This document shows positions 1 through 64,000 of a DNA stretch of 64,000 nt, in pieces (positions within the stretch are counted from its first letter, which is position 1; each line of letters starts with the position of its first letter). Both the position numbers and the translations under genes were made by a program. The notes beneath the pieces were generated by a model. It was not told the origin of the DNA. It made no database searches and saw only the letters and a program-made list of their open reading frames with translations. Source of the stretch: Hallella multisaccharivorax DSM 17128 (GTDB taxonomy: Bacteria > Bacteroidota > Bacteroidia > Bacteroidales > Bacteroidaceae); assembly GCF_000218235.1 (NCBI RefSeq), contig NZ_GL945017.1, positions 2,237,607-2,301,606 on the forward strand, written 5' to 3'.

Positions 1-653
1 TAAAGTGAGCCTGTAGCACCATAAATGAAACTAATGCCAAAGAGCATCACACCACTTGAGAAGGTGGCAGTAAGGATGAACTTTGCACCAGCTTCGGCTG
101 AATAATGGCGGTATTTGTCCATCGCCACCAGACATGCCATTGGCACCGAGGCCATCTCAAGACCGAGGAAGAACAGAAGGAAGTGGTTGGCACTTACCAT
201 CATGTTCATACCGAGCAAAGTGGAGATGACCAGCACATAAAACTCTCCCTCCTTGAAAGCAGTGTCAGGACGCTGCAACCACTCACGTGCCTGGATTAGC
301 ACGATGAGTGTACCGAAGGCAAGGATCGTCTTGATAATGCCGATATTCGCGTTCGTCTCATACATTCCCCCAAAAGCCGTAGAGGCAGCCGTCGGGAAGA
401 TGTTAATGAGGATATGGATGAAGAGCAGCACACATACCAGCGGATTGAACCACTTACGGAGTGCAGAGGCAGCCAGGGGCTGAGCCCCGCCCTTCTCTTT
501 CTCCAAAGCCAGCTCACCCTCCTCTGCCTGACGAACAGCAAGAGCAGACGGCTTCTGGGCTGTGAAGAGGTCCACGACAAACACGATCAGCAGGATAGCC
601 GTCAGCGTGACCTCTGGTATCATATTCAGAAATTGACTGTAATCGATATTCAT
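1..653 (-). CDS. nuoN: NADH-quinone oxidoreductase subunit N, 3' part outside window
   Basis: This is a membrane-arm subunit of respiratory complex I, one of the three Mrp-antiporter-like proton pumps. Only the first 217 or so residues are inside the window and the frame is open at base 1. The start ATG is at 653, giving an N terminus MNIDYSQFLNMIPEV. Hydrophobic helices follow, including a segment with NHFLLFFLGLEMASVPM that resembles the conserved helix of NuoN. A charged, Glu-rich stretch at about residues 40-60 interrupts the usual first helices. It lies 51 bp behind nuoM on the same strand and is the last nuo gene seen. Identity rests on position in the operon plus fold-like hydrophobic pattern. 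Confidence 0.9.
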   Translation of the reverse strand, partial: MNIDYSQFLNMIPEVTLTAILLIVFVVDLFTAQKPSALAVRQAEEGELALEKEKGGAQPLAASALRKWFNPLVCVLLFIHILINIFPTAASTAFGGMYETNANIGIIKTILAFGTLIVLIQAREWLQRPDTAFKEGEFYVLVISTLLGMNMMVSANHFLLFFLGLEMASVPMACLVAMDKYRHYSAEAGAKFILTATFSSGVMLFGISFIYGATGSL

Positions 654-704
654 TGTTGTCTAATTTAATCGTAGTCTAACGTGTATAACTTAGTCCTGTT
701 AAAC

Positions 705-2210
705 TTACATTCCCATGATATGACTGATCATCGGGCCCACAGCGTCGTTGATGATGTTTTGAGCCCACAGTGGAGCAAGGCCGAGACCTGCGACACAGAA
801 GATAAGACCCCCAACAGCGATGCGCTCATCCCAGGTAGCATCTGTGAGCTTGAAATACTCAGGATTGGGAACTTTCTGATAGAGAATCTTACCCACAACA
901 CGGAGAATATACACAGCCGTGATAACGATAGAGGTACAGGCAATGATGGTGCAAGTACGATGGAACACGTCAGCGTTCTGGAAAGAACCGACAAAAATGT
1001 TCATCTCTGCCACGAAGCCAGAGAAACCGGGAAGACCGAGGTTAGCCAGACCGGCAACGACATAAGCGACGGAGAGGAATGGCATTATCTTCATCAAACC
1101 TCCCAGGCGACGAACATCGCGCGTACCTGTGCGGTGATAGATCATACCAATGACAGCGAAGAAGAGGGCCGTCATCAGACCGTGAGACAACATCTGAAGG
1201 ATAGCACCTGTACAAGCGGTCTGCGTCATCATCAGCAGGGCGAAGAGCACCATGCCGCAGTGGGAGACGGAAGAGTAAGCGTTGATATACTTCAGGTCAG
1301 TCTGTACACAAGCTGAAAGGGCACCGTAAACCACCGAGATCGTAGTCAGGATGAGAAAGATCCAAGAGAGCTGCTGAGCGGCCTCGGGGAGCAGAAACAT
1401 GGCGACCCTGAAGCAGCCGTAGCCCCCGAGCTTCATAAGCACACCGGCGTGAAGCATTGACACGGCCGTGGGCGCGGAGGCATGACCGTCGGGAGACCAT
1501 GTGTGGAACGGGAAGAGAGCTCCGAGAACACCGAAACCGATGAAGATGAACGGGAAGAAAATCTTCTGTATGGAAACTGGGATAGCATGAAGCATAGCTA
1601 TCTGCATCACGTCCATCGTATAGGTGCCACTGTATTGGCCATTGAAGAAATAGATACCTAAGATACCAATGATCAGCAACGCAGAGCCGCCCATCAGCAT
1701 CAAGGTGAGTTTCATGGCTGAATATTCTTTAGGTCCTGTTCCCCAAATACCAATCAGCAGGTACATAGGAATGAGTGCGACCTCATAGAACATGAACATC
1801 GTGAAGAGATCCTCAGAGATGAAGAATCCGAACACCCCTGTGGAGAGCAGTGTGAACCAAAGGAAGTATTCCTTCTGCTGGGGATGCTGCTGCCACGAGG
1901 CGAAGGTGCCGGTGAAGACGATGATAGACGAAAGGAGAATCATCACCACAGCAATGCCGTCCACACCCGTACGGTAGAAGATGTGCAATGGCTCAAACCA
2001 AGGAATGGCATCACCGAAAAGGAATGGATATTTCTCGGCCGGCATGCTCTCGCGGGCACCAATGAAAGCAAAGACCAGATAGATGGACAGAGCAAGCAAT
2101 GCCGTTGAGCCCACAGCCATCACGATGCGCACCTGCGTGTCGTTCTTCGCGAGCCACAGGCAGAAGAGCATCAGAACCGGTATAATGACGAATAATGTTA
2201 GAAAAGTCAT
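705..2210 (-). CDS. nuoM: NADH-quinone oxidoreductase subunit M
   Basis: Proton-pumping membrane subunit of complex I, 501 residues, the usual length for the family. About 14 transmembrane helices are visible. Hallmark antiporter-family segments are present, such as FYEVALIPMYLLIGIWG (around residue 145) with the conserved helix-5 Glu, and FHTWSPDGHASAPTAVSMLH with the Lys/His-rich loop. The GALSACVQTDLKYINAYSSV segment matches the broken-helix region of NuoM. It sits 25 bp downstream of nuoL and is co-transcribed with the rest of the operon. No disruption is seen. Confidence 0.96.
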   Translation of the reverse strand: MTFLTLFVIIPVLMLFCLWLAKNDTQVRIVMAVGSTALLALSIYLVFAFIGARESMPAEKYPFLFGDAIPWFEPLHIFYRTGVDGIAVVMILLSSIIVFTGTFASWQQHPQQKEYFLWFTLLSTGVFGFFISEDLFTMFMFYEVALIPMYLLIGIWGTGPKEYSAMKLTLMLMGGSALLIIGILGIYFFNGQYSGTYTMDVMQIAMLHAIPVSIQKIFFPFIFIGFGVLGALFPFHTWSPDGHASAPTAVSMLHAGVLMKLGGYGCFRVAMFLLPEAAQQLSWIFLILTTISVVYGALSACVQTDLKYINAYSSVSHCGMVLFALLMMTQTACTGAILQMLSHGLMTALFFAVIGMIYHRTGTRDVRRLGGLMKIMPFLSVAYVVAGLANLGLPGFSGFVAEMNIFVGSFQNADVFHRTCTIIACTSIVITAVYILRVVGKILYQKVPNPEYFKLTDATWDERIAVGGLIFCVAGLGLAPLWAQNIINDAVGPMISHIMGM

Positions 2211-2235
2211 CTTATATATTATTTTTCAATATACA

Positions 2236-4200
2236 TTATAATATACATATGAGGATGAGAGTCAATGCCACTGAACCAGTAATGAACCAGACAGCATACT
2301 GACGTACATCACCACTCTGCCAAGGACGGATAGCCTCGCCGCCTTCCTGGGTAGCCCAAGCCGAGAAGTTGAACATGCCATCGATGACATGACGGTCGAA
2401 CCAGGCGATAGGAATAGAGAAGCAACCGAAAACTATCTTATGTGTAAAGAACTGCCATGCATCGTCGATATAGAAACGGTTGAGGGCAGCCTTGTGCAGA
2501 CGCGGCATTGCTGCGGCGAGCTTGTCGGGCAGCGGGTTGTGTTTAGGAGCATACATATATGTAGCCAGCGCAAAGCCAATCGTTGCTGCGCAGAGAGAGA
2601 TCCATGCTGTAGAACCGAACTGGAAATGCTGCAAGGCAATCTCCTCGGGATGACCATTGAGAGAGATGAAGTGACCCATTGGAATCCAACCGGCGACAAT
2701 AGAGATGAGAGAGAGGAACACCAGCGGACCCCACATGACGAAAGGAACCTCAGCGGGCTTGCGGCGATGCCCCGGATCCTGCTCATAGTAGCTGTCACCC
2801 CAGAAGATGACGTAATAGAGACGGAACATATAGAAAGCGGTCATTCCACTGACGAGTGTCATGAACCAGCCGAGATACGGAGAGAAATGGAAGCAAGCGT
2901 CCACAATCTCATCCTTGGAGAAGAAACCGGCCAACGGCCAGAACCCACTGATAGCGATGGTACCGATGAGGAAGCAGATGTTCGTGATCGGCATATACTT
3001 ATGCAGGCCGCCCATATACTCCTTGAAGTTGGATCCAATGATGACGATGATGGCACCCGAGCAGAGGAAGAGCAGAGCCTTGAACATAGCGTGGGTGAAG
3101 AGGTGGAACATGGAAGCCATGTAACCAACACTTCCCTCGCCAGACATAGAGGTCACGACACCCAGGGCGACGAGCATGTAAGCAATCTGCGAGATGGTCG
3201 AGAAAGCGAGGCCACGCTTGATGTCACGCTGGCAGCAAGCCACAGCTGCCGCATAAAAAGCAGTGAACGCCGCAATGTAAGCCACGATATGCAAGGTGTT
3301 GGGGGCATAAGCCACCCAAATAGGCATCAGCGAAGCTACCTGATAGACACCGGCGACAACCATCGTAGCAGCATGGATAAGGGCTGACACAGGCGTCGGA
3401 CCTTCCATGGCATCCGGGAGCCAGATATGGAGGGGGAACATGGCTGACTTACCGGCACCACCGATGAACATCAGGAACAGGGAGGCAGGAAGGACCCAGG
3501 CAGCTCCGGGAAGCTCTGTTATCAACTTCGGATCAGCCGTGAGGTCGTAGTTGAACGTACCTGTATAGAAGCTGTAGAAGAGAATACCGATGAGGAAGAA
3601 GAGGTCAGCGAAACGTGTGACGATAAATGCTTTCTTAGAAGCGTGCACGGCAGCGTGCTTCGGATAGTAGAATCCTATGAGCAGATAGGAGCACACACCC
3701 ACCAGCTCCCAGAAGAGGTACATCTGGAAGATGTTCGTAGCCACAACCAGACCGAGCATTGACATCGTGAAGAGAGAGAGGAAAGCGTAGAAGCGTTGGA
3801 ATCCTTTCTCATAACCGACAGCTTTATAATTCTCATCACGCTCAGCCATGTAGCCGAAGCTATAGATATGAACCATAAACGAGACCGTGGTGATAACGAT
3901 AAGCATCATCACGGAGATAGGAGTCAGACGGAAACCGATGTTAAACGTCAGCAGGTCCGTGAACTTCAGCCAGGTGAAGTTGAACACTGTCACCGTCGGA
4001 TAGAGACCGGTGGCAGCATCCCTGCCCATTGCAAAGAAATATTCATAAGCCGTATAAAGACTCATGCACCACAGTACGCCAAGCACTGTCGTACCGATGA
4101 GCCCGGCCACGGGCTTCTTCATCTTCATGCCGAGCAGTCCCAGGACCAGGAAGCTCAGGAAAGGGAGAAGAAGTATCAAAAATGAATAACTGTATTCCAT
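2236..4200 (-). CDS. nuoL: NADH-quinone oxidoreductase subunit L
   Basis: Largest proton-pumping subunit of complex I, 654 residues. It contains the characteristic LFWELVGVCSYLLIGFYY helix with the key Glu, then FPLHIWLPDAMEGPTPVSAL and the CCQRDIKRGLAFSTISQIAY segment. The C-terminal quarter is expected to form the long amphipathic lateral helix that clamps NuoM and NuoN; the last 30 residues end in a hydrophobic anchor. It is spaced 7 bp from nuoK upstream and 25 bp from nuoM downstream, which indicates one transcript. The start at 4200 gives a plausible short N terminus directly before the first helix. Confidence 0.96.
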   Translation of the reverse strand: MEYSYSFLILLLPFLSFLVLGLLGMKMKKPVAGLIGTTVLGVLWCMSLYTAYEYFFAMGRDAATGLYPTVTVFNFTWLKFTDLLTFNIGFRLTPISVMMLIVITTVSFMVHIYSFGYMAERDENYKAVGYEKGFQRFYAFLSLFTMSMLGLVVATNIFQMYLFWELVGVCSYLLIGFYYPKHAAVHASKKAFIVTRFADLFFLIGILFYSFYTGTFNYDLTADPKLITELPGAAWVLPASLFLMFIGGAGKSAMFPLHIWLPDAMEGPTPVSALIHAATMVVAGVYQVASLMPIWVAYAPNTLHIVAYIAAFTAFYAAAVACCQRDIKRGLAFSTISQIAYMLVALGVVTSMSGEGSVGYMASMFHLFTHAMFKALLFLCSGAIIVIIGSNFKEYMGGLHKYMPITNICFLIGTIAISGFWPLAGFFSKDEIVDACFHFSPYLGWFMTLVSGMTAFYMFRLYYVIFWGDSYYEQDPGHRRKPAEVPFVMWGPLVFLSLISIVAGWIPMGHFISLNGHPEEIALQHFQFGSTAWISLCAATIGFALATYMYAPKHNPLPDKLAAAMPRLHKAALNRFYIDDAWQFFTHKIVFGCFSIPIAWFDRHVIDGMFNFSAWATQEGGEAIRPWQSGDVRQYAVWFITGSVALTLILICIL

Positions 4201-4207
4201 TACTTAT

Positions 4208-4516
4208 TTAGAATTTCATATTCTCAATACTGTTCACCTGATCACTGTGATAGTTACGGTAAACGTTGATGATGATTGCCAGTGCCACAGCGGTTTCTGC
4301 TGCGCTCACGCCGATAGAGAACAGGGTGAAGAAAGCACCCTCCAACTGACCGGGGAAAAGCAGACGGTTAAAAACTGCAAAGTTCAAGTCCACGGAGTTC
4401 AGTACAAGCTCGATAGAGATGAGCATGGCAACGAGGTTACGGTGAGTGACGAAGCCAAAGACACCAATGAAGAACAGCAGTGTGCTTACTCCGAGAAATG
4501 CATAAACAGAAATCAT
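4208..4516 (-). CDS. nuoK: NADH-quinone oxidoreductase subunit K
   Basis: Small three-helix membrane subunit of complex I. I chose the ATG at 4516 (MISVYAFLGVSTLLFF), giving 102 residues, because family members are about 100 residues. The longer open frame to 4561 would add 15 charged residues encoded inside nuoJ. The conserved Glu residues of the K subunit lie in MLISIELVLNSVDLNF and GVSAAETAVALAI. The start overlaps the 3' end of nuoJ by 4 bp, so the two are probably translationally coupled. Confidence 0.95.
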   Translation of the reverse strand: MISVYAFLGVSTLLFFIGVFGFVTHRNLVAMLISIELVLNSVDLNFAVFNRLLFPGQLEGAFFTLFSIGVSAAETAVALAIIINVYRNYHSDQVNSIENMKF

Positions 4517-5034
4517 TTCTTGTCCTCCTTTCTTGCAATCATTACGCCGCCGATGATACATGCCAGCAGGAACACTGAGATGAACTCAAACGGAAGCACA
4601 TATCCATATTTACCAGAACTGACCATAGCCTGACCCACCTGCTTCATGGGAACCTCTACATTGGCAACGTCAAGCGCGGCGTTGATGAAGTGGTTCTTCA
4701 CGAGTATCAGACTCACTACAACGAGGCCGATGAGCGAGATCAGAAGACCCTGGGCGACACGCACACCTTTGAAGCGGGCCACAAGGTTCTGAAGAGAACG
4801 CTTGGAGACAAGCTGGATGGCGAAGATGTACATGATCGTGATGCCGCCGGCATAGATGCTGACCTGTGCGACACCAAGGAATGTGTAATCAAGAATGAAG
4901 TAGAATCCGGCAATGCCGAAGAGCACGAACAACAGCCATGTAGCTGCGCGCATAATACTCTTTGTACAGACGGACATAACAGCTGAGCCAAGGACGACTA
5001 CAGCTAAAATACAGAACATTACTAATCTAGCCAT
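4513..5034 (-). CDS. nuoJ: NADH-quinone oxidoreductase subunit J
   Basis: Membrane subunit of complex I, 173 residues with five predicted helices. The third helix carries the conserved FLGVAQVSIYAGGITIMYIF stretch, which forms the pi-bulge region linking quinone chemistry to the antiporters. The gene follows nuoI by 6 bp and overlaps nuoK by 4 bp. Its C terminus ends in a short charged tail (ARKEDKK). Length and order match the Bacteroidota operon type. Confidence 0.95.
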   Translation of the reverse strand: MARLVMFCILAVVVLGSAVMSVCTKSIMRAATWLLFVLFGIAGFYFILDYTFLGVAQVSIYAGGITIMYIFAIQLVSKRSLQNLVARFKGVRVAQGLLISLIGLVVVSLILVKNHFINAALDVANVEVPMKQVGQAMVSSGKYGYVLPFEFISVFLLACIIGGVMIARKEDKK

Positions 5035-5040
5035 GATCCT

Positions 5041-5604
5041 TTACTTGGTTTTAGTGTTAAACTTACCGATTGTCAACGGAGCGCCGCCATTGATGAGGTC
5101 AGGCAGCGAACCACCCTGATAAACCTCCTTGTCGAGGTGCAGTACGAGCTTCTTGCGGTCGAAGACAGCATTCTCGAAGTCGTTGACAAAATGGATGGCA
5201 TCAAAGTTACAGGCATTGACACAGAGCTGACAAAACATGCAATCGCCGAGATCGTACTGATAGTCGTCGAGCACCTTCTTCTTTCGTCCTGTCTCCGGGT
5301 CTTCAGCCATGTGCGCCGTGATCTTGATAGTGTTGTTCGGACAAGCTTTCTCACACATCGTACAAGCGGTACATTTATAATCACCGATCTTCAGCCCACG
5401 CTTCACAGCCTGTGGGTCGTTGGGGTCTTCCACACGCTTGAACACGAGGCGCCCGCGGTGACGCGCCGAGACATGCAGTGTGGTCTTGCGGTTCTCAGGA
5501 TACTGCTCCGTCGACTTCGGTGTGAAGTATTCCTTCATCGTCACCTTCAAGCCTGTAGCCAGCGTCTTGGTAGCATCCTTGATACCTTTAAAATATTGTG
5601 ACAT
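5041..5604 (-). CDS. nuoI: NADH-quinone oxidoreductase subunit I (2x 4Fe-4S)
   Basis: Peripheral-arm ferredoxin-like subunit that passes electrons to the N2 cluster in NuoB. Two 4Fe-4S motifs are visible: CTACTMCEKACPNN near residue 80 and CMFCQLCVNACNFDAI near residue 120, each with the CxxCxxCxxxCP/N pattern. The protein is 187 residues, normal for the family. It lies between nuoH (37 bp upstream) and nuoJ (6 bp downstream). The N-terminal 60 residues are basic and probably lie along the membrane. Confidence 0.96.
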   Translation of the reverse strand: MSQYFKGIKDATKTLATGLKVTMKEYFTPKSTEQYPENRKTTLHVSARHRGRLVFKRVEDPNDPQAVKRGLKIGDYKCTACTMCEKACPNNTIKITAHMAEDPETGRKKKVLDDYQYDLGDCMFCQLCVNACNFDAIHFVNDFENAVFDRKKLVLHLDKEVYQGGSLPDLINGGAPLTIGKFNTKTK

Positions 5605-5641
5605 AACCTAATGGGATTATCTTTTAATGTTTTTCTATAAA

Positions 5642-6727
5642 TTAAAGCGTCAAGCCCAATGCGACGCAAGCTGTCATCACCGTAAGTGTCAGGAGCATGC
5701 ACGGCATGAGGTATTTCCACTCGAGTGTAAGGATCTGATCGATACGAAGACGGGGGAAAGTCCAGCGGGCCCACATCAGCACCCAGATGACGAGCAGGGT
5801 CTTGGCAGCGAACCAGACGAAGCCGGGGATATAGTTCATCACGGTATCAAAACCACTGATGCCAATGTTCAGCGGTGCCCAGCCTCCGAGGAAGATCGTA
5901 GCAGCCAAGCCGGAGATGACCACGAGGTTCAGGTACTCTGCGAGATAGAAGTAGCCGAAGCCCATACCACTATACTCCGTATGATAACCGGCAGTCAGCT
6001 CACTCTCAGCCTCCGCCAAGTCGAACGGGCCGCGGTTGGCCTCAGCGTTACCGGCGATGAGGAAAATGAGGAAAGCGATGATAACAGGGATATGACCTTG
6101 AATGATGAGCCATCTCCACGGACCTGTCTGTACACCGATGATGTCACTGAGTTGCATGGAGCCACAAAGGATGACGGCTGTCACCATGCACAGACCGAGA
6201 GAAATCTCATAAGAGATCATCTGCACGGCGCCACGCATGGCTGAGACTACAGAATACTTATTGTTTGAACCCCAACCGGAGAGAATCACGCCAAGCACAC
6301 CAATAGACGAGATGGCGGTCACCATGAACACGCCGACATTGAAGTCGAGCACCACGGCACCCTTGTTCCAGGGAAGGAACGAGAACGTGCCGACGGAGGC
6401 GATGATGGTGAGGAACGGAGCGAGGGTATAAAGGAACTTATCTGAGCGGTCCACACCGAAGATCTCCTTGATGAGCATCTTCACCACGTCGGCCACGACC
6501 TGGAAGATACCCCACTTACCCACACGCATGGGCCCAAGGCGGCATTGGAAGAATGCACAGACCTTACGCTCAAAATAAATCATGAACATAGCAATGAGGG
6601 CATAGAGCGTCAGCACGATAAGGCCCACTATCACACATTCTATCAAGACGGCCCAGAAATTGCTCAAGCCACAAGTCTGACGGAGCAAAGCATCGAACCA
6701 TTTTGTTACTACTGAAAAATCAAACAT
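5642..6727 (-). CDS. nuoH: NADH-quinone oxidoreductase subunit H
   Basis: Membrane subunit that forms the quinone-entry chamber of complex I. I place the start at 6727 (MFDFSVVTKWFD), giving 361 residues. The open frame runs on to 6859, but that extra stretch lies inside nuoCD. Conserved H-subunit features include ERKVCAFFQCRLGPMRVGKWG in the first cytoplasmic loop and the acidic AEANRGPFDLAEAESELTAG loop. Eight helices are expected. The spacing of 31 bp to nuoCD upstream and 37 bp to nuoI downstream fits one operon. Confidence 0.96.
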   Translation of the reverse strand: MFDFSVVTKWFDALLRQTCGLSNFWAVLIECVIVGLIVLTLYALIAMFMIYFERKVCAFFQCRLGPMRVGKWGIFQVVADVVKMLIKEIFGVDRSDKFLYTLAPFLTIIASVGTFSFLPWNKGAVVLDFNVGVFMVTAISSIGVLGVILSGWGSNNKYSVVSAMRGAVQMISYEISLGLCMVTAVILCGSMQLSDIIGVQTGPWRWLIIQGHIPVIIAFLIFLIAGNAEANRGPFDLAEAESELTAGYHTEYSGMGFGYFYLAEYLNLVVISGLAATIFLGGWAPLNIGISGFDTVMNYIPGFVWFAAKTLLVIWVLMWARWTFPRLRIDQILTLEWKYLMPCMLLTLTVMTACVALGLTL

Positions 6728-6758
6728 TGTATGAATATTATATGTTTGTCTTATTTGA

Positions 6759-8333
6759 TTATCTGTCCAAATCAGGGATAACGAAGTCGATGCTGGCACC
6801 CGTAGCGATGAGGTCAGCAATCTTCTCTCCGCGCAACATCTTGTCGAAAGCTCCGGCAAGGGTGAGACCCATCGGGCGCATCTTCACACGGTACGGGCTC
6901 TTGTCGCCACGACTCTCGAGATAGACGCCGAACTCACCGGCACCACCTTCCACAGAATGCCACCACTGGCCTTCGGGCAACTTGATGATAGGCTTCTGCT
7001 TAATGTAGAACTCGCCCTCAGGGATATTGTCGATCAACTGTTCGATGATGTCCAGGCTCTGGTACATTTCTTTGATATGGATCATGTACCGCTCCATCGA
7101 GTCAGCACCCGTGCCGGTGATTTCCTTCCACTCCACTTTATCGTAAAGGTCATAAGGATGGTTCTTGCGCACATCGTTGTGCCAACCGGCTGCACGTCCC
7201 GCAGGACCTGTAACACCATAGTTAATACAGTCCTCAAGGTTCATGTAGCCCACGCCCTCAAGACGATTGTGCGTAATGACATTGTCGCCGAAGACATCCA
7301 GATATTCCTGAATCATCGGACGAAGATATTTGCACAACGTCTTGGTATTCTCGACGAAATTAGGATCAATATCGTCCTGCAAACCGCCAATACGATAATA
7401 GTTCTGGATCAGGCGACCGCCCGTAGTCTCCTCCATGACATTGAGCACATGCTCACGGTCACGCATACAATAGAGGAACGCAGTGAGGGCAGAGAGGTCC
7501 TGAGCGCATGTACCGAGGAACAGCAAGTGGTTGTCGATACGCTGCAGCTCGTCCATGATCGTACGGATGTAACGGATACGGTCCGACAACTCCACGCCGA
7601 GGGCTTCCTCAATGACACTGACGAGTGCATGATGATGATGCATGGCGCAGAGATAGTTCAGACGGTCGGTCAGAGCCAGCGTCTGAGGATAAGTCATGCT
7701 CTCCATCATCTTCTCCATGCCACGGTGGATATAACCGAGGTGGGGATAAACATGCTTGATGGTCTCACCATTAACCACTGTGCGCAGACGAAGCACACCA
7801 TGCGTTGACGGGTGGTTAGGACCGAAGTTGATGACGAAATCATCATCACCAAGCAAACGGTGCCTGGTCTGTGTCAGATGACCATACTTGTCAAGACCGT
7901 ATTCTGTTGTCCAGTCGGTCTCCGGCTCATCCGTCATCGGGAACTGGTTAGCCTCAGGGCTCATGTCAAAGTCCTTCCGCAGGGGATAACCTGTAAAATC
8001 GTTACGCATGAAGAGACGGCGCATGTCAGGATGGCCAAGGAACTTGATGCCGAGGAAGTCGAAGACCTCACGTTCAAGCAGGTCAGCATCATGCCACAAC
8101 TCAATGACCGAAGGCAACACACAGTTGTCACCGTCCACGACCTTGGCAATCTGCTTCACCGAGACACGCTCGTGGCTCTGTGTATTCTCAAGAATGTAAA
8201 TACAGCCGAGGCCTTCCTCGCCGAAGTCCTCACCGACGATAGTCACCAGGAAATCGAAATGCCGTTCATTCTTCAGTTTCGCCATCTCAGCAGCGAAATT
8301 GTCAAATCCGAATTCTTTATTCTCTAATTTCAT
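6759..8333 (-). CDS. nuoCD: NADH-quinone oxidoreductase fused subunits C and D
   Basis: One 524-residue chain combining NuoC (about residues 1-135, with ELWHDADLLEREVFDFLGIK) and NuoD (about 160-524). The D part shows FGPNHPSTHGVLRL, the quinone-site His-bearing loop, and ends in DFVIPDLDR, the typical C terminus of NuoD. This 49-kDa subunit, together with NuoB, forms the quinone reduction site. The fusion is known from several phyla including Bacteroidota and from enterobacteria. It sits 9 bp after nuoB and 31 bp before nuoH. Confidence 0.96.
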   Translation of the reverse strand: MKLENKEFGFDNFAAEMAKLKNERHFDFLVTIVGEDFGEEGLGCIYILENTQSHERVSVKQIAKVVDGDNCVLPSVIELWHDADLLEREVFDFLGIKFLGHPDMRRLFMRNDFTGYPLRKDFDMSPEANQFPMTDEPETDWTTEYGLDKYGHLTQTRHRLLGDDDFVINFGPNHPSTHGVLRLRTVVNGETIKHVYPHLGYIHRGMEKMMESMTYPQTLALTDRLNYLCAMHHHHALVSVIEEALGVELSDRIRYIRTIMDELQRIDNHLLFLGTCAQDLSALTAFLYCMRDREHVLNVMEETTGGRLIQNYYRIGGLQDDIDPNFVENTKTLCKYLRPMIQEYLDVFGDNVITHNRLEGVGYMNLEDCINYGVTGPAGRAAGWHNDVRKNHPYDLYDKVEWKEITGTGADSMERYMIHIKEMYQSLDIIEQLIDNIPEGEFYIKQKPIIKLPEGQWWHSVEGGAGEFGVYLESRGDKSPYRVKMRPMGLTLAGAFDKMLRGEKIADLIATGASIDFVIPDLDR

Positions 8334-8342
8334 TTCGACTTC

Positions 8343-9179
8343 TTATTGATTGTTTCTTGCTTTAATTGCTTCAGCAGCCTGTGCTGCAGCTTCCTCCTGA
8401 GTGAGCTGCCTGGGAGCATCAGCAACTTTAAACTGCTCGCCCTCTTTCTCGAGTTGGTCAAGCTCTCTTCCGAGTGCCTCGACTTCTTCCTTATTTGGAG
8501 ATCCTGTCACCATAATCGGCTCACGATTGCCTATCTTGGCACCAGAGATATTCTCATTGCTGATACCATGCAGTCCTCCGAGGCCAAGACTTGTCTCTTT
8601 CTCATCGCTGTTCATCTTATGGTTGGCCCCGCCAAAGAACTTCTCCACCTTGACCTTACGCTGCAACTGCATCATACCGTAAAGAATAGCCTCCGGACGT
8701 GGAGGGCAGCCCGGGATATACACATCTACAGGCACTATCTGGTCGATGCCGCGCACTACGCTGTAACTCTTCTTAAATGGCCCGCCCGATATGGTGCAAC
8801 CACCTACGGCTACCACATACTTTGGCTCAGCCATTTCATCATAAAGGCGCTTGAAGACAGGAGCCATCTTATTCGTAATAGTTCCGGCGCACATGATGAT
8901 ATCTGCTTGACGTGCAGAGTTACGTGTTACCTCAAAGCCAAAGCGTGAGAAGTCATAACGGGCACAGCCTACAGCCATGAACTCAATACCACAGCAGCTC
9001 GTACCAAAGGTAAGCGACCATAAAGAGTTGCTGCGACCCCAGTTGATCATCTGATCGAGAGAGCCAAGCACCACATTCACGCCACCATCGTTAAGCTGTG
9101 CAGCAATGTTTTCCAGCGTATCGTTGTCCTTAAACTCGTTGTAAGGGATGCTCTTGATGCTTGGTTTTCTTACTTCCAT
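8343..9179 (-). CDS. nuoB: NADH-quinone oxidoreductase subunit B with long C-terminal tail
   Basis: Carries the N2 4Fe-4S cluster next to the quinone site. The cluster ligands appear in FGTSCCGIEFMAVGCARYD (adjacent Cys pair), then VAVGGCTISGG and YIPGCPPRPEAILYGMMQL. The catalytic domain ends by about residue 190. A further 80-90 residues of Glu/Ala/Gln-rich sequence follow, so the chain (278 residues) is longer than the roughly 160-220 typical of NuoB. The tail has no motif I recognise. The gene overlaps the end of nuoA by 10 bp. Confidence 0.95.
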   Translation of the reverse strand: MEVRKPSIKSIPYNEFKDNDTLENIAAQLNDGGVNVVLGSLDQMINWGRSNSLWSLTFGTSCCGIEFMAVGCARYDFSRFGFEVTRNSARQADIIMCAGTITNKMAPVFKRLYDEMAEPKYVVAVGGCTISGGPFKKSYSVVRGIDQIVPVDVYIPGCPPRPEAILYGMMQLQRKVKVEKFFGGANHKMNSDEKETSLGLGGLHGISNENISGAKIGNREPIMVTGSPNKEEVEALGRELDQLEKEGEQFKVADAPRQLTQEEAAAQAAEAIKARNNQ

Positions 9180-9520
9180 TCCAGCGCTCCTTTCCGCCAG
9201 GCATAAGCCAAGCCTAAAACCAAAACTATCAGGAAGAACCCGACACTCACAAGAGCCATGCAGCCAAACTCTTTCACAACGACTGCCCAGGGATACAGAA
9301 ATACTGTCTCAATGTCGAAAATCAAGAAAAGGATGGCAAAGAGATAGTAACCGGCGTGAAGCGGCATCCAACTGCTTCCACGCGTAGGTATACCACACTC
9401 AAATGGCTCACCCTTCACCGGATTATACGAGCGTGGACCTATCAGCTTGGCGATGACGTAAGCACCCACCACCAATGTGATAGCCGTCAGCAACACGGTG
9501 ACTAACAAAGTGAAATTCAT
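9170..9520 (-). CDS. nuoA: NADH-quinone oxidoreductase subunit A
   Basis: First gene of the operon and a three-helix membrane subunit that holds the hinge between the arms of complex I. The 116 residues include KGEPFECGIPTRGSSWMPLH and the acidic LFLIFDIETVFLYPWAVV helix that is diagnostic for NuoA. The start at 9520 is 65 bp downstream of a TACCTTTG -7 element. No nuoE, nuoF or nuoG lies near it, so the complex probably takes electrons from something other than NADH. Confidence 0.95.
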   Translation of the reverse strand: MNFTLLVTVLLTAITLVVGAYVIAKLIGPRSYNPVKGEPFECGIPTRGSSWMPLHAGYYLFAILFLIFDIETVFLYPWAVVVKEFGCMALVSVGFFLIVLVLGLAYAWRKGALEWK

Positions 9521-9584
9521 AAAGTTTATAACGTTATATTGATGTAACTAAAGATATATCTCCGCTTCGGCTTTTAAACCGCTG

Positions 9585-9592
9585 CAAAGGTA
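9585..9592 (-). promoter_or_regulatory. Probable -7 element of the nuo operon
   Basis: On the minus strand this reads TACCTTTG, an exact match to the Bacteroidota -7 consensus TAnnTTTG. The transcript would start about 60 bp before the nuoA ATG. I see no convincing TTTG -33 box at the expected 19-21 bp distance, so the call rests on one box and its position. Confidence 0.6.
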
Positions 9593-9660
9593 CACATTAA
9601 TTCTTGAACATTATCATTTTTTATCTAAAAATGTAATGTGGAGTTTGCAAGTCACCCGTA

Positions 9661-12141
9661 TTAGACCACCCGTATAGAAACGGACTTCTTTAATCCGCGT
9701 TTTTTATCCCTCACTACAAGATGGATTGCACCCTTCTTCTCACCGGCTTTCACTGTGACAACCAGCTTTCCATTGAACAGCTTCATGGTTGGCCTGGTAA
9801 ACGACTCCAGCGATGTAGCATCCCCATTGCAGATAGCCTGGAATGTTCCGGCTCCACTTACCTGCACATCTATGCGATCATCAGCCTGAGGGAGCACTGT
9901 ACCATTCTTGTCAATGAGCGAGACAGAGACATAGGCAAGATCATCAATGCCTTTACGCAGCACGGTGCGGTCTGCATCTATCTTCAACCACCTTGCCTCA
10001 GAAGCTGTGAGCACCGCAGATTCCCCAACTTTATTTCCATGGTTATCATACGCCACCACCTTCAGCTCTCCTGGCTCATATTTTACATTAGGCCACATCA
10101 GTCGGTAACGGGTCGCATACTTCATGGCCTCTTCCGGAGTTGTCGGGTCTAACCATGATTTCGGAATACCATGAGTCTCAAGCCGAACACTTTGATTCTT
10201 TTTCACTTTACCCTGTGATTTTCCATTGACGAAGAGTTCCACCTCGGGGTAGTCGGTATAAACGAATACTGGCGTCACCTGTCCTTCACGCCCTGGCCAT
10301 GTCCAGTGAGGCAGAATATGCAAGGTATGCGCATTCTTATTCCACACCGAACGATAAAGATAGAACCGATCTTTGGGAAGTCCTGCAAGATCCATGATGC
10401 CAAAATAACTGCTGCGCGACGGCCAGTACTCATCATAGGGCGTCGGCTCGCCAAGATAGTCGTAGCCTGTCCATACAAACTGGCCAATGGTATATGGCTT
10501 GTCTGCCATCGCCATAAAGTCCTGTTCCGGCAGATTGCTCCACGGGCACCACTCCACATCATAAGCGGAACACTGCCCGTCCTTGTCGGCGGTAGGAGTC
10601 ACTCCCCAAACAACAGGGAATTTATACACGCCACGACTACTTACTGTAGAGGCTGTCTCTGAACCAAGGAGGAATCCCTGTGGCAGACGCTTAATATCGT
10701 TGTCATACCGATAGACACGATAGTTGTAGCCCGGCACGTCCATCACCTGGGCAAAACCCGACTTGATAGCTTCATCTGCCCTGTCCATACCCTGTGTCAC
10801 GGGGCGTGTGGGGTCGAGCCGGTGGCAGAGATTCTGCAGATGCTCGGCTATCACCCTACCCTCATAACTCCATTGCTCAGGAATCTCGTTACCGATGCTC
10901 CACATCACGATAGAGGGGTGGTTGCGATTCGCCTCCACCAGAGCAGTGATGTCCTTGTCACTCCATTCCTTGAAGAGTCGGGAATAGCCATTCTCGCACT
11001 TGGGATAGATCCACATGTCAAAGCTCTCCGCCATGACCATCATGCCAAGAGAATCGCACACATCCATCTGCATCTGCGAGGGAAGATTATGAGAGGTTCG
11101 GATGGCGTCGCATCCCATGTCTTTGAGCTGTTTAATCTGCCTGACAATAGCTGCTTTGTTGACAGCAACGCCAAGCGGGCCAAGGTCATGATGCAGACAA
11201 ACGCCTTGCATCTTTCGACTCACGCCATTGAGTTGGAAACCATGAATAGAGTCGACCTTGATGGTACGAACACCGAAGCGCAGAGAGAGGTTATCCAACT
11301 CTTGACCCTCGTTGTCTGCCAAAGTAAGTTTCAATGTATAAAGGTTCGGCGTCTCAGGGCTCCACAACTTCGGTTCAACAACCGGGAAGCCACCGTTGAA
11401 ATTCCTCCCTTGCATCTGCGAAGTGCCTAAGTCTTTCTCTTCACCGGTCGCATTATCAAGAAGTGACATCTTCAGCGACCCGTGAAAATTTTTCTGTGCT
11501 CCCGCAAGCGTCGTGCACAGAGTCATCAAAGCCTTATTACGCATGAGGCGCAGTGTACTGACGGTCGTCTTCCATGAATCAAGATGAACCATGCTCGTTG
11601 TGACAAGCATCACAGGGCGGTACAGTCCAGCACCAGGATACCAGCGGCTGCTCGCTTCCATATTGTTCAGCGACACGTCGATACGGTTGTCGCCCTTAAT
11701 AATATAATGTGTAATGTCCACCCTGAAAGGCGTGTATCCATAAGCCCAATGGCCTGCCTTCCTGCCATTGACATAGACCACAGGCTCAGCCATCGCACCG
11801 TCGAAATCCAATTCCACATGCCGGTTGTCAACCTCGTCGATCCGCACATGCGTGGTGTAAAAGCCTCGTCCAATCCATGGCAGAGCACCCGAACGGCCAC
11901 TTTTCTCTGTTTTCTCCTTCTCTCCATTTTGCTCAATGGCAACCGTCTGTAAATCCCATTTCTTATCAAACGGACCACTGATCGCCCAATCGTGGGGTAC
12001 CGTTACCGCCTGCCAATGAATGCTGTCGCGGGAGAACTCCCAGTTCCTCAGATTGACACACATTCTCGTCTGGCCGGTGGCAAACAATGGTAATGAGGTC
12101 AAGAAGCAATAAAGAATATTTTTATTCAATAAATTCATCAT
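9661..12141 (-). CDS. Secreted glycoside hydrolase family 2 (beta-galactosidase-like)
   Basis: A retaining exo-glycosidase of family GH2, 826 residues, with an N-terminal signal peptide (LLNKNILYCFLTSLPLFATG) for export to the periplasm. The sugar-binding jelly-roll domain includes PWIGRGFYTTHVRID and the Ig-like domain follows. The TIM barrel has the catalytic acid/base in VMWSIGNEIPEQW (around residue 418) and the probable nucleophile in LLGSETASTVSSRG. A DUF4982-type module and a C-terminal Ig-like domain follow, as in many Bacteroidota enzymes acting on plant or host glycans. The gene stands alone, with no SusC/SusD pair in view, so the substrate is not defined. The exact specificity (galactoside versus other) is inference. 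Confidence 0.88.
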   Translation of the reverse strand: MMNLLNKNILYCFLTSLPLFATGQTRMCVNLRNWEFSRDSIHWQAVTVPHDWAISGPFDKKWDLQTVAIEQNGEKEKTEKSGRSGALPWIGRGFYTTHVRIDEVDNRHVELDFDGAMAEPVVYVNGRKAGHWAYGYTPFRVDITHYIIKGDNRIDVSLNNMEASSRWYPGAGLYRPVMLVTTSMVHLDSWKTTVSTLRLMRNKALMTLCTTLAGAQKNFHGSLKMSLLDNATGEEKDLGTSQMQGRNFNGGFPVVEPKLWSPETPNLYTLKLTLADNEGQELDNLSLRFGVRTIKVDSIHGFQLNGVSRKMQGVCLHHDLGPLGVAVNKAAIVRQIKQLKDMGCDAIRTSHNLPSQMQMDVCDSLGMMVMAESFDMWIYPKCENGYSRLFKEWSDKDITALVEANRNHPSIVMWSIGNEIPEQWSYEGRVIAEHLQNLCHRLDPTRPVTQGMDRADEAIKSGFAQVMDVPGYNYRVYRYDNDIKRLPQGFLLGSETASTVSSRGVYKFPVVWGVTPTADKDGQCSAYDVEWCPWSNLPEQDFMAMADKPYTIGQFVWTGYDYLGEPTPYDEYWPSRSSYFGIMDLAGLPKDRFYLYRSVWNKNAHTLHILPHWTWPGREGQVTPVFVYTDYPEVELFVNGKSQGKVKKNQSVRLETHGIPKSWLDPTTPEEAMKYATRYRLMWPNVKYEPGELKVVAYDNHGNKVGESAVLTASEARWLKIDADRTVLRKGIDDLAYVSVSLIDKNGTVLPQADDRIDVQVSGAGTFQAICNGDATSLESFTRPTMKLFNGKLVVTVKAGEKKGAIHLVVRDKKRGLKKSVSIRVV

Positions 12142-12236
12142 GTCAATGATTGGCCCTATCTCCCAACCGTAGAATTGAAAAAATAATGATTAAATATGAT
12201 TTTTTAGTGATTCTATGAAAATTCTTCGTCAAATAT

Positions 12237-12267
12237 TTTGCAGTCTCAACAAAAGGCCGTATCTTTG
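12237..12267 (+). promoter_or_regulatory. Bacteroidota-type promoter TTTG-N19-TATCTTTG
   Basis: A perfect -33 box (TTTG, 12237-12240) and a perfect -7 box (TATCTTTG, 12260-12267) are separated by 19 bp. Transcription would begin near 12274 and run rightward, against the flanking GH2 and DUF4301 genes. The only frame it could serve is the short ORF at 12303. Confidence 0.7.
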
Positions 12268-12302
12268 TCAACGTTATCCTGAAAACAATCTTTTTACCTT
12301 AG

Positions 12303-12425
12303 ATGAGACTAATACCTATTGAAGATTTGGAGCGGTGGCCTGTGAAGGTAATCGCTTTTTTTTGTCTATTGATGAGTGTCTCTGAGCAGGTCGTTAACAG
12401 TTTTCACCGGATTGAAGGTTGTTAA
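12303..12425 (+). CDS. Possible 40-residue small protein or truncated gene
   Basis: A frame of 40 codons beginning MRLIPIEDLERWPVKV starts about 29 bp after the predicted transcription start of the strong promoter at 12237-12267. Its last 60 bases overlap the 3' end of the convergent DUF4301 gene. The first 20 residues look like a normal protein N terminus, while the rest is encoded antisense to DUF4301. It may therefore be the surviving 5' end of a gene whose body was deleted. I do not recognise the family. The promoter is better supported than the product. Confidence 0.35.
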   Translation: MRLIPIEDLERWPVKVIAFFCLLMSVSEQVVNSFHRIEGC

Positions 12426-13889
12426 AGGCACTTCCACGAACACTGTATTCCAGTCACTCATTGCCCCATTCCACAATCCAGGAAGTTCAAGAGCCTTGAG
12501 AGCCTTGCCGTTTTTTGACTTACTGCTGATGAATCCGGTCTGAGCGTCAACATACTTTGGCAGGTCAAAATGTTCGCCTTTGTAATTTTTAATGGCGCAA
12601 ACCAAATCCACTGGATTGAAATGGGTACTACTGGTAAACATTTCCACATATTTATTATTGCTCATGTCAATCTGTGAGCTCTCCAAAATCTGCGGGCTGA
12701 CAGTGCCGTCCTGGTTGTATGCCAGGAAAGGTCCACCACCAGGTTCTCCTACATTGCGCACCACACCACATACACGCAGCGGACGATTGAGCTTCTTCCG
12801 AAGGTAAGGCACAAGGTCTCCGTCCTCCAATTGCTTGAGGTCTGCACGCCGGCAGCAGAGCACTTGCTGAACGAAACGAATGATCTCTTCCACCTTCGTA
12901 TGGTTGTAAACTCCAGAATCAAGTACGCGGAGATAGTCAAATATTTTTTCCTGTACATCCACCAACACGCCACCAATGACCTGCTTCCATCTGACGGTAT
13001 CGGCCTTCAGACGGTCGGGCACTACGTTGTCGATATTCTTGATGAAGACGACATCGGCGTCAATATCATTCAGATTCTCTATCAGCGCGCCATGACCACC
13101 CGGACGGAAGAGTAGCGTGCCGTCATCGTTACGGAAAGGTGTATTGTCGGGGTTGGCTGCAATGGTATCCGTCGAGGGTTTCTGCTCAGAGAAACTGATG
13201 TCATACCTCACACCGTATTTTTTCTCGTAGGCATCCTTCTTCTCTTCCACCTTCTGCTCGAAAAGCTGCAGATGGTCATGCGAGACGGTATAATGAATGT
13301 GCGCCTCTCCTTTGGAGCCCGCATAGAGTGCAGCCTCCACCAAATGTTCTTCCATGGGGGTACGCACACCATCGTCATAACGGTGGAAAAGCAGCAGACC
13401 TTTGGGCAACTGGCCATAGTTGAGGCCCTCTTTGTTGAGCAAATTGGCAACAACGACCTTGTAATCAGACTCTTTTATCAAGGCAGGAATATCTTTCCCG
13501 TTGTTCTCAAGGCACTTGGCATTGAGCGCGTCGTAGAAAGCGAAATGACGAATATGAGTGAAGAACTCCTTTTCAAAGTCGGTTTGCGGCACATCATAGT
13601 CTGCATTGAGGAAAGCAAACATGTTCTTGAACATTCGGCTGGCAGCCCCCGATGCCGGCACAAACTTTACAATCTTGTGCCCCGCATCCTTATAGGCTTG
13701 CCATTTGTCCATGGCGGCCTTCTGTCCTTTCCCATCTTCTACTGTGATTCCCTTGCCAACAGCCGCAGCTGCTTCGAGTTTCAAAAACGGGAAGCCCTGT
13801 TCTATCTCCCTGAGCTGATGCTCCACCTGGGCTATAGTCATTCCCCGACCTTCAATCTGTTGCTTGTCTTGTTGAGTTAGCATGTGCAT
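12366..13889 (-). CDS. DUF4301 family protein
   Basis: A 507-residue cytoplasmic protein of a Bacteroidota family without assigned function. Two parts resemble sugar-nucleotide pyrophosphorylases: a Gly-rich loop KFVPASGAASRMFK near residue 80 and VFIKNIDNVVPDRLK near residue 280, where such enzymes have a metal-binding Asp. I therefore suspect a nucleotidyltransferase fold but cannot name a substrate. A second Met at residue 3 is an equally good start. A CAAAAATA sequence at 13943-13950 (TATTTTTG on the minus strand) is a possible -7 box. The gene is single, convergent with the small plus-strand frame at its 3' end. Confidence 0.85.
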   Translation of the reverse strand: MHMLTQQDKQQIEGRGMTIAQVEHQLREIEQGFPFLKLEAAAAVGKGITVEDGKGQKAAMDKWQAYKDAGHKIVKFVPASGAASRMFKNMFAFLNADYDVPQTDFEKEFFTHIRHFAFYDALNAKCLENNGKDIPALIKESDYKVVVANLLNKEGLNYGQLPKGLLLFHRYDDGVRTPMEEHLVEAALYAGSKGEAHIHYTVSHDHLQLFEQKVEEKKDAYEKKYGVRYDISFSEQKPSTDTIAANPDNTPFRNDDGTLLFRPGGHGALIENLNDIDADVVFIKNIDNVVPDRLKADTVRWKQVIGGVLVDVQEKIFDYLRVLDSGVYNHTKVEEIIRFVQQVLCCRRADLKQLEDGDLVPYLRKKLNRPLRVCGVVRNVGEPGGGPFLAYNQDGTVSPQILESSQIDMSNNKYVEMFTSSTHFNPVDLVCAIKNYKGEHFDLPKYVDAQTGFISSKSKNGKALKALELPGLWNGAMSDWNTVFVEVPLTTFNPVKTVNDLLRDTHQ

Positions 13890-14122
13890 ATGGTTTAAAA
13901 AGTTATCGCGTTGTTTTCATTGATCTCTGTGATTGGTTGATGCAAAAATACAACAATTTTTGTAACTTCATTCATGTCAACTCTGCATTTAACAATAATT
14001 TCCACTTATGCTCACCCCTTGCCACAAATCTGCTGACATTGAGAAACTTTTCACTTTGGGATTCCGGAGGATTGCGGCACAAAGTATAAATCTCGCAAGG
14101 TAAGAGAGAAGAAAGTCGGGTG

Positions 14123-14614
14123 TCATAGAAAGCAGAATATCCAATTATGTACCGTCGTCAGCAGCCAACCGCCAAGTAGCCATAAGAGCTTGAACATAAG
14201 CACGATGAGTATTATCAGCACGACCATCACAATGACTGAATAGACGACCTTTCGCCGTACATCAGAGACCACTTTTTTGTCGCCTTCAATGTAGCCGGTG
14301 ATCAATCGGAGATTTTTGCCGTATGACCGATAGAAGATATCAAGCACATCACCGACACAGAAGGGTATCATGCCGATGAGCGTGTCGCGAAGGATGTTGT
14401 TGATGACGGCTATGGTCAGTGGAACTGACTTGACGACAAAGAGAGAGAAATAGATGTAAGGCAACGACAGCAAGGCCGTCAGCGTGTCGCCGAAACCCGA
14501 CGGCACAATGAAACCCAGCAACGGGTCAACATAATATCGGTCCATGGCCGTTGCCATGCCTTTCATCATGCGATAGATGGGATGACCGAAGAGCCTTGCC
14601 TTATCTTTCTCCAT
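14123..14614 (-). CDS. DUF4112 membrane protein
   Basis: A 163-residue protein with DUF4112 features: GFIVPSGFGDTLTALLSLPY in the first half, then RDTLIGMIPFCVGDVLDIFYRSYGKN. Two hydrophobic segments lie before residue 100 and one or two near the C terminus. The function of the family is unknown. The start codon overlaps the stop codon of the upstream YccF gene by one base, so the pair is very likely co-translated from the promoter at 15138-15168. Confidence 0.85.
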   Translation of the reverse strand: MEKDKARLFGHPIYRMMKGMATAMDRYYVDPLLGFIVPSGFGDTLTALLSLPYIYFSLFVVKSVPLTIAVINNILRDTLIGMIPFCVGDVLDIFYRSYGKNLRLITGYIEGDKKVVSDVRRKVVYSVIVMVVLIILIVLMFKLLWLLGGWLLTTVHNWIFCFL

Positions 14615-14994
14615 TACAGTTCATTATTGACGATACGTTTCCCGAAAGGGGCGAGTGCCAGGCGCATCAAGCGGAAGTGCATCTTGCCCCATGGCAGTCC
14701 GATGATGGTGATGCTGAGGACGATTCCCCAGAAGAGATGGGTCAGCGCAATCCATATGCCACCTACGAAGAACCACAGTATGTTCATGAAAAGGTCCAGA
14801 CAGCCCGTGCCTGCACCGTCATCAACGATATGCGAACCGAAAGGCCAAAGGGCGAGGATGGCAAGCCGTAGGTTGGCTATGCCGAAAGGGATGCCAACGA
14901 TAGTGACCATCATCACGATTGATGCAGCAAAGTATTCCACGGCGATACTCAATCCACCGAAGATCAGCCAAAGTATGTTTCCTAAAAGTTTCAT
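14614..14994 (-). CDS. YccF domain membrane protein
   Basis: A 126-residue inner-membrane protein with two YccF repeats: residues 1-55 (NILWLIFGGLSIAVEYFAAS with GIPFGIANLRLAILALWPFG) and residues 67-120 (NILWFFVGGIWIALTHLFWG with GLPWGKMHFRLMRLALAPFG). The internal repetition suggests a pseudo-symmetric membrane protein of two hairpins. YccF proteins are widespread and uncharacterised. It is the first gene of a two-gene unit with DUF4112. Confidence 0.88.
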   Translation of the reverse strand: MKLLGNILWLIFGGLSIAVEYFAASIVMMVTIVGIPFGIANLRLAILALWPFGSHIVDDGAGTGCLDLFMNILWFFVGGIWIALTHLFWGIVLSITIIGLPWGKMHFRLMRLALAPFGKRIVNNEL

Positions 14995-15137
14995 ATCATC
15001 TTACCTATTTGTTTAAAACTTATTTCATTATCCTCTACACCATAGACAAAGAAAGTCACCACATTGACAATGACAAGATAGATGAGGGCGAAATGAAGTG
15101 TCGTCATTCCTAACCTTTATTTAATATTGATATTTTG

Positions 15138-15168
15138 CAAAAGTAATCATTACCTGATAGATATCAAA
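15138..15168 (-). promoter_or_regulatory. Promoter of the yccF/DUF4112 unit
   Basis: Read on the minus strand, TTTG (15168-15165) is followed after exactly 19 bp by TACTTTTG (15145-15138), matching the Bacteroidota consensus. Transcription would start near 15131, about 137 bases before the YccF start codon. Confidence 0.7.
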
Positions 15169-15252
15169 AGATTTTCTTGTTTATCTTCTAATTGATTCAT
15201 ATACCCCCACCAGCCACGTCTCTTCGAAGAAGAACAGTTGACCTGTCACCCC

Positions 15253-15360
15253 GGCAGTCTGATGAGTCGCACGGCATATAAAGAGATTCCACCCCGTGTG
15301 GAATATGCACTTACAGCACATGGAAACTCCTCTATACGCTGGCGGAGAACGGTAACATGA
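15253..15360 (+). pseudogene. Remnant of an HxlR-family transcription regulator
   Basis: The frame reads GSLMSRTAYKEIPPRVEYAL followed by TAHG. This matches the wing and C-terminal core of HxlR regulators, whose signature is close to 'GL(I/M)xRxxYxExPPRVEYxLTxxG'. No helix-turn-helix region remains to the left; only about 12 in-frame residues before this stretch are readable. It is a short, non-functional piece of a once larger gene, adjacent to another remnant at 15327-15503. Confidence 0.6.
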
Positions 15361-15503
15361 TAACGCGTGACCTGTGTAGGGCATGTGGCTTCAATGGCCC
15401 CAAGATGAGGGGCAAATTCGACACGTACGTCACCCGTCTGCAAAATGCCGGCCATATCGTCACAGAGGACTTTTCTATCCCCATGACTGCAACTTTATCA
15501 TGA
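15327..15503 (+). pseudogene. Remnant of a winged-helix-like gene
   Basis: A 58-codon frame contains LLYTLAENGNMITRDLCRAC and then YVTRLQNAGHIVTEDF, which look like a winged helix followed by the target-binding part of a larger DNA-repair or regulator protein. No initiation codon with a promoter precedes it and it overlaps the HxlR fragment in another frame. I regard it as the leftover of a deleted gene. The family assignment is weak. Confidence 0.35.
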
Positions 15504-15527
15504 CGAGGATACGGCTGACTAATACCA

Positions 15528-15588
15528 TGACCACGCTTTGGTCATGACGTGACCACATGCTGGTCATCATATGACCAAGGCGTGGTCA
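15528..15588. promoter_or_regulatory. Three 17-bp palindromes at exact 22-bp spacing
   Basis: Copies at 15528-15544, 15550-15566 and 15572-15588 all read TGACCA-N5-TGGTCA. The starts are 22 bp apart, about two helical turns, so dimers bound to each would lie on one face of the DNA. The array is 78 bp upstream of a TAACTTTG -7 box and about 360 bp upstream of the serpin start. It looks like an operator cluster for a dimeric regulator that I cannot identify. Confidence 0.65.
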
Positions 15589-15665
15589 TGTATTCTGTTT
15601 CAAAGTCGAATAGTCAGGTAAAGAATAAAAACGGGAAACGAACCTGATTATCAACTTTTATTTTG

Positions 15666-15673
15666 TAACTTTG
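15666..15673 (+). promoter_or_regulatory. Probable -7 element before the serpin gene
   Basis: TAACTTTG matches TAnnTTTG. No clear -33 TTTG stands 19-21 bp upstream (the sequence there is CCTG), which fits a promoter that needs an activator. The 22-bp-spaced palindromes end 78 bp upstream. Confidence 0.5.
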
Positions 15674-15950
15674 GGCACGAGAAAGATATATCTATCCCCG
15701 ATAGAGACATAGTTAACTCAGAGGAAGATACTGAAAAAGAAGCACGATGGATAAAAACATGACAATAAACCCAAAAGAAGAGCGTTTTAGTGACATATGG
15801 AAACAAGAGACACATGGATTCAACCAATTGTTGTCACCCTCTGTTGGCAACGCACGAACGTTTGTGAATGAGATGGAACGTAATGGTACTGCCCAATGCC
15901 AGCCACGACCGATTACAACAAATAGCGCACATGGTTGCGAAATTAGGAAT

Positions 15951-17141
15951 ATGAACTATAATAAATTAATAATATTAACTCTTGCTGCATCAGCAGTACT
16001 GATGAGCTGTAAGGAGAATGGCCCAAGCAACATCACTCTGGAGGAGGCTGCGGCAAATGAAAAAGTGTCGTATAAACTGACTGCGCAGGAATCGGCACAG
16101 GTGGATGCGAGCAATGCGCTCGGACTGGATGTGCTGCGGAGCCTCGTGGTCAAGGAGCCGGAGAAGAGCACTGTAGTGTCCCCCTCGGGCATCAGATATA
16201 ACCTGTCCATGTTGGCCTGTGGTGCAGATGGCTCCACGTTGTCGGAACTGCAAAAGGCTATCGGTGCTGGGAAGGTAGACTTGGACAGTGTGAATGCGCT
16301 CAACCGCCGGATGATGATTGGCCAGCAGAAGCCCACCGGCGGCATGGTTCACGGGCCATCGATGTTGACGACTATCAACACTTTTGAGGATAAAGGCATC
16401 AATATCAGCGAGAGATACAGGTCCTGTATAGAGAATAGTTATTTTGCTACAGTGAGTCATAGCTGGGGGATAAAGCACACAGCGATTCTGACAAATAAGA
16501 CCACATTCAAGGCGTTATGGATGTCCTACTTCCACGGTCTGAAGAAGGCGCCATTTCAGACGGTCTCTGGCGATAGCGTGGAAGTCACAATGATGGAAAA
16601 CTCTGATGACAAAATGATACTCAGCGGAATGAGCGACAGCCTCTGCTCTGTCGTCCGGCTCCCCTACGACGGACAGTTCAGCATGGTGGTCATCCTCCCG
16701 GCAAAGGGTTCTGCTATATCTACGTTGCTCGGCACGCTCACAGTAGACCGTCTCAAACGCATTCAGTACCGTTTGCACCATTATAACGAGATTCTTATAC
16801 ACTTGCCCGTCTTCACAACCAAGGTGAAGAACGACCTGAAAGAGAGTCTGACAAATCTTGGATATAGACGGATGTTCATCGGTGGAGAGGCCAATTTTTC
16901 GCAGATGAATGACGGAGCGAGACCCCTGTATGTGGAAAAGATGACACAGGATACAGAAATTGCCGTCGACCAATACGGGACCACCGCAACGGCTGAGACC
17001 ATCAGTGAGATTGAGGAATTGTCTGCTATCGTCAGCAAGCATCCCACAAAGCTGGAATTCTATGCCGACCGTCCATTCTTCTATGCCATTTACGATGCCT
17101 TTGGCAATATCTGTTTCTGTGGTGTATTCACCGGTAAATAA
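15951..17141 (+). CDS. Lipoprotein serpin (serine protease inhibitor)
   Basis: A 396-residue serpin, anchored as a lipoprotein: the chosen start MNYNKLIILTLAASAVLMSC has a lipobox (LMSC) at residues 17-20. The open frame extends upstream to 15747, but those 68 residues precede the signal peptide and are unlikely to be translated as part of it. The serpin core ends with the family signature FYADRPFFYAIYDAFGNICF and the hinge of the reactive loop reads GTTATAET, compatible with an inhibitory serpin. Such proteins inhibit serine or cysteine proteases from host or competitors at the cell surface. The msrA gene follows after 36 bp and may share the transcript. Confidence 0.9.
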   Translation: MNYNKLIILTLAASAVLMSCKENGPSNITLEEAAANEKVSYKLTAQESAQVDASNALGLDVLRSLVVKEPEKSTVVSPSGIRYNLSMLACGADGSTLSELQKAIGAGKVDLDSVNALNRRMMIGQQKPTGGMVHGPSMLTTINTFEDKGINISERYRSCIENSYFATVSHSWGIKHTAILTNKTTFKALWMSYFHGLKKAPFQTVSGDSVEVTMMENSDDKMILSGMSDSLCSVVRLPYDGQFSMVVILPAKGSAISTLLGTLTVDRLKRIQYRLHHYNEILIHLPVFTTKVKNDLKESLTNLGYRRMFIGGEANFSQMNDGARPLYVEKMTQDTEIAVDQYGTTATAETISEIEELSAIVSKHPTKLEFYADRPFFYAIYDAFGNICFCGVFTGK

Positions 17142-17177
17142 CAAATGCAGAAAGTGCATCAAATAAAAAAATAGGAT

Positions 17178-17795
17178 ATGCGATTTCTTCGCTATATCAC
17201 GTTATTATTAATGACAGTCTTTGCCTCATGTCGTATGCAGGAGCCGTCAGAGAAGATTGAACAAAAAGACAGTATGATGACAGAAAGAAAAGAGATTTAT
17301 TTGGCAGGTGGCTGCTTCTGGGGCACCGAACACTATTTCAAGCAGATAGATGGCGTGGTTGATACTGAGGTGGGCTATGCCAACGGATATACCGAGAACC
17401 CGACATACAAAGAGGTGTGCACCGACAAGACAGGCTTCGCCGAGACGGTGCACGTCACTTACGACCCTTCGAAAGTCAGTCTACGATTCCTTTTGGAAAT
17501 GTATTTCAAGGCGATCAACCCTACCAGCATCAACCGGCAGGGCAATGACCGTGGCACACAGTATCGCACCGGCGTCTATTATGTGGACAAAGAGGACGAG
17601 CCCATTATCAGAAAGACCTTCGAGGAGGAGCAGAAGCAGATTCATGGCCAACTTGCCGTTGAGAACCTGCCCTTGAAGAATTTCTACACGGCTGAGGAAT
17701 ACCACCAGGATTATCTCGACAAGAATCCGACCGGCTATTGCCATCTACCACAAAGTCTGTTTAACTTTGCCCGCAAGGCTAAAATGAAGAAATGA
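17178..17795 (+). CDS. msrA: Peptide methionine sulfoxide reductase MsrA, lipoprotein
   Basis: Reduces methionine-S-sulfoxide in oxidised proteins. The catalytic Cys lies in GGCFWGTEHYF (around residue 45). GTQYRTGVYY and AEEYHQDYL are further conserved blocks. An N-terminal lipoprotein signal (LLLMTVFASC) places it in the periplasm or at the envelope, unlike the cytoplasmic MsrA of many bacteria. It has 205 residues and no MsrB domain. Its position 36 bp behind the serpin suggests a pair of envelope proteins that cope with host-derived proteolysis and oxidation; this link is inference. Confidence 0.93.
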   Translation: MRFLRYITLLLMTVFASCRMQEPSEKIEQKDSMMTERKEIYLAGGCFWGTEHYFKQIDGVVDTEVGYANGYTENPTYKEVCTDKTGFAETVHVTYDPSKVSLRFLLEMYFKAINPTSINRQGNDRGTQYRTGVYYVDKEDEPIIRKTFEEEQKQIHGQLAVENLPLKNFYTAEEYHQDYLDKNPTGYCHLPQSLFNFARKAKMKK

Positions 17796-17844
17796 CATTC
17801 TCCTAAGAGATATTGTCCTTTTTTAAAAAAAAGGCAAAAAAAAC

Positions 17845-17876
17845 TTTCTTACTTACAAAAAAAGAGATTACCTTTG
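17845..17876 (+). promoter_or_regulatory. Promoter of the cas operon
   Basis: TTTC at 17845-17848 and TACCTTTG at 17869-17876 are separated by 20 bp. The -7 box is an exact match and the -33 box differs by one base. It precedes the truncated cas6 start at 17961 by about 85 bp. Confidence 0.6.
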
Positions 17877-17960
17877 CATATTAAGGCATCTGGGCCATTT
17901 CCCTATAGCAACAAAACCTTTAGAGTTTCTGCTTAGAAATATAACAACAGCTAAAAACTC

Positions 17961-18230
17961 ATGACCAAAATAAAGACACTGACCATACAGTTTGACACTC
18001 CTCTCCATCGCTCCGAGATTCCACTGTTCCGGGGAGCCGTCATTGCTGCCATTCCATCAAGTAACATCCTCTTCCACAACCACAATGGCACTGCCCTTCG
18101 CTACAAAGAAAAATGTGCCGACAGCGACATTATGCCTTTCAGCCTGCAAGAGCACCAGGACAGAGCTACACCACAGGAGGTTCTGTTCCTGCAACTCAAC
18201 AAAGAACTATTTAACATCAACACCAAATAA
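17961..18230 (+). pseudogene. cas6: Truncated Cas6 (N-terminal piece)
   Basis: The first 48 residues match the start of Bacteroidota Cas6 proteins: KTLTIQFDTPLHRSEIPLFR, GAVIAA and LFHNHNGTALRYK, as in the Cas6b N-terminal domain. Normal Cas6 continues with a YPLIQYK-like block and about 150 more residues. Here the frame passes directly into unrelated sequence and ends at residue 89. The RNA-cleaving part is missing, so crRNA processing from this gene is not expected. It lies 6 bp before the CARF-HEPN gene, so the cas operon context is intact. Confidence 0.65.
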
Positions 18231-18236
18231 AATCTC

Positions 18237-19922
18237 ATGGCACGCAAACTATTCATATCTATTCTCGGAGCAAGCATCTACGAGACCTGCCGATATGTGC
18301 AAGGCAACTTCCACTCTACGGAAACACGGTTCATACAGCAGGCGACGCTTGAGCTCATCGGCAAGAAAGAACCGTGGACAGAGCAGGACAGAATTTGCAT
18401 CTTGCTAACAGATAGGGCACAACACAGCAACTGGGACAAGGCGATAGCCGAACGCATAGACTCACACACCAAGGCAAACATCCCTTACGAAGGTCTTGAA
18501 AGCACCTTGCAACGGATGGGGCTACCAACACAGGTAGCCCCCATACCCATTCCCGACGGCAAGAACGAAGAAGAGATGTGGAAGATATTCCAGACGGCTT
18601 TCGACCTGATGGAAGAGGGCGACGAAGTCTATTTCGACCTGACACACTCCTTCCGCTACCTGTCCATGCTCATCCTGGTGCTCGGCAACTACGCCAAGTT
18701 TCTCAAGAACGTGCACATCACCCACATTTCTTATGGCAACTATGAGGCACGCACGGATATGGGGGCGCCCATCGTCGATCTGCTGCCTCTGACGATGCTG
18801 CAAGACTGGACGTTCGCCGCAGCCGACTTCCTGCAAAACGGGTATGTTGAGAAAATGAGCGAGTTGGCATCCAACTCTATCAAAATATTGCAGAGGAATG
18901 AAGCAACGAGAACAGAAGCCAACAAGAGGCTGGCGGATTTTGTTTCCTCATTGAAGAGTCTGGTAGACGAACGTCAGACCTGCCGGGGAATGCACATCAG
19001 CGAAGGAGACACGCTGGATGACTTGCGAGTAAGAAGCGAAAAAATTGAAGCCATAGTCATTAAGCCTCTCGAACCCATAATAAAAAAGGTGGTGGCAACA
19101 ATGCCGGTTTCCGGAGATTCTCTTACAAACTGTCTTCATGCAGCCCAGTGGTGTTACGACAACCATCTTTACCAACAGGCAGTGACGATCTTGCAGGAAG
19201 GGGTTGTTACCTTCTTCTGCGAACGGCATGGTATTAGGAAAGACAACGAGGCAGAACGGGGTATTGTCAATTCGGCATTTGTTATCAAGTTCAAGGTATT
19301 GCCTCCGGCCCTGTGGACGGTCAAGGATGCTGACAAGGAAAAACTTATTGAGGTGCTGCACGATGTTCTGATAGAACAACCCATTGTCTACCAGACCTTC
19401 AACAACATATCCGAAGTAAGAAACGACTACAACCATTCCGGCTATCGCTCGAAGCAGAAACCATTGGAGACGAAGAGCATCAAAGACAACATAGCCAAGG
19501 CCCTGAATAATTTCTCGATATGCTTAACTCGGGAATACGAGGAACAAGCCAACCAACGGAGCACATTCGTCAACTTGTCTAACCACCCTTCCGACAAGTG
19601 GGACGAGACACAGCTTACGGCAGCTCGCCAATATGGGGAAATCAAGGATCTTCCTTTCCCCGACATATCTGCCGACCTCGACAATAAGAAACTGGACAAG
19701 TTGGTAGAAAAAACTCTTGGAAAAATATATCAGACAGCCTATCCCGCCCGGGAAGTCACCATTCATATTATGGGCGAGATGACCTTCACTTTTCGTCTTG
19801 TGGAAAAACTGAAAGCTGCTGGCATCCACTGCGTGGCCTCCACATCAGAAAGAGTGGTGCAGGAACTGAGTGACGGTAGGAAGGTGGTGCAGTTCTCCTT
19901 CGTTCGATTCAGGGAATACTAA
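18237..19922 (+). CDS. CARF-HEPN protein, TM1812/Csx1-like CRISPR accessory RNase
   Basis: A 561-residue type III CRISPR accessory protein. The N terminus (KLFISILGASIYETCRYVQG) and VYFDLTHSFRYLSMLILVLG near residue 130 are the hallmarks of the TM1812/DxTHG CARF family, which binds cyclic oligoadenylate made by Cas10. Near residue 395, EVRNDYNHSGYR has the R-X4-H motif of HEPN ribonucleases, so an activated RNase function is likely. A C-terminal module beginning IHIMGEMTFTFRLVEKLKA is shared by related Bacteroidota proteins. No Cas10 is encoded in the window, so the activating signal would have to come from elsewhere. Promoter at 17845-17876. Confidence 0.82.
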   Translation: MARKLFISILGASIYETCRYVQGNFHSTETRFIQQATLELIGKKEPWTEQDRICILLTDRAQHSNWDKAIAERIDSHTKANIPYEGLESTLQRMGLPTQVAPIPIPDGKNEEEMWKIFQTAFDLMEEGDEVYFDLTHSFRYLSMLILVLGNYAKFLKNVHITHISYGNYEARTDMGAPIVDLLPLTMLQDWTFAAADFLQNGYVEKMSELASNSIKILQRNEATRTEANKRLADFVSSLKSLVDERQTCRGMHISEGDTLDDLRVRSEKIEAIVIKPLEPIIKKVVATMPVSGDSLTNCLHAAQWCYDNHLYQQAVTILQEGVVTFFCERHGIRKDNEAERGIVNSAFVIKFKVLPPALWTVKDADKEKLIEVLHDVLIEQPIVYQTFNNISEVRNDYNHSGYRSKQKPLETKSIKDNIAKALNNFSICLTREYEEQANQRSTFVNLSNHPSDKWDETQLTAARQYGEIKDLPFPDISADLDNKKLDKLVEKTLGKIYQTAYPAREVTIHIMGEMTFTFRLVEKLKAAGIHCVASTSERVVQELSDGRKVVQFSFVRFREY

Positions 19923-19951
19923 GAATAGTAGAAAGGCAAAAAACAACCATC

Positions 19952-20549
19952 ATGGAGAAAAAACAAGACCCCGATATCGTACTGACGCTCTCTCAGCAGG
20001 CACTCGAAAGGCTGAAACAATTTGTTGACGGCAAAGAGGCACGCGCTTTCATCCTCACCGGCTATGCCGGAACAGGAAAGACGACACTGATGAAAGCTCT
20101 CATTGGTTGGATGACCGGACAGAATAAAGACTTCGAGCTGCTTGCCTCCATGGGCAGGGCGGCAAAGATACTGAGCAACAAGACCAACCGTCCTGCAACG
20201 ACAGTACACAGCTGCATCTACAAGTTCAAAGACTTCAACCAGGACATCGAACATGTAGTCAACCAGATAGACCAGTCAGACGGAGAGGACAAGACAGGGC
20301 AGCTCCTGCTACAATTTACTGCTTTGAGTGCTGACAACGACGACTATGACAGCAAGATCTATATTGTTGACGAGGCCATCGATGGTGTCGGACATCGCCC
20401 AGCATCATCCCTCGCAGGCCATCTTCGGTTCGGGTAAACTGCTCACCGACCACATTGCCTATGACACCAAGGGGCACTACATTTTCGTGGGTGACGCGTG
20501 CCAGCGAGCGGCTACACATCTCCGACGACTTCTTCATCGCATGAAATAG
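19952..20549 (+). pseudogene. Frameshifted, truncated RecD-like helicase
   Basis: The first 140 residues are the N-terminal half of a superfamily 1 helicase: Walker A in LTGYAGTGKTTLMKAL (residue 30) and Walker B in KIYIVDEA. At about 20378 the frame shifts: the expected DEASM motif is broken and the continuation, MVSDIAQHHPSQAIFGSG to HYIFVGDACQ (motif III), lies in the next frame. The sequence then ends after about 20 unrelated residues, so all downstream helicase motifs are missing. A RecD/UvrD-like helicase in a cas operon is unusual; this one cannot be active. It lies 42 bp before cas1. Confidence 0.7.
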
Positions 20550-20591
20550 GAGTTAGAAAAATATTGAACTTAATCTCAAACTTCAGATCAC

Positions 20592-21602
20592 ATGGAATTG
20601 ATTCTCAACACCTATGGCGTTTCTCTCAATCGCGACAACGAAGGATTCGTCATTACCACCCAAGACGGTCGTCAGCGCATACCCGCCACAGGAATTGATA
20701 GCATCCAGATTAGCCGTGGAGCTCAGATAACCAGTGATGCGGTGATGCTTGCCGTGGAAAAGGAGATAGAAGTAATGTTCATGGACCGTTCTGGCAATCC
20801 CATAGGTCGGATATGGAGTCCCAGATATGGCTCCATCTCCACCATCCGCAAAGGACAACTCAATTTTGTTTATTCGCACGAAGCTGTAGACTGGATCAAG
20901 GAAACCATCTGTCAGAAGATAGAAAACCAGCAGGCTTTGATGCTGCTCTTCAACACTGACAGCGAACAAGAGGTCTTTACCCAGAAGAACATTGCCCGCC
21001 TCGAAGACTACCGAAGCAAGATCAGAGCTCTACAAGGCGAGATTGTCAACGACATAGCACCCACTCTGCGTGGCTGGGAAGGTCAGGCCTCCCGCATCTA
21101 CTTCGCCACCATCAACCACTTTCTGCCCGAGGCTATGCGGTTCAGCGAGCGTAGCCAGCATCCCGCCACCGATGTGGCCAATGCTTTCCTCAATTATGGC
21201 TACGGCATCCTCTACGGACGCATTGAGGGTGCGCTCATCAAGGCCGGCGTGGATCCTTACATCGGCGTGCTCCACCGTGACGACTATAACCGGCCAGTCC
21301 TGGTCTTCGACATCATTGAGCTCTACCGTATCTGGGTAGACTACGTGGTCTATACATTATTGGCCCAGAACGTGGTCACTGAGGAGTTCTATTCCGTCCG
21401 CGACGATGGTTCTTACTGGCTCGAGCCACTGGGCCGCCGCGTGCTTATCCAGTCACTCAACGACTACATGGACGAAGTCATCACCGTGCGCGGCGTCACT
21501 CGTTCGCGCCTCACCACCCTATCGCTCTACGTACAGTCGCTGGCCCAGAAGTTCAAGGTTCTATGTCACGTCCTCCCACCCTCCGCCAATGCCAACCCTT
21601 AA
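20592..21602 (+). CDS. cas1: CRISPR integrase Cas1
   Basis: Integrates new spacers together with Cas2. The 336 residues show the N-terminal beta domain (MELILNTYGVSLNRDNEGFV) and the alpha domain. Three expected metal ligands are visible: Glu in GRIEGALIKAG (about residue 215), His in GVLHRDDYNRP (about 230) and Asp in VFDIIELYR (about 245). No reverse transcriptase or Cas6 is fused. It forms a tight unit with the primase-polymerase (12 bp) and Cas2 (6 bp further), and the array follows directly. Confidence 0.95.
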   Translation: MELILNTYGVSLNRDNEGFVITTQDGRQRIPATGIDSIQISRGAQITSDAVMLAVEKEIEVMFMDRSGNPIGRIWSPRYGSISTIRKGQLNFVYSHEAVDWIKETICQKIENQQALMLLFNTDSEQEVFTQKNIARLEDYRSKIRALQGEIVNDIAPTLRGWEGQASRIYFATINHFLPEAMRFSERSQHPATDVANAFLNYGYGILYGRIEGALIKAGVDPYIGVLHRDDYNRPVLVFDIIELYRIWVDYVVYTLLAQNVVTEEFYSVRDDGSYWLEPLGRRVLIQSLNDYMDEVITVRGVTRSRLTTLSLYVQSLAQKFKVLCHVLPPSANANP

Positions 21603-21614
21603 ACACGAACAGCT

Positions 21615-22634
21615 ATGGTCATGTATGGTACAAACATTCAATCGTCTGCCGACGAACTGAAGAAGATTCCCGAGGAACAGCTCTTCAACAGCCTGCGAAA
21701 CCCCAAGCCCGCCATCGCCAACACGATCCGCCAGCTCCGCATCGTCTATGCCATGGATACTCAGCGCTACAACCAGCTCAAGCGCCAACTTCCATACTTT
21801 GTCTGTGGACAGTTCACCCCGCCCTACCGGCGCAAGGAGAACTTCGCCTTCACCGAGACCTTCATCCTCGACATTGACCACCTGTCCGCCAAAGAGCTCT
21901 CACTGCCCAGCGTCCGCCAAGAGCTCTTCGCCGATCCAAGGGTACTCATGTGTTTTGCTTCGCCAAGCCAAGACGGACTCAAGGTCATGTTTCGACTCAA
22001 AGAGCGGTGCTACGATGCCGGCCTATTCTCTCTGTTCTACAGAGCCTTTGCTGCCACATTTGCCAGCCAGCACCACCTCTCGCAGGTCATCGACACCAAG
22101 ACCTGCGACGTGAGCCGGGCCTGCTTCATCAGCACAGACCCCAATGCCTGTTACAACCCCCTCTGCGATACAGTCGACCTGAGTACACTGATTGATACCA
22201 CCAACCCTACCTCAGTATTCGATACCAAACACGAGCTCGACCGGCACGAGAAGATGGCAGCCGGCAAAGGATCTTCTGCACCCGCTGGTCCCAAAGACCC
22301 TGACCGCGAGGTACTCGACCGCATACGCTGCCAGCTCAACCCACAAGCCCGCCCACAACGAGAGGCTCCGCCCGCATTCGTACCCCAGCTGCTCAACGAC
22401 ATCATCGGCGACATCAAGACTTTCATAGAGCAAACCGGCATGGTGGTTACAGAGATCATCAACATTCAGTATGCCAAGAAGATACGGGCTAAGGTGGGAC
22501 TGAAAGAAGCCGAGGTCAACCTCTTCTATGGCCGGAAAGGCTTTAGCGTCGTCATATCACCGCGAAGAGGCACCAGCGAAGAGCTCAACGAGCTGCTGGC
22601 CCAGCTTGTCAACCAGTTTTTACTGACCTGCTAA
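21615..22634 (+). CDS. CRISPR-associated primase-polymerase (VirE N-like, CAPP type B)
   Basis: A 339-residue protein of the archaeo-eukaryotic primase superfamily. Motif I is the DxD in TFILDIDHLSAKE (residue 86). The second block FASPSQDGLKVMFR corresponds to the SxxGxK-type nucleotide-binding strand of VirE N/BT4734-like proteins, and a third acidic strand lies in QVIDTKTCDVSRACFIS. A Pro/Arg-rich linker and a small C-terminal domain (VNLFYGRKGFSVVISPRRG) follow. Standing between cas1 and cas2 it matches the CRISPR-associated primase-polymerases proposed to make or extend prespacer DNA during adaptation. Function here is inferred from family and position. Confidence 0.78.
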   Translation: MVMYGTNIQSSADELKKIPEEQLFNSLRNPKPAIANTIRQLRIVYAMDTQRYNQLKRQLPYFVCGQFTPPYRRKENFAFTETFILDIDHLSAKELSLPSVRQELFADPRVLMCFASPSQDGLKVMFRLKERCYDAGLFSLFYRAFAATFASQHHLSQVIDTKTCDVSRACFISTDPNACYNPLCDTVDLSTLIDTTNPTSVFDTKHELDRHEKMAAGKGSSAPAGPKDPDREVLDRIRCQLNPQARPQREAPPAFVPQLLNDIIGDIKTFIEQTGMVVTEIINIQYAKKIRAKVGLKEAEVNLFYGRKGFSVVISPRRGTSEELNELLAQLVNQFLLTC

Positions 22635-22640
22635 AACATT

Positions 22641-23126
22641 ATGCCCATGAGAAAACCCCGCGGACCCCTGCCCTACATTGAAATTCTAAGGAAGCTGACC
22701 CACTCCGGCCTGAGCGGGTCTCCAACCATCAACCGCCCGACAGGTGGTCTCGACCGTATGCCTACTCTCCGTGAACGCATCGACCATCTGTTGGGCATCG
22801 TCAACCGTCCATCACGAACTGCCACCAATATGTTATTTCTTGTCATGTATGATATTGAGAGCAACAAAGTGCGATACCATATCGCCAAGTATCTCGAACG
22901 CCAAGGATGTACACGCATCCAGCGATCCATCTTTCTTGCCGATCTCGACAAGACCGTTTTCGACACCATCAAGCGTGATTTGGCCGAAGTGCAGTCTCTT
23001 TATGACAATCATGACAGCATCATCATCTGCCCCATCTCTACAGACCAGCTGAGGGCTATGAGCATCATTGGCCAGCATATCGATGTAGACATCATCACTC
23101 GCAGCCGGAATACACTATTCTTTTAA
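22641..23126 (+). CDS. cas2: CRISPR Cas2 with N-terminal extension
   Basis: Structural partner of Cas1. The ferredoxin-like core starts at residue 64 (MLFLVMYDIESNKVRYHIAK) and continues with CTRIQRSIFLADL and SIIICPISTDQL, all typical of Cas2. The 63 residues before it are basic and have no recognised domain. An internal ATG at 22830 would give a standard 98-residue Cas2, so the extended form may not be translated. The upstream ATG at 22641 is 6 bp after the primase-polymerase stop, consistent with coupling. Confidence 0.9.
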   Translation: MPMRKPRGPLPYIEILRKLTHSGLSGSPTINRPTGGLDRMPTLRERIDHLLGIVNRPSRTATNMLFLVMYDIESNKVRYHIAKYLERQGCTRIQRSIFLADLDKTVFDTIKRDLAEVQSLYDNHDSIIICPISTDQLRAMSIIGQHIDVDIITRSRNTLFF

Positions 23127-23146
23127 GTTTCTTTCACTCCGCATTC

Positions 23147-23177
23147 TTTGACTTCTTGTACATTCTTTGTATCTTTG
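23147..23177 (+). promoter_or_regulatory. CRISPR leader promoter
   Basis: TTTG (23147-23150), 19 bp, TATCTTTG (23170-23177): a perfect Bacteroidota promoter inside the 150-bp leader between cas2 and the first repeat. It points into the array, fixing the crRNA strand as plus and marking the repeat at 23278 as the leader-proximal, newest end. Confidence 0.78.
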
Positions 23178-23277
23178 CACCCGTTTAGAAAAACCCACTT
23201 TTCCAAGCTCTTTGTCAAATATTGCTACATAAACAGCGACAAAGGGTTAGGTATATCTGGGAATTTTGATATCTGCC

Positions 23278-24402
23278 CTCTAAGAGCATCTTCCATTACA
23301 ATAAGGATTAAGACAATTTTTATCGGCTGCCCGAGCGAATAGAGTCCTTTACACTCTAAGAGCATCTTCCATTACAATAAGGATTAAGACGTTGCTCTCT
23401 TTGTTTTCTGTAAAATTTATCATCCTCTAAGAGCATCTTCCATTACAATAAGGATTAAGACTCTCGATGGCTGTAGCCGTCAGATGGATGTCGAAGTCTC
23501 TAAGAGCATCTTCCATTACAATAAGGATTAAGACCACCGACGAAACCTGTGATTGTGAAACTGTTCTGTGCTCTAAGAGCATCTTCCATTACAATAAGGA
23601 TTAAGACGTTTTTCGTTGAACATATATTTTTATCGGCTGCCTCTAAGAGCATCTTCCATTACAATAAGGATTAAGACATCCTGTCTGTGAAGACTACTCG
23701 GCTTTGTCCTCCTCTCTAAGAGCATCTTCCATTACAATAAGGATTAAGACACTACGTCAGCCTGATATGCTACGCTTGTGTAGTCCTCTAAGAGCATCTT
23801 CCATTACAATAAGGATTAAGACGAAATATTGGTGTGTTATATCATACTCCTCGTAGTCTCTAAGAGCATCTTCCATTACAATAAGGATTAAGACGGCATT
23901 CCGATGTCCGTGGCAGAGGGTGTGGAGTTTGAACTCTAAGAGCATCTTCCATTACAATAAGGATTAAGACTACTGTAATGGCAGTACTCTGGCTTGAAAT
24001 AATCTCTAAGAGCATCTTCCATTACAATAAGGATTAAGACATTCTACATCGGCTGTATACGCCGTATCGGCTAGGTCTCTAAGAGCATCTTCCATTACAA
24101 TAAGGATTAAGACAGATAAAATTTTTTCAACTTCATATTCTTGCCCGTCTCTAAGAGCATCTTCCATTACAATAAGGATTAAGACTTGAGCAAGCTCATA
24201 CTTTCGAGCTCGTCAACAATCTCTAAGAGCATCTTCCATTACAATAAGGATTAAGACGCAGCTACTGAATCTGAATCAACTGCTTGTACTTTCTCTAAGA
24301 GCATCTTCCATTACAATAAGGATTAAGACCCAACCGCTATAAAACTTCTTAAGGAACTTTTTACACTCTAAGAGCATCTTCCATTACAATAAGGATTAAG
24401 AC
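23278..24402 (+). CRISPR. CRISPR array, 16 repeats and 15 spacers
   Basis: Sixteen identical 37-bp repeats begin CTCTAAGAGCATCTTCCATT and end AATAAGGATTAAGAC. Spacers are 33 to 39 bp. Repeats start at 23278, 23354, 23425, 23498, 23571, 23641, 23714, 23786, 23858, 23934, 24004, 24077, 24149, 24221, 24293 and 24366. The 3' end ATTAAGAC resembles the 8-nt crRNA handle of type III and type I-B repeats. No degenerate terminal repeat exists: the array stops 15 bp before an ISL3-family element. Spacers 1 and 5 share a 15-bp segment. Confidence 0.99.
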
Positions 24403-24417
24403 ACAACAGAAAAACTC

Positions 24418-25726
24418 GGTTCTTCCGTTAAATGAATAGATAGGCTGTTGTATATATTTAAAAGAGCTGGTATTATGTATCTTTGTTTGTAGTGCCCAAA
24501 CTCCAAGAACATGAATACCAGCATAATGCAAAACGCCTTAGGCGTCTCCCGACAGGAATGTCAGGATATGCGCTACGAAGGTAATGAATTAGTTTTGGAA
24601 ATCCAAACACCCAGGGAAAAACTTTGTTGTCCAGCGTGCGGCAGCCATCATGTTGTTCTTGACGGCAGCCACATTCGTCGCTTTGTAAGTGTGCCAATCG
24701 GCTTAAACAAGACTTATCTGGACATGCATGTACAACGTGTTTTATGTCATGACTGTGGGTGTATCCAGCAGGAGAAGATTGATTTTGCCAAGGGGAAACG
24801 TCGACATACACAGGCCTTTGCGAACATGGTACTTGACCTGTCACGCTTTGCAACGATCCAGGACATTTCCTGGTTCCTGCAAGTATCGTGGGACGTTGTA
24901 CGTAACATTCAGATGGAGTTCTTGCAGGCAGAGTACGGAACTCCGGACCTGTCCACATTAAGACGAATATCCATTGATGAGTTCGCAACCCATAAAGGCC
25001 AGGTATACAAGACCATTGTGGTCAATCTCGACAATGGTCACATCGTGTATGTAGGAGAGGGAAATGGCAAGGCATCCCTTGATGGGTTCCGGAGCAGACT
25101 CGGAGATGACAGACACCGTATAGAGGCTGTCTGCACAGACTTATCCGCCGCATATACCAGGACTGTGACCGAACATCTGCCCCAGGCAGCACTGGTTGTA
25201 GACCATTTCCATGTAACTAAGCTCATGAACGAGAAACTCGACCAACTCAGAAGGCAACTCTGGCATGCGGAACGGGATGTCAACAAGCGCAAGGTAATAA
25301 AGGGTACCAGATGGCTGTTGCTGAGAAATGGAAATGACATCTTCGATCATCAGCACAGGAACAGATTAGAGAATGCGTTGAGTTTGAACAAGCCTTTGAT
25401 GACAGCCTATTATCTCAAGGAAGATCTTAAGGAGATATGGAACCAGTGCTGCAAGGACGATGCAGAGAAGGTGCTTGACGAATGGGTCAGACAGGCTTTT
25501 GATGCAAAGATACAGCCACTGGCAGTCATGGCATCAACCGTCAGGGCATACAAACCCTACATTCTTGCATGGTATGACCATTATATCTCAAATGGGAGAA
25601 TAGAGGGAATCAACAATAAGATTAAAGTGCTGAAAAGACAGATTTATGGGTTTAGAAATGATGAATACTTTACCCTAAGACTATATGCATTGCATGATAG
25701 GCGTCTACGCATTTAACGGAAGAACC
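24418..25726 (+). mobile_element. ISL3-family insertion sequence
   Basis: A 1309-bp element bounded by perfect 17-bp inverted repeats: GGTTCTTCCGTTAAATG at 24418-24434 and its complement at 25710-25726. It contains one transposase gene with its own TATCTTTG -7 box at 24478-24485. The flanking 8-mers (AAAAACTC left, CTAAAAAA right) are not identical, so no target duplication remains. This suggests that a deletion or recombination removed the DNA originally next to one end, possibly the distal part of the CRISPR array. Confidence 0.9.
24511..25716 (+). CDS. ISL3-family transposase
   Basis: A 401-residue transposase. The N-terminal zinc-binding domain has CCPACGSHH and VLCHDCGC pairs, followed by a helix-turn-helix. 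The DDE domain shows Asp in ISIDEFATHKGQ, Asp in EAVCTDLSAAYTR, VVDHFHVTKLMNEKLDQLRR and the final Glu in SNGRIEGINNKIKVLKRQIY. All are typical for ISL3. The frame is intact and ends 1 bp into the right inverted repeat region, so the element may still be active. Confidence 0.95.
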   Translation: MNTSIMQNALGVSRQECQDMRYEGNELVLEIQTPREKLCCPACGSHHVVLDGSHIRRFVSVPIGLNKTYLDMHVQRVLCHDCGCIQQEKIDFAKGKRRHTQAFANMVLDLSRFATIQDISWFLQVSWDVVRNIQMEFLQAEYGTPDLSTLRRISIDEFATHKGQVYKTIVVNLDNGHIVYVGEGNGKASLDGFRSRLGDDRHRIEAVCTDLSAAYTRTVTEHLPQAALVVDHFHVTKLMNEKLDQLRRQLWHAERDVNKRKVIKGTRWLLLRNGNDIFDHQHRNRLENALSLNKPLMTAYYLKEDLKEIWNQCCKDDAEKVLDEWVRQAFDAKIQPLAVMASTVRAYKPYILAWYDHYISNGRIEGINNKIKVLKRQIYGFRNDEYFTLRLYALHDRRLRI

Positions 25727-25728
25727 CT

Positions 25729-25788
25729 AAAAAAGTGGGGCAAAAAGTGGGGCAAAAAGTGGGGCAAAAAGTGGGGCAAAATAAAATA
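25729..25788. repeat. Tandem 12-bp repeats, possible integrase arm sites
   Basis: Four near-perfect copies of CAAAAAGTGGGG stand head to tail directly after the ISL3 right end. They lie about 60 bp from the tRNA-like segment at 25849. Short direct repeats beside a tRNA-derived core are typical arm-type binding sites of tyrosine recombinases. No integrase gene is present in the window. Confidence 0.6.
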
Positions 25789-25848
25789 ATGAGCAAAGAA
25801 AAAGTCCCTAAGTCATTGAAACTCAGAGGCTTAGCCTATTTGTTGATG

Positions 25849-25875
25849 CGGAGAGAGAGGAACTCGAACCCCTTT
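25849..25875 (-). other. tRNA-Ser-like 3' end, putative attachment site
   Basis: On the minus strand the segment reads AAGGGGTTCGAG followed by TTCCTCTCTCTCCGC. This matches the T arm and acceptor 3' strand of bacterial tRNA-Ser, which often ends GGTTCGAATCCCTCTCTCTCCGC. The rest of the tRNA is absent. Such fragments mark att sites of integrative elements. It coincides with the change from the CRISPR/core region to the AT-rich accessory region. Confidence 0.5.
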
Positions 25876-26036
25876 TGATAATATCTTTATTGGCAAGCAA
25901 TTATATCTTCACTCATTCGCCATGTACCGCATGTGTAGCCATGTTTTGGTCTTTTAGAGACCCCCTAACATCTTGTTTTGGCCACATAAAGACCATGTAC
26001 TCAGTCTTGAAATGAACACTCACTTTTGATTGGGTT

Positions 26037-26068
26037 CAAAGATAGCAAAAAATGTGCGAGTCACCAAA
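26037..26068 (-). promoter_or_regulatory. Orphan promoter facing the tRNA-like fragment
   Basis: Minus-strand TTTG (26068-26065), 20 bp, TATCTTTG (26044-26037). It matches the consensus fully but no leftward gene follows before the ISL3 element. Only a 27-codon frame and the tRNA-Ser-like 3' fragment lie downstream. It is probably left from a deleted gene. Apart from this promoter, the hairpin at 26111 and the repeats at 25729, nothing recognisable lies in 25727-26255. Confidence 0.55.
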
Positions 26069-26110
26069 TATTTGGTTGATAATATTTTAAGAATCTTCTT
26101 GGCTACACAA

Positions 26111-26163
26111 AAGGTGCGGGGTGCGAGGTCTATATATGTAGTAGACCTTGCACCCCGCACCTT
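26111..26163. repeat. Long hairpin, 22-bp stem
   Basis: AAGGTGCGGGGTGC-G-AGGTCTA is mirrored by its complement after a 9-base loop, with a single G/T non-Watson-Crick position. There is no T-run on either side, so it is not a standard terminator. It lies between the leftward end of abiEii and the orphan promoter. It could be a REP-like or small palindromic mobile element. Confidence 0.6.
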
Positions 26164-26255
26164 CTGTGTGAGTCGAATGTTTTTTACGGCGTGAATGACT
26201 TCACTGCTATTACAACTAGGCGAGACAGTAAAGGGCGATGCCGAGTCGTGACTTT

Positions 26256-26930
26256 TTAATCTTGTTTGGCAATTACCGGGAAGGATGAAAACAGCTCAAG
26301 CGCAGAGGCTGTCTCTTCTATGAGTTTATTCTTGACAAAAGCTTTAGACTTCGTGTCATTTAGCACCTCATCCAGTCCTTGCATGAGTAGTTTGGGACTT
26401 GCCTCCCGCACATGTTCCGCACACCAGAGGGCATATTGGCTTACGCTCTTCCCTGTTCTCATCCTGACGATTTCCTCGTTAATTTCAGTATGATTCTGCA
26501 AGAAGAACCACACGTCGAAGATGTCACGTGGGGAGAGACACTCACCCATTGCGCACAACTTATGAGCAAACATGTCGGGCATCGTCATCACGCGGATATC
26601 AGTACCAGCCAATGAGCGTGTCTCGTAGTGGTTAGGATATGGACGAATGGATATTTCCACCTTTAGCATGCGCTCCCCTTTGCCATAATCCAGCACAAGC
26701 ACAGGCCCATAAAGTTTCTTCGCTTCATCGTCAATGGTTCCAAAACGTGTCAGTATAGCTCTTACCTTGTCATATACCAGGTCTAGTTTCTCCGGGACAA
26801 GAAGATTGAAATCCAAGTCTGTAGAAAAACGATTAAGCTGGTGGAAGAACATCAATGAAGTTCCTCCCTTGAATGCCATGACATTGCAGAGATCCTTGTC
26901 CTTGAAGATAAGGCTCAAAATCTGAGCCAT
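26256..26930 (-). CDS. abiEii: AbiEii toxin (nucleotidyltransferase), start removed by IS insertion
   Basis: Toxin of the type IV AbiE system, a nucleotidyltransferase. Signature motifs are MAFKGGTSLMFFH (GG/S loop) and FSTDLDFNLL (DxD metal site), followed by YGKGERMLKVEIS and DMFAHKLCAMGE. The present ATG at 26930 is internal. Removing the 493-bp IS remnant and one 7-bp target duplicate restores a frame starting at an ATG 2 bp after the abiEi stop, with MDKNKHKLY placed before MAQILSLIF. The toxin therefore lacks nine N-terminal residues and is separated from its antitoxin transcript. It may be expressed weakly or be inactive. Confidence 0.85.
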   Translation of the reverse strand: MAQILSLIFKDKDLCNVMAFKGGTSLMFFHQLNRFSTDLDFNLLVPEKLDLVYDKVRAILTRFGTIDDEAKKLYGPVLVLDYGKGERMLKVEISIRPYPNHYETRSLAGTDIRVMTMPDMFAHKLCAMGECLSPRDIFDVWFFLQNHTEINEEIVRMRTGKSVSQYALWCAEHVREASPKLLMQGLDEVLNDTKSKAFVKNKLIEETASALELFSSFPVIAKQD

Positions 26931-26941
26931 ATAGAGTTTAT

Positions 26942-27434
26942 ACCCGTTGGTTGAATTAATTAGATAAGATATTCATAATGAAAAAGTTGCACATATCGTT
27001 GATTTTTAGTAACTTAGCGTTGTTCAATACATTAAGTTACAAAATCATTGCTATGCGCAACTTCATTGCAAAGTTCCGAAAAATCCTTGAAACCTGCAGA
27101 TACTTGGCGACAAGGGGTATCTGAGTGCCCCCGTACAGCAGGACTTGTTCTCCGCAGCCAATATCATACTTGACGTACCATATAGGTTGAACCAGAAAAA
27201 CTGGCGACCGCCAAGCTGGGCGTATAGAAAGTACAGAAAGAGAATTGAAACGGTGTTCTCTCAGCTGAATGACCATTTGATGATGATACGCAACTATGCA
27301 AAGCAACCACAAGGGTTCTTCACAAGGATGGCAGCTAAAATCGCAGCCTTTACGATGTTGCAGTATTCCAATTTCATCAATCATAAGCCTATCGGACAAG
27401 TCAAATATGCGCTAATTTAATTCAACCAACGGGT
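26942..27434 (+). mobile_element. IS982-like element, internally deleted, with 7-bp target duplication
   Basis: Ends are ACCCGTTGGTTGAATTAA and its inverted complement (26942- and -27434). The flanks AGTTTAT at 26935-26941 and 27435-27441 are a perfect target duplication. Inside are transposase scraps on the plus strand: MRNFIAKFRKILETCRYLAT at 27053 and, in another frame, a C-terminal piece with KRIETVFSQLND, MMIRNYAKQPQGFFTR and KPIGQVKYALI. The C terminus resembles IS982-family transposases. Most of the transposase is missing, so it could move only with help from a full copy. Confidence 0.8.
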
Positions 27435-27459
27435 AGTTTATGTTTATTCTTGTCCATTA

Positions 27460-28035
27460 TTATTTCAGATTGAGCAGTTCGGTCACTCTCCCAGTCAACA
27501 TCTTTGATTGGTAGTTTGGCAGGAGTTGTTTGACCTTTGTCTTATTAAGTGGGTGCAGATTGTCGAAATAACAGTTGCCGGCACTAAGATACACCATATC
27601 AAGGAAAGCACGCTCGGGAGTGGCTATCATGATGTTATCATGCTGCTCAATACCCTCCATGCCAATCCATAATTCAGGATTGATGATACGGAACTGATAG
27701 GTCTTGTCGTCAATCTCAACCAGACGATTCAGATAGCTTACACACGTGATTGCGTCATCGTATTGAAACACGACGCCATACCGCTGAAGTACATACTCCA
27801 ACGAAATGTAGGCAGGACGGAAAATGCTGCAAGCCATCTCCCTCTCATCGTATGATGCTTTGGTATAGATGCCGCGACGGGGATTGCGTATCCTACCCTT
27901 CTTAACGAAATAGTGCAGCGACTTGGCCAGTTTCTGACCATCCTCGCATGTAGTCAGCATCCTCAATGACTGCACATTAAAAACAGATCGGGAGCTGTCC
28001 AGAATTATTTCAAGTACATTCTTTTGCGAACCCAT
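27460..28035 (-). CDS. abiEi: AbiEi antitoxin
   Basis: Antitoxin and autorepressor of the AbiE pair, 191 residues from the chosen start at 28035 (MGSQKNVLEIILDSS). The longer frame to 28086 would begin upstream of the likely transcription start. The N-terminal winged helix ends with GRIRNPRRGIYTKASYDE, a typical AbiEi feature, and the C-terminal antitoxin domain has ISLEYVLQRYGVVFQYDD and ATPERAFLDMVYL. Its promoter is 28064-28094 inside an 87-bp segment that is duplicated before the giant ATPase gene. The frame is intact although the toxin gene downstream is interrupted. Confidence 0.87.
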   Translation of the reverse strand: MGSQKNVLEIILDSSRSVFNVQSLRMLTTCEDGQKLAKSLHYFVKKGRIRNPRRGIYTKASYDEREMACSIFRPAYISLEYVLQRYGVVFQYDDAITCVSYLNRLVEIDDKTYQFRIINPELWIGMEGIEQHDNIMIATPERAFLDMVYLSAGNCYFDNLHPLNKTKVKQLLPNYQSKMLTGRVTELLNLK

Positions 28036-28040
28036 CTTCC

Positions 28041-28127
28041 AAAATATTCGTATTATCAGTTTGCAAAAATAGTGATATAAATTCACAAACCAAAAGAAAA
28101 CAACTTCATCTTGGCAAATTTATTATT
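28041..28127. repeat. 87-bp promoter segment, copy 1
   Basis: This segment occurs again at 37029-37115 in the same orientation with four mismatches. It begins AAAATATTCGTATTATCAG and ends GGCAAATTTATTATT. It contains the abiE promoter and presumably the AbiEi operator. The two copies flank the helicase and giant ATPase genes. Confidence 0.9.
28064..28094 (-). promoter_or_regulatory. abiE promoter
   Basis: Minus strand TTTG (28094-28091), 19 bp, TATTTTTG (28071-28064). Transcription would start near 28057, about 22 bases before the AbiEi ATG at 28035. AbiEi proteins are known to repress their own promoter. Confidence 0.75.
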
Positions 28128-28128
28128 A

Positions 28129-29943
28129 TTATTTTTTCCAGAGTCTGTCCTCATCTATCTTTAAGTTGTTTTCACCTACATGCTTGCATTTTCTCACAAA
28201 GTTGTCTACTTTTGATGATATAGATTGCAGTTCTGTCAAGGGTATATCAGAGATAATTAATGTGGTACTCCTTGAACGGCTCGTTGCAACATTAAATCGC
28301 CTGTCATCCAAGGCAAATCCGGGATTTCTGCCAGGTATATACAGAATGGCATAATCCACAGTCATTCCTTGGATTCTGTCAATGGTTTCAATCGTCAGTT
28401 TATCTGTTGCAGTCTCCGTAAGGAATGATCTCTGCAACTGTTTTACAGTATCTCTGAACGGAGATATGATAGCCAGGGTATACCGAGGATATTTTGTTGT
28501 CATCTCTACGATAACATTACCAATCAGCTTCAAAGCTGTTTCGGAAATAATGCCATTAGTGAAGTCTTGCGTGTAACAGTACAAGTCTCCGCCTTCTGAT
28601 GGGAATAAATCATTCCGACACAATCTTAAATCCAGTCTTTCCTTTTGTACAGAGTAGAAATGATTGCTATAAAAAGTAGACGTCAACTTCGCACTTGCGG
28701 GACTAAGGCGGAATGTCGTAATGATTCTATAAGACTTAACATTAGTACCTAGGGCGTAGGTCTTCAGGCCCTCTACTTGTGTATTTACGTTCCATGCCTT
28801 ATATATGCTTTTTGACGGATTGGTAATAATAGGGGGTAACTGCATAGGGTCGCCCACTATCAGGCATTTCTTTCCCAGTTTCTTGAATGCCAGAATAGTG
28901 GCGAGGAAAGCTTGAGAAGCCTCTTCCATGATAACTAAGTCATAAGAGGGCAAGCCGTTATCCGAAATATTCTTTGCATTGTAAACATGCGAAAGCACAT
29001 AATTCGTAGAACAGAACAAGTCTCCCGCCGCAACTACAAAGCCTTTCTTGGCTGGTTGGATACCAACGGCTTCTTTTCTCTCATCAGCAGATAGATTCGA
29101 TTTTGATATTCTTCCATCTTCCAAGAATGGTTCCAAGGGAGGCTGCTTAACGAGCTCCATCAATCCTTTATTGGCCATCGTTGTGGCACAGACAGTCTTT
29201 TGTTCATCAAGATAATGGGCAATAATGTATGCTATAGTGTAGCTTTTCCCAGTACCGGGAGGACCCTGTAATATGCAGCAATCTTCTTTCTCCAAAGTCT
29301 TCATGACTCTTTCGGCAATTCCATTTTCATTCTTTGAGTTATATTCTAACTCTTCAGGATGCCAGTCTTCATAACTTATCTTAGGCTCTAACAATTGTTC
29401 TGGCATATCCTTGTAGATTTCAAGAAAGTTAACCAGGTTGTTCATATAATCTACAGGTGGAAATGGATTGAAAACAACCACTTGCAATGACTTCCCAGCC
29501 TGTAATGTGCGCTTGAAGCGATCAAACATGGAAACACTGAGGGCAGAGCAACCCACATAATCATACCGGGGATCATTCTTTCTCAGATAATATAATGGCA
29601 TCAGATCCGATGTTTCAGAATGATACTCTCCGTTCTTGCAAAAATCGAAAAAAGAACAATTCCAATCATATACATTTTGCCCAAGGTCAGCTCTTGCTGC
29701 CCTCTTGATTGCCATGATAGACCTTTGGACTTTCAGTCGGGGAGCCCTATCCTTTGGGAATCGTAGCACAACGTGCCCACGGTTCTCATTGATATGATCG
29801 ACATACCCGAAAACAATTTCTTCACGGCGCAAGAGTTGGTTAACAGGAGACATCATCAAGTTTTTCTGTTCCGCCTCTGCTTCTTTCACTTGGTCAATGA
29901 AGAAGTTCTGATAGCCCTCTACTTTACTAATATTAGTCATCAT
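28129..29943 (-). CDS. UPF1/DNA2-like superfamily 1 helicase
   Basis: A 604-residue ATPase. Helicase motifs in order: I, LQGPPGTGKSYTIAYIIAHY (about residue 229); II, VIMEEASQAF (about 339); III, LIVGDPMQLPPI; V, ETIDRIQGMTVDYAILYIPG; VI, FNVATSRSRSTTLIISD. This is the AAA_11/AAA_12 arrangement of UPF1-like helicases acting on RNA or DNA. An N-terminal beta-rich region of about 200 residues precedes it. No nuclease motif is evident in the C terminus. Its start overlaps the end of the giant ATPase gene by 11 bp, so the two are translationally coupled and probably act together. Confidence 0.85.
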   Translation of the reverse strand: MMTNISKVEGYQNFFIDQVKEAEAEQKNLMMSPVNQLLRREEIVFGYVDHINENRGHVVLRFPKDRAPRLKVQRSIMAIKRAARADLGQNVYDWNCSFFDFCKNGEYHSETSDLMPLYYLRKNDPRYDYVGCSALSVSMFDRFKRTLQAGKSLQVVVFNPFPPVDYMNNLVNFLEIYKDMPEQLLEPKISYEDWHPEELEYNSKNENGIAERVMKTLEKEDCCILQGPPGTGKSYTIAYIIAHYLDEQKTVCATTMANKGLMELVKQPPLEPFLEDGRISKSNLSADERKEAVGIQPAKKGFVVAAGDLFCSTNYVLSHVYNAKNISDNGLPSYDLVIMEEASQAFLATILAFKKLGKKCLIVGDPMQLPPIITNPSKSIYKAWNVNTQVEGLKTYALGTNVKSYRIITTFRLSPASAKLTSTFYSNHFYSVQKERLDLRLCRNDLFPSEGGDLYCYTQDFTNGIISETALKLIGNVIVEMTTKYPRYTLAIISPFRDTVKQLQRSFLTETATDKLTIETIDRIQGMTVDYAILYIPGRNPGFALDDRRFNVATSRSRSTTLIISDIPLTELQSISSKVDNFVRKCKHVGENNLKIDEDRLWKK

Positions 29944-32900
29944 CGATTTTGTCGTTGTCTCCGATATACTCTTTTAATTCATCCGGCAACTGAGCAAACA
30001 GCGAGTTGTATCTCTCATTTGAGGTCATACGGATGAGAGTATAAGCCGTACCAGAAACATTATTCAAGGTACGCGAATACAAGTCTCTCAGAATATCTGC
30101 TTTCTCATCCTTACTACCTGTCAACTTGATCACGATATCATCCTCGTTGATCCAGTCAAGCAGTTGCTGTTCAGTATTGAAGTATTTGAATTCATTGGCT
30201 TTGGGTCCATAATACACACATATTACACATTTATCATTTTCTACATCATTCCATATCTTTGGTGAGACATACATAATGCCATGATATGCACTGCAAGCAT
30301 GCAATCTCTTACCGCCGACCAATCTGTGATAGGACGACGGTTTTGAGTTGCGAATGAAATCCGCTTCACTTTCTTCCGGTGTCATTCCATGGTCTTTCAA
30401 ATTATGATAGAGTCTGTATTGTGCCAAGAAGTTGTGGTCAGCAATTTGATCTGCGGTAAGCGAACCATCCCCTAAAGCCTCTCTAATAGCATTTACATCA
30501 GCTGCACTAGGTTCTAAAACTTTCAATCTGTGTTCTACGCCATGGGGTTGAAGTATACTGGTACCCCCATAGTTATGAGGATGATACCCACCTTGCCCGG
30601 AATGTCCACCATGTTGTCCCCCATGTGGATATACTGGGGGCTGAGGAGAATCCACTCCGCTATCAGGCTCACCACCGCCATCACCTGCTCTGTTATCAGG
30701 CTCACCACCGCCATCACCTGCTCTGTTATCAGGCCCACCACTGTCATCACCTGCTCCGTTATCAGGCTCACCACCGTCATCACCCGCTCCATTAACAGGC
30801 TCACCACCGTCATCACCCGCTCCGTCAACAGGGGCATAAGATTCTTTCTCGCCAGGTTTGCCATCATCTCCGGCATTAGAATTGTCAGATGTCTCCTTTG
30901 TCGTAAATGTTGTACGAACTGGCCCCTCCTCTTCTCCATCAGGAGCCCTTTTGCCTCCTAATATCTGTTTAATACCGGGTATAAGTCGATCAAGTTCATC
31001 TTTAAAGCCATCATCAATCATAAGGCGATTCTGCTCTTTGATAATTTCAATGGCATTGTCGCGACTATCCATGATATCCTCAATAACATCTTCGTCAATG
31101 TCATCTGTGTCAATACCTAAAAATTTGACATATTCATCAACAAATGACTTAAACACTCGCTTGCTATCAAGAGAATCGACAAAGTAGAAATCGTTTTCTC
31201 CAGTTTTATGATAGAACTTCTTAAGAATCTGATTAATAGCTTCGTCTTCAGTGTATGTTATCATGATTGCTTCACACTTATGAAGTGCCAATTCTTCCAA
31301 CTTCTTGGTATAGCCATCATAGAGTTCCTTCCAGTTTGCATCATCTGTCATACCAGCGATAACCAACGCATATAACTTATGCGTGGTATTGCAACCTGCA
31401 TATACAGTATCACCCACAGGCTCCATTTTCAAGTCATCTGAGGTGATGGTCTTGATTTTTAGGATGTCGCAGGCTTTCTTGAAAGAATCACCCGATGGGA
31501 AGTAAGCCTTATTGATAATTCTCGGGTTGGCCCCAAAGAATTGTTCCAGACTATTGTCCCAGTAGTCGAGTGCGTATAATTCTTTGATCTGTACCTTCTC
31601 GTTCTTGTTGTTATACCATACCGCATTCTCATCTTCACGATACTCATCAATTTTCGAATCAAATGATCCGTCATAGCCTTCAATCATCCAATCGAGAAGT
31701 TGTGTACGTCTCTCTTGCCCTACGATTGGGATTAAAGCGTACAAAGCATCAAGAAAATCGAGTGATTTCTTGAAAGGCAACAAACCAAACAGAATGGTAT
31801 CATCAGGCAGTTTTATGTCTGGAAGATTCCTAAGCGGAACCTTGTTCTCCCAGTCTTCTATACTCTTGACGTATCCTGATACTTCTGCGCCATCATACAG
31901 ATCGGTTGCGCATTTCATGTAATCTTTTGTGGGAATACATGCGATCTTATCAAATTTATGTTCAGACATCAACTGTTTGACGCGCGAGATGGCGGCGTCT
32001 TTTTTCAGAAGATAGGTTCCCCAGAAGTATACTGCGCATTTGCGATTTTTCAAACAATCGATGTCTTCTTCCTGGAAGTCACAGTGAATCTTTAGATCTC
32101 TGAATATTCTGCCGGTATATTCAGAGCATTCTTCATAGTATGTATCACTCACATAGTCGAAATCTACATTGCAAGATTCGAAATCGAAGAACGGCCTATA
32201 AACTGATCCCATAGTGAGAGTGGAAGCATCACAAAAAGAGCCATTCCTGTCAAGAAGTTGTATCTCCCCTATATGTTTGAGATCCTTTAATGTGTCTCCA
32301 TCTGCATTACGAATGGTAGCAAGATCGTTGATGAACTTGTAATGGAAACCACGTATATCGTCAGTATCGTTATCCTGTATGTCAAGATAACGATCCAGCT
32401 TGCGCTGCTGCCAGTCGCTGAGATTTTCAATGCGGTCACCTTCTATTTCGTCAATAATCTCCTTTATCAGACAACGTTCTTCGGAAGAACTGAATGAAAT
32501 CTGATTAGGAAGTTGGATATATGGGAATGGTTCTTCCTTCTCGCAATCAATATAGATAGTATCGCATATATCGTAAAACTTTCCATCGTGAGCCTTTACG
32601 CGCAAGTTGGTTAATTGAGCGACAAGTCCGTCTTCATATCGCTTTTCAAGAGCTTCGCGATTTTCTGCAATTAGCTTAGGAAGACTTTCGTCGTCTATCT
32701 CTGATAGCTGGGGAATGACGGTCTCAACTAAGATATCAATAATTTCATATTTTATAGCAGCTTTAGAGAAGAATGATTTCCACCCGTCTATATCATCTTC
32801 CTCACCAATGTATTCAGGACTTAGGAATTTCGCTTTCTCATCGAAGATTCTGACAGAATGCTCAATGGCTGCTCCATCCATGTATTCATCAGAAAAATAG

Positions 32901-35900
32901 ATGGGACCTTCCAAGGCTATACTACCATCCTTTAACAGAACAGGCAGACTTGTCATTTCTTCGATAAGATGATCGATAAGGTTATCAGACACATTGTTCT
33001 TTAGCCATCGCCAGAATGCAATGTTTAATTCTTCATTTTTTATGGTACTGATAAAGGTGTCAACATTCTTGCTAAGCCAAGTAAAGAAATGTTGGACTGT
33101 AAACTTAGAGTTCTCCAAGCGTGTTTCCCAATACTCTGTATTCTCCTCTGTCTTGTAGGCAGGATCAATGATGTCAAGATCTGAAAATTCAACAAGTCCC
33201 AAATGAAACAGTTCCTTTGCATTCGCACTGAGCGTCTTATGACCACAAGATTGACGTGCAGGCTCGTCTTGTCCATAAAGATAAACCTTGGCATCCTTCA
33301 TTTTTATCTGCTGTTCTTGGGTAAGAACATTATAATGGTCTATGATAAACTCATGGAAAGAGACGCTTTCTTCTTTCGAAGATGTATGATCGTTGATGCA
33401 ATTCATATTCTCGGCAATTACATCGTCGAAGAATTCACTAAACTTGTAAGTCCTCACCCCCAAAGCTATTAAAGACTTGGATTTACCATAGTCAGGGTGC
33501 GTCACGGCTACAAGGTCATCAGGAAACCAATTGTAATCAATGATCTCTGTGAGTTCGTTGTCATAGATATACAGATTCTCTTTATCAAGTGAAACATTAC
33601 TGTTATCACTTGTAACCAGCTTCAGACCTTCAAAGATGTCACCGTCTTTCTCTTCTTCGAAGATCAGTTGATAATGTTCGTCAAGGTATTTAACGAAATC
33701 TATGCTCTGACTACCGTCGCGATCATCATTGCCCCCGATATAGTTGAAGATGTCTTTTAGGTTCTGCTTTACAACATTGCGATAGAATATCTTGTCGGTA
33801 AGCTCTTCTACGCCGAACGCACGATGAAAGAACTTCTTAAGATCAGCTTTGTTTGCAACATCATCAAAATATGCATTGTCTACCGATGCTATCCAATCTG
33901 AGTCTATCCATTCTTTTGCAGAATAGTGTTCAAAATCGGATGAATTGAAGTAAGTATCACAACCGGCTATGAACCATTGCTCATCACCGTCACAATCGAA
34001 AACTTTAAGACTATATCCAGACAGTCCTTTGTCAGGAATCAACTTACTGTTAGAAAAGCAGAACTGGACGAAATCACAGCTGGTATCAAAGTCGTCATTT
34101 ATTACATCAGAGACTTTATCTTTATGATCGTCAGACAAGATAATATCATGAATGATCATCTCATCTGAGTAATCTCTTACATCAAAATTTTCTTTGAAAT
34201 ATTCCTTTGTGACAGAAAGATAATCGTTTGAAAGAAAATGGAACGATATGCCAGACAACCACTTTGATTCGCATATCTCATGGCCCCTTTTTGACGTAAA
34301 GAACAAGAAACAATCTTTAAAATCGTCTACCGTCTCATCATGATCATCAATTACTGGAAGAGACAAATAGTCCTCATTAAACGATACATTTTCGGCAAGG
34401 AACTTAAAGAAATGAATGGAGGTCTCTTTATCTTTCAGTCTCTGCACGGTTTCCTTATAGTTATCTGACAGAAGCGTTTTGTCCACAAATTCCTCACAGT
34501 CGAAATCGGCGAAGGCCTTTTCAACCGTATGATCCCACTCTTCGTTGTCTTTGAAGAACGCTCTTGTCTTCGGGGACAAGAAACAGATGTGATTTGTAAA
34601 AGCCCTAAGATCCTCAAGGTACTCATCAACATCATAGAACAGCTCACCAGCAGCGTACAGGTCACCCTCATCTTCGAGGAAGATGTCTTCTTGGAGAAGA
34701 TCCTCTAAATAACCCCTCTCCAAGAGAAAATTCAAGAATTTGTTGTTATTGTCCTGGTCTTTAAGCCACTCTTGGAAATCATCATTAGCTATCAGATCCG
34801 TTAAATTTTCCTCGGTAAACTTCTGATCATCATCTGCATATCTCTTCAGGAATGCATTGAAATTCCTATCTCTGCGAAGCATTGGCAACGGAAGATAATA
34901 ATCCTCCAGTTCTGTGAACTTACAGAATTCCTCATCTGTCATGATACTAGAAGTGCTAAGCCCAGTCGTATCAAGAATCACATGCTTAACATTGGCTATT
35001 CCATGCTTGACGGGGACAATCTGTTTTTTTTCTACGCACTCATTGAACGTTTCTTCAAACTTTTCAATGAACTCATCGTAGAAGTCGTGTTCCTTCTTGC
35101 ACTTTCTGAAGTCCGGCACAAGAGAGAACACAGAGCCTAACTGATACTTCTTGGAAGTCAGCAGGTCTTTGATCCACACGAATAACTTTTTACCTGCAAT
35201 AGCTGCTAATTCCGCGTTGAAGTTGGATTCTTTTTCATTAGCGAATCTTACCTCAGTTTCAATATCATTACGGTCTCCCTTAGGTATCATGTCGGTATTC
35301 ATAAGGAAGGGGAAACCCCAGGATGCTTTTGTGGGCAGATAACAATATAATGTTGCTTTCTCAACAGGCTTTATATTTGCACCTTCATGCTTGCAGGCGA
35401 ACGAAACCCTGGTGTAGTCAAAGTCCTTATATTTCTCTGGAATACGACTGTTCCCTTTATCTATCGTCTTGTTGATGGATTCTTGAAGCTCAACGGGAAT
35501 TTCCTCTTCATAATTACCGACTACCCATTCTGCATTGTCGCGTAAGCATAATCTTTCTTCCTTTCCGTTAATGACAACTTTAACAGAATTGATATTAGGA
35601 ATAAACAAAATGATATTGGCGTCCGCAAAGATGTCCTTAAAGAGATTTTCGTAACTGTTCTTTCCAACATGAAGAATATTTTTATCTTCAGGGCGTAAGG
35701 CGATACGAACCCTGAATTTCTTATCACTGGAATCGAATACACTATTCACCTCTTTGGCTACTTCGCGGTGTTCGGTCCAAATTGGCAGAATCTGGAAGGG
35801 AGCACCTAAGCGCTTAATCTTGCCGCCGACTTTCTTCTCCGGCGTCTCGCCTTCATCAAAGCGGAAAGAGTAATCACCTGTTTGCAGATATACATAATGG

Positions 35901-36916
35901 TTGTGCAAGAAAACGGTCTTAAAGCCAATGCCTTTATAGCCAATAGTGTGTTTGTTGGCGATCTTTTCTTTTTCGTTGATACCACAGATGCCTGAGATAT
36001 TACGAACATTGAATTTGTCGCCAGAATGCATAAACAGCAGGTAATTGTCGGTGATGTGAAATTCCACATCTACCATTTTCCCCTCTACAGGATAGTCGTT
36101 GGCATTCTGCAAGAGCTCATATACGAAAGTGGATTCCTTGGCACTAAGTTGTTTGCTAAGCGTGTCAAGGAAATTTGTCGCTGACCCGAAGTTCTTTGAT
36201 TTGTCGTTATGACGATCCTCAAACAGCGTGTCAATAAACCATTTTGCCTCTATCGGCTTTGGTTGATTTTTTAAATCTATAAATATCTCGTATGGATTGA
36301 ACTCGTTCCTATGAGAAAGTTTCCATGTAAACAGATAATAGTTGTCTGGCTTTATGCCGCGGATCTCATAAGGATAGGTTATCTTGATAGGTTGCTTATC
36401 CTTATCGCCGGGATAATAGGGAATGTGGTCAAAATTCGGCTTACGCAAATCATCAACAAGATAGATTTCATTTTCTTCATCGTAATGGTAGAAACCAATA
36501 AATTCGCAGGTGTTGACTCCCCACATCTCAAACAGATCCTGTTCTTGTGCATCCCTGGCACTCACAGCAACAACCGGTCTTGTGATATTGTCAATAGCCC
36601 TTAGTGATGAACCAACTAAGTACACTATATATTTTGGAGGATCCTCACGAAGTGCTGAGATATTCATTCTGCACTTAAACGAGCAAGGGCCTTCTGGTAT
36701 GGGTCTGCTTGAAACCGGTACGTTTAAGTATATTGCTACAAGTGTGGTTGGACGACCATCCAACTTGATATTTGAAATGCTACCCTTATAGAAATCTTTT
36801 TTCTTGCTTTTAACCTCATGAGAGAAGATGCCCTCAAAAGTGGTTTCAGCAAAAAAGCGTTCTATTTCTTCATCGGTAGCCCTTCCTAATTGCTTTCGGT
36901 TTATAAATTTTGCCAT
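29933..36916 (-). CDS. Giant sacsin/Hsp90-type ATPase protein
   Basis: A 2327-residue protein. Around residues 265-370 is a GHKL ATPase domain: N box TFVYELLQNANDYP, then FMHSGDKFNVRNISGICGIN and the lid GYKGIGFKTVFLHNH. This combination is typical of sacsin-N/NOV-type ATPases. A roughly 1500-residue acidic helical body follows without known motifs. Near residue 2030-2090 an 11-residue repeat (GAGDDGGEPDN-like, five copies) forms a flexible linker. The C-terminal domain of about 200 residues (with SSYHRLVGGKRLHACSAYHG) is unassigned. Possible start signals lie in repeat copy 2 at 37029. Giant proteins of this type with a helicase partner are seen in defence islands; the role here is inference. 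Confidence 0.8.
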   Translation of the reverse strand: MAKFINRKQLGRATDEEIERFFAETTFEGIFSHEVKSKKKDFYKGSISNIKLDGRPTTLVAIYLNVPVSSRPIPEGPCSFKCRMNISALREDPPKYIVYLVGSSLRAIDNITRPVVAVSARDAQEQDLFEMWGVNTCEFIGFYHYDEENEIYLVDDLRKPNFDHIPYYPGDKDKQPIKITYPYEIRGIKPDNYYLFTWKLSHRNEFNPYEIFIDLKNQPKPIEAKWFIDTLFEDRHNDKSKNFGSATNFLDTLSKQLSAKESTFVYELLQNANDYPVEGKMVDVEFHITDNYLLFMHSGDKFNVRNISGICGINEKEKIANKHTIGYKGIGFKTVFLHNHYVYLQTGDYSFRFDEGETPEKKVGGKIKRLGAPFQILPIWTEHREVAKEVNSVFDSSDKKFRVRIALRPEDKNILHVGKNSYENLFKDIFADANIILFIPNINSVKVVINGKEERLCLRDNAEWVVGNYEEEIPVELQESINKTIDKGNSRIPEKYKDFDYTRVSFACKHEGANIKPVEKATLYCYLPTKASWGFPFLMNTDMIPKGDRNDIETEVRFANEKESNFNAELAAIAGKKLFVWIKDLLTSKKYQLGSVFSLVPDFRKCKKEHDFYDEFIEKFEETFNECVEKKQIVPVKHGIANVKHVILDTTGLSTSSIMTDEEFCKFTELEDYYLPLPMLRRDRNFNAFLKRYADDDQKFTEENLTDLIANDDFQEWLKDQDNNNKFLNFLLERGYLEDLLQEDIFLEDEGDLYAAGELFYDVDEYLEDLRAFTNHICFLSPKTRAFFKDNEEWDHTVEKAFADFDCEEFVDKTLLSDNYKETVQRLKDKETSIHFFKFLAENVSFNEDYLSLPVIDDHDETVDDFKDCFLFFTSKRGHEICESKWLSGISFHFLSNDYLSVTKEYFKENFDVRDYSDEMIIHDIILSDDHKDKVSDVINDDFDTSCDFVQFCFSNSKLIPDKGLSGYSLKVFDCDGDEQWFIAGCDTYFNSSDFEHYSAKEWIDSDWIASVDNAYFDDVANKADLKKFFHRAFGVEELTDKIFYRNVVKQNLKDIFNYIGGNDDRDGSQSIDFVKYLDEHYQLIFEEEKDGDIFEGLKLVTSDNSNVSLDKENLYIYDNELTEIIDYNWFPDDLVAVTHPDYGKSKSLIALGVRTYKFSEFFDDVIAENMNCINDHTSSKEESVSFHEFIIDHYNVLTQEQQIKMKDAKVYLYGQDEPARQSCGHKTLSANAKELFHLGLVEFSDLDIIDPAYKTEENTEYWETRLENSKFTVQHFFTWLSKNVDTFISTIKNEELNIAFWRWLKNNVSDNLIDHLIEEMTSLPVLLKDGSIALEGPIYFSDEYMDGAAIEHSVRIFDEKAKFLSPEYIGEEDDIDGWKSFFSKAAIKYEIIDILVETVIPQLSEIDDESLPKLIAENREALEKRYEDGLVAQLTNLRVKAHDGKFYDICDTIYIDCEKEEPFPYIQLPNQISFSSSEERCLIKEIIDEIEGDRIENLSDWQQRKLDRYLDIQDNDTDDIRGFHYKFINDLATIRNADGDTLKDLKHIGEIQLLDRNGSFCDASTLTMGSVYRPFFDFESCNVDFDYVSDTYYEECSEYTGRIFRDLKIHCDFQEEDIDCLKNRKCAVYFWGTYLLKKDAAISRVKQLMSEHKFDKIACIPTKDYMKCATDLYDGAEVSGYVKSIEDWENKVPLRNLPDIKLPDDTILFGLLPFKKSLDFLDALYALIPIVGQERRTQLLDWMIEGYDGSFDSKIDEYREDENAVWYNNKNEKVQIKELYALDYWDNSLEQFFGANPRIINKAYFPSGDSFKKACDILKIKTITSDDLKMEPVGDTVYAGCNTTHKLYALVIAGMTDDANWKELYDGYTKKLEELALHKCEAIMITYTEDEAINQILKKFYHKTGENDFYFVDSLDSKRVFKSFVDEYVKFLGIDTDDIDEDVIEDIMDSRDNAIEIIKEQNRLMIDDGFKDELDRLIPGIKQILGGKRAPDGEEEGPVRTTFTTKETSDNSNAGDDGKPGEKESYAPVDGAGDDGGEPVNGAGDDGGEPDNGAGDDSGGPDNRAGDGGGEPDNRAGDGGGEPDSGVDSPQPPVYPHGGQHGGHSGQGGYHPHNYGGTSILQPHGVEHRLKVLEPSAADVNAIREALGDGSLTADQIADHNFLAQYRLYHNLKDHGMTPEESEADFIRNSKPSSYHRLVGGKRLHACSAYHGIMYVSPKIWNDVENDKCVICVYYGPKANEFKYFNTEQQLLDWINEDDIVIKLTGSKDEKADILRDLYSRTLNNVSGTAYTLIRMTSNERYNSLFAQLPDELKEYIGDNDKIDDD
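30663..30830 (-). repeat. 33-bp coding minisatellite in the giant ATPase gene
   Basis: Five imperfect tandem 33-bp units start at 30663, 30696, 30729, 30762 and 30795. They encode the 11-residue repeat GAGDDGGEPDN and variants (RAGDGGGEPDN). Length preserves the frame, so copy number could change without inactivating the protein. The linker joins the main body to the C-terminal domain. Confidence 0.85.
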
Positions 36917-37028
36917 ATCGTATATGAATTTCGCTTTTAGATGGTTTGGATTCTTACTATTATGTGTGTGTCTTAAATCCTTTCACGCTGTGAAACGGAG
37001 AGTTCCAAGGCGGGGAGCGCTGGCGGGG

Positions 37029-37115
37029 AAAATATTCGTATTATCAGTTTGTAAAAGTAATGATATAAATTCACAAACCAAAAGAAAACAGCTTCATCTT
37101 GGCAAATTTATTATT
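37029..37115. repeat. 87-bp promoter segment, copy 2
   Basis: Direct repeat of 28041-28127 with four substitutions. The -33 CAAA is kept (37079-37082), but the -7 box is TAAAAGTA at 37052-37059, that is TACTTTTA on the minus strand, one base off consensus. Leftward transcription from here would reach the giant ATPase start at 36916 after about 130 bases. Confidence 0.88.
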
Positions 37116-37173
37116 TTTTATACGTAACGATTAAAATGATACCGTTCACATTGAATGATACAATTATTTTTTA

Positions 37174-37270
37174 TAACTTTGCGCTGTAAATACTAATAAT
37201 AGTACGCATGTTAAAACTAATATTCGTACATCGATTAAAACTAATATTGATTCGCGCATTCATACTAACA
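37174..37270 (+). promoter_or_regulatory. fic promoter with four 24-bp operator repeats
   Basis: A TAACTTTG -7 box at 37174-37181 (with a weak TTGA 19 bp before) is followed by four ACTAATA/ACTAACA sequences starting at 37192, 37216, 37240 and 37264, exactly 24 bp apart. The units lie between the transcription start and the fic ATG at 37281, an ideal place for repression. Unit 2 contains AATATTCGTA, which also occurs in both copies of the AbiE promoter segment. Confidence 0.7.
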
Positions 37271-37280
37271 GGATTGTTTT

Positions 37281-38801
37281 ATGGCAAGCATACAGGAGAA
37301 GTTGGCTGAATCTCTGAGGGTGTTGAAAGACTATCAGGACAGCCACGGCAACATGGTTATCAAAGGCCATTCGGTACTCGGTGAGACGCATACCAGGAGG
37401 CTATTGCAGAACGGTTATCTGCAATCCGTCATCAGAGGATGGTATATCCCGTCGTTTCCGGGGAGTGAGGGCGACACAACCGTGTGGTATGCCTCTTACT
37501 GGCAGTTTGTTTCGGCCTATGCCGCCAGCCGTTTCGGCCAAGACTGGTGTCTGACAGCCGAAGAGTCGCTATCGTTCTATGCGGGGGAGACGACATGTCC
37601 TTCCCAGTTAATCATCCGGTCGGCCAAAGCCAATAACAACGTGGTACAGTTGCTGCATGGAGATTCATTGATGGACATCACAGCGTCTATCCCCGCAGAC
37701 ATGTACGTAGAGCCGCGATATGGCATCCATCTTTATCCTTTGGCGGAGGCATTGGTATTTTGCTCACCACAGTATTTCATATCAGACGCACTGAACGCCC
37801 GCACGTGTCTTGCACAGTTGAAAGATGCTTCTGAAATCATCAGAGTAGTGGCTGACGAAGGTAATACCACACGCGCATCTCGCATCTGTGGGGCATTGCG
37901 GAATGTTGGAAAGGGCAGCATGGCTGATGAGATAAGCGGCTTCATGCAACGGTTGGGGCACGGGCTTCGTGAGGAGGACCCATTCACGGAGAAGTCGCCA
38001 TTGGTAAGTATCGGAGCGTCGCCCTACGCTATCAGGATCCGACTCATGTGGGAGAAAATGAAAGCGCAGATCGTGTCGCTTGGCATTGTGCTTCCGATCA
38101 ATAACAACGACGTTGATTCCGTTATCGCCAACATGGAAGCCAACTATGTGAAGGACTCCTACCATTCACTCTCCATCGAAGGCTACCGCGTTACGGAAGG
38201 ACTGATAGAGAAGGTAAGGAGCGGCAACTGGAATCCTGCCGCTAACGGCAAGGACTCTGAGCAGAGAAATGCGCTTGCTGCCCGTGGCTACTATCAGGCT
38301 TTCGAAGCCGTAAAGAACAGCGTAAGGAAAATTCTGACAGACGGTCATCCCGGCAAAACTGTCGCCGATGATTTCCCGGCGTGGCACTTTGAACTCTTCC
38401 AGCCTTGTATCACCGCGGGCATCATCAAGGCTTCAGACTTGGCGGGATACCGCAGCCACCAGGTATATATCCGCAACTCCAAGCACACGCCTCTGAACCC
38501 TGATGCACTGAGGGATGCCATGCCCACTTTCTGTGAGCTTCTGGGCAAGGAAGAGAATGCTTACGTCAGAGCCATTCTCGGACACTTCTTCTTTGTGTAT
38601 ATTCATCCTTACATGGACGGCAACGGACGTACTGCACGTTTCATCATGAACACCCTGCTTGTCACCGCCGGACTGCCGTGGACGGTTGTCCCGGTCGAAC
38701 GACGAAGCATCTACATGGCCGCACTTGAAAAAGCCAGCATTGATGGAGACATTTCCGATTTTGCTCAATTTATCTTCGGACTGATCAAAGAATCCTGCTG
38801 A
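37281..38801 (+). CDS. fic: AbiEi-like/Fic fusion, class II Fic AMP-transferase
   Basis: A 506-residue protein. The Fic core near residue 440-460 is HPYMDGNGRTARFIMNTLL, matching HPFxDGNGRxxR, so it should transfer AMP or another nucleotide to a hydroxyl side chain. The inhibitory helix motif (S/T)xxxE(G/N) is seen as SLSIEG near residue 296, placing it in class II with built-in autoinhibition. The first 220 residues resemble AbiEi antitoxins: a winged-helix-like segment with LQNGYLQSVIRGWYIPSFPG, then an effector-binding-like domain. This part may bind the repeats at 37192-37270. Such a fusion would couple toxin and autoregulator in one chain. Confidence 0.85.
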   Translation: MASIQEKLAESLRVLKDYQDSHGNMVIKGHSVLGETHTRRLLQNGYLQSVIRGWYIPSFPGSEGDTTVWYASYWQFVSAYAASRFGQDWCLTAEESLSFYAGETTCPSQLIIRSAKANNNVVQLLHGDSLMDITASIPADMYVEPRYGIHLYPLAEALVFCSPQYFISDALNARTCLAQLKDASEIIRVVADEGNTTRASRICGALRNVGKGSMADEISGFMQRLGHGLREEDPFTEKSPLVSIGASPYAIRIRLMWEKMKAQIVSLGIVLPINNNDVDSVIANMEANYVKDSYHSLSIEGYRVTEGLIEKVRSGNWNPAANGKDSEQRNALAARGYYQAFEAVKNSVRKILTDGHPGKTVADDFPAWHFELFQPCITAGIIKASDLAGYRSHQVYIRNSKHTPLNPDALRDAMPTFCELLGKEENAYVRAILGHFFFVYIHPYMDGNGRTARFIMNTLLVTAGLPWTVVPVERRSIYMAALEKASIDGDISDFAQFIFGLIKESC

Positions 38802-38845
38802 CACCTTTTCCTGCAAGTGATGCAGAAGTAAGCGTAAGTAATTTC

Positions 38846-38887
38846 AAACCGCAGTATGTGTGTTCTCCACGGATACTGCGGTTTTTT
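38846..38887 (+). terminator. Rho-independent terminator of fic
   Basis: AAACCGCAGTAT pairs with ATACTGCGGTTT around a loop, and the right arm runs into six T. It lies 45 bp after the fic stop. Confidence 0.85.
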
Positions 38888-39694
38888 ATGCTCTGGCATC
38901 AATGCTGCGCCATAATAGTCAACTTGAACAGCAGCGTCTTATGGTGGATGGAGGAGTGATGTAGGCTCCGTCCCTCCCAGCAATTTGCAAGACGATAACT
39001 TCGATGGTCTGTATAAGACGCCAAGTCCAAGTTCCTTGTCAATTTTCGGATAGGTATAGGTGCTATTAGCCAGCCGAATGATGACACCTTTATTTTCAGA
39101 TGCTCCAAGGACATTGAAACGAATTCATGTCGCTATAGGCAGCAAAGTTTTCTAGTAGAGTAGATTACCTTTCCGCGCTTCGTGATGCAACTGATGATTT
39201 GACTATCAATTGTTTCCGGCGTTCATATCTGTTATTTTGTCGTAAATTTACTGTATATTTTCGACAAAGGACAAATAAAACCACAGACATTTATTCTTCA
39301 TAGATTTAATTCTTGCGTCTCTGGTCTATCTCAAGACCATTTACCTACTTGCTTTTGCCTTGTCAGGTCAAGGTTAATGCTGCTTCATAAATTGCTTGGT
39401 TATTGGTTGGATTTTACCCTTTCATTATGTATCATGCAGATTGCTTTCCTTAATGATGTGGTTCTTATTTTCAGATTACGATAGGCCTGTTTTGTTGTCA
39501 GTGGTTCCCATAGACACCGCTTTTGTGTAAGAAGCGGAATTATTCAAGAGATGAGAGGCCCTGAATAACTTTCATCCTAATTGATTCGCGTGCAAAGGTA
39601 CTCCTTCATGTACCGTTTATTATAAAAATATATCAAGATATATAATTTTATAGATGTCTAATAATCAAACAATTATAATAGTATTTTATATGAC
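38888..39694. other. Intergenic region without recognisable genes
   Basis: Over 800 bp with stops in all frames and no protein-like stretch longer than about 70 codons. A CAAAGGTA at 39593-39600 (TACCTTTG on the minus strand) is a lone -7 box facing left. The last 100 bp are very AT-rich. It probably marks the junction between the defence genes and the mobilizable module. Confidence 0.5.
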
Positions 39695-39734
39695 ATAAAG
39701 TTTATAAACCAAACGCAGGTTTTATAAACTTTAT
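39695..39734. promoter_or_regulatory. 14-bp inverted repeat before the HTH gene
   Basis: ATAAAGTTTATAAA (39695-39708) and its perfect complement (39721-39734) are separated by 12 bp. It ends 31 bp before the chosen HTH start at 39766. It could be the autoregulatory operator of that gene, or a recombination or nick site of the element. Confidence 0.55.
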
Positions 39735-39765
39735 GTTTACTTCCCCTTTTTTAGAAATTTGCAAC

Positions 39766-40287
39766 ATGAAACATCGTGACAGTAAATACAAGACAATTCT
39801 CATTACCCCAGAGATCTTGTCATCTGACAATCATGAGGATATTATTAAAGCGATATCAATCATGACCGGACGGGATTTGAGCTATCTTAGCAAGATCTTT
39901 AAAGGTACGGCTAATCCTAGCATTGATGTGCTACAGGATATTGCAGGTTCTCAGGGAATACGGTACGTAATCCTTCCTGTTCCGGAATCTTCTTCTTTAA
40001 AAAGACTGCTCCTTCGCTATGGAGAGGAAAAACAACATTATTGGAAGATACCCAAAGAAGGATGCATTACGCTTTTTGATTTCTTTGTAGAGGCGGCCAG
40101 GAATCATGACATCACACCCAGCCCTTCCGTAACGAAAGCTGTATATATCCTTACGGCAATCATTGCCCGTGCTGCACTGATCAACCATGGTTCAGACGAG
40201 CTTTCCCAAATATTGGAAGGCTTCTCAAATGAGATTGCCACATTCATTTGGAACAAGACACATCCAGATCCAACGGGGCATAAATAA
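39766..40287 (+). CDS. Helix-turn-helix regulator of the mobilizable element
   Basis: A 173-residue protein (start MKHRDSKYKTILITPEIL; the frame extends 11 residues upstream to 39733 but that ATG lies in the inverted repeat). Residues 25-60 form an XRE-like HTH: ISIMTGRDLSYLSKIFKG followed by NPSIDVLQDIAGSQGIRYV. The rest is helical with no known motif. It heads a group of rightward genes typical of Bacteroides mobilizable transposons. Confidence 0.6.
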   Translation: MKHRDSKYKTILITPEILSSDNHEDIIKAISIMTGRDLSYLSKIFKGTANPSIDVLQDIAGSQGIRYVILPVPESSSLKRLLLRYGEEKQHYWKIPKEGCITLFDFFVEAARNHDITPSPSVTKAVYILTAIIARAALINHGSDELSQILEGFSNEIATFIWNKTHPDPTGHK

Positions 40288-40342
40288 CAATAATACACTG
40301 TGATCATAATCTTATATCATTTAGAAAACTAACAAACGACCT

Positions 40343-40789
40343 ATGGAGAGAGCACTCACCCAACAAATTGAGGCTATGTGCAAGATGCTGGTCAAAACGC
40401 GTGAAGATGTCAAAGTCCTGCGACATGAGGTCTGCAACCTGCACATGATCTTGGCTGGAGACGTACCCCCGCCAATTGAGGGACCCCCGGCAACAATTGA
40501 TAATGATGAAGAAGACATTCTTCGGGCCAAGAACATATTGGTCGGTAGCCGTGAGGTGATGGAGATACTTCAGATTTCCGATACAACATTGAAACGCTGG
40601 AGAAAAGAAGGCAGAATAACCTTCAAGTATGAATCGATGAATCACGTTTCGTATAAGCTGGCATCAATATACGAAGGAATCAATACGGGCAGTATAAAAT
40701 GCAAAGGAATAGACAAGATAACTGCCCTGGCCAGAATATTGACATATTCAAAGAATATCAGCCAATTCAGAGCTATGGGCAATACATAG
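40343..40789 (+). CDS. Excisionase-like helix-turn-helix protein
   Basis: A 148-residue protein with an N-terminal coiled coil (MERALTQQIEAMCKMLVKTR) and a MerR/excisionase-type HTH near residues 70-105: ILVGSREVMEILQISDTTLK then RWRKEGRITFKY. Proteins of this type sit upstream of the primase gene in mobilizable Bacteroides elements, where they act in excision or replication control. It starts 55 bp after the preceding HTH gene. Confidence 0.7.
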   Translation: MERALTQQIEAMCKMLVKTREDVKVLRHEVCNLHMILAGDVPPPIEGPPATIDNDEEDILRAKNILVGSREVMEILQISDTTLKRWRKEGRITFKYESMNHVSYKLASIYEGINTGSIKCKGIDKITALARILTYSKNISQFRAMGNT

Positions 40790-40821
40790 CCGTTAACCTC
40801 CTAAAACTTATTCTAATCTTT

Positions 40822-42891
40822 ATGGATACCAAAACTCAAATTTTGGACAAAACTCGTCAGGGACTGGATGTATTTCATCACTACATGGGGGTGGACTTTA
40901 TTCCAAACAGGAAATTCAGGAATCCGCTCTACAATGATACAAAAGCCTCCTGCTGCATCCACATGAGCAGAAAAAGCGGCATCTTTTTGATGAAGGACTT
41001 CGGCAATCTGGATTATTCCGGTGACTGCTTCTGGTTCGTCGCCCAAGTGCTGGGGCTTGACATGAGACGAGACTTCAGGGAAATTCTCCGCCGGATTATC
41101 AACGATATGGGGCTCGGTATTCCACTTGAACGCTTTGGTACGGAGGATTGCAGATGTTCAAACTCGAAAGACCTCAAATCAAAGTTCGGCTATCAGCCGC
41201 CAAAGCAAGAGCCTGTTGAAAGGGAACCGCCACAACAGCCAGAGATCACGGTGAGCTATAAGGATTTTACAGAGGGGGAACTGAAATTTTGGGGCAGGTA
41301 TGGAATCGCTCCGTCTGTACTTGGAAAATACAAGGTTATGAGCGGAAAGATGATTAACGGCATTTCCAAGGAGGGGAAACCGTACAGTATATGCTCTACA
41401 CCCACTCATCCTATGTTCGTCTACCATACCGTTGACAATGCCGTCAAAGTGTATATGCCCAACAGCAAGCTGCGTTTCCTGTATGCACACCGTCCCGCGG
41501 GAGAGTATGTCTTTGGGCTGGAACAACTGCCCTCACGCGGACACATGGTGTTCATCACCGGCGGCGAGAAGGATGTCATGTCGCTGGCAGCGCATGGCTT
41601 CCATGCGGTGTGCTTCAACAGCGAGACGGCAATGCCTCCTGTCCATATCATAGAGAACCTGCAGCGGCGGTTCAAGCATATCGTCCTGCTCTATGACATG
41701 GACAAGACAGGCAGGGAAAGTTCTGCACGTCTTGAGCAGGAGCTGAAAGCCTATCAGGTGAAACGGCTGCCACTGCCGCTGTCCGGTGAGAAAGGCGAGA
41801 AGGACATCTCTGACTTCTTCGCCCTGGGACACACATCGGAGGAGCTCGACGGACTCATCAGTGGGCTCATACAGGACATCTACCAAAAGAGCTCTGTCAT
41901 CTTCAAGTCGTGCGAGCTGGACTACTCCAACCCGCCTCCCAAATCCTCATCGGTTGTGGAGGTCAACGATGTACCCGTAGGCACCTGCGACAACCTTTTT
42001 TGCCTGACCGGAGGTGAAGGCGTGGGAAAGAGCAACTTTGTGGCTGCCATCATCTCCGGTACCATCGTAGGGAAGGCGCTCGCACCAGAGCGCACGCTCG
42101 GCCTGACCATTATTCCCAATCCAAAGGGCAAGGCCGTACTTCTCTTCGACACGGAACAGTCGGAACATCAACTTTACAAGAACGTCAGAAAGGCCATTCA
42201 ACGTGCCTGCCTCACCGACAAGCCGGCCTTCTTCCATGCCTATCACCTGTCGGAGCTGTCAAGGAAGGAGCGGCTGGAGATTATTCGCACGTCACTGGAC
42301 ATGAACTTTCATCAGCACAGGGGTATCCAGCTGGTCATCATCGATGGTGTGGCGGACCTCGTCCGCTCTGCCAATGATGAGCTGGAGAGCGTCGACGTCA
42401 TTGATGAGCTGTACCGCCTGGCCGGGTTCTACCACTGCTGCATCGTCTGCGTGCTGCACTTCGTGCCCAACGGCATGAAGCTCCGCGGACACATCGGATC
42501 GGAACTCCAGCGCAAGGCGGCGGGCATCCTTTCCATCGAGAAGGATGCAGACCCGGTGTTTTCCGTGGTCAAGGCGATCAAGGTCAGGGACGGCAGTCCG
42601 CTCGACATTCCCATGATGCTCTTCGCGTGGGACAAGCAGGAGGATATGTTCGTATATAAGGGTGTCAAATCCAAGGAAGACAAGGAGAAGCAGAAGGTCA
42701 ACGACCTGAAGAACATCGCTGTCGGCATCTTTGAGAAAACGGACAGACTTGCCTACAGCGACATGGTCACCGCCATCGTGGACATGATGGAAATTAAACC
42801 GAGAACGGCCAAGGACTATATCCGCAACATGAGGGAGAATGCAATCATCGAGCAGCTCACTGACCACTCCTATCAGCTGAAGGTATTCTGA
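40822..42891 (+). CDS. Toprim primase and RepA-like helicase fusion
   Basis: A 689-residue replication protein from the start at 40822 (MDTKTQILDKTRQGLDVFHH). The open frame begins at 40699, but that part overlaps the HTH gene. Residues 1-100 resemble the primase zinc-binding region. A Toprim domain follows (VFITGGEKDVMSLAAHGFHA, VLLYDMDKTGRESS). The C-terminal RepA-type hexameric helicase has Walker A in CLTGGEGVGKSNFVAA, Walker B in GIQLVIIDGVADLVR and a downstream LRGHIGSELQRKAAGILSIE. It likely replicates the excised element. The iterons at 43990 could be its origin. Confidence 0.82.
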   Translation: MDTKTQILDKTRQGLDVFHHYMGVDFIPNRKFRNPLYNDTKASCCIHMSRKSGIFLMKDFGNLDYSGDCFWFVAQVLGLDMRRDFREILRRIINDMGLGIPLERFGTEDCRCSNSKDLKSKFGYQPPKQEPVEREPPQQPEITVSYKDFTEGELKFWGRYGIAPSVLGKYKVMSGKMINGISKEGKPYSICSTPTHPMFVYHTVDNAVKVYMPNSKLRFLYAHRPAGEYVFGLEQLPSRGHMVFITGGEKDVMSLAAHGFHAVCFNSETAMPPVHIIENLQRRFKHIVLLYDMDKTGRESSARLEQELKAYQVKRLPLPLSGEKGEKDISDFFALGHTSEELDGLISGLIQDIYQKSSVIFKSCELDYSNPPPKSSSVVEVNDVPVGTCDNLFCLTGGEGVGKSNFVAAIISGTIVGKALAPERTLGLTIIPNPKGKAVLLFDTEQSEHQLYKNVRKAIQRACLTDKPAFFHAYHLSELSRKERLEIIRTSLDMNFHQHRGIQLVIIDGVADLVRSANDELESVDVIDELYRLAGFYHCCIVCVLHFVPNGMKLRGHIGSELQRKAAGILSIEKDADPVFSVVKAIKVRDGSPLDIPMMLFAWDKQEDMFVYKGVKSKEDKEKQKVNDLKNIAVGIFEKTDRLAYSDMVTAIVDMMEIKPRTAKDYIRNMRENAIIEQLTDHSYQLKVF

Positions 42892-42922
42892 GGCGTCCAG
42901 GGCGATGGCCGGCCGGCACAGG

Positions 42923-43093
42923 TTACCTGCGCTGACGGACGGCCTTCTTCTTCCGCTCAAACAGGTTGGCAATGGAAAAGATCATCCACAGGACAACGGA
43001 CAGGACGGCATAGCCAATCAACTTCAGAACAAGGACAACGGTACCCAGGACCACGGCAATGATAAGCATATACAGGAAGATAAGTGCAAGCAT
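42923..43093 (-). CDS. Possible 56-residue membrane protein
   Basis: A short leftward frame between two rightward genes. It encodes MLALIFLYMLIIAVVLGTVV, a second hydrophobic segment (IGYAVLSVVLWMIFSIANLF) and a basic tail ERKKKAVRQRR. Two membrane helices and a positive cytoplasmic end are a sensible small inner-membrane protein. I see no promoter consensus in front. Similar small proteins are often missed because of size. Confidence 0.5.
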   Translation of the reverse strand: MLALIFLYMLIIAVVLGTVVLVLKLIGYAVLSVVLWMIFSIANLFERKKKAVRQRR

Positions 43094-43249
43094 AACGACT
43101 TCTGTTAAGGAGTGAATGAATATGTTGTAAGCGCTTGGTTTATATGCAAATATACGAATAATTCATGGATTATGCAAGTTTTAGGCGGGGTAATTTCTAT
43201 AAAAATGCAATATCATTCAATACATGACAACCACACAAACACTATTCCC

Positions 43250-43918
43250 ATGACAGCAAAAACGGCTCCGGCCATTCAGAAAGCCGCTTTGACTTTCAAT
43301 GTTTTCTTCAGGGAGGACACGACTACACAAACCTTTCTTCCCAGTATTGTCTCGAAGGACCCGGAGCACTGGTCTTTCTTCCGCAGCGTCTTCGCCGGAC
43401 AGAAAGACGGCAGGCTGACATGGGTCGACAAGTCCGTCGAGACGCCCTTCCACTGCCTGCTTGCAGCCTTGTTCTGCAAGCAGCTGGAAGAGGTGCTTGG
43501 GATGGCTTTCAAGGACCTGACATTGATCGTCAAGCCCATGGGCAGGGGACATCTCAGTCTCCCTCCGTCTGCCAACACGCCGTTTGGCTCCACAGCCGGG
43601 CGGAATGACTTCCTTCGGCTGTGTTTCCAGAAGATACTTGGCAGGGACATCAGGCTGGTCACCAAGCGCAACCCTGTGTTCTGCAGGGACATCAGGATCA
43701 TGTCCGGCGACAGCATCCTGTATCGCCGGTTTGAGGGCGGACTGGCCTACGGGTGGCAGACGGATGACAGTTATGTTTCCCTCCTGTCCCCCAAAGAGTT
43801 GCTTGACATGTCCGAAAGCAGTATCAGATGCAGGAACGTCTTCACGCATGGCTACAGCCGGAATGGTATTTTTATCAATGTAGATTTCCTGACAAAATCT
43901 AACACAAGGCATGTGTAG
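43250..43918 (+). CDS. Hypothetical protein of the mobilizable module
   Basis: A 222-residue soluble protein from MTAKTAPAIQKAALTFNVFF; the frame runs up to 43112 but the first 46 residues look non-coding. It is rich in aromatic residues (TPFHCLLAALFCKQLEEVLG, VFTHGYSRNGIFINVDF). I know no family for it. A leftward frame covers the same bases but has poor composition. It stands between the primase-helicase and the iterons, so a role in element replication or transfer is possible. Confidence 0.5.
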   Translation: MTAKTAPAIQKAALTFNVFFREDTTTQTFLPSIVSKDPEHWSFFRSVFAGQKDGRLTWVDKSVETPFHCLLAALFCKQLEEVLGMAFKDLTLIVKPMGRGHLSLPPSANTPFGSTAGRNDFLRLCFQKILGRDIRLVTKRNPVFCRDIRIMSGDSILYRRFEGGLAYGWQTDDSYVSLLSPKELLDMSESSIRCRNVFTHGYSRNGIFINVDFLTKSNTRHV

Positions 43919-43989
43919 GACAATCTTTCGGGGCACGGCATTGTTCCGATTGCAGTCTCTTCAGTGCCGATCCAGGATATGCCCCTGAA

Positions 43990-44192
43990 TGATAAAAACA
44001 ATCTGGTGATAGAAACAATCTGGTGATAGAAACAATCCCTTGATGGCAATGATAAAAACAATCCGAGCAATCAGAGGATCAAATCTATCAAATGATAAAA
44101 ACTATCGGAGCAATCATCTGATAAAAACAATCAAATGAATCTATTTATCACATGATAAAAACTCTCAGAACAATCAAATGATAAAAACAATC
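43990..44192 (+). repeat. Eight-copy iteron array, possible replication origin
   Basis: Eight direct copies of TGATAAAAACAATC (some with A to G or AA to TA/TC changes) start at 43990, 44007, 44024, 44050, 44093, 44119, 44153 and 44179. Intervals are 17, 17, 26, 43, 26, 34 and 26 bp, that is combinations of 17 and 26. The array ends with a partial inverted copy near 44203. Position between a RepA-type helicase gene and mobC suggests an origin bound by an initiator. Confidence 0.75.
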
Positions 44193-44345
44193 CGCGGATC
44201 GATTTTATCATTTGACTACTTCAAGCCAGTGAAACACTGAGTCCCGGGAGATACCGGCCCTTTTCAATTCTCTGTAAAACTATGGCTTTTGCGCATATCT
44301 TATGAATGACCTCCTGTCATCTGCAATCACACGTGCTACGACAGT

Positions 44346-44359
44346 CTATTCGGGAATAG
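44346..44359. other. Small hairpin, candidate oriT
   Basis: CTATTC-GG-GAATAG is a perfect 6-bp stem, 119 bp before mobC, followed by CAAGTTGTACCCTGCGGG. Relaxase nick sites commonly stand beside such hairpins just upstream of mobC. No nick motif can be assigned. Confidence 0.35.
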
Positions 44360-44477
44360 CAAGTTGTACCCTGCGGGCCCTCTTTCCGGCTGTGACCGAA
44401 AAGAGTTCTCCTTGGGTTCACTTGCCAGCAAAGCTGGGGAAAATTAGCTCGCAACTCGCAATTTAATCACTTGAAAT

Positions 44478-44879
44478 ATGAAACAGAGAACTAGAAAACC
44501 AATACGATCTATTGAGCAGAAAGTCAGACTGACTACGGAAGAATATGAGATGTTCAGAAAGAAATCTGAATGTTATCATACGATGGCTGGTATGATCCGA
44601 GACGCCGTCAGACTGTTCGACGACAAGGCAACCAAACGCAAACTTGAGTCAATGACAGAGGTGAAAGACTTCTATGTGCGCTTCGACCAACGACTCGGTT
44701 GGATAGGAAGCAATCTTAACCAGGCACAGCATCGTGCCAACGAGCTTGCAATCGAGGGGCAGTTGTCATCTGACTATATCCGACAGATTCTTGAACCGGA
44801 GGTTGGAGAGACTCTGCAATTGATCCGTGAGATGAGATCTGACCTTGAAAAACTACGCCAACACCTATTGAAACTATGA
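44478..44879 (+). CDS. mobC: Mobilization protein MobC
   Basis: A 133-residue relaxosome accessory protein. The N terminus has a ribbon-helix-helix-like segment (IEQKVRLTTEEYEMFRKKSE) and the middle has FDQRLGWIGSNLNQAQHRAN, close to the MobC family pattern. It binds oriT DNA and helps melt it for the relaxase. The stop overlaps the mobA start by 4 bp (ATGA), so they are translationally coupled. Confidence 0.88.
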   Translation: MKQRTRKPIRSIEQKVRLTTEEYEMFRKKSECYHTMAGMIRDAVRLFDDKATKRKLESMTEVKDFYVRFDQRLGWIGSNLNQAQHRANELAIEGQLSSDYIRQILEPEVGETLQLIREMRSDLEKLRQHLLKL

Positions 44880-46183
44880 TTATCACCATTCTACACAGCA
44901 GTGAAAACTTTCATGCAGTGGACTATAACGAAAAGAAGGTAAGTGAGGGTGCCGCTGAACTGATTGAGGTTAAGAACTTCGATGCGCTTCTTCCACAGGA
45001 TTACAATGTGGCTAATCTCAAGAAGTATCTGATAGAGTATACTGCCCGGAACGAGAACATCGAGAAGGGACAGTTTCATGTCGCCATCAGTTGCAAGGGC
45101 CAGGAATATACTCATGAGCAGCTGCTGGACATCGCTCATCGGTATCTGAAGGAGATGGGCTATGCTGAGGAAGGACAGCCGTTGCTTGTCTATGCCCATC
45201 ATGACACGGACAACAACCACATCCACATCATCACTAGTCGTGTTGCACCTGATGGTCACAAAATCAATCATGATCATGAGAAGCGACATAGTAGGACGAT
45301 TACTGAGCGGATCATGGCGGAGTATACAGGACAGCAACAGAGCCCTGATGTTTCAAGGGTTGTCAATGACGCTCTTGGCTATCGCTACACTTCCAAGTCT
45401 CAGTTCTGTGCCATTCTTGAGAGTCAAGGCTTCGACTGCAAGGATGACGACGACAAGGCCGTCGTCCACGTTTATAGAAACGGTGAAGAATTGGGAACCT
45501 TTCAAGCCCAACTTATCATGCAGCATGCTCTGAAGGATAACCGTCCCGATGACCAGCGACGTCGTCAGTTAAGAGCTATCCTCAGAAAGTATCGTGATCT
45601 GTCAGCCAACAAGGAAGAGCTGGCTACTGCGATGAAGAAGAAGTTCGGCATCAGTCTTGTGTTCTTCGGACAGAAAGACTGCCCATACGGATATGCCATC
45701 GTTGACCATAAAAACAAGACCGTCTTCAAGGGAAATGTGTTCATCAGCATCCGTGAACTGCAGCAGTTCGAGGATGTCGCCACCCGATTTGCCAAGATAG
45801 AGCAGACTATAGATGATATTCTGAAGGACAACCCAACCGCCACAACACGTGATATCAACTGCTTGCTCCATCGCCAGTTCGGTACACGTATCCATCGCGG
45901 CACAGTTTCATGGAATGACGAGACCATTCAGCTAAGCCAGTCTGTTCAAGATCGGCTAAGGCGTAACAATCGTATCGCCATGGGATTGCCGCCGGAGCCT
46001 ATCAGAGTTGTTAACCTTCCCCAAGAGAAACAGGAAACGCCTTCATCCACAAATACTCCTAACAGGGTCGTGGATGCGCAAGGCGGTTCCCGTGATGCTA
46101 ATCATGAATACGAAGTCGGCCATGGTATGAATGTCAACGATATTGACGACGAGCAGAGCCAGAGAGCAAAGTGGAGAAGATGA
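44876..46183 (+). CDS. mobA: MobA relaxase (MOBP-type)
   Basis: A 435-residue relaxase/mobilization nuclease. The three-His motif is YAHHDTDNNHIHIITSRV (about residue 105-122) and the N-terminal segment YTARNENIEKGQFHVAISC includes the strand before the catalytic region. The C-terminal half has no recognised helicase domain, so the element needs a co-resident conjugative machine. It completes the mobC-mobA unit, and lies 26 bp from the ElaA pseudogene on the other strand. Confidence 0.9.
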   Translation: MIITILHSSENFHAVDYNEKKVSEGAAELIEVKNFDALLPQDYNVANLKKYLIEYTARNENIEKGQFHVAISCKGQEYTHEQLLDIAHRYLKEMGYAEEGQPLLVYAHHDTDNNHIHIITSRVAPDGHKINHDHEKRHSRTITERIMAEYTGQQQSPDVSRVVNDALGYRYTSKSQFCAILESQGFDCKDDDDKAVVHVYRNGEELGTFQAQLIMQHALKDNRPDDQRRRQLRAILRKYRDLSANKEELATAMKKKFGISLVFFGQKDCPYGYAIVDHKNKTVFKGNVFISIRELQQFEDVATRFAKIEQTIDDILKDNPTATTRDINCLLHRQFGTRIHRGTVSWNDETIQLSQSVQDRLRRNNRIAMGLPPEPIRVVNLPQEKQETPSSTNTPNRVVDAQGGSRDANHEYEVGHGMNVNDIDDEQSQRAKWRR

Positions 46184-46209
46184 CAGTTTCTATACAAGCA
46201 AATAGAATA

Positions 46210-46467
46210 TCATCGATAGTCTCTCACAGCAGTGATGATACGACCGATCTGTGCGATCCCTTTCTCTTTGTTTCGCCAAAACACGCGAATATAAGCTAAG
46301 ATCTTTCCATCATCCTCAAACCATTCGTGGATGGAGTACTTGTAGATGTCATCGATATCCTAATTGGCACAGTTCTGTTCTACCACAAACATGACTTGTC
46401 TGAGCTCAAGGATGTCTTATAGTTCATCTAGCGTGAATATTTCGTATTTCTTCTGTATTAACTTCAT
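46210..46467 (-). pseudogene. ElaA-type GNAT acetyltransferase pseudogene
   Basis: The frame starts MKLIQKKYEIFTLDEL, has TAA at codon 17, continues DILELRQVMFVVEQNCAN, has TAG at codon 36 and goes on with ILAYIRVFW and IGRIITAVRDYR. This matches ElaA proteins (FTLDELYxILxLRxEVFVVEQNC) up to the acetyl-CoA-binding strand, with part of the middle and all of the C terminus missing. It is clearly dead. Confidence 0.75.
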
Positions 46468-46494
46468 GGGGAACTTATGATTATCATCTTGCTG

Positions 46495-47205
46495 CTAATC
46501 TTCGTCTGAGAGAAGAATCAACTCACCGTTAATATTCGTCAGGAAGAGAATATCCTCCAAACATGTATTCTCCTTGACTGCATTTTCAATATAATTTACG
46601 CCTATATCGGTAATTTCTTTTGCAGGCTTGTAACCATCCGCTATTTTGCCTTCCTTGAGCAATCTCTCTTTCAGTTGCGGACAGAGATAGGTAATCATAT
46701 CACAAATCACATAATGCTTCTCTTCATAAGAATCATAAGTGATATATTTGTCTTCTTTCATATGAAGCATCATATTTCCAAGATACAAAGCAAGCTTTTC
46801 GGAATCTTCTATTGAAAGCTGAACTCCTGAGTGGCCATGATCCCAATCTATATTTGGCAGCACTTCTGATAACTCATCCGATGTAAATGCTCGCTGCTTA
46901 TCAATATCCTGAATAAACTGGTAAGTGAGCTTGATAAATCTTCCCGGCAATATTTGATCGGTAGCAATATCTTGTAGTTGGTAAGGTCTACCATTTAGAT
47001 ATCCTCCCCAAACGATGCCATTAACTTTGCTTCCAACCTTGGCCATAAAATAGAGGTCCCCAGAATGGGACTTTTGATAATCCCATATCGACCAATCATC
47101 ACAAGCTTCTCCCGACGGGAAGTCTTTATCAAAACGCTCTTGAGTATAAGATGAAATTCTTGGGTTCCATCTCATAAGGAATGCCCTTCGTTGTCTACGT
47201 GCCAT
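46495..47205 (-). CDS. Hypothetical protein
   Basis: A 236-residue soluble protein beginning MARRQRRAFLMRWNPRISSY. Aromatic and acidic residues are frequent. I see no transmembrane helix, signal peptide or motif of a known enzyme. The segment GDLYFMAKVGSKVNGIVWGG could be part of a small beta-rich domain. It is transcribed leftward, 136 bp downstream of the sigma-like/macro-like fusion gene. Function unknown. Confidence 0.6.
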   Translation of the reverse strand: MARRQRRAFLMRWNPRISSYTQERFDKDFPSGEACDDWSIWDYQKSHSGDLYFMAKVGSKVNGIVWGGYLNGRPYQLQDIATDQILPGRFIKLTYQFIQDIDKQRAFTSDELSEVLPNIDWDHGHSGVQLSIEDSEKLALYLGNMMLHMKEDKYITYDSYEEKHYVICDMITYLCPQLKERLLKEGKIADGYKPAKEITDIGVNYIENAVKENTCLEDILFLTNINGELILLSDED

Positions 47206-47341
47206 AATTTCTTTAATGTAATGTTAATATTAATATCCGTCTTTCTCTGAAAGTTTTCGTAAAATGAATGCAGTCTACGTTGATGCCTTCTTGAAATTTA
47301 TTGAAGAATCTGGAGCCTCGAATTTTCATAAGGTAAGAAGT

Positions 47342-48430
47342 TTATATCAGCTCGTCCCAAAAACTCTGTGGGAGGTGGATGTTGTCTACATTGATGGCAT
47401 CACGAAACAATGGGGCGATCTCGTCAGGAGTGAATCCGGCAATACCACAACCGATTGGGGTGACAAGGAAGGTCTGATCGGGATGTTCTTTGGCATAGAC
47501 GAGGAAGTCATCAACGTAGGGCTGGATGGTCTCGGGACCGCCTTGCATCGTTGGGATGGCATAGCTCTGACCTTGTGGTCCTACGCCGACTCCCATCTTG
47601 GCTCCGAAGTAGAGGCGTGCTGTACGGGCAGCTCCACCACCATGCATACCGGCAAGGTTACTGCCAAAGACGAAGATTTCGTTAGGCTGAAGCTGAGAGA
47701 TATAATCGGGAGTGATCCTCTTTGAATAGTCTTTTTCCATATATGTAGATATTTGAGATTCGTAAGACATAGTTTTGCTGACCTCGAAATCGGCCATAGG
47801 TGCCTCAAGACAAGCAGACTCCATCGGTGCTTCGTAATAGCGCTTGAAGTATGGGATGACGACATCGTTCATCATCTTATGGAAACGCTGAGTGACGGCA
47901 GAAGGTGTGAGACCGAGCTGGGTGGCGACTTCCTTTCCCTTGAAGCCATCAATGAGGAGCATCTGAAGGATGATGGAGGACTTGGAGTCGCGCCCATAGA
48001 TGTTATGGCAGATCTCGAAAACGGTCTTGCGGAAGTCCTCGGAGAAGTTGTTGTCGGGAACGTCGAAACGGACATTGTCCTTGCCGATACGTTCCTCGAA
48101 CGACTGCACACGATGTTCCTTGTTATAGGCTTTAAGTCGATCGAGAAGGATGAAGCGGAAGCCGTTGATCATCCAGGTCTTCAGTGACAAGCCCGGCTTA
48201 CGGTCCTCCAACTGCTTGAAGTCGTGCTTGTCGAGTGATATATAATACTCGTGGGCAATGCTATAGAAGTCTAGTCCCTGCTTCCACTGTAAGTCATACT
48301 GCCTATCATAGATGTGATAGGCAATGCGGCAATAGCCGTAAAAATAATCACGGGTTATCTGAGGATCGCGGTCGCGCAATCCTTCGATGATCTCATCATC
48401 AGTCAGTCCTATGATTCGTTTTGTCGTCAT
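47342..48430 (-). CDS. Sigma factor-like N terminus fused to a macro-like domain
   Basis: A 362-residue protein in two parts. Residues 1-200 resemble a sigma-70 family factor: PGLSLKTWMINGFRFILLDR fits region 2 and LLIDGFKGKEVATQLGLTPS with AVTQRFHKMM fits the region 4 HTH. Residues 240-362 contain EIFVFGSNLAGMHGGGAART, GPQGQSYAIPTM and FLVTPIGCGIAGFTPDEIAP, typical of a macro-like fold found in phage and toxin loci (A1S_2505-type). Macro folds bind ADP-ribose or related nucleotides, so the fusion could link a nucleotide signal to transcription. A leftward -7-like CAAATTTA stands at 48439, very near the start. Confidence 0.7.
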   Translation of the reverse strand: MTTKRIIGLTDDEIIEGLRDRDPQITRDYFYGYCRIAYHIYDRQYDLQWKQGLDFYSIAHEYYISLDKHDFKQLEDRKPGLSLKTWMINGFRFILLDRLKAYNKEHRVQSFEERIGKDNVRFDVPDNNFSEDFRKTVFEICHNIYGRDSKSSIILQMLLIDGFKGKEVATQLGLTPSAVTQRFHKMMNDVVIPYFKRYYEAPMESACLEAPMADFEVSKTMSYESQISTYMEKDYSKRITPDYISQLQPNEIFVFGSNLAGMHGGGAARTARLYFGAKMGVGVGPQGQSYAIPTMQGGPETIQPYVDDFLVYAKEHPDQTFLVTPIGCGIAGFTPDEIAPLFRDAINVDNIHLPQSFWDELI

Positions 48431-48629
48431 TCTTATTGCAAATTTAAAAAAAAAATTTGAGGCAACTTAATTTTTGTTCCTCTTTATTCTTATAAAAGAT
48501 TGAAGGCAAAAGAAAATTAAGTGCAAGCGAGAGAAAAGCTAAATTTATTTGAGCTCTTCCGAGCGCAGCCTTAATTCATGCTATGCATAAATTTAGTTGA
48601 ACAATTAAAAATAAGAAAGGAATACGATT

Positions 48630-49277
48630 ATGAAGCGAGTAATGAATTTGATCATCATGGACGAGAGCGGCAGTATGTGTGTGATTGAGAAGCAGGCACT
48701 TATGGGACTGAACGAGACTCTGGAGACGGTGAGGAAGATGCAGCAGTTGCATCCGGATATGGAGCAGCGCGTGACGCTCATTACCTTCGACAGCACACAC
48801 AAGCGTTATATTTACGACAACGTGCCGGTCAACGACACTCATACCCTGACATCGAAGGAATATAACCCTGGCGGTGCCACACCCCTCTATGATGCCATCG
48901 GTATCGGCATCAGCAAGATGAACGCGCAGACTTCGCCCGAGGATAATGTCCTCGTGACGATCATCACTGATGGTGAGGAGAACTGTTCAGAGGAGTACAA
49001 ACTGAAGATGGTGAAGACGCTGATCGAGAAGATGAAAAAGCAGAACTGGACCTTCACGCTCATAGGTACTGATAACCTCGACGTGAATGGTATGGCAGGA
49101 GCCATGGCCATCGACAACCACCTGGAGTTCACCGAGGACGAGGAAGGAACTAAGAAAATGTTTGTCCACGAGCGTCATGCCCGTGCACGCTATAACGACT
49201 GTGTAGCTTGCGATATGGCAATGCCAACAGGCAGCTATTTCGAGGATGAGAAGAAAGATAGGAAGAGAAAAAAGTAA
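48630..49277 (+). CDS. vWA domain protein
   Basis: A 215-residue cytoplasmic von Willebrand A domain. The MIDAS site is complete: DESGSM (DxSxS) near residue 11, the Thr in NPGGATPLYDAIG and the Asp in TIITDGEENCSEEY. A charged basic tail (KKDRKRKK) ends the chain. It stands alone, divergent from the sigma-like/macro-like gene. A 10-bp inverted repeat (CTAAATTTAT) lies in the 199-bp gap between them. Such stand-alone vWA proteins often act as scaffolds with AAA+ or TerY-like partners; none is next to it. Confidence 0.8.
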   Translation: MKRVMNLIIMDESGSMCVIEKQALMGLNETLETVRKMQQLHPDMEQRVTLITFDSTHKRYIYDNVPVNDTHTLTSKEYNPGGATPLYDAIGIGISKMNAQTSPEDNVLVTIITDGEENCSEEYKLKMVKTLIEKMKKQNWTFTLIGTDNLDVNGMAGAMAIDNHLEFTEDEEGTKKMFVHERHARARYNDCVACDMAMPTGSYFEDEKKDRKRKK

Positions 49278-49487
49278 GATTTTTCGAACTGCAATACCGC
49301 ATCGATTGAAGTTTGCTGGAATCCTCTAAAAATATCGGGCCACACTACAATTTTCTACAAGGATTCAGATTCAAACTGACTTAAGAAAGTGGGTGCGTTG
49401 CCGCAATAGGACGACACCTACCCATTGTCAGGAACTAAAGATTATCTCGAAGAGTTGGGGAAACTTGTCCGGGAACAGTCATCATCC

Positions 49488-50234
49488 TTATTCCTTAATA
49501 TTCTCAGTCGTTACCTCCAATCCAGTGAGGTACCGCCAGGCATGGAGATACTTATTGAGACGGTGCCAGTCCTTCTCGGTGAGATTGGAAAGACGTGTGA
49601 TATTCATGTTGTCTTCCAAATCATTGATCTTCACCGCATGTCCGAGTTCGTCTTTCGACGCGCGCTCTATGAAGTCAGCGTAGCTTTCGCCAACTTTTCG
49701 GGTCACAGCAATGACTCCGTTGACTATCTCCGCTGAGAACTGATACTCTCTGAGTTTGTCGAAAGTCAACGCTGAATCCTCCACTGTGTCATGGAGTAGA
49801 GCAACCGTCTTAGACTCGATCAGATTGCATTTCATAGACACACGCATTGGATGGAAGATGTAGTCTCTTCCTGCTTTATCTTTCTGCTTAGCATGAAGTG
49901 TGAACATGATGTTGGCCGCGTTGACGTACATGGTATCGTCATTATTACCAAGATCATCAGGCTCATTTACCTCTACATACAGCCAAAGCCCCGTCAGAGC
50001 TTTCAAGACCATACAGGCATCGAAGTCTTCATCGTCAATGTCTGTCTCATCCCCTCTGTTCAGCATTCTTTCACACATGCTGATCTCTCGCTCGATGTTG
50101 GAAACATAATGCTCCAACACATCCGGTATCTCATATCCCTCAGTGCTAAGAATATGATAAGGTTCAAGTTCTGGAGAATTAGCAGAGTAGATCTGATCTT
50201 TCTCATCATAGTCAATAATTATCTTCGCTTTCAT
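49488..50234 (-). CDS. HD-domain hydrolase of the SpoT/Mesh1 type
   Basis: A 248-residue protein. From about residue 110 the HD fold shows HPMRVSMKCN (first His), then ESKTVALLHDTVEDSALTFD (HD and ED pair) and VKINDLEDNMNITRL in place of the canonical KxxDRxxN. This matches (p)ppGpp hydrolases, with a variant last motif, so substrate specificity is open. The N-terminal 55 residues (KIIIDYDEKDQIYSANSPEL) resemble a HicB-like beta module. A hairpin at 50307-50333 separates it from the motor operon. Confidence 0.7.
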   Translation of the reverse strand: MKAKIIIDYDEKDQIYSANSPELEPYHILSTEGYEIPDVLEHYVSNIEREISMCERMLNRGDETDIDDEDFDACMVLKALTGLWLYVEVNEPDDLGNNDDTMYVNAANIMFTLHAKQKDKAGRDYIFHPMRVSMKCNLIESKTVALLHDTVEDSALTFDKLREYQFSAEIVNGVIAVTRKVGESYADFIERASKDELGHAVKINDLEDNMNITRLSNLTEKDWHRLNKYLHAWRYLTGLEVTTENIKE

Positions 50235-50306
50235 ACTGAACAGTTTTTAAGATTATCCATCGAAATTTCTGAGATTTTCTCAACCTTAGAACATAGAGAA
50301 CAATAT

Positions 50307-50333
50307 AGGGCAAGGATGTAGGTTCCTTGCCCT
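50307..50333 (-). terminator. Hairpin at the end of the motor operon
   Basis: A 10-bp perfect stem AGGGCAAGGA / TCCTTGCCCT with a 7-base loop, 12 bp after the DUF6804 stop. The following minus-strand bases are AT-rich without a long T-run. It probably ends the eight-gene transcript. Confidence 0.6.
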
Positions 50334-50345
50334 TAAGTCAACTTA

Positions 50346-50636
50346 TCACTTTTTAAGCCCTTTTACTATGATATAGAATAGCCAAACAGCAATTGCTACG
50401 TCAACCATGTTCCATATTGTCCGCCCCAGCTCAACCTTGAAAAATGGCTGGAATAGTACTGCTAAAACAGCAAACAAAAATCCTTTGCCATCTTGTTTGA
50501 TCTTAAAGTTCTGATATGAAAGATAAGCAAATGCCGCCATTGCTGCGAATCTAACTAGCGCGTAAAATCCGTAAGGCATATCAAACAAGCAGAGGATAAG
50601 CAATATTGCTATAACAAGCTTTATAATTGGGCTCAT
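50346..50636 (-). CDS. DUF6804-like small membrane protein
   Basis: A 96-residue protein with three to four hydrophobic helices (PIIKLVIAILLILCLFDMPY, LVRFAAMAAFAYLSY, GFLFAVLAVLFQPFFKV, IWNMVDVAIAVWLFYIIV). It fits the DUF6804 family, whose function is unknown. It is the last gene of the motor operon, 12 bp behind the MotB/ZorB-like gene. It may be a small membrane partner or an unrelated passenger. Confidence 0.6.
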   Translation of the reverse strand: MSPIIKLVIAILLILCLFDMPYGFYALVRFAAMAAFAYLSYQNFKIKQDGKGFLFAVLAVLFQPFFKVELGRTIWNMVDVAIAVWLFYIIVKGLKK

Positions 50637-50648
50637 GATTCATTATAA

Positions 50649-51479
50649 TTAATGTTTAGAGATCTTGTCAAACTTGGCTTTCGTTACATCGATATTGCCA
50701 ATAATTGGAATTATATTGATAAGGAATCGCTGGTTCCTTTGCTCAACACTCATCCAAGCCTTTAAATCACTCTTGGTTATCTGCTTTTTCTCCTCTCTCG
50801 GATTCTCTGTTATAGGATCTGCGCCACCTTTATAATAATAACGGGGAACACCTCCCTCGCCACTTCCCGCGACAATAATCTCACATTTACTATTAGGATC
50901 ATTCTCACTGGTTGTTTTAAAGAGTCCGCATCCACCCTGAGAGACTGGATCAGTCCAGAATTTCTTTAAGAATGAAGCTCTTAAGAACGACAGCGTCTCA
51001 TTATTCTGCCAATCGTTATCATTAAAAGGAATCTTGGAGGATTGACCTTCTATGATAACTAAGAATTTAATATTTTTACTATCCTTACCTATCTTTTCAA
51101 GATCTTGAATAGTTTTTTGGACCAGTATACCTGCTTGACGAATACTATCACGTTTCTGATCAGCTTTCACAGGATCAGTCAGGTCATACTCCAATTTATT
51201 GGCGATATTATACTGCTTGTCTTGGTACGTAATATTTACCGTCAACGTATGTTTTAAGTACTGAGAATCGTAAGCATAGAACTTACTTTTATCAATAGAG
51301 TCTACTTGCGAATAGACGTCAATGATATCTTCGTATTCGTTTACTAGCATCTGTAGTTGGCCTTCTTTAGTTTTGAAACGACCGTACGTAACAGCAAACA
51401 ATATGAGCGTGATGGCGAACAACGTCGTCATCACGTCCACATAGCTAGGCCAGAAAGAATTATTGAAATCCTTCTTCAT
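50649..51479 (-). CDS. MotB/ZorB-like stator protein
   Basis: A 276-residue inner-membrane protein with a single N-terminal helix (residues 10-30, WPSYVDVMTTLFAITLILFA) carrying Asp15, the position of the ion-binding Asp in MotB, ExbD and ZorB. A short coiled linker leads to an OmpA-like periplasmic domain: FLVIIEGQSSKIPF and ETLSFLRASFLKKFW resemble the peptidoglycan-binding EGHTD...LSxxRA pattern, but with Ser for Thr-Asp. It would anchor the motor to the cell wall. The start overlaps the MotA/ZorA-like gene by 4 bp. Confidence 0.8.
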   Translation of the reverse strand: MKKDFNNSFWPSYVDVMTTLFAITLILFAVTYGRFKTKEGQLQMLVNEYEDIIDVYSQVDSIDKSKFYAYDSQYLKHTLTVNITYQDKQYNIANKLEYDLTDPVKADQKRDSIRQAGILVQKTIQDLEKIGKDSKNIKFLVIIEGQSSKIPFNDNDWQNNETLSFLRASFLKKFWTDPVSQGGCGLFKTTSENDPNSKCEIIVAGSGEGGVPRYYYKGGADPITENPREEKKQITKSDLKAWMSVEQRNQRFLINIIPIIGNIDVTKAKFDKISKH

Positions 51480-53119
51480 TTCTTCTCTTTATCTTTGTTA
51501 CGTCCTCCGAATAAGCCAAACAAGCCACCACGTTCTTCCTCTTCATCTTTCTTCTGGATCACACTTGAATAGGCTGTCTTTATATCAGTTAACAGAGTCT
51601 TTATTTCATTCATACTCTGCTGGAATTTCGTCAAGGAATTCTCTATATTGGAGATTTGCTTGAGTTGATTATCAATATCACTCAATTTCTTCAAATTAGA
51701 AAAGTCCTCGTGAACTTCTGTAACATTGAACTTTTCGTCTAAGGCAGCTTTAAACTCCTCATGCCGCTTCTGGAAGTCTTCCGTGCTATCAGCGATTATC
51801 TTGTTAAAACCAGCAATATGTTCCTTGATAGCTTCCTCATAGTTTTTCGTCATCCCAGTTATTGCAGCAGTCTGATGCTTGTAAAGTTCTTCAAGCTTAC
51901 CATCTGCAAGAAGCATATACCGGTCAGCTATCTTTCCCTTTTTCTTAATGGCACTTATTTGGTCTGAAATGGTATTTATAACATCATTGCCAACCATTTG
52001 TGTCTTTGCGATATCTTCTCCCAGAGCATTTATGCTATTTTCGAATGTTGTTATTCTATCCAGAATGGAATTGACTTTTATAACAAGTTCCTTAGGAATC
52101 TCCAAAGACTCTGCATAGCGGTTCTGCATATTGATTACCTCGTCAGTTGCACGTAGCATCATACGGCGTGCTTGCTCAAATTTATTGAGGGAAGCAGTGA
52201 GCTGAGTGAAATGATCCGTTGCTTCAACAAAGGCCTGGAGACCTTTTGCGATCTGATTACTCTTAATAGTATCGAGCAATTGGGTCTGTAAACGAATATT
52301 CTCGTTGATCTTATCCATATTGTTACCCATAACGGATACAGCACGTGAGACTACATCGACATTCTGTGCAAACTTATCTCCGAATGAACGTGTGCAACTA
52401 TCAAATGTACTTTGGAAGCTTGCAATTACTCGGTTGAAAGACGGCTCAAACTGAGTTACCGTATCATGAAGTTTGTTGAGAGCAGATACCATGCTTACAT
52501 CCAGCGACGGCATAAGCTCCGTCTGGATAAAATCATAGAAATTGTTCTTGTCGATATCAACCTTTCGCTTTACATCACTCGAATAGTAATTGTTACGTGT
52601 GGTCAAGAACAAGCCAATGAAACTTGTTGACATAGAGACAAGCACACCAATGAGCAAGCCCTTGATTGAATCATCATTGACTGAATCAATCCAGACATTA
52701 GCCAGGAATGAAAGGATTCCAAGGAATACTCCACAGAACGTACCCATCAATCCCAAATAGATAGGGAAGGACATACGGGCTGTTGAGTCATCATACAACA
52801 TATCCTCCAATCGTTCTGTCTTATTCTGGATGACAGAGAAGTCTGTTGTTCCTTTCGATTTCTTTACATACTCATTTATCTCGGAAATGAGTTTGCCTAA
52901 ATCGCTCGTAGGCTCAAAATCGCCATCAATCTGAAGGAAGTCTTCACCTTCTAGATTTGATACTCTTTTAACCCGATATCCGTTCTCTCCCTCTTTAAAC
53001 AGATTCTGGAACTTTGCTCTCTTACGTTTTACATCAGCATTGAAATGAAGCTGATAGTAAAAGAAGATAGTGAAAGTAACCGCTGAGATAAGGATTGATA
53101 TAAATATTGATACTGACAT
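51476..53119 (-). CDS. MotA/ZorA-like proton channel with long cytoplasmic tail
   Basis: A 547-residue protein. The first helix (IFISILISAVTFTIFFYY) is followed by a cytoplasmic stretch, then two helices near residues 118-140 (FPIYLGLMGTFCGVFLGILS) and 150-175 (GLLIGVLVSMSTSFIGLFLT). The Gly/Thr-rich GLMGTFCGVFLGI is typical of MotA/TolQ/ExbB channels. Residues 200-530 are almost purely helical coiled coil, like the long intracellular tail of ZorA. A short charged tail with GGLFGLFGG ends it. With the next gene it forms a likely 5:2 ion-driven stator. Confidence 0.82.
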   Translation of the reverse strand: MSVSIFISILISAVTFTIFFYYQLHFNADVKRKRAKFQNLFKEGENGYRVKRVSNLEGEDFLQIDGDFEPTSDLGKLISEINEYVKKSKGTTDFSVIQNKTERLEDMLYDDSTARMSFPIYLGLMGTFCGVFLGILSFLANVWIDSVNDDSIKGLLIGVLVSMSTSFIGLFLTTRNNYYSSDVKRKVDIDKNNFYDFIQTELMPSLDVSMVSALNKLHDTVTQFEPSFNRVIASFQSTFDSCTRSFGDKFAQNVDVVSRAVSVMGNNMDKINENIRLQTQLLDTIKSNQIAKGLQAFVEATDHFTQLTASLNKFEQARRMMLRATDEVINMQNRYAESLEIPKELVIKVNSILDRITTFENSINALGEDIAKTQMVGNDVINTISDQISAIKKKGKIADRYMLLADGKLEELYKHQTAAITGMTKNYEEAIKEHIAGFNKIIADSTEDFQKRHEEFKAALDEKFNVTEVHEDFSNLKKLSDIDNQLKQISNIENSLTKFQQSMNEIKTLLTDIKTAYSSVIQKKDEEEERGGLFGLFGGRNKDKEKK

Positions 53120-53124
53120 TCGTA

Positions 53125-56100
53125 TTATATTTTGGTAAGTTGATATACTTTATCGATGATTGGCAAGAAGAATACCGATCCAAAGTAGATGTCCTCCTTG
53201 GCATACTTCTGCTGCACATCCTTCTTGAAATTGGTATCCAACAGCTCCATGATACTTTCACCGGCCTTTTCTACATATGCCTCAGTATTGGACGTGTTGT
53301 CGAGTATACGATCATGCTTCATCAGTGAAAGTATATTCTTATAAATACCTATCATATCCTCATACCTGTTCTTCAAAACAGATTTTATAGAAGGATAGTC
53401 AGCAACAATGTCCCCAACATCTTTGTATTGCTTATCGCCATTGCCTTGATAAATACACTCAGGTACGGACGGTTCATCTTCAGTACGATAGAGGCCGCCA
53501 TAGCAAGTACTTTCCTTGCGCTCCTCTGGCATCTTAAGATGCACATCAGTTGCCTCACCATAGACCTTGGTAAACACAAGATCGATGAACTTCTTCAATA
53601 CAGCATCCTTATTACTGATGAAGTTGTCAATATAGCGGCTGCCGTTACCACTGAAGACAACAGTACGGGGGCACTTAAGCCCTTTATCCTTGTATATACT
53701 AGCCATGTAATATAGAATAGCAGTCAAGTGGAATATGAACACAGGCTTGAAAGCTGAGCTAATCTCTCGGATAATACCACAATCATTGGCATTGTCTAAC
53801 CAGAAATTAATGATATCTCGCGTTGTGGCATCCTTGTCACTTTCCATACCGTCATTGATCTCCTGCAGTTTCGGAGTATCAAAGTGTATCGTGCTAATGA
53901 ATTTCTGATAAATACCATTCTCACGAAGATTGGTAAATTCAGCAGTACCATTGTCCCACAGCACATCACAGCCAAAATGAACAGAATTGGCCATCTTAGG
54001 CTGGTTATCTTCAAAATAGACAAAATCGGTAGAACCACCGCCAATATCAATGACAGTGACAGCCTCTGAGTTGGGGATGATGTTCATCTTCTTGAAGTAA
54101 TAGTAGGGTGCCTCTGACTCTGTAATACACTGTACTTTGTCACGGTCTATATCGAGAATCTGTTTGGTTTCAGATTCCCAAACAGTCTCATACGTGTCTT
54201 TTATGTTACCGGTGAACGACAGAGGTCTGAACCAGACGATCTCAGTACAATCGAGGTCACCATTGTGCTGGAGTACATCAGACTTTATCATCAACAGCAA
54301 TTCACGAACAAACACCCTAAGGCGATTCTCGTCATCCTCCCATTTAATATCGGTGAGGATTTCCTGTTTGACAGTTTCCAATTCCTTCTCATAGAAGAAG
54401 GCAATATTATGATTGTTGAACAGGGAAGCACGGTTAGTATCACCCTTCACATGGCACAATGCCGTACGAATAGGAAACTTGTACTTCTTCTGATCGATGA
54501 TAGATGGTGCGAATTCAGTAATAAAAGCCTTTTTGCCACCCTCAAATATTGCATCCTCTATTCGATTGGCTAGTGATAACTGGGGATTATCACTATACGA
54601 ATGAAGATAACTAACCATAGGCTCTTGCAGGTTAAACAACTCCGGAAGATTATTTTGCCCTACCTGGCAACGTGCAATGAAGGTATTTGAGGTACCTAAG
54701 TCAATAGCATACTTGAACGCCTGTTTTGACGGACGACTGTGTCTCCATTTAGGGAAGACGAGACCGTGGTGTTCAAGAATCTCTACATCAATAGCTTCAA
54801 AGGAAGTATTGTACACCTCGTAGAACTTCGACTCATATTCCACATATTGTCTTTCCTGCGAGTTATTGATACGGGTACGCACAACAGGTTGACGAACACC
54901 ATATTCATATTTGGTATCCGCATCCTCCTCATTAATACGATTAACCTTCCCATCGGCTTTATGATAGAAAGACAACTTGGCTTTGTCAATATATAGCTGG
55001 GGTGCCTCCTCATCTTTGTCCGTTATGGCGAGCAGAATCTTGAAATAATTATTCTCGTTGCTCTCATTTGATAGGATATTAGGGAATAGACCCAGGTCAA
55101 AGTTCTGTTTTGCTTTGCCCAAATCGACTATACGACCATACTTGTCACTGATAGGATCCGATTCATATTCTTTCATATATTCCTTACCGTTATAATTTAA
55201 GGTTACTACAACGTTATCACCATCCTTGATGTGGCATTTACAATCTGGAACCCCATCAAAGTAGTTCATAATCTCCGGTCGGAAAGGCATCAGAAAATCA
55301 TAGGTACGATTCGGATCTGCTTTGATATTGGGGAACAATACCACATCCTTGTCGGACAAACGATAAGGGACTTTGATGATATCCTTTGTAAAGAAAGAAT
55401 TGATATCAACTGCTTTATCAAACCCAATCTGAATCCCGTTTATGACAATTTCGTCATTTACATCGGACATCACTGGTTCTACATCAATATGCCGACCACT
55501 CTTGATATCAGGGTCATCTTTGAATAGCTTTATGTATTCTTGAATCTCCTTGAATCGACTATCAACATTGGATCCTCCGAATAAATTATTGTACACATAA
55601 TTCTTGAAATCCTCATCACGCTTTTCAAACAAGCATATTGAACGGAAATATTCACGACCAGACTTACTGCTTATGTGTAATTTCTGATATTGTTCACCCT
55701 CAAATTCAATGTGAGACACACCTTTCTCCTTAATAGAATTAGCGTCCATATCTGGGGGAGTGACAAAAAGTGTCATTGGTGAACTGCAAGCCAACAGGTA
55801 TTCTTTGCCGTCTTCATTATATACGACAAAATACAACTTATCCTCTTTAAGGTCACTATTGAAATAGGTATTGAGAGAGTTATAAAGGGTAGGTACCTTA
55901 TTTTTAAGGTCTTTCATACTCTCTTCTCGATCCCATTCCTTAATGCTGATGGATTCAGTTGCAGACCAGCTATTCTTATGGAACTTAGAGTTGAACAACA
56001 ATTCTATAACATCCAGGCAATTGGACACAATCATCTGATAGGCGTATCCAGCCTCATTGCGTGGATTCCTTTTTTCTTCTGCTACACGACGAAAGGCTTC

Positions 56101-56274
56101 CTTTGTCACATAGAAACGAGCAAATGGGGTAGGCAGTGAATTGAGCGCGCCGGCGTTATCGGTTTTCATCTCTACCACCTTACTCAAACTCTCCGAAGAG
56201 ATGCCTGTATTCTCTGCAATCCATTCGGTGCCCGTAGTTCCGCGGTCTATAATATTTAAATCTATCTTCGCCAT
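53125..56274 (-). CDS. Actin/Hsp70-fold ATPase, SrfB-like
   Basis: A 1049-residue protein. The ASKHA ATPase lies in the C-terminal half: phosphate 1 KYAIDLGTSNTFIARC (about residue 525), phosphate 2 TVIDIGGGSTDFVYFEDN (about 745) and the adenosine motif RTVVFSGNGSRYIDNF (about 875). The 500-residue N-terminal region is acidic and has no motif I recognise. Overall plan resembles the large SrfB-type proteins annotated as virulence factors in other bacteria. It stands 5 bp from the ZorA-like gene and 2 bp from the tubulin-like gene. A role as an ATP-driven or filament-forming component is inferred. Confidence 0.8.
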   Translation of the reverse strand: MAKIDLNIIDRGTTGTEWIAENTGISSESLSKVVEMKTDNAGALNSLPTPFARFYVTKEAFRRVAEEKRNPRNEAGYAYQMIVSNCLDVIELLFNSKFHKNSWSATESISIKEWDREESMKDLKNKVPTLYNSLNTYFNSDLKEDKLYFVVYNEDGKEYLLACSSPMTLFVTPPDMDANSIKEKGVSHIEFEGEQYQKLHISSKSGREYFRSICLFEKRDEDFKNYVYNNLFGGSNVDSRFKEIQEYIKLFKDDPDIKSGRHIDVEPVMSDVNDEIVINGIQIGFDKAVDINSFFTKDIIKVPYRLSDKDVVLFPNIKADPNRTYDFLMPFRPEIMNYFDGVPDCKCHIKDGDNVVVTLNYNGKEYMKEYESDPISDKYGRIVDLGKAKQNFDLGLFPNILSNESNENNYFKILLAITDKDEEAPQLYIDKAKLSFYHKADGKVNRINEEDADTKYEYGVRQPVVRTRINNSQERQYVEYESKFYEVYNTSFEAIDVEILEHHGLVFPKWRHSRPSKQAFKYAIDLGTSNTFIARCQVGQNNLPELFNLQEPMVSYLHSYSDNPQLSLANRIEDAIFEGGKKAFITEFAPSIIDQKKYKFPIRTALCHVKGDTNRASLFNNHNIAFFYEKELETVKQEILTDIKWEDDENRLRVFVRELLLMIKSDVLQHNGDLDCTEIVWFRPLSFTGNIKDTYETVWESETKQILDIDRDKVQCITESEAPYYYFKKMNIIPNSEAVTVIDIGGGSTDFVYFEDNQPKMANSVHFGCDVLWDNGTAEFTNLRENGIYQKFISTIHFDTPKLQEINDGMESDKDATTRDIINFWLDNANDCGIIREISSAFKPVFIFHLTAILYYMASIYKDKGLKCPRTVVFSGNGSRYIDNFISNKDAVLKKFIDLVFTKVYGEATDVHLKMPEERKESTCYGGLYRTEDEPSVPECIYQGNGDKQYKDVGDIVADYPSIKSVLKNRYEDMIGIYKNILSLMKHDRILDNTSNTEAYVEKAGESIMELLDTNFKKDVQQKYAKEDIYFGSVFFLPIIDKVYQLTKI

Positions 56275-56276
56275 AG

Positions 56277-57674
56277 TTATTTCAAGATCTTATTTGTATA
56301 GTGATTGATTGCCTGGTAGGCAAAATCAAGAAAGTATCTGAACTTATTGCTGTGATGATCCTCTTTGTCCTTGTTGCTGGCCATAATCATCTGGAGCAGA
56401 TAGTACGAATCATCAGCACCACCAAGCGTCATTCCCTTTACAAAGCCCGATAGATTCTTTGCATCGGTAGTCAGTGGAGCAAACGCACGTTTATTGGTGG
56501 CAAGTTCATCGTACCATTGAGTATAGACTCTCATGAAGTCTTCCAAGGAAGTGAATGCCACATCATTGTAGAAGTTGGAATTGAATCCTCTCTCCTGAGA
56601 TAGTGGAAAATACTTCTCTGTCTTCAGTACCGTTGCTAATTTAATAAGCAGGTTGAAATCCGCTACCGCCTTTACCAAGCCATTATATCCTTTACCAAGC
56701 GAGTCCTTATCAAGAGAATCGGAATTGTCCTCAATTGCACGGCTCAGATATTGCGTCTGTTCGGGTTTCTCACGGGTGAGGAAGTCGAACAAGGATGTTG
56801 CAGCTACGAGCTCTATAAAGTTAGCCGTGTCCTTTTGCTCTGCCTCATTGTTCTCATATACCTGTCGGAGTTGTGTCTCACCTACATAATAGATGTAGTC
56901 TGCTTCCGGTTTCCCTGAATCATAATAGGATAAAGCAGCTTTTGCTTTCGTATAGAAATTTGCAGAGTCAATATCACTATGTGAAGTTTCAGGGTCCTTA
57001 AGCCCATAATATGGCAAAACGAGTACCGAACCCATGATTGAGTTTTTGACAGTGGGTGCATTTGATGACTCTCTGACTTTTTTCTCTATCAAAGGGAGAC
57101 CAGAAGCGCCTGTTCCTCCAAATATTGAACTAATGATGAACACGCGATCCTCCTTGTCACAATGGCGCTTAAAAGAATCAAACCATGCTGAACTTTCAAT
57201 AATGTCGCCAAGAACTACGGTGCCAACATTCGGATTACCCTTGAAACCCACCAATAGCTTGTTGCGCTTATTCTTTGTAGAGAAAAGAGTATCTACAAGA
57301 TAATTATTCAAATCGTTGTTGGCCAAGTTATTTAAGCCAAGCCACGATTCAAAAGACTTATCGACACCTATATTCTCATTGACGTCATTTGTGTTATCGT
57401 CAAGAGCACCAAGCCAAGAAAGATTTGAAGAGAAGAAGCCATTAAGAGGATTCAAAGTCTCTTTTCCATCATTAATGGTACGATGATAGATATCTGTATA
57501 TCTGTCGACAAGAGACTGGAGATTCTTCTTCTCATCCAGATCTTGGTGTGGATCCACAAGAATAGGTATGACGGTATAGCCATTGGTATCCATTCCGCTA
57601 GCCATAAGCATGATGATACTTTTCATCACGCGGAGTCCGGTACCGCCGATACAAAAAATAAATACTTTCTTCAT
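56277..57674 (-). CDS. Tubulin/FtsZ-like GTPase
   Basis: A 465-residue protein with tubulin-superfamily marks. The N-terminal strand and loop KVFIFCIGGTGLRVMKS fit the G1 region, VIPILVDPHQDL the next strand, and FIISSIFGGTGASGLPLIEK (about residue 185-200) is the GGGTGSG tubulin signature with one change. GTP binding and possibly filament formation are expected. The C-terminal 200 residues are helical. In the operon it is directly followed (2 bp) by the actin-fold gene. Confidence 0.78.
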   Translation of the reverse strand: MKKVFIFCIGGTGLRVMKSIIMLMASGMDTNGYTVIPILVDPHQDLDEKKNLQSLVDRYTDIYHRTINDGKETLNPLNGFFSSNLSWLGALDDNTNDVNENIGVDKSFESWLGLNNLANNDLNNYLVDTLFSTKNKRNKLLVGFKGNPNVGTVVLGDIIESSAWFDSFKRHCDKEDRVFIISSIFGGTGASGLPLIEKKVRESSNAPTVKNSIMGSVLVLPYYGLKDPETSHSDIDSANFYTKAKAALSYYDSGKPEADYIYYVGETQLRQVYENNEAEQKDTANFIELVAATSLFDFLTREKPEQTQYLSRAIEDNSDSLDKDSLGKGYNGLVKAVADFNLLIKLATVLKTEKYFPLSQERGFNSNFYNDVAFTSLEDFMRVYTQWYDELATNKRAFAPLTTDAKNLSGFVKGMTLGGADDSYYLLQMIMASNKDKEDHHSNKFRYFLDFAYQAINHYTNKILK

Positions 57675-57677
57675 GAC

Positions 57678-58121
57678 TTATAACTTTAATAGCCGATAGG
57701 CATTTGTTGGTAAATAAGAACAATAAATGATCGATGTAATTATATAGATAATCACGGCATAAAGCGTATTAGCCAACGATAGCTTGATCTCAATAGACCA
57801 TGCTCCATCAAGCTTTGGCGCTTGTATTAAATATGCAGCACCAAGAGTAAAAACGAATGTAGATACAGCACAAATGCCAAGGAATATACACCAATGTGTG
57901 GGCCGATAATGCCTACCTGGCATATTATTATAAGGACCATAATAAAACCATGCCCAGGCGATTCCTAGAGCCAAAAATAAGCCTACGAAAGCAATCGCAT
58001 TGTTTTCTAAGCCATTCCAGAAGGCTTGCGCCTGCTCATATTGCTCGTCCTGATTCTGAAATGAATTCAGAAATGCAGCTTTGGATCCTGTTGCCCAAGT
58101 GTAAAGGTTAAACAGACTCAT
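57678..58121 (-). CDS. Small three-helix membrane protein
   Basis: A 147-residue inner-membrane protein. Hydrophobic segments: NAIAFVGLFLALGIAWAWFYY, WCIFLGICAVSTFVFTLGAA and LANTLYAVIIYIITSIIYC. The loop after the first helix has PGRHYRPTHW. No family recognised. It lies 3 bp before the tubulin-like gene and 5 bp after the vWA-like gene, so it is certainly part of the operon; a membrane platform for the cytoskeletal proteins is one possibility. Confidence 0.7.
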   Translation of the reverse strand: MSLFNLYTWATGSKAAFLNSFQNQDEQYEQAQAFWNGLENNAIAFVGLFLALGIAWAWFYYGPYNNMPGRHYRPTHWCIFLGICAVSTFVFTLGAAYLIQAPKLDGAWSIEIKLSLANTLYAVIIYIITSIIYCSYLPTNAYRLLKL

Positions 58122-58126
58122 ATTAT

Positions 58127-59374
58127 TTATAAATTATTTTTTGTAATTAATATATAGTTGGATTGAGGTTGCTTGTTCACAATTCCACCCTGTTGGATAC
58201 CGATGATGAAGTTCTCCAAGGAGTATGACTTCGTAACATCATTTTCATCCTTAGCGCCTAGGAATTGTCCAATATACGTGGCATCTGTTCCATCAGGAAT
58301 TCTCAGATTCCATTGAAGGACATCCATATCGCTGGGCATATTACTTACCGACAATTTTATCGTTGCAACGGCAGAGCGCTTGAGTTTCTGGTTGACATAA
58401 TTGTCAGTTTTAATTTCGATATCACTGACTTTTACCTTAGAACCATAAGTGGATTTGACCGTGAAAGACTTCTGAATCACATCTTTTTCAGCCATGATCC
58501 ATCTGAAAGCTTCCAGATGTAACTTCAGTGAAATGGTACATGCACCTAAAGATTCATCATAGCTATAAAAAGTCGGTTGCTGCTCATATTGTACGGCATT
58601 ACGAGGTATACCAAACGTATAAGGGACAGTTGCATATTTATAGCCGAAATCCATGTTATCTATGAATGTTTTATGACTATCAAGCATCGAGGATATACCA
58701 TTCCTAATATAGGAAACCTTGTTTTGATCCCCAATAACAAGATAGTAATAAGGGGAGCGCTTGGTCACGATGTTGCCCATTTTGTCAACGTAACTAGAGA
58801 TAGCACTAATCAGTGAGAAAGATTTACCTGAAGAGCCAGCTATCCGGGCCACATCAGATCCATACTGTGTAAGCAACACTTCTGGAGCAGCAGCACCAAC
58901 AGGACTGTACTTCATGTCAGAAATAAGAACTGCTACCTCTCCCTTTTTTAACTGGCTGACAATTGTCGAAAGCATAATAGGAATTTGAGTAGATGCGTTG
59001 GACTGCAAAGCACCTACATTCATAGCATTCTGGAAGTTGGCCAAGTTCATCTTACCAGCAACACCTCCATCATTAGTCATTATATTGATATCCTTTGTTG
59101 ATCTGGAGTAATAACTCATGATCTCGTAGACATCACGTTTGAAATCTGTAGGCTGACCATTTCTAAAGAATCCGTTCATACTGCCGGAAGATTCGACGTA
59201 AAATCTTACAATAGCATCACTATCAACCTTAGCAAACTGAGGTTGACTAACAAGACTGCCGTCCTTAGTAAAATGAGGATCTCCCATTGTGTTAAGGTCA
59301 GATCCACCGAGAAGAGCCTTAAAGACTAACAGCAGCACTACTACGATGAGAATTATAGGAATCGCTTTCTTCAT
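58127..59374 (-). CDS. Membrane-anchored vWA-like protein
   Basis: A 415-residue protein with an N-terminal anchor helix (AIPIILIVVVLLLVFKALLG), so most of it is periplasmic. Residues 55-75 read IVRFYVESSGSMNGFF, a MIDAS-like ESSGS where the first Asp of DxSxS is Glu. EVAVLISDMKYSP near 145 matches the strand bearing the third MIDAS Asp. The rest has a beta-rich C-terminal domain. It may sense or bind a ligand in the periplasm and signal through the membrane to the cytoplasmic NTPases. Tight spacing (4-5 bp) on both sides. Confidence 0.7.
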   Translation of the reverse strand: MKKAIPIILIVVVLLLVFKALLGGSDLNTMGDPHFTKDGSLVSQPQFAKVDSDAIVRFYVESSGSMNGFFRNGQPTDFKRDVYEIMSYYSRSTKDINIMTNDGGVAGKMNLANFQNAMNVGALQSNASTQIPIMLSTIVSQLKKGEVAVLISDMKYSPVGAAAPEVLLTQYGSDVARIAGSSGKSFSLISAISSYVDKMGNIVTKRSPYYYLVIGDQNKVSYIRNGISSMLDSHKTFIDNMDFGYKYATVPYTFGIPRNAVQYEQQPTFYSYDESLGACTISLKLHLEAFRWIMAEKDVIQKSFTVKSTYGSKVKVSDIEIKTDNYVNQKLKRSAVATIKLSVSNMPSDMDVLQWNLRIPDGTDATYIGQFLGAKDENDVTKSYSLENFIIGIQQGGIVNKQPQSNYILITKNNL

Positions 59375-59378
59375 TGTT

Positions 59379-61928
59379 CTACCATATTTTATAATTTTTT
59401 TTTGTATTCTTTATTATTATGTTGGTATACAACATTTTATCTTTTATCTGTCGGAGAAGTACATTGACATTAAAGCCATTTCCTGGAATTATTTCACAAG
59501 CAATCAGACTTGCCAAGTTGTATTTGGCTTCATCGTTGTTTGCTTTCTCGAAACACTCTTTTGCCATGTATGGGTTTTTGCCAAATCCTTTTAAGCCAAG
59601 AGCCAAACAAATTCCTCGCTCGTTAAGAGCATCCTTAGTTTCTGATGTAGAAATCCATTCTTTTGAGTTGTCCACATAATAGGCTTTCTCCACTCCATTT
59701 ACCCACATATCCTTAATCCTATGTCGGATGGCAAGATAGTACATAGTACCTTGATAGTCAAAGGGCTTATAATCAACCTTTGAGCAGTATGTGTAGAGCA
59801 GTTCGTCTATCTTTGTGAACGAGGTAGTCTGAGGTGGTGTATCCGGCAAACTATAATTCCAGAACCAGCATTGCCTATCGGAATCATCGATTGAGGGAGG
59901 AACCTTTTGAAAAGCATTCCATTTAATTTGAACTGAATCGAAGTCAGCAGAATTAAAGAGGTTGTCTCTGTTCTCCAAAAACTGTACGTTGACATATCCT
60001 TCCATGGTTTCTATACGTGTATCCCTCATATTGCCGGATTCGACAATAATGCTAACCCCATCATTTTTAGGATCTATTACAATCCATGGATAGTCGGTAG
60101 GTAATCCAAGAAACGTAAGAACTTCATTTAGAAATTTATCAAAGTTCGAAGCAAGAGAGAATGGATTATCTTTTAAAGATGTTATTTCATTAACAATCTC
60201 CTGAGACAGCCCATTGAAGCATATTGCCCTAAACTTAGATTTACCACCAAGTTCGATAGCAAGAAAATTATTCTCATCCCAATATAATGAATCGACGCCA
60301 TCAGACTTCATTATATCGGACTCCGAAAACTCATTATCATCCTCGTCGTCCATTGGGAACTTTCGCAAAATTCGCTTCACGCCCATACCAAGAGCAAGAT
60401 AATATGAGACATATGAAGAGATATCGTCAGATGCTACAGATAGTTCCATCTGCTTAATTTCATTCTCTGCGTTTACGACATATTCTTTATTTTTAAGATC
60501 CTTAGCTTTATGTTGAACAGACCACAAAGATACTCCACTAGGCAATTGCTCGACGATATCATTGTATCTGAGAAGCCGTTGACGACGAGCCTTCTCAGTA
60601 CGAATATGTTCAGCAACCTCTTCTTCTGTCAGTTCTCTAACCATTGAGAGATAGCATACCACTGGCATAGACTCACCGTAGAGATCCATGACATCTTGGC
60701 TATTTTCTATAACTTGTTTCTCATCAGAAATCAAATCTAACAAGAAGATAAACTTATATTCACCTTTATCTTTTGTAAGTACACTCCCTAAATTCTTAAT
60801 ATCACAATAATCAAGATCTTCAAAGATAGACCCCAAGTTGTCATAGAGGGAGTCAACAATCTGAGAGTTCCACCCTAAGAAATTATCATTAACCTTAACC
60901 AAAAGAGTCTTATTCCCTTTTGTTATCGACTTTATGAATTTCTTAACAGCTTCAATATCTTTATCATTATAATGGGCTGAACCAAATGATAAGGACTTTA
61001 CCCAATTGTAAATTTCAACATCTGCCTTACTCTGATCTTCTGTCGCTTCATCACTGTATTCTTTAATAGCAATCTGATCTATATGGACAATATCGCCAAA
61101 TGAATGGCTGTCTTTGTCCACGCCTTGGATTTGAATATCTCTAATTATTGAGTGCCATGTTTTGTATTGGGTAGACACAATAGCGTCTGTTTCATGACAA
61201 AAAGAGTTCTGGGTGTCCTTCCAGTCCATATAGGAAAGATACCTTTGATTAGCTGCAATATACTCCTTGAGCTTATCTTCTGAAGCAAGAATTTGATCTT
61301 TTGTCTTCAAGGCAGGATTAGCATCCAGAAAAGCCTTTAGATATTTCTTGTACCTCTTACAAAATTGTTGATATATCCCCTCTTTCTTTTTCTCAGCTAT
61401 TATGGTATTAACCGTATTTTGAGTTACGGTCTCTATTGATTCATATGGCAACAAGAAGATGGGGTTGATCTTTGAACGATTTCTGAAGTATCGTTGTGGA
61501 ACGACGTTCTTCCCCTTTACAAAATCCTCAAACAATGAATGGTCAGCCTTATCAAAGTTTTCAAGTGTCATGAGAATATTATTCCATTTCTCTGCACGCT
61601 GATCACTTACCTTACTATAAATTCTAGCCCAGGCATTCAAGCTATCATTGATCATGTCCTCGCTAAATGGTTTCTTGGAAATGTTCTGATAGTAATAGGC
61701 CTGGAAAAATAAGGGATAATTGTTATATAGGACAATAGGTCTAAGCTTTCTTTCCTCTTTGGCTTTCTCTTTTTTCTTATTAGAAACTACTGCGACGACG
61801 ATTAAGGCCACAACGATAACAGCCAAGGTTGACATAACCTCAGGGAAAGTCGTGAATAACCAACCTAGTATCACAATCAATACCAAGGCTCCACAACCTA
61901 GAGAACTACTATCACCACTGCTTGCCAT
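59379..61928 (-). CDS. Two-helix membrane protein with large cytoplasmic part
   Basis: An 849-residue protein, first in the operon. Two helices lie at residues 10-55 (CGALVLIVILGWLFTTFPEV and LAVIVVALIVVAVVS), then a basic stretch KKKEKAKEERKLR, so the remaining 790 residues are cytoplasmic. The middle is helical and acidic, and the C-terminal 70 residues hold a Sel1/TPR-like piece (ALGLKGFGKNPYMAKECFEK then AKYNLASLI). No enzyme motif recognised. It could be the membrane scaffold that joins the motor with the other subunits. Promoter at 62174-62204. Confidence 0.68.
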   Translation of the reverse strand: MASSGDSSSLGCGALVLIVILGWLFTTFPEVMSTLAVIVVALIVVAVVSNKKKEKAKEERKLRPIVLYNNYPLFFQAYYYQNISKKPFSEDMINDSLNAWARIYSKVSDQRAEKWNNILMTLENFDKADHSLFEDFVKGKNVVPQRYFRNRSKINPIFLLPYESIETVTQNTVNTIIAEKKKEGIYQQFCKRYKKYLKAFLDANPALKTKDQILASEDKLKEYIAANQRYLSYMDWKDTQNSFCHETDAIVSTQYKTWHSIIRDIQIQGVDKDSHSFGDIVHIDQIAIKEYSDEATEDQSKADVEIYNWVKSLSFGSAHYNDKDIEAVKKFIKSITKGNKTLLVKVNDNFLGWNSQIVDSLYDNLGSIFEDLDYCDIKNLGSVLTKDKGEYKFIFLLDLISDEKQVIENSQDVMDLYGESMPVVCYLSMVRELTEEEVAEHIRTEKARRQRLLRYNDIVEQLPSGVSLWSVQHKAKDLKNKEYVVNAENEIKQMELSVASDDISSYVSYYLALGMGVKRILRKFPMDDEDDNEFSESDIMKSDGVDSLYWDENNFLAIELGGKSKFRAICFNGLSQEIVNEITSLKDNPFSLASNFDKFLNEVLTFLGLPTDYPWIVIDPKNDGVSIIVESGNMRDTRIETMEGYVNVQFLENRDNLFNSADFDSVQIKWNAFQKVPPSIDDSDRQCWFWNYSLPDTPPQTTSFTKIDELLYTYCSKVDYKPFDYQGTMYYLAIRHRIKDMWVNGVEKAYYVDNSKEWISTSETKDALNERGICLALGLKGFGKNPYMAKECFEKANNDEAKYNLASLIACEIIPGNGFNVNVLLRQIKDKMLYTNIIIKNTKKNYKIW

Positions 61929-62173
61929 GTAGTCTAATTAAGAAATTTCATATTTTGATTCAATCACCGGGCTTCATCCCCAATGTAGGAAAACTGCTTT
62001 GTATATAAGTTACTCACTTATATTACAATTCTTGAAGAATAGTTGTCATCACATTCATTTCAAGTGAGTTACACCATTCAGAATTCTCTGCATCGATCTG
62101 CTTGCGGTAAGTATAGTCCTCTTTATTTTTATCTTTTCTGGATTGTTTACCATATCGCTTTTATTATTTTTCA

Positions 62174-62204
62174 CAAAATTATAAATTTTTCTTTACCTGA
62201 CAAA
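62174..62204 (-). promoter_or_regulatory. Promoter of the motor/actin/tubulin operon
   Basis: On the minus strand TTTG (62204-62201), 19 bp, TAATTTTG (62181-62174): a full consensus match. The transcript would begin near 62167, leaving a 5' leader of about 240 bases before the first ATG at 61928. That leader (61929-62170) holds no gene I can support. Confidence 0.72.
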
Positions 62205-62221
62205 ATTTTATGCTCATTTCT

Positions 62222-62252
62222 TTTGGCCTTATTGATTTTTTGATTAATTTTG
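62222..62252 (+). promoter_or_regulatory. Divergent promoter of the small basic gene
   Basis: TTTG (62222-62225), 19 bp, TAATTTTG (62245-62252). Its -33 box is only 17 bp from that of the leftward operon promoter, and both -7 boxes are the same sequence, so one regulator could cover both. Confidence 0.72.
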
Positions 62253-62292
62253 GGCATATGAAAATCATTGACATGTAAAAAAGTGGTGCTAT

Positions 62293-62502
62293 ATGAAATT
62301 CGGTCTCAGAAAACCTTCCTTAAAAAGAAGTATCAGTGCTCGAACTACAGGAAGAGCAAAATGTGCTATTAAGCGTGCGTTAATACCTGGTTATGGCAAA
62401 CGGGGAATGGGTATATTTCATCCTCGCAAAGCTATGTATAATCGAGTATATAGGCGTACGACGTTTGGTCTGTGGGATATCATTAAAACTATTTTCAAAT
62501 GA
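62293..62502 (+). CDS. Small basic protein, KFGLRKPSLK family
   Basis: A 69-residue, strongly basic protein: MKFGLRKPSLKRSISARTTG, then GYGKRGMGIFHPRKAMYN and a hydrophobic end FGLWDIIKTIFK. I recall very similar short proteins (GLRKPSxKKxxxARTTGxxK, GKKGMG, KAxYNKVYxxTTF) from Firmicutes phages and integrative elements, where their role is unknown. Its own consensus promoter at 62222-62252 and a stem-loop at 62531 bracket it as a single unit. Confidence 0.65.
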   Translation: MKFGLRKPSLKRSISARTTGRAKCAIKRALIPGYGKRGMGIFHPRKAMYNRVYRRTTFGLWDIIKTIFK

Positions 62503-62530
62503 AATTCATTATCCACAACTAAGCCCTAAT

Positions 62531-62567
62531 GGAAGTGTAAACTAGCATGAGTACTATTTACACTTCC
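62531..62567. terminator. Bidirectional stem-loop
   Basis: GGAAGTGTAAA pairs perfectly with TTTACACTTCC across a 15-base loop. It lies between the rightward small basic gene and the leftward nuclease gene, whose stops are 29 and 4 bp away, and can serve both. The T-run is short. Confidence 0.65.
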
Positions 62568-62570
62568 TTC

Positions 62571-63476
62571 TCAATTGCTCCATTCTCCTAAATTTGAGGT
62601 TCTCTCAACCTTGCTCTCTATTTTGTCATTAAGCGTACTGAAGAAATCCATTCCTGCAACCTTCTCTACTTCATCCACAGACATTACATAGGTTGACATA
62701 TTTCCACTACAAGCTTTGTTAGGATAGATAAATCCCAATGCTTGGGGATTATTACCAAGGCGAAGTATGACTTTGAAGAAAGCATCAGGAACAAGTATGT
62801 TGTCTTCACCTATAGTTCTATGATGACCAGAAGTAAAGATTGGCCCACACACGATATAAATACAATCATAGGTTCTTGCCCAATCTCTACACGCATCTTC
62901 CAAATCTTTCCAGTCACCTTCATTAAGATCTCCATATTGAGGACAGATGTTAGTCATTAAATGACATTCATCCATAGCACGATCACTCCACTTATTATCA
63001 GCAGCTGGGCACATGTGTCCTCGTTGCATATCATAAGGACTACCTTTATAATCTTGATAATATGCACGCGGATATGGTACCTCCATATCTTCATGAAATT
63101 TATAGCCACTACGGTTATACGGACCCTCCGTATGTTGGGCTATAAGTTTCCATGCCACCCAATTAGGACACCGTGTGTCTTTATTGTAGGAAACTGTATA
63201 AGAATATCTTTTTAAAATCTGACTTTGAAATCTCTTTGTGAAGACAGGAATCTCTATGCTTGCATTAGAAGTTGAGTCAGAAGTTTTTGAATCAGTATCA
63301 GCTAAACGGGTTGTCGGTGCTTTATCCTTAATAGGTGACTTTTCAATGGAGATTCCAGAGGAAGAGGTCTCCGGAATCGGCTCAGGTTCATCTGTCGTAA
63401 TTCTCTTAATTGCGAAGAGTAACACAAAGAAGAGTATAACAAAGAATAAGGCCGACTTCAAATTTTTCTTATCCAT
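62571..63476 (-). CDS. Membrane-anchored NUC1-type DNA/RNA non-specific endonuclease
   Basis: A 301-residue protein. The N terminus has one helix (ALFFVILFFVLLFAIKRI) and then a Ser/Thr/Pro-rich spacer, placing the catalytic domain in the periplasm. The beta-beta-alpha-metal nuclease domain shows YDMQRGHMCPAADNKWS, the DRGHxxPA motif with Gln for Asp, followed by MDECHLMTNICPQYGDLNEG with the metal-binding Asn. Members degrade DNA and RNA. It is on the same strand as the motor operon and about 640 bp upstream; whether it is an effector of that system is inference. Confidence 0.85.
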   Translation of the reverse strand: MDKKNLKSALFFVILFFVLLFAIKRITTDEPEPIPETSSSGISIEKSPIKDKAPTTRLADTDSKTSDSTSNASIEIPVFTKRFQSQILKRYSYTVSYNKDTRCPNWVAWKLIAQHTEGPYNRSGYKFHEDMEVPYPRAYYQDYKGSPYDMQRGHMCPAADNKWSDRAMDECHLMTNICPQYGDLNEGDWKDLEDACRDWARTYDCIYIVCGPIFTSGHHRTIGEDNILVPDAFFKVILRLGNNPQALGFIYPNKACSGNMSTYVMSVDEVEKVAGMDFFSTLNDKIESKVERTSNLGEWSN

Positions 63477-63519
63477 TAATTTGGCTCAGTACCAATAGTC
63501 CGTGGATAGATTAACTTTA

Positions 63520-64000
63520 TTATCCGAAGATCGTTGCAACTCTGTACATGAAGAAAGGAAGGTCTTGTACACCTCTGACTTGTGCTCTGAAGCCCTTCGT
63601 CTTTGAGTTGAGGGACTCTGCAGAAGCATTGGTCGATCTGTTGTTAAAGTAGTTAAGAACTTCCTCCTCTCTGTACTTGATAGCATCCCTGGCTACTTTG
63701 ATCTCACGCAGGTTGGAGTTAGCTACACGCTGATACCACTCATGCAGTTTCACTCTTGCAGTCTCCTTGTTAAGGCTCTTATCTCTGAAGATAGCTCTAA
63801 GACTGCACACATGTCCGTATGCTTCCTTTATCTTCGGATGCATGTCGAACAGCAGGTTGGCTCTTTCCCTTTGCTTCTCGCCCCATTTGTCACCGCTTTG
63901 CGTAAGTAGGTACCGGCTCCTCGTAAGCAGTTCTACATGAGTATCACCGTTGGACAGTTCTTCGGGCTTGAACCGCTGATTAAGTCGCATCGGCTTACGG
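63520..64000 (-). CDS. Transposase of ISL3/ISAon1 type, cut by the window edge
   Basis: The C-terminal 156 or more residues of a DDE transposase. The visible part has MRLNQRFKPEEL, EKQRERANLLFDMHP and, near the end, STNASAESLNSKTKGFRAQV, the Glu-containing helix with K(T/I)K typical of ISL3-like enzymes. The frame runs off the right edge (the codons before the Met at 63990 are open), so the start is outside. It ends 44 bp from the nuclease start and may mark the island border or a later insertion. Confidence 0.8.
   Translation of the reverse strand, partial: RKPMRLNQRFKPEELSNGDTHVELLTRSRYLLTQSGDKWGEKQRERANLLFDMHPKIKEAYGHVCSLRAIFRDKSLNKETARVKLHEWYQRVANSNLREIKVARDAIKYREEEVLNYFNNRSTNASAESLNSKTKGFRAQVRGVQDLPFFMYRVATIFG

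Follow-up and report, generated by a model that had tools for sequence, protein, structure and literature searches.

A tubulin-type and an actin-type NTPase form the primary, cytoskeletal core of a conserved gene set in Bacteroidota, to which a ZorA/ZorB-like ion motor is joined as a recurrent module; genes for exported-type nucleases adjoin the motor. In the 64,000-nucleotide stretch of Hallella multisaccharivorax DSM 17128 analysed here (the window), core and motor lie in an operon of about 12 kb comprising eight genes, g8 to g1. Judged from the sequence, an anti-phage function is plausible. Literature searches returned no paper describing the combination of motor, actin-type and tubulin-type genes. 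Motors of the MotAB/ZorAB/TolQR type are known from flagella, from import and from a single defence system. A conserved operon in which a motor of this type is coupled to members of the two major cytoskeletal NTPase superfamilies would offer a direct way to study the intracellular read-out of ion-driven rotation, a question that Zorya also poses.

The operon and its products

The eight tightly packed leftward genes of the preliminary description, with the protein types named there, were confirmed; they and all other features given by coordinates lie on the (−) strand. A match to TTTG-N19-TAATTTTG, which we take to be the Bacteroidota promoter type, is found at 62174..62204, about 250 bp ahead of g8, bearing out the consensus promoter noted earlier. 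The window holds 8 such matches against 0.74 expected, whereas a sigma-70 scan gave no support for a g8 promoter. A terminator-like hairpin of 10 pairs, 6 of them G-C, lies 3′ of the last gene, g1 (50307..50333); there are 11 such sites in the region compared to 8.0 expected.

The motor is encoded by g3 and g2. The g3 product (51476..53119; 547 aa) combines a MotA-family pore with a long C-terminal cytoplasmic tail that is coiled coil. It is not matched by the PADLOC ZorA models; the nearest solved relatives of its pore stretch are nevertheless Zorya ZorA chains, with E values of 5.9e-7 (whole chain) and 2.7e-4 (pore stretch alone) against type II ZorA 8VVI_F, and 0.0011 for g3 against 8QYK ZorA. 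The g2 product (50649..51479) has a TM helix carrying Asp15 and an OmpA-like domain with an S164/R167 motif, predicted to bind peptidoglycan, and it matches PADLOC ZorB with E 9.7e-8. Its profile ranks type I Zorya ZorB first among solved structures (8VVN, E 1.1e-13), the alignment spanning both the Asp and the LSxxRA motif; type II ZorB (8VVI_A, E 0.0054) falls below MotB chains. D15, S164 and R167 are invariant in all 31 aligned sequences (the window and 30 of 58; for g3, the window and 22 of 63 were aligned). Membership of a known Tol/Exb or gliding system, which the preliminary description saw as fatal to its reading, was checked, and no such model reached the cut-off in the eight operon proteins. 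Nor did any of the eight match a ZorC, ZorD or ZorE model in PADLOC at E up to 1, as the earlier claim of their absence requires.

The g5 product (56277..57674) has the tubulin/FtsZ GTPase fold, with the GGTG nucleotide loop present as FGGTGASG. Its match to Tubulin_2 (PF13809), presumably the nearest Pfam model to the FtsZl1 family, is weak (E 0.044), but 12 of 21 relatives match this model, the best with E 3.1e-9. Aligned with the window g5 were 9 of 120 listed proteins and sequences from 11 loci. In g4 (53125..56274), about 520 residues with no assigned fold precede an actin/Hsp70-superfamily domain possessing the phosphate-1, phosphate-2 and adenosine motifs. D525, G527, T528 and N530; D743, G745-G747 and D750; and G876 are invariant in 21/21 sequences (the window and 20 of 94 matches). 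The protein resembles MreB (E 9.2e-5); no operon protein matched the HSP70 family, the matches being to Ppx-GppA and, weakly, to FtsA instead. The profile check for SrfB that had been suggested for the actin-type protein gave no match at E up to 1 in the family searches, ruling out that assignment.

The remaining products are a predicted extracytoplasmic protein, two further membrane proteins and a small DUF6804 protein, g1 (50346..50636; PF20619, E 1.7e-29 in Pfam). The extracytoplasmic protein, g7 (58127..59374), has an N-terminal anchor, a vWA-like domain in which ExSGS replaces the MIDAS DxSxS, and a C-terminal Ig-like sandwich. Foldseek searches with its model returned mostly antibody and sandwich matches, vWA domains surfacing on a second look. 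A lipobox-like sequence is present in 50 of 90 g7 relatives; the alignment held the window and 30 of 88 matches. The membrane protein g6 (57678..58121) has 147 aa. The first gene, g8 (59379..61928), encodes 849 aa with a hydrophobic N-terminal stretch and, by eye, two TM helices; family searches gave no assignment above the cut-off. Its relatives number four proteins, g8 itself included, and a search of 91 related loci, with E values allowed up to 10, gave no match. We thus regard g8 as clade-specific and reject a broad distribution.

Co-conservation and genomic setting

In 97 loci found through the tubulin gene, the actin gene is present in every one, the vWA-like gene in 91 and g6 in 90, with ZorA in 63 and ZorB in 60. 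Gene order is uniform among the loci listed and median gaps are 5–17.5 bp; gaps of −60 to 150 bp separate 81/90, 84/90, 80/95 and 48/60 of the neighbouring gene pairs. Unlike this set, a phylum sample of 392 Bacteroidota genomes was not selected via tubulin. Here all nine strong actin matches lie within 400 bp of the tubulin gene, and all six strong ZorB-family matches are on the same strand as it and at most about 9 kb away. The co-conservation of motor, actin-type and tubulin-type genes expected in the preliminary description is thereby upheld, and the converse finding that it named as damaging, cytoskeletal genes not conserved with the motor pair, was looked for and did not emerge. Two of the 11 strong-tubulin genomes (G243 and G366) have no strong actin match among the part of the candidates scored; G366 contains in-frame stops. 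The gene set is patchy, occurring in 13 of the 392 genomes with its own genome counted. Phocaeicola vulgatus is on record as carrying a 63% relative of the tubulin.

The motor is absent from 20 of 83 decidable loci that retain the tubulin and actin genes, and is therefore a feature of one form of the cytoskeletal core. The motor module has changed at least nine times on a quick tree of the loci, in which long branches were flagged. The preliminary interpretation thus stands as regards co-conservation and the island setting of the window copy, and is not supported in treating the motor as a constant part; its wording, a motor acting on cytoskeletal NTPases, does not fit the 20 motor-less loci. 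One locus labelled Lachnospiraceae is placed inside Bacteroidota by the tree and is probably misbinned.

The window operon is flanked on one side by AbiEii, a TmtA-like protein with a helicase, SoFic and a relaxase, and on the other by a GajB-like helicase, WYL, a weak AbiH match and HNH. The proposed defence-island setting accordingly holds for this copy but not as a general rule, since Hymenobacter-type copies are without it: in 81 ORFs flanking 18 loci of Hymenobacter type or from Spirosomataceae, PADLOC gave no match at E up to 1e-20. Copies of these types keep many of their neighbours, and flanking gene clusters are common to most loci among 12 from Hymenobacter, one from Solirubrum and those of the Fibrella group; some Bacteroidales copies adjoin metabolic genes. 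The PADLOC flank scan covered ORFs of at least 250 aa and was tallied per family for the best 25 of 80 families; its 66 ORFs are therefore not a count of defence genes, and some of the families are generic (GlgB-type, DUF1848-bearing). A phage origin was rejected, there being no tblastn match among 50,697 phage records. Five loci are on IMG/VR contigs, two of them (L105 and L106) of the motor form; among the few ORFs scanned from these loci were a helicase, DUF1848 and Sel1 repeats, with no structural phage gene. Plasmids yielded six distant matches.

Nuclease and protease genes beside the motor

The earlier reading overlooked that the motor is accompanied by genes for nucleases and proteases of exported type. 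A nuclease gene lies 3′ of the motor in 25 of 47 motor-bearing loci versus 0 of 24 motor-less ones (Fisher p 2.4e-6, with near-identical loci such as L105/L106 kept separate). This count uses the 71 of 97 loci whose visible downstream sequence reaches 1.5 kb or more; 24 fell below that length, and L108 and L109 were left out as too distant. On independent branches the link is not significant, with a sign test median p of 0.25 from six motor/no-motor pairs, none of them opposite in direction. Three unrelated nuclease folds, Endonuclease_NS, thermonuclease and DNase I type, occupy the same slot. Export was judged by hydropathy alone: all 21 Endonuclease_NS proteins have a hydrophobic N-terminal stretch, the best 15-residue mean being 1.87–3.81. 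The base rate of Endonuclease_NS is 45 genes in 40 genomes. Neither nuclease nor protease is found downstream in 17 of the 47 motor-bearing loci, six of which are from Hymenobacteraceae and one of which is the window. In the motor-less G008, an Endonuclease_NS gene follows some 14 kb downstream, within a run of genes on the same strand.

In the window, the Endonuclease_NS (NucA-type) gene (62571..63476; 301 aa; PF01223, E 6.4e-53 in Pfam) is located 642 bp upstream of the operon, outside the tight gene run, and is probably transcribed separately. Its product has a hydrophobic N-terminus and QRGHMCPAAD and N[MI]CPQ motifs; it is one of two Endonuclease_NS genes in the H. multisaccharivorax genome. 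Proteases are not significantly in excess with the motor (13/47 versus 3/24, p 0.23). A protease and a nuclease occur together in 10 of the 97 loci, the nuclease of L061 being on the opposite strand. Ten of the 47 motor-bearing loci have a DUF6804 gene 3′ of the motor, whereas none of the 24 motor-less loci has one downstream. Family checks were made on one thermonuclease, one DNase I type, two Endonuclease_NS, one trypsin, one aspartyl protease and one DUF4357 member; the remaining accessory members were labelled via cluster-built profiles.

Relation to known systems and possible function

Zorya I and II share with the operon a ZorA-like pore subunit with a coiled-coil tail, a ZorB-like TM aspartate with an OmpA-like domain and a nuclease gene close by. 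They differ in having ZorC-ZorD or ZorE, in place of which the operon adds actin-type, tubulin-type, vWA-like and TM genes, and the nuclease here has a different fold and bears an N-terminus of export type. In FtsZl1 systems, as set out in the sections of Makarova and Koonin (2010, PMC2875224) drawn on here, a divergent tubulin-superfamily gene also adjoins a vWA gene, with an OmpA-family gene in several genomes, and the alignment includes a Bacteroides caccae sequence. Those systems contain P-loop GTPases and kinases, and their FtsZ-like proteins mostly carry a long coiled coil; the same sections mention no actin-fold partner, MotA/ZorA partner or exported nucleases (PMC2875224). The 465-aa g5 model lacks a long coiled coil, and no P-loop GTPase family of the kind frequent in FtsZl1 systems matched the eight operon proteins in Pfam at E up to 1.

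Tubulin and vWA genes also occur together, with HSP70 in other neighbourhoods, in the proposed NTP-dependent conflict systems of Kaur et al. (2020, PMC7159879, in the portion used). These are built on a TRAFAC GTPase core, to which no operon protein matched in Pfam; their tubulin and HSP70 themes do not overlap, and they are mostly from Firmicutes and Actinobacteria. The text contains no 'MotA', 'ExbB' or 'TolQ', and its single 'Zor' match is an author's name. The same source proposes a nuclease and protease pair as a conflict-system core; its NucA-trypsin 'System 3' likewise pairs Endonuclease_NS with a trypsin-like protease, but is mostly alphaproteobacterial and, in the section used, described without motor, actin or tubulin. 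TMH-vWA proteins encoded with TolQ-family motors are, like g7, membrane-anchored and extracytoplasmic and are proposed to be force transducers; their description, in the part of PMC12204202 used, is without an actin or tubulin gene.

Our leading reading, held tentatively, is that the operon encodes an envelope-anchored anti-phage machine that senses envelope damage or DNA entry and deploys an exported nuclease. The analysis establishes the components, their co-conservation and the presence of exported-type nucleases next to the motor; the succession of steps set out below, and which way the signal runs, are inferred. Anchored in the peptidoglycan through its OmpA-like domain, the ZorB-like subunit would detect a disturbance of the wall, and ion flow would rotate the ZorA-like pentamer, by analogy with the Zorya proposal. 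The long ZorA-like tail may contact an assembly that the actin-type and tubulin-type NTPases would form at the membrane, kept in place there by g6 and g8. This assembly would be an NTP-gated switch that sets the threshold, the signal then returning across the membrane to g7. The incoming DNA would be cut beyond the inner membrane by a nuclease, Endonuclease_NS in the window and a thermonuclease or DNase I type in other loci, which in some lineages a co-encoded protease may unlock. Should the exported nuclease prove to be the effector, the cut would sit in the periplasm, earlier than in most known nuclease-based immunity. The larger claim of a categorically new immune machine, in which a peptidoglycan-tethered rotary ion motor drives an actin/tubulin NTPase switch inside the cell and triggers an interchangeable exported nuclease that breaks down phage DNA in the periplasm, ahead of its arrival in the cytoplasm, is doubtful. 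At about 12 kb the operon is testable in laboratory Bacteroides.

Membrane or envelope remodelling, or secretion, outside defence is unlikely: the NTPases would form polymers on the inner membrane, with the motor passing force on to the wall or to g7. Remodelling is what was predicted for the FtsZl1/vWA/OmpA neighbourhoods (PMC2875224, sections as above), the force transducers provide a parallel (PMC12204202, in part), and the shared flanks, free of PADLOC matches, of the Hymenobacter, Solirubrum and Fibrella loci fit a resident function. Against it are the patchy presence, the repeated change of the motor module, the three nuclease folds in one slot and the defence-island setting of the window copy. 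An abortive-infection form of the anti-phage machine, with a triggered effector damaging the host envelope or DNA and not the incoming genome, appears improbable. In Zorya I and II, infected cells become impaired and host DNA is damaged (PMC11890865, in the part used), and proteases and DUF6804 proteins occur with the motor; the chromosome, however, would be out of reach of exported nucleases unless the inner membrane were breached.

In scavenging or uptake of DNA, nuclease and protease would process external DNA and protein, and motor and NTPases would move the product inward. Exported-type nucleases and proteases do adjoin an energised envelope motor, and in some competent bacteria DNA enters with the help of NucA-type nucleases, but the operon and accessory proteins scanned matched no competence or pilus family and the window copy is surrounded by defence genes; we consider this improbable as well. 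That unrelated genes stand together by accident is refuted by the counts of actin with tubulin in 97/97 selected loci and, in the phylum sample, of 9/9 for actin and 6/6 for ZorB.

Layout of the operon and linkage of its genes

The eight genes between 50346 and 61928 all run leftward, with 4-bp overlaps or gaps of 2–12 bp between neighbours, just as the preliminary description had stated. Their G+C content is 0.37–0.41 vs about 0.48–0.51 over the window's first 12 kb, and the last gene is followed by a hairpin with a T-run. The claimed promoter also held up: the Bacteroidota promoter consensus is matched perfectly about 250 bp ahead of the first gene. This consensus occurs 8 times in the window against 0.74 expected, roughly tenfold over shuffles, a surplus that favours the sequence being of Bacteroidota origin; sigma-70-type sites in the window scan were no more frequent than chance. 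Directly past the terminator-like hairpin, a 248-aa protein (49488–50234, minus strand) has a RelA/SpoT HD-like stretch, whose match to TIGR00691 (E 2.3e-9, residues 111–179) is far below cut-off. A 362-aa ORF (47342–48430, minus strand) matched nothing in Pfam at E up to 1e-4; its N-terminus presumably resembles a sigma-type helix-turn-helix protein.

With the tubulin-fold protein as query, at least 552 stretches encoding a relative were found. Gene families were called with iterated profiles in 97 loci: the window, 80 loci of named genomes taken from these stretches, 11 stretches from relatives and 5 IMG/VR contigs. Tubulin being present by selection, the actin gene occurs in 97/97, the vWA-like gene in 91, the TM gene in 90, ZorA in 63 and ZorB in 60. 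The order in the locus listings is vWA, TM, tubulin, actin, (c0), ZorA, ZorB, with extra ORFs interspersed at times; c0 is a gene cluster found between actin and ZorA in 59 of the 97, most members having a hydrophobic N-terminal stretch. As these loci had been chosen by tubulin, 392 genomes drawn from the phylum were searched separately. Tubulin matches below 1e-60 were obtained in 11 genomes, actin below 1e-80 in 9 and ZorB-family below 1e-30 in 6. All nine strong actin matches lie within 400 bp of tubulin, and all six strong ZorB-family matches lie on the same strand as tubulin within about 9 kb; the next ZorB-profile matches are 1.2e-9 or weaker, save a second piece of the match in genome G366. 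The parts are physically linked, and the co-occurrence of motor, actin and tubulin genes named earlier as a check is borne out by these neighbourhoods. For two of the 11 tubulin-positive genomes, G243 and G366, a strong actin match was not found among the part of the candidates scored. In G366 (contig 38, 42249–45063) the tubulin and ZorB-like genes contain in-frame stops, and this locus therefore looks decayed.

The motor and its downstream enzymes

Among 83 decidable loci the motor is present in 63 and absent from 20, and its state changes at least nine times on a quick tubulin tree. It is therefore a recurrent gain to, or loss from, a vWA–TM–tubulin–actin core. The machine originally envisaged, a motor joined to cytoskeletal NTPases, stands as regards gene linkage; the motor is not a constant part of it.

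Exported-type enzymes lie downstream of the motor. They were counted in loci whose visible downstream stretch was 1.5 kb or longer (47 with the motor, 24 without; near-identical loci counted separately), using Pfam for family names and PDB matches for thermonuclease and DNase I. The motor-bearing loci carry Endonuclease_NS (20), thermonuclease (4), DNase I type (1), trypsin-like protease (10) and aspartyl protease (3); 17 show neither nuclease nor protease downstream. Any nuclease was found in 25/47 with the motor vs 0/24 without (Fisher p 2.4e-6, near-identical loci unmerged), any protease in 13/47 vs 3/24 (p 0.23) and DUF6804 in 10/47 vs 0/24. On independent branches only six motor/no-motor pairs are available; none runs opposite to the trend, and a sign test does not reach significance (median p 0.25). 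A crude test indicated a hydrophobic N-terminal stretch in 21 of 21 Endonuclease_NS proteins. The window's own gene lies 642 bp upstream of the first operon gene and has RGH and NICPQ motifs; its genome has one other.

We note that in G008, a sampled genome without the motor, an Endonuclease_NS gene lies farther downstream. Over some 20 kb there (loci L020/L118; contig 28, about 47–67 kb), vWA-like, tubulin, actin, trypsin-like protease and Endonuclease_NS genes lie on one strand in that order; neither ZorA nor ZorB was recognised among them. It is possible that this run represents a larger version of the system. In 11 of the 47 motor-bearing loci ZorB is followed by a protein containing three DUF4357 stretches (e.g. 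L025:13287–14681), which is absent from the window.

Relation to known systems and proposed working

In Makarova and Koonin (2010, PMC2875224), FtsZl1 proteins, a Bacteroides sequence included, occur with vWA, GTPase and OmpA-family genes, and membrane remodelling is predicted for these neighbourhoods. Kaur et al. (2020, PMC7159879) describe GTPase-centred neighbourhoods in which vWA genes accompany tubulin or HSP70. A MotA/ZorA partner joined to actin-fold and tubulin-fold proteins is absent from the accessible parts of both, and from those of PMC12204202 (on a vWA force transducer), PMC12505986 (on stators) and PMC11890865. Nor is the combination described in the titles and abstracts searched, a scope outside which most subscription papers fall. 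We class the operon as a variant that overlaps with Zorya as well as with the FtsZl1/vWA neighbourhoods, without belonging fully to either.

In Zorya, as proposed in PMC11890865, ZorB would sense peptidoglycan disturbance, the motor would turn and the ZorA tail would recruit a nuclease. We infer each functional step of the following working. The front end would be as in Zorya, the ZorB-like subunit sensing peptidoglycan disturbance and the motor turning; the actin-type and tubulin-type NTPases would form a switch inside the cell. The output would be a nuclease outside the inner membrane, paired in some lineages with a protease. A protease–NucA pair is a proposed conflict-system core in Kaur et al. 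(2020, PMC7159879).

Genomic setting and possible transfer

The island around the window copy contains ISL3 transposase genes (24511–25716 and 63520–63990). One flank encodes AbiEii, a TmtA-like 2327-aa protein with a helicase, a SoFic-like Fic protein, a Toprim protein and a relaxase; the other a GajB-like helicase, a WYL protein, a weak AbiH match and an HNH gene. The presence of the Toprim/AAA protein and a MobA/VirD2-type relaxase (40699–46183, plus strand) suggests that the island is carried on an integrated mobilisable element. Beyond the window's right end, a pair of ORFs separated by about 15 kb (L119:1238–1654 and L119:16115–17683) share identical first 100 residues, TPR-like by eye; this is a partial duplication, with the helicase and WYL genes between its two copies.

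With an E limit of 1e-20, the flanks of 17 window-clade loci (66 ORFs) matched 80 PADLOC families, including type II restriction, AbiEii, AriA/AriB and candidate systems, whereas those of 18 Hymenobacter-type and Spirosomataceae loci (81 ORFs) matched none at this threshold. Some flanking genes of other Bacteroidales loci are metabolic. The defence setting first suggested is therefore real for the window copy and is not general.

Excluding its own genome, 10 of 59 relatives have a family member. Same-genus members are 32–37% identical, whereas among the matches listed, records under the names Prevotella, Bacteroides and other Bacteroidia contain 60–64% relatives, and Phocaeicola vulgatus has one at 63%. 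This suggests horizontal transfer. One copy, on a contig labelled Lachnospiraceae (L042), nests within the Bacteroidota clade; the contig is probably misbinned.
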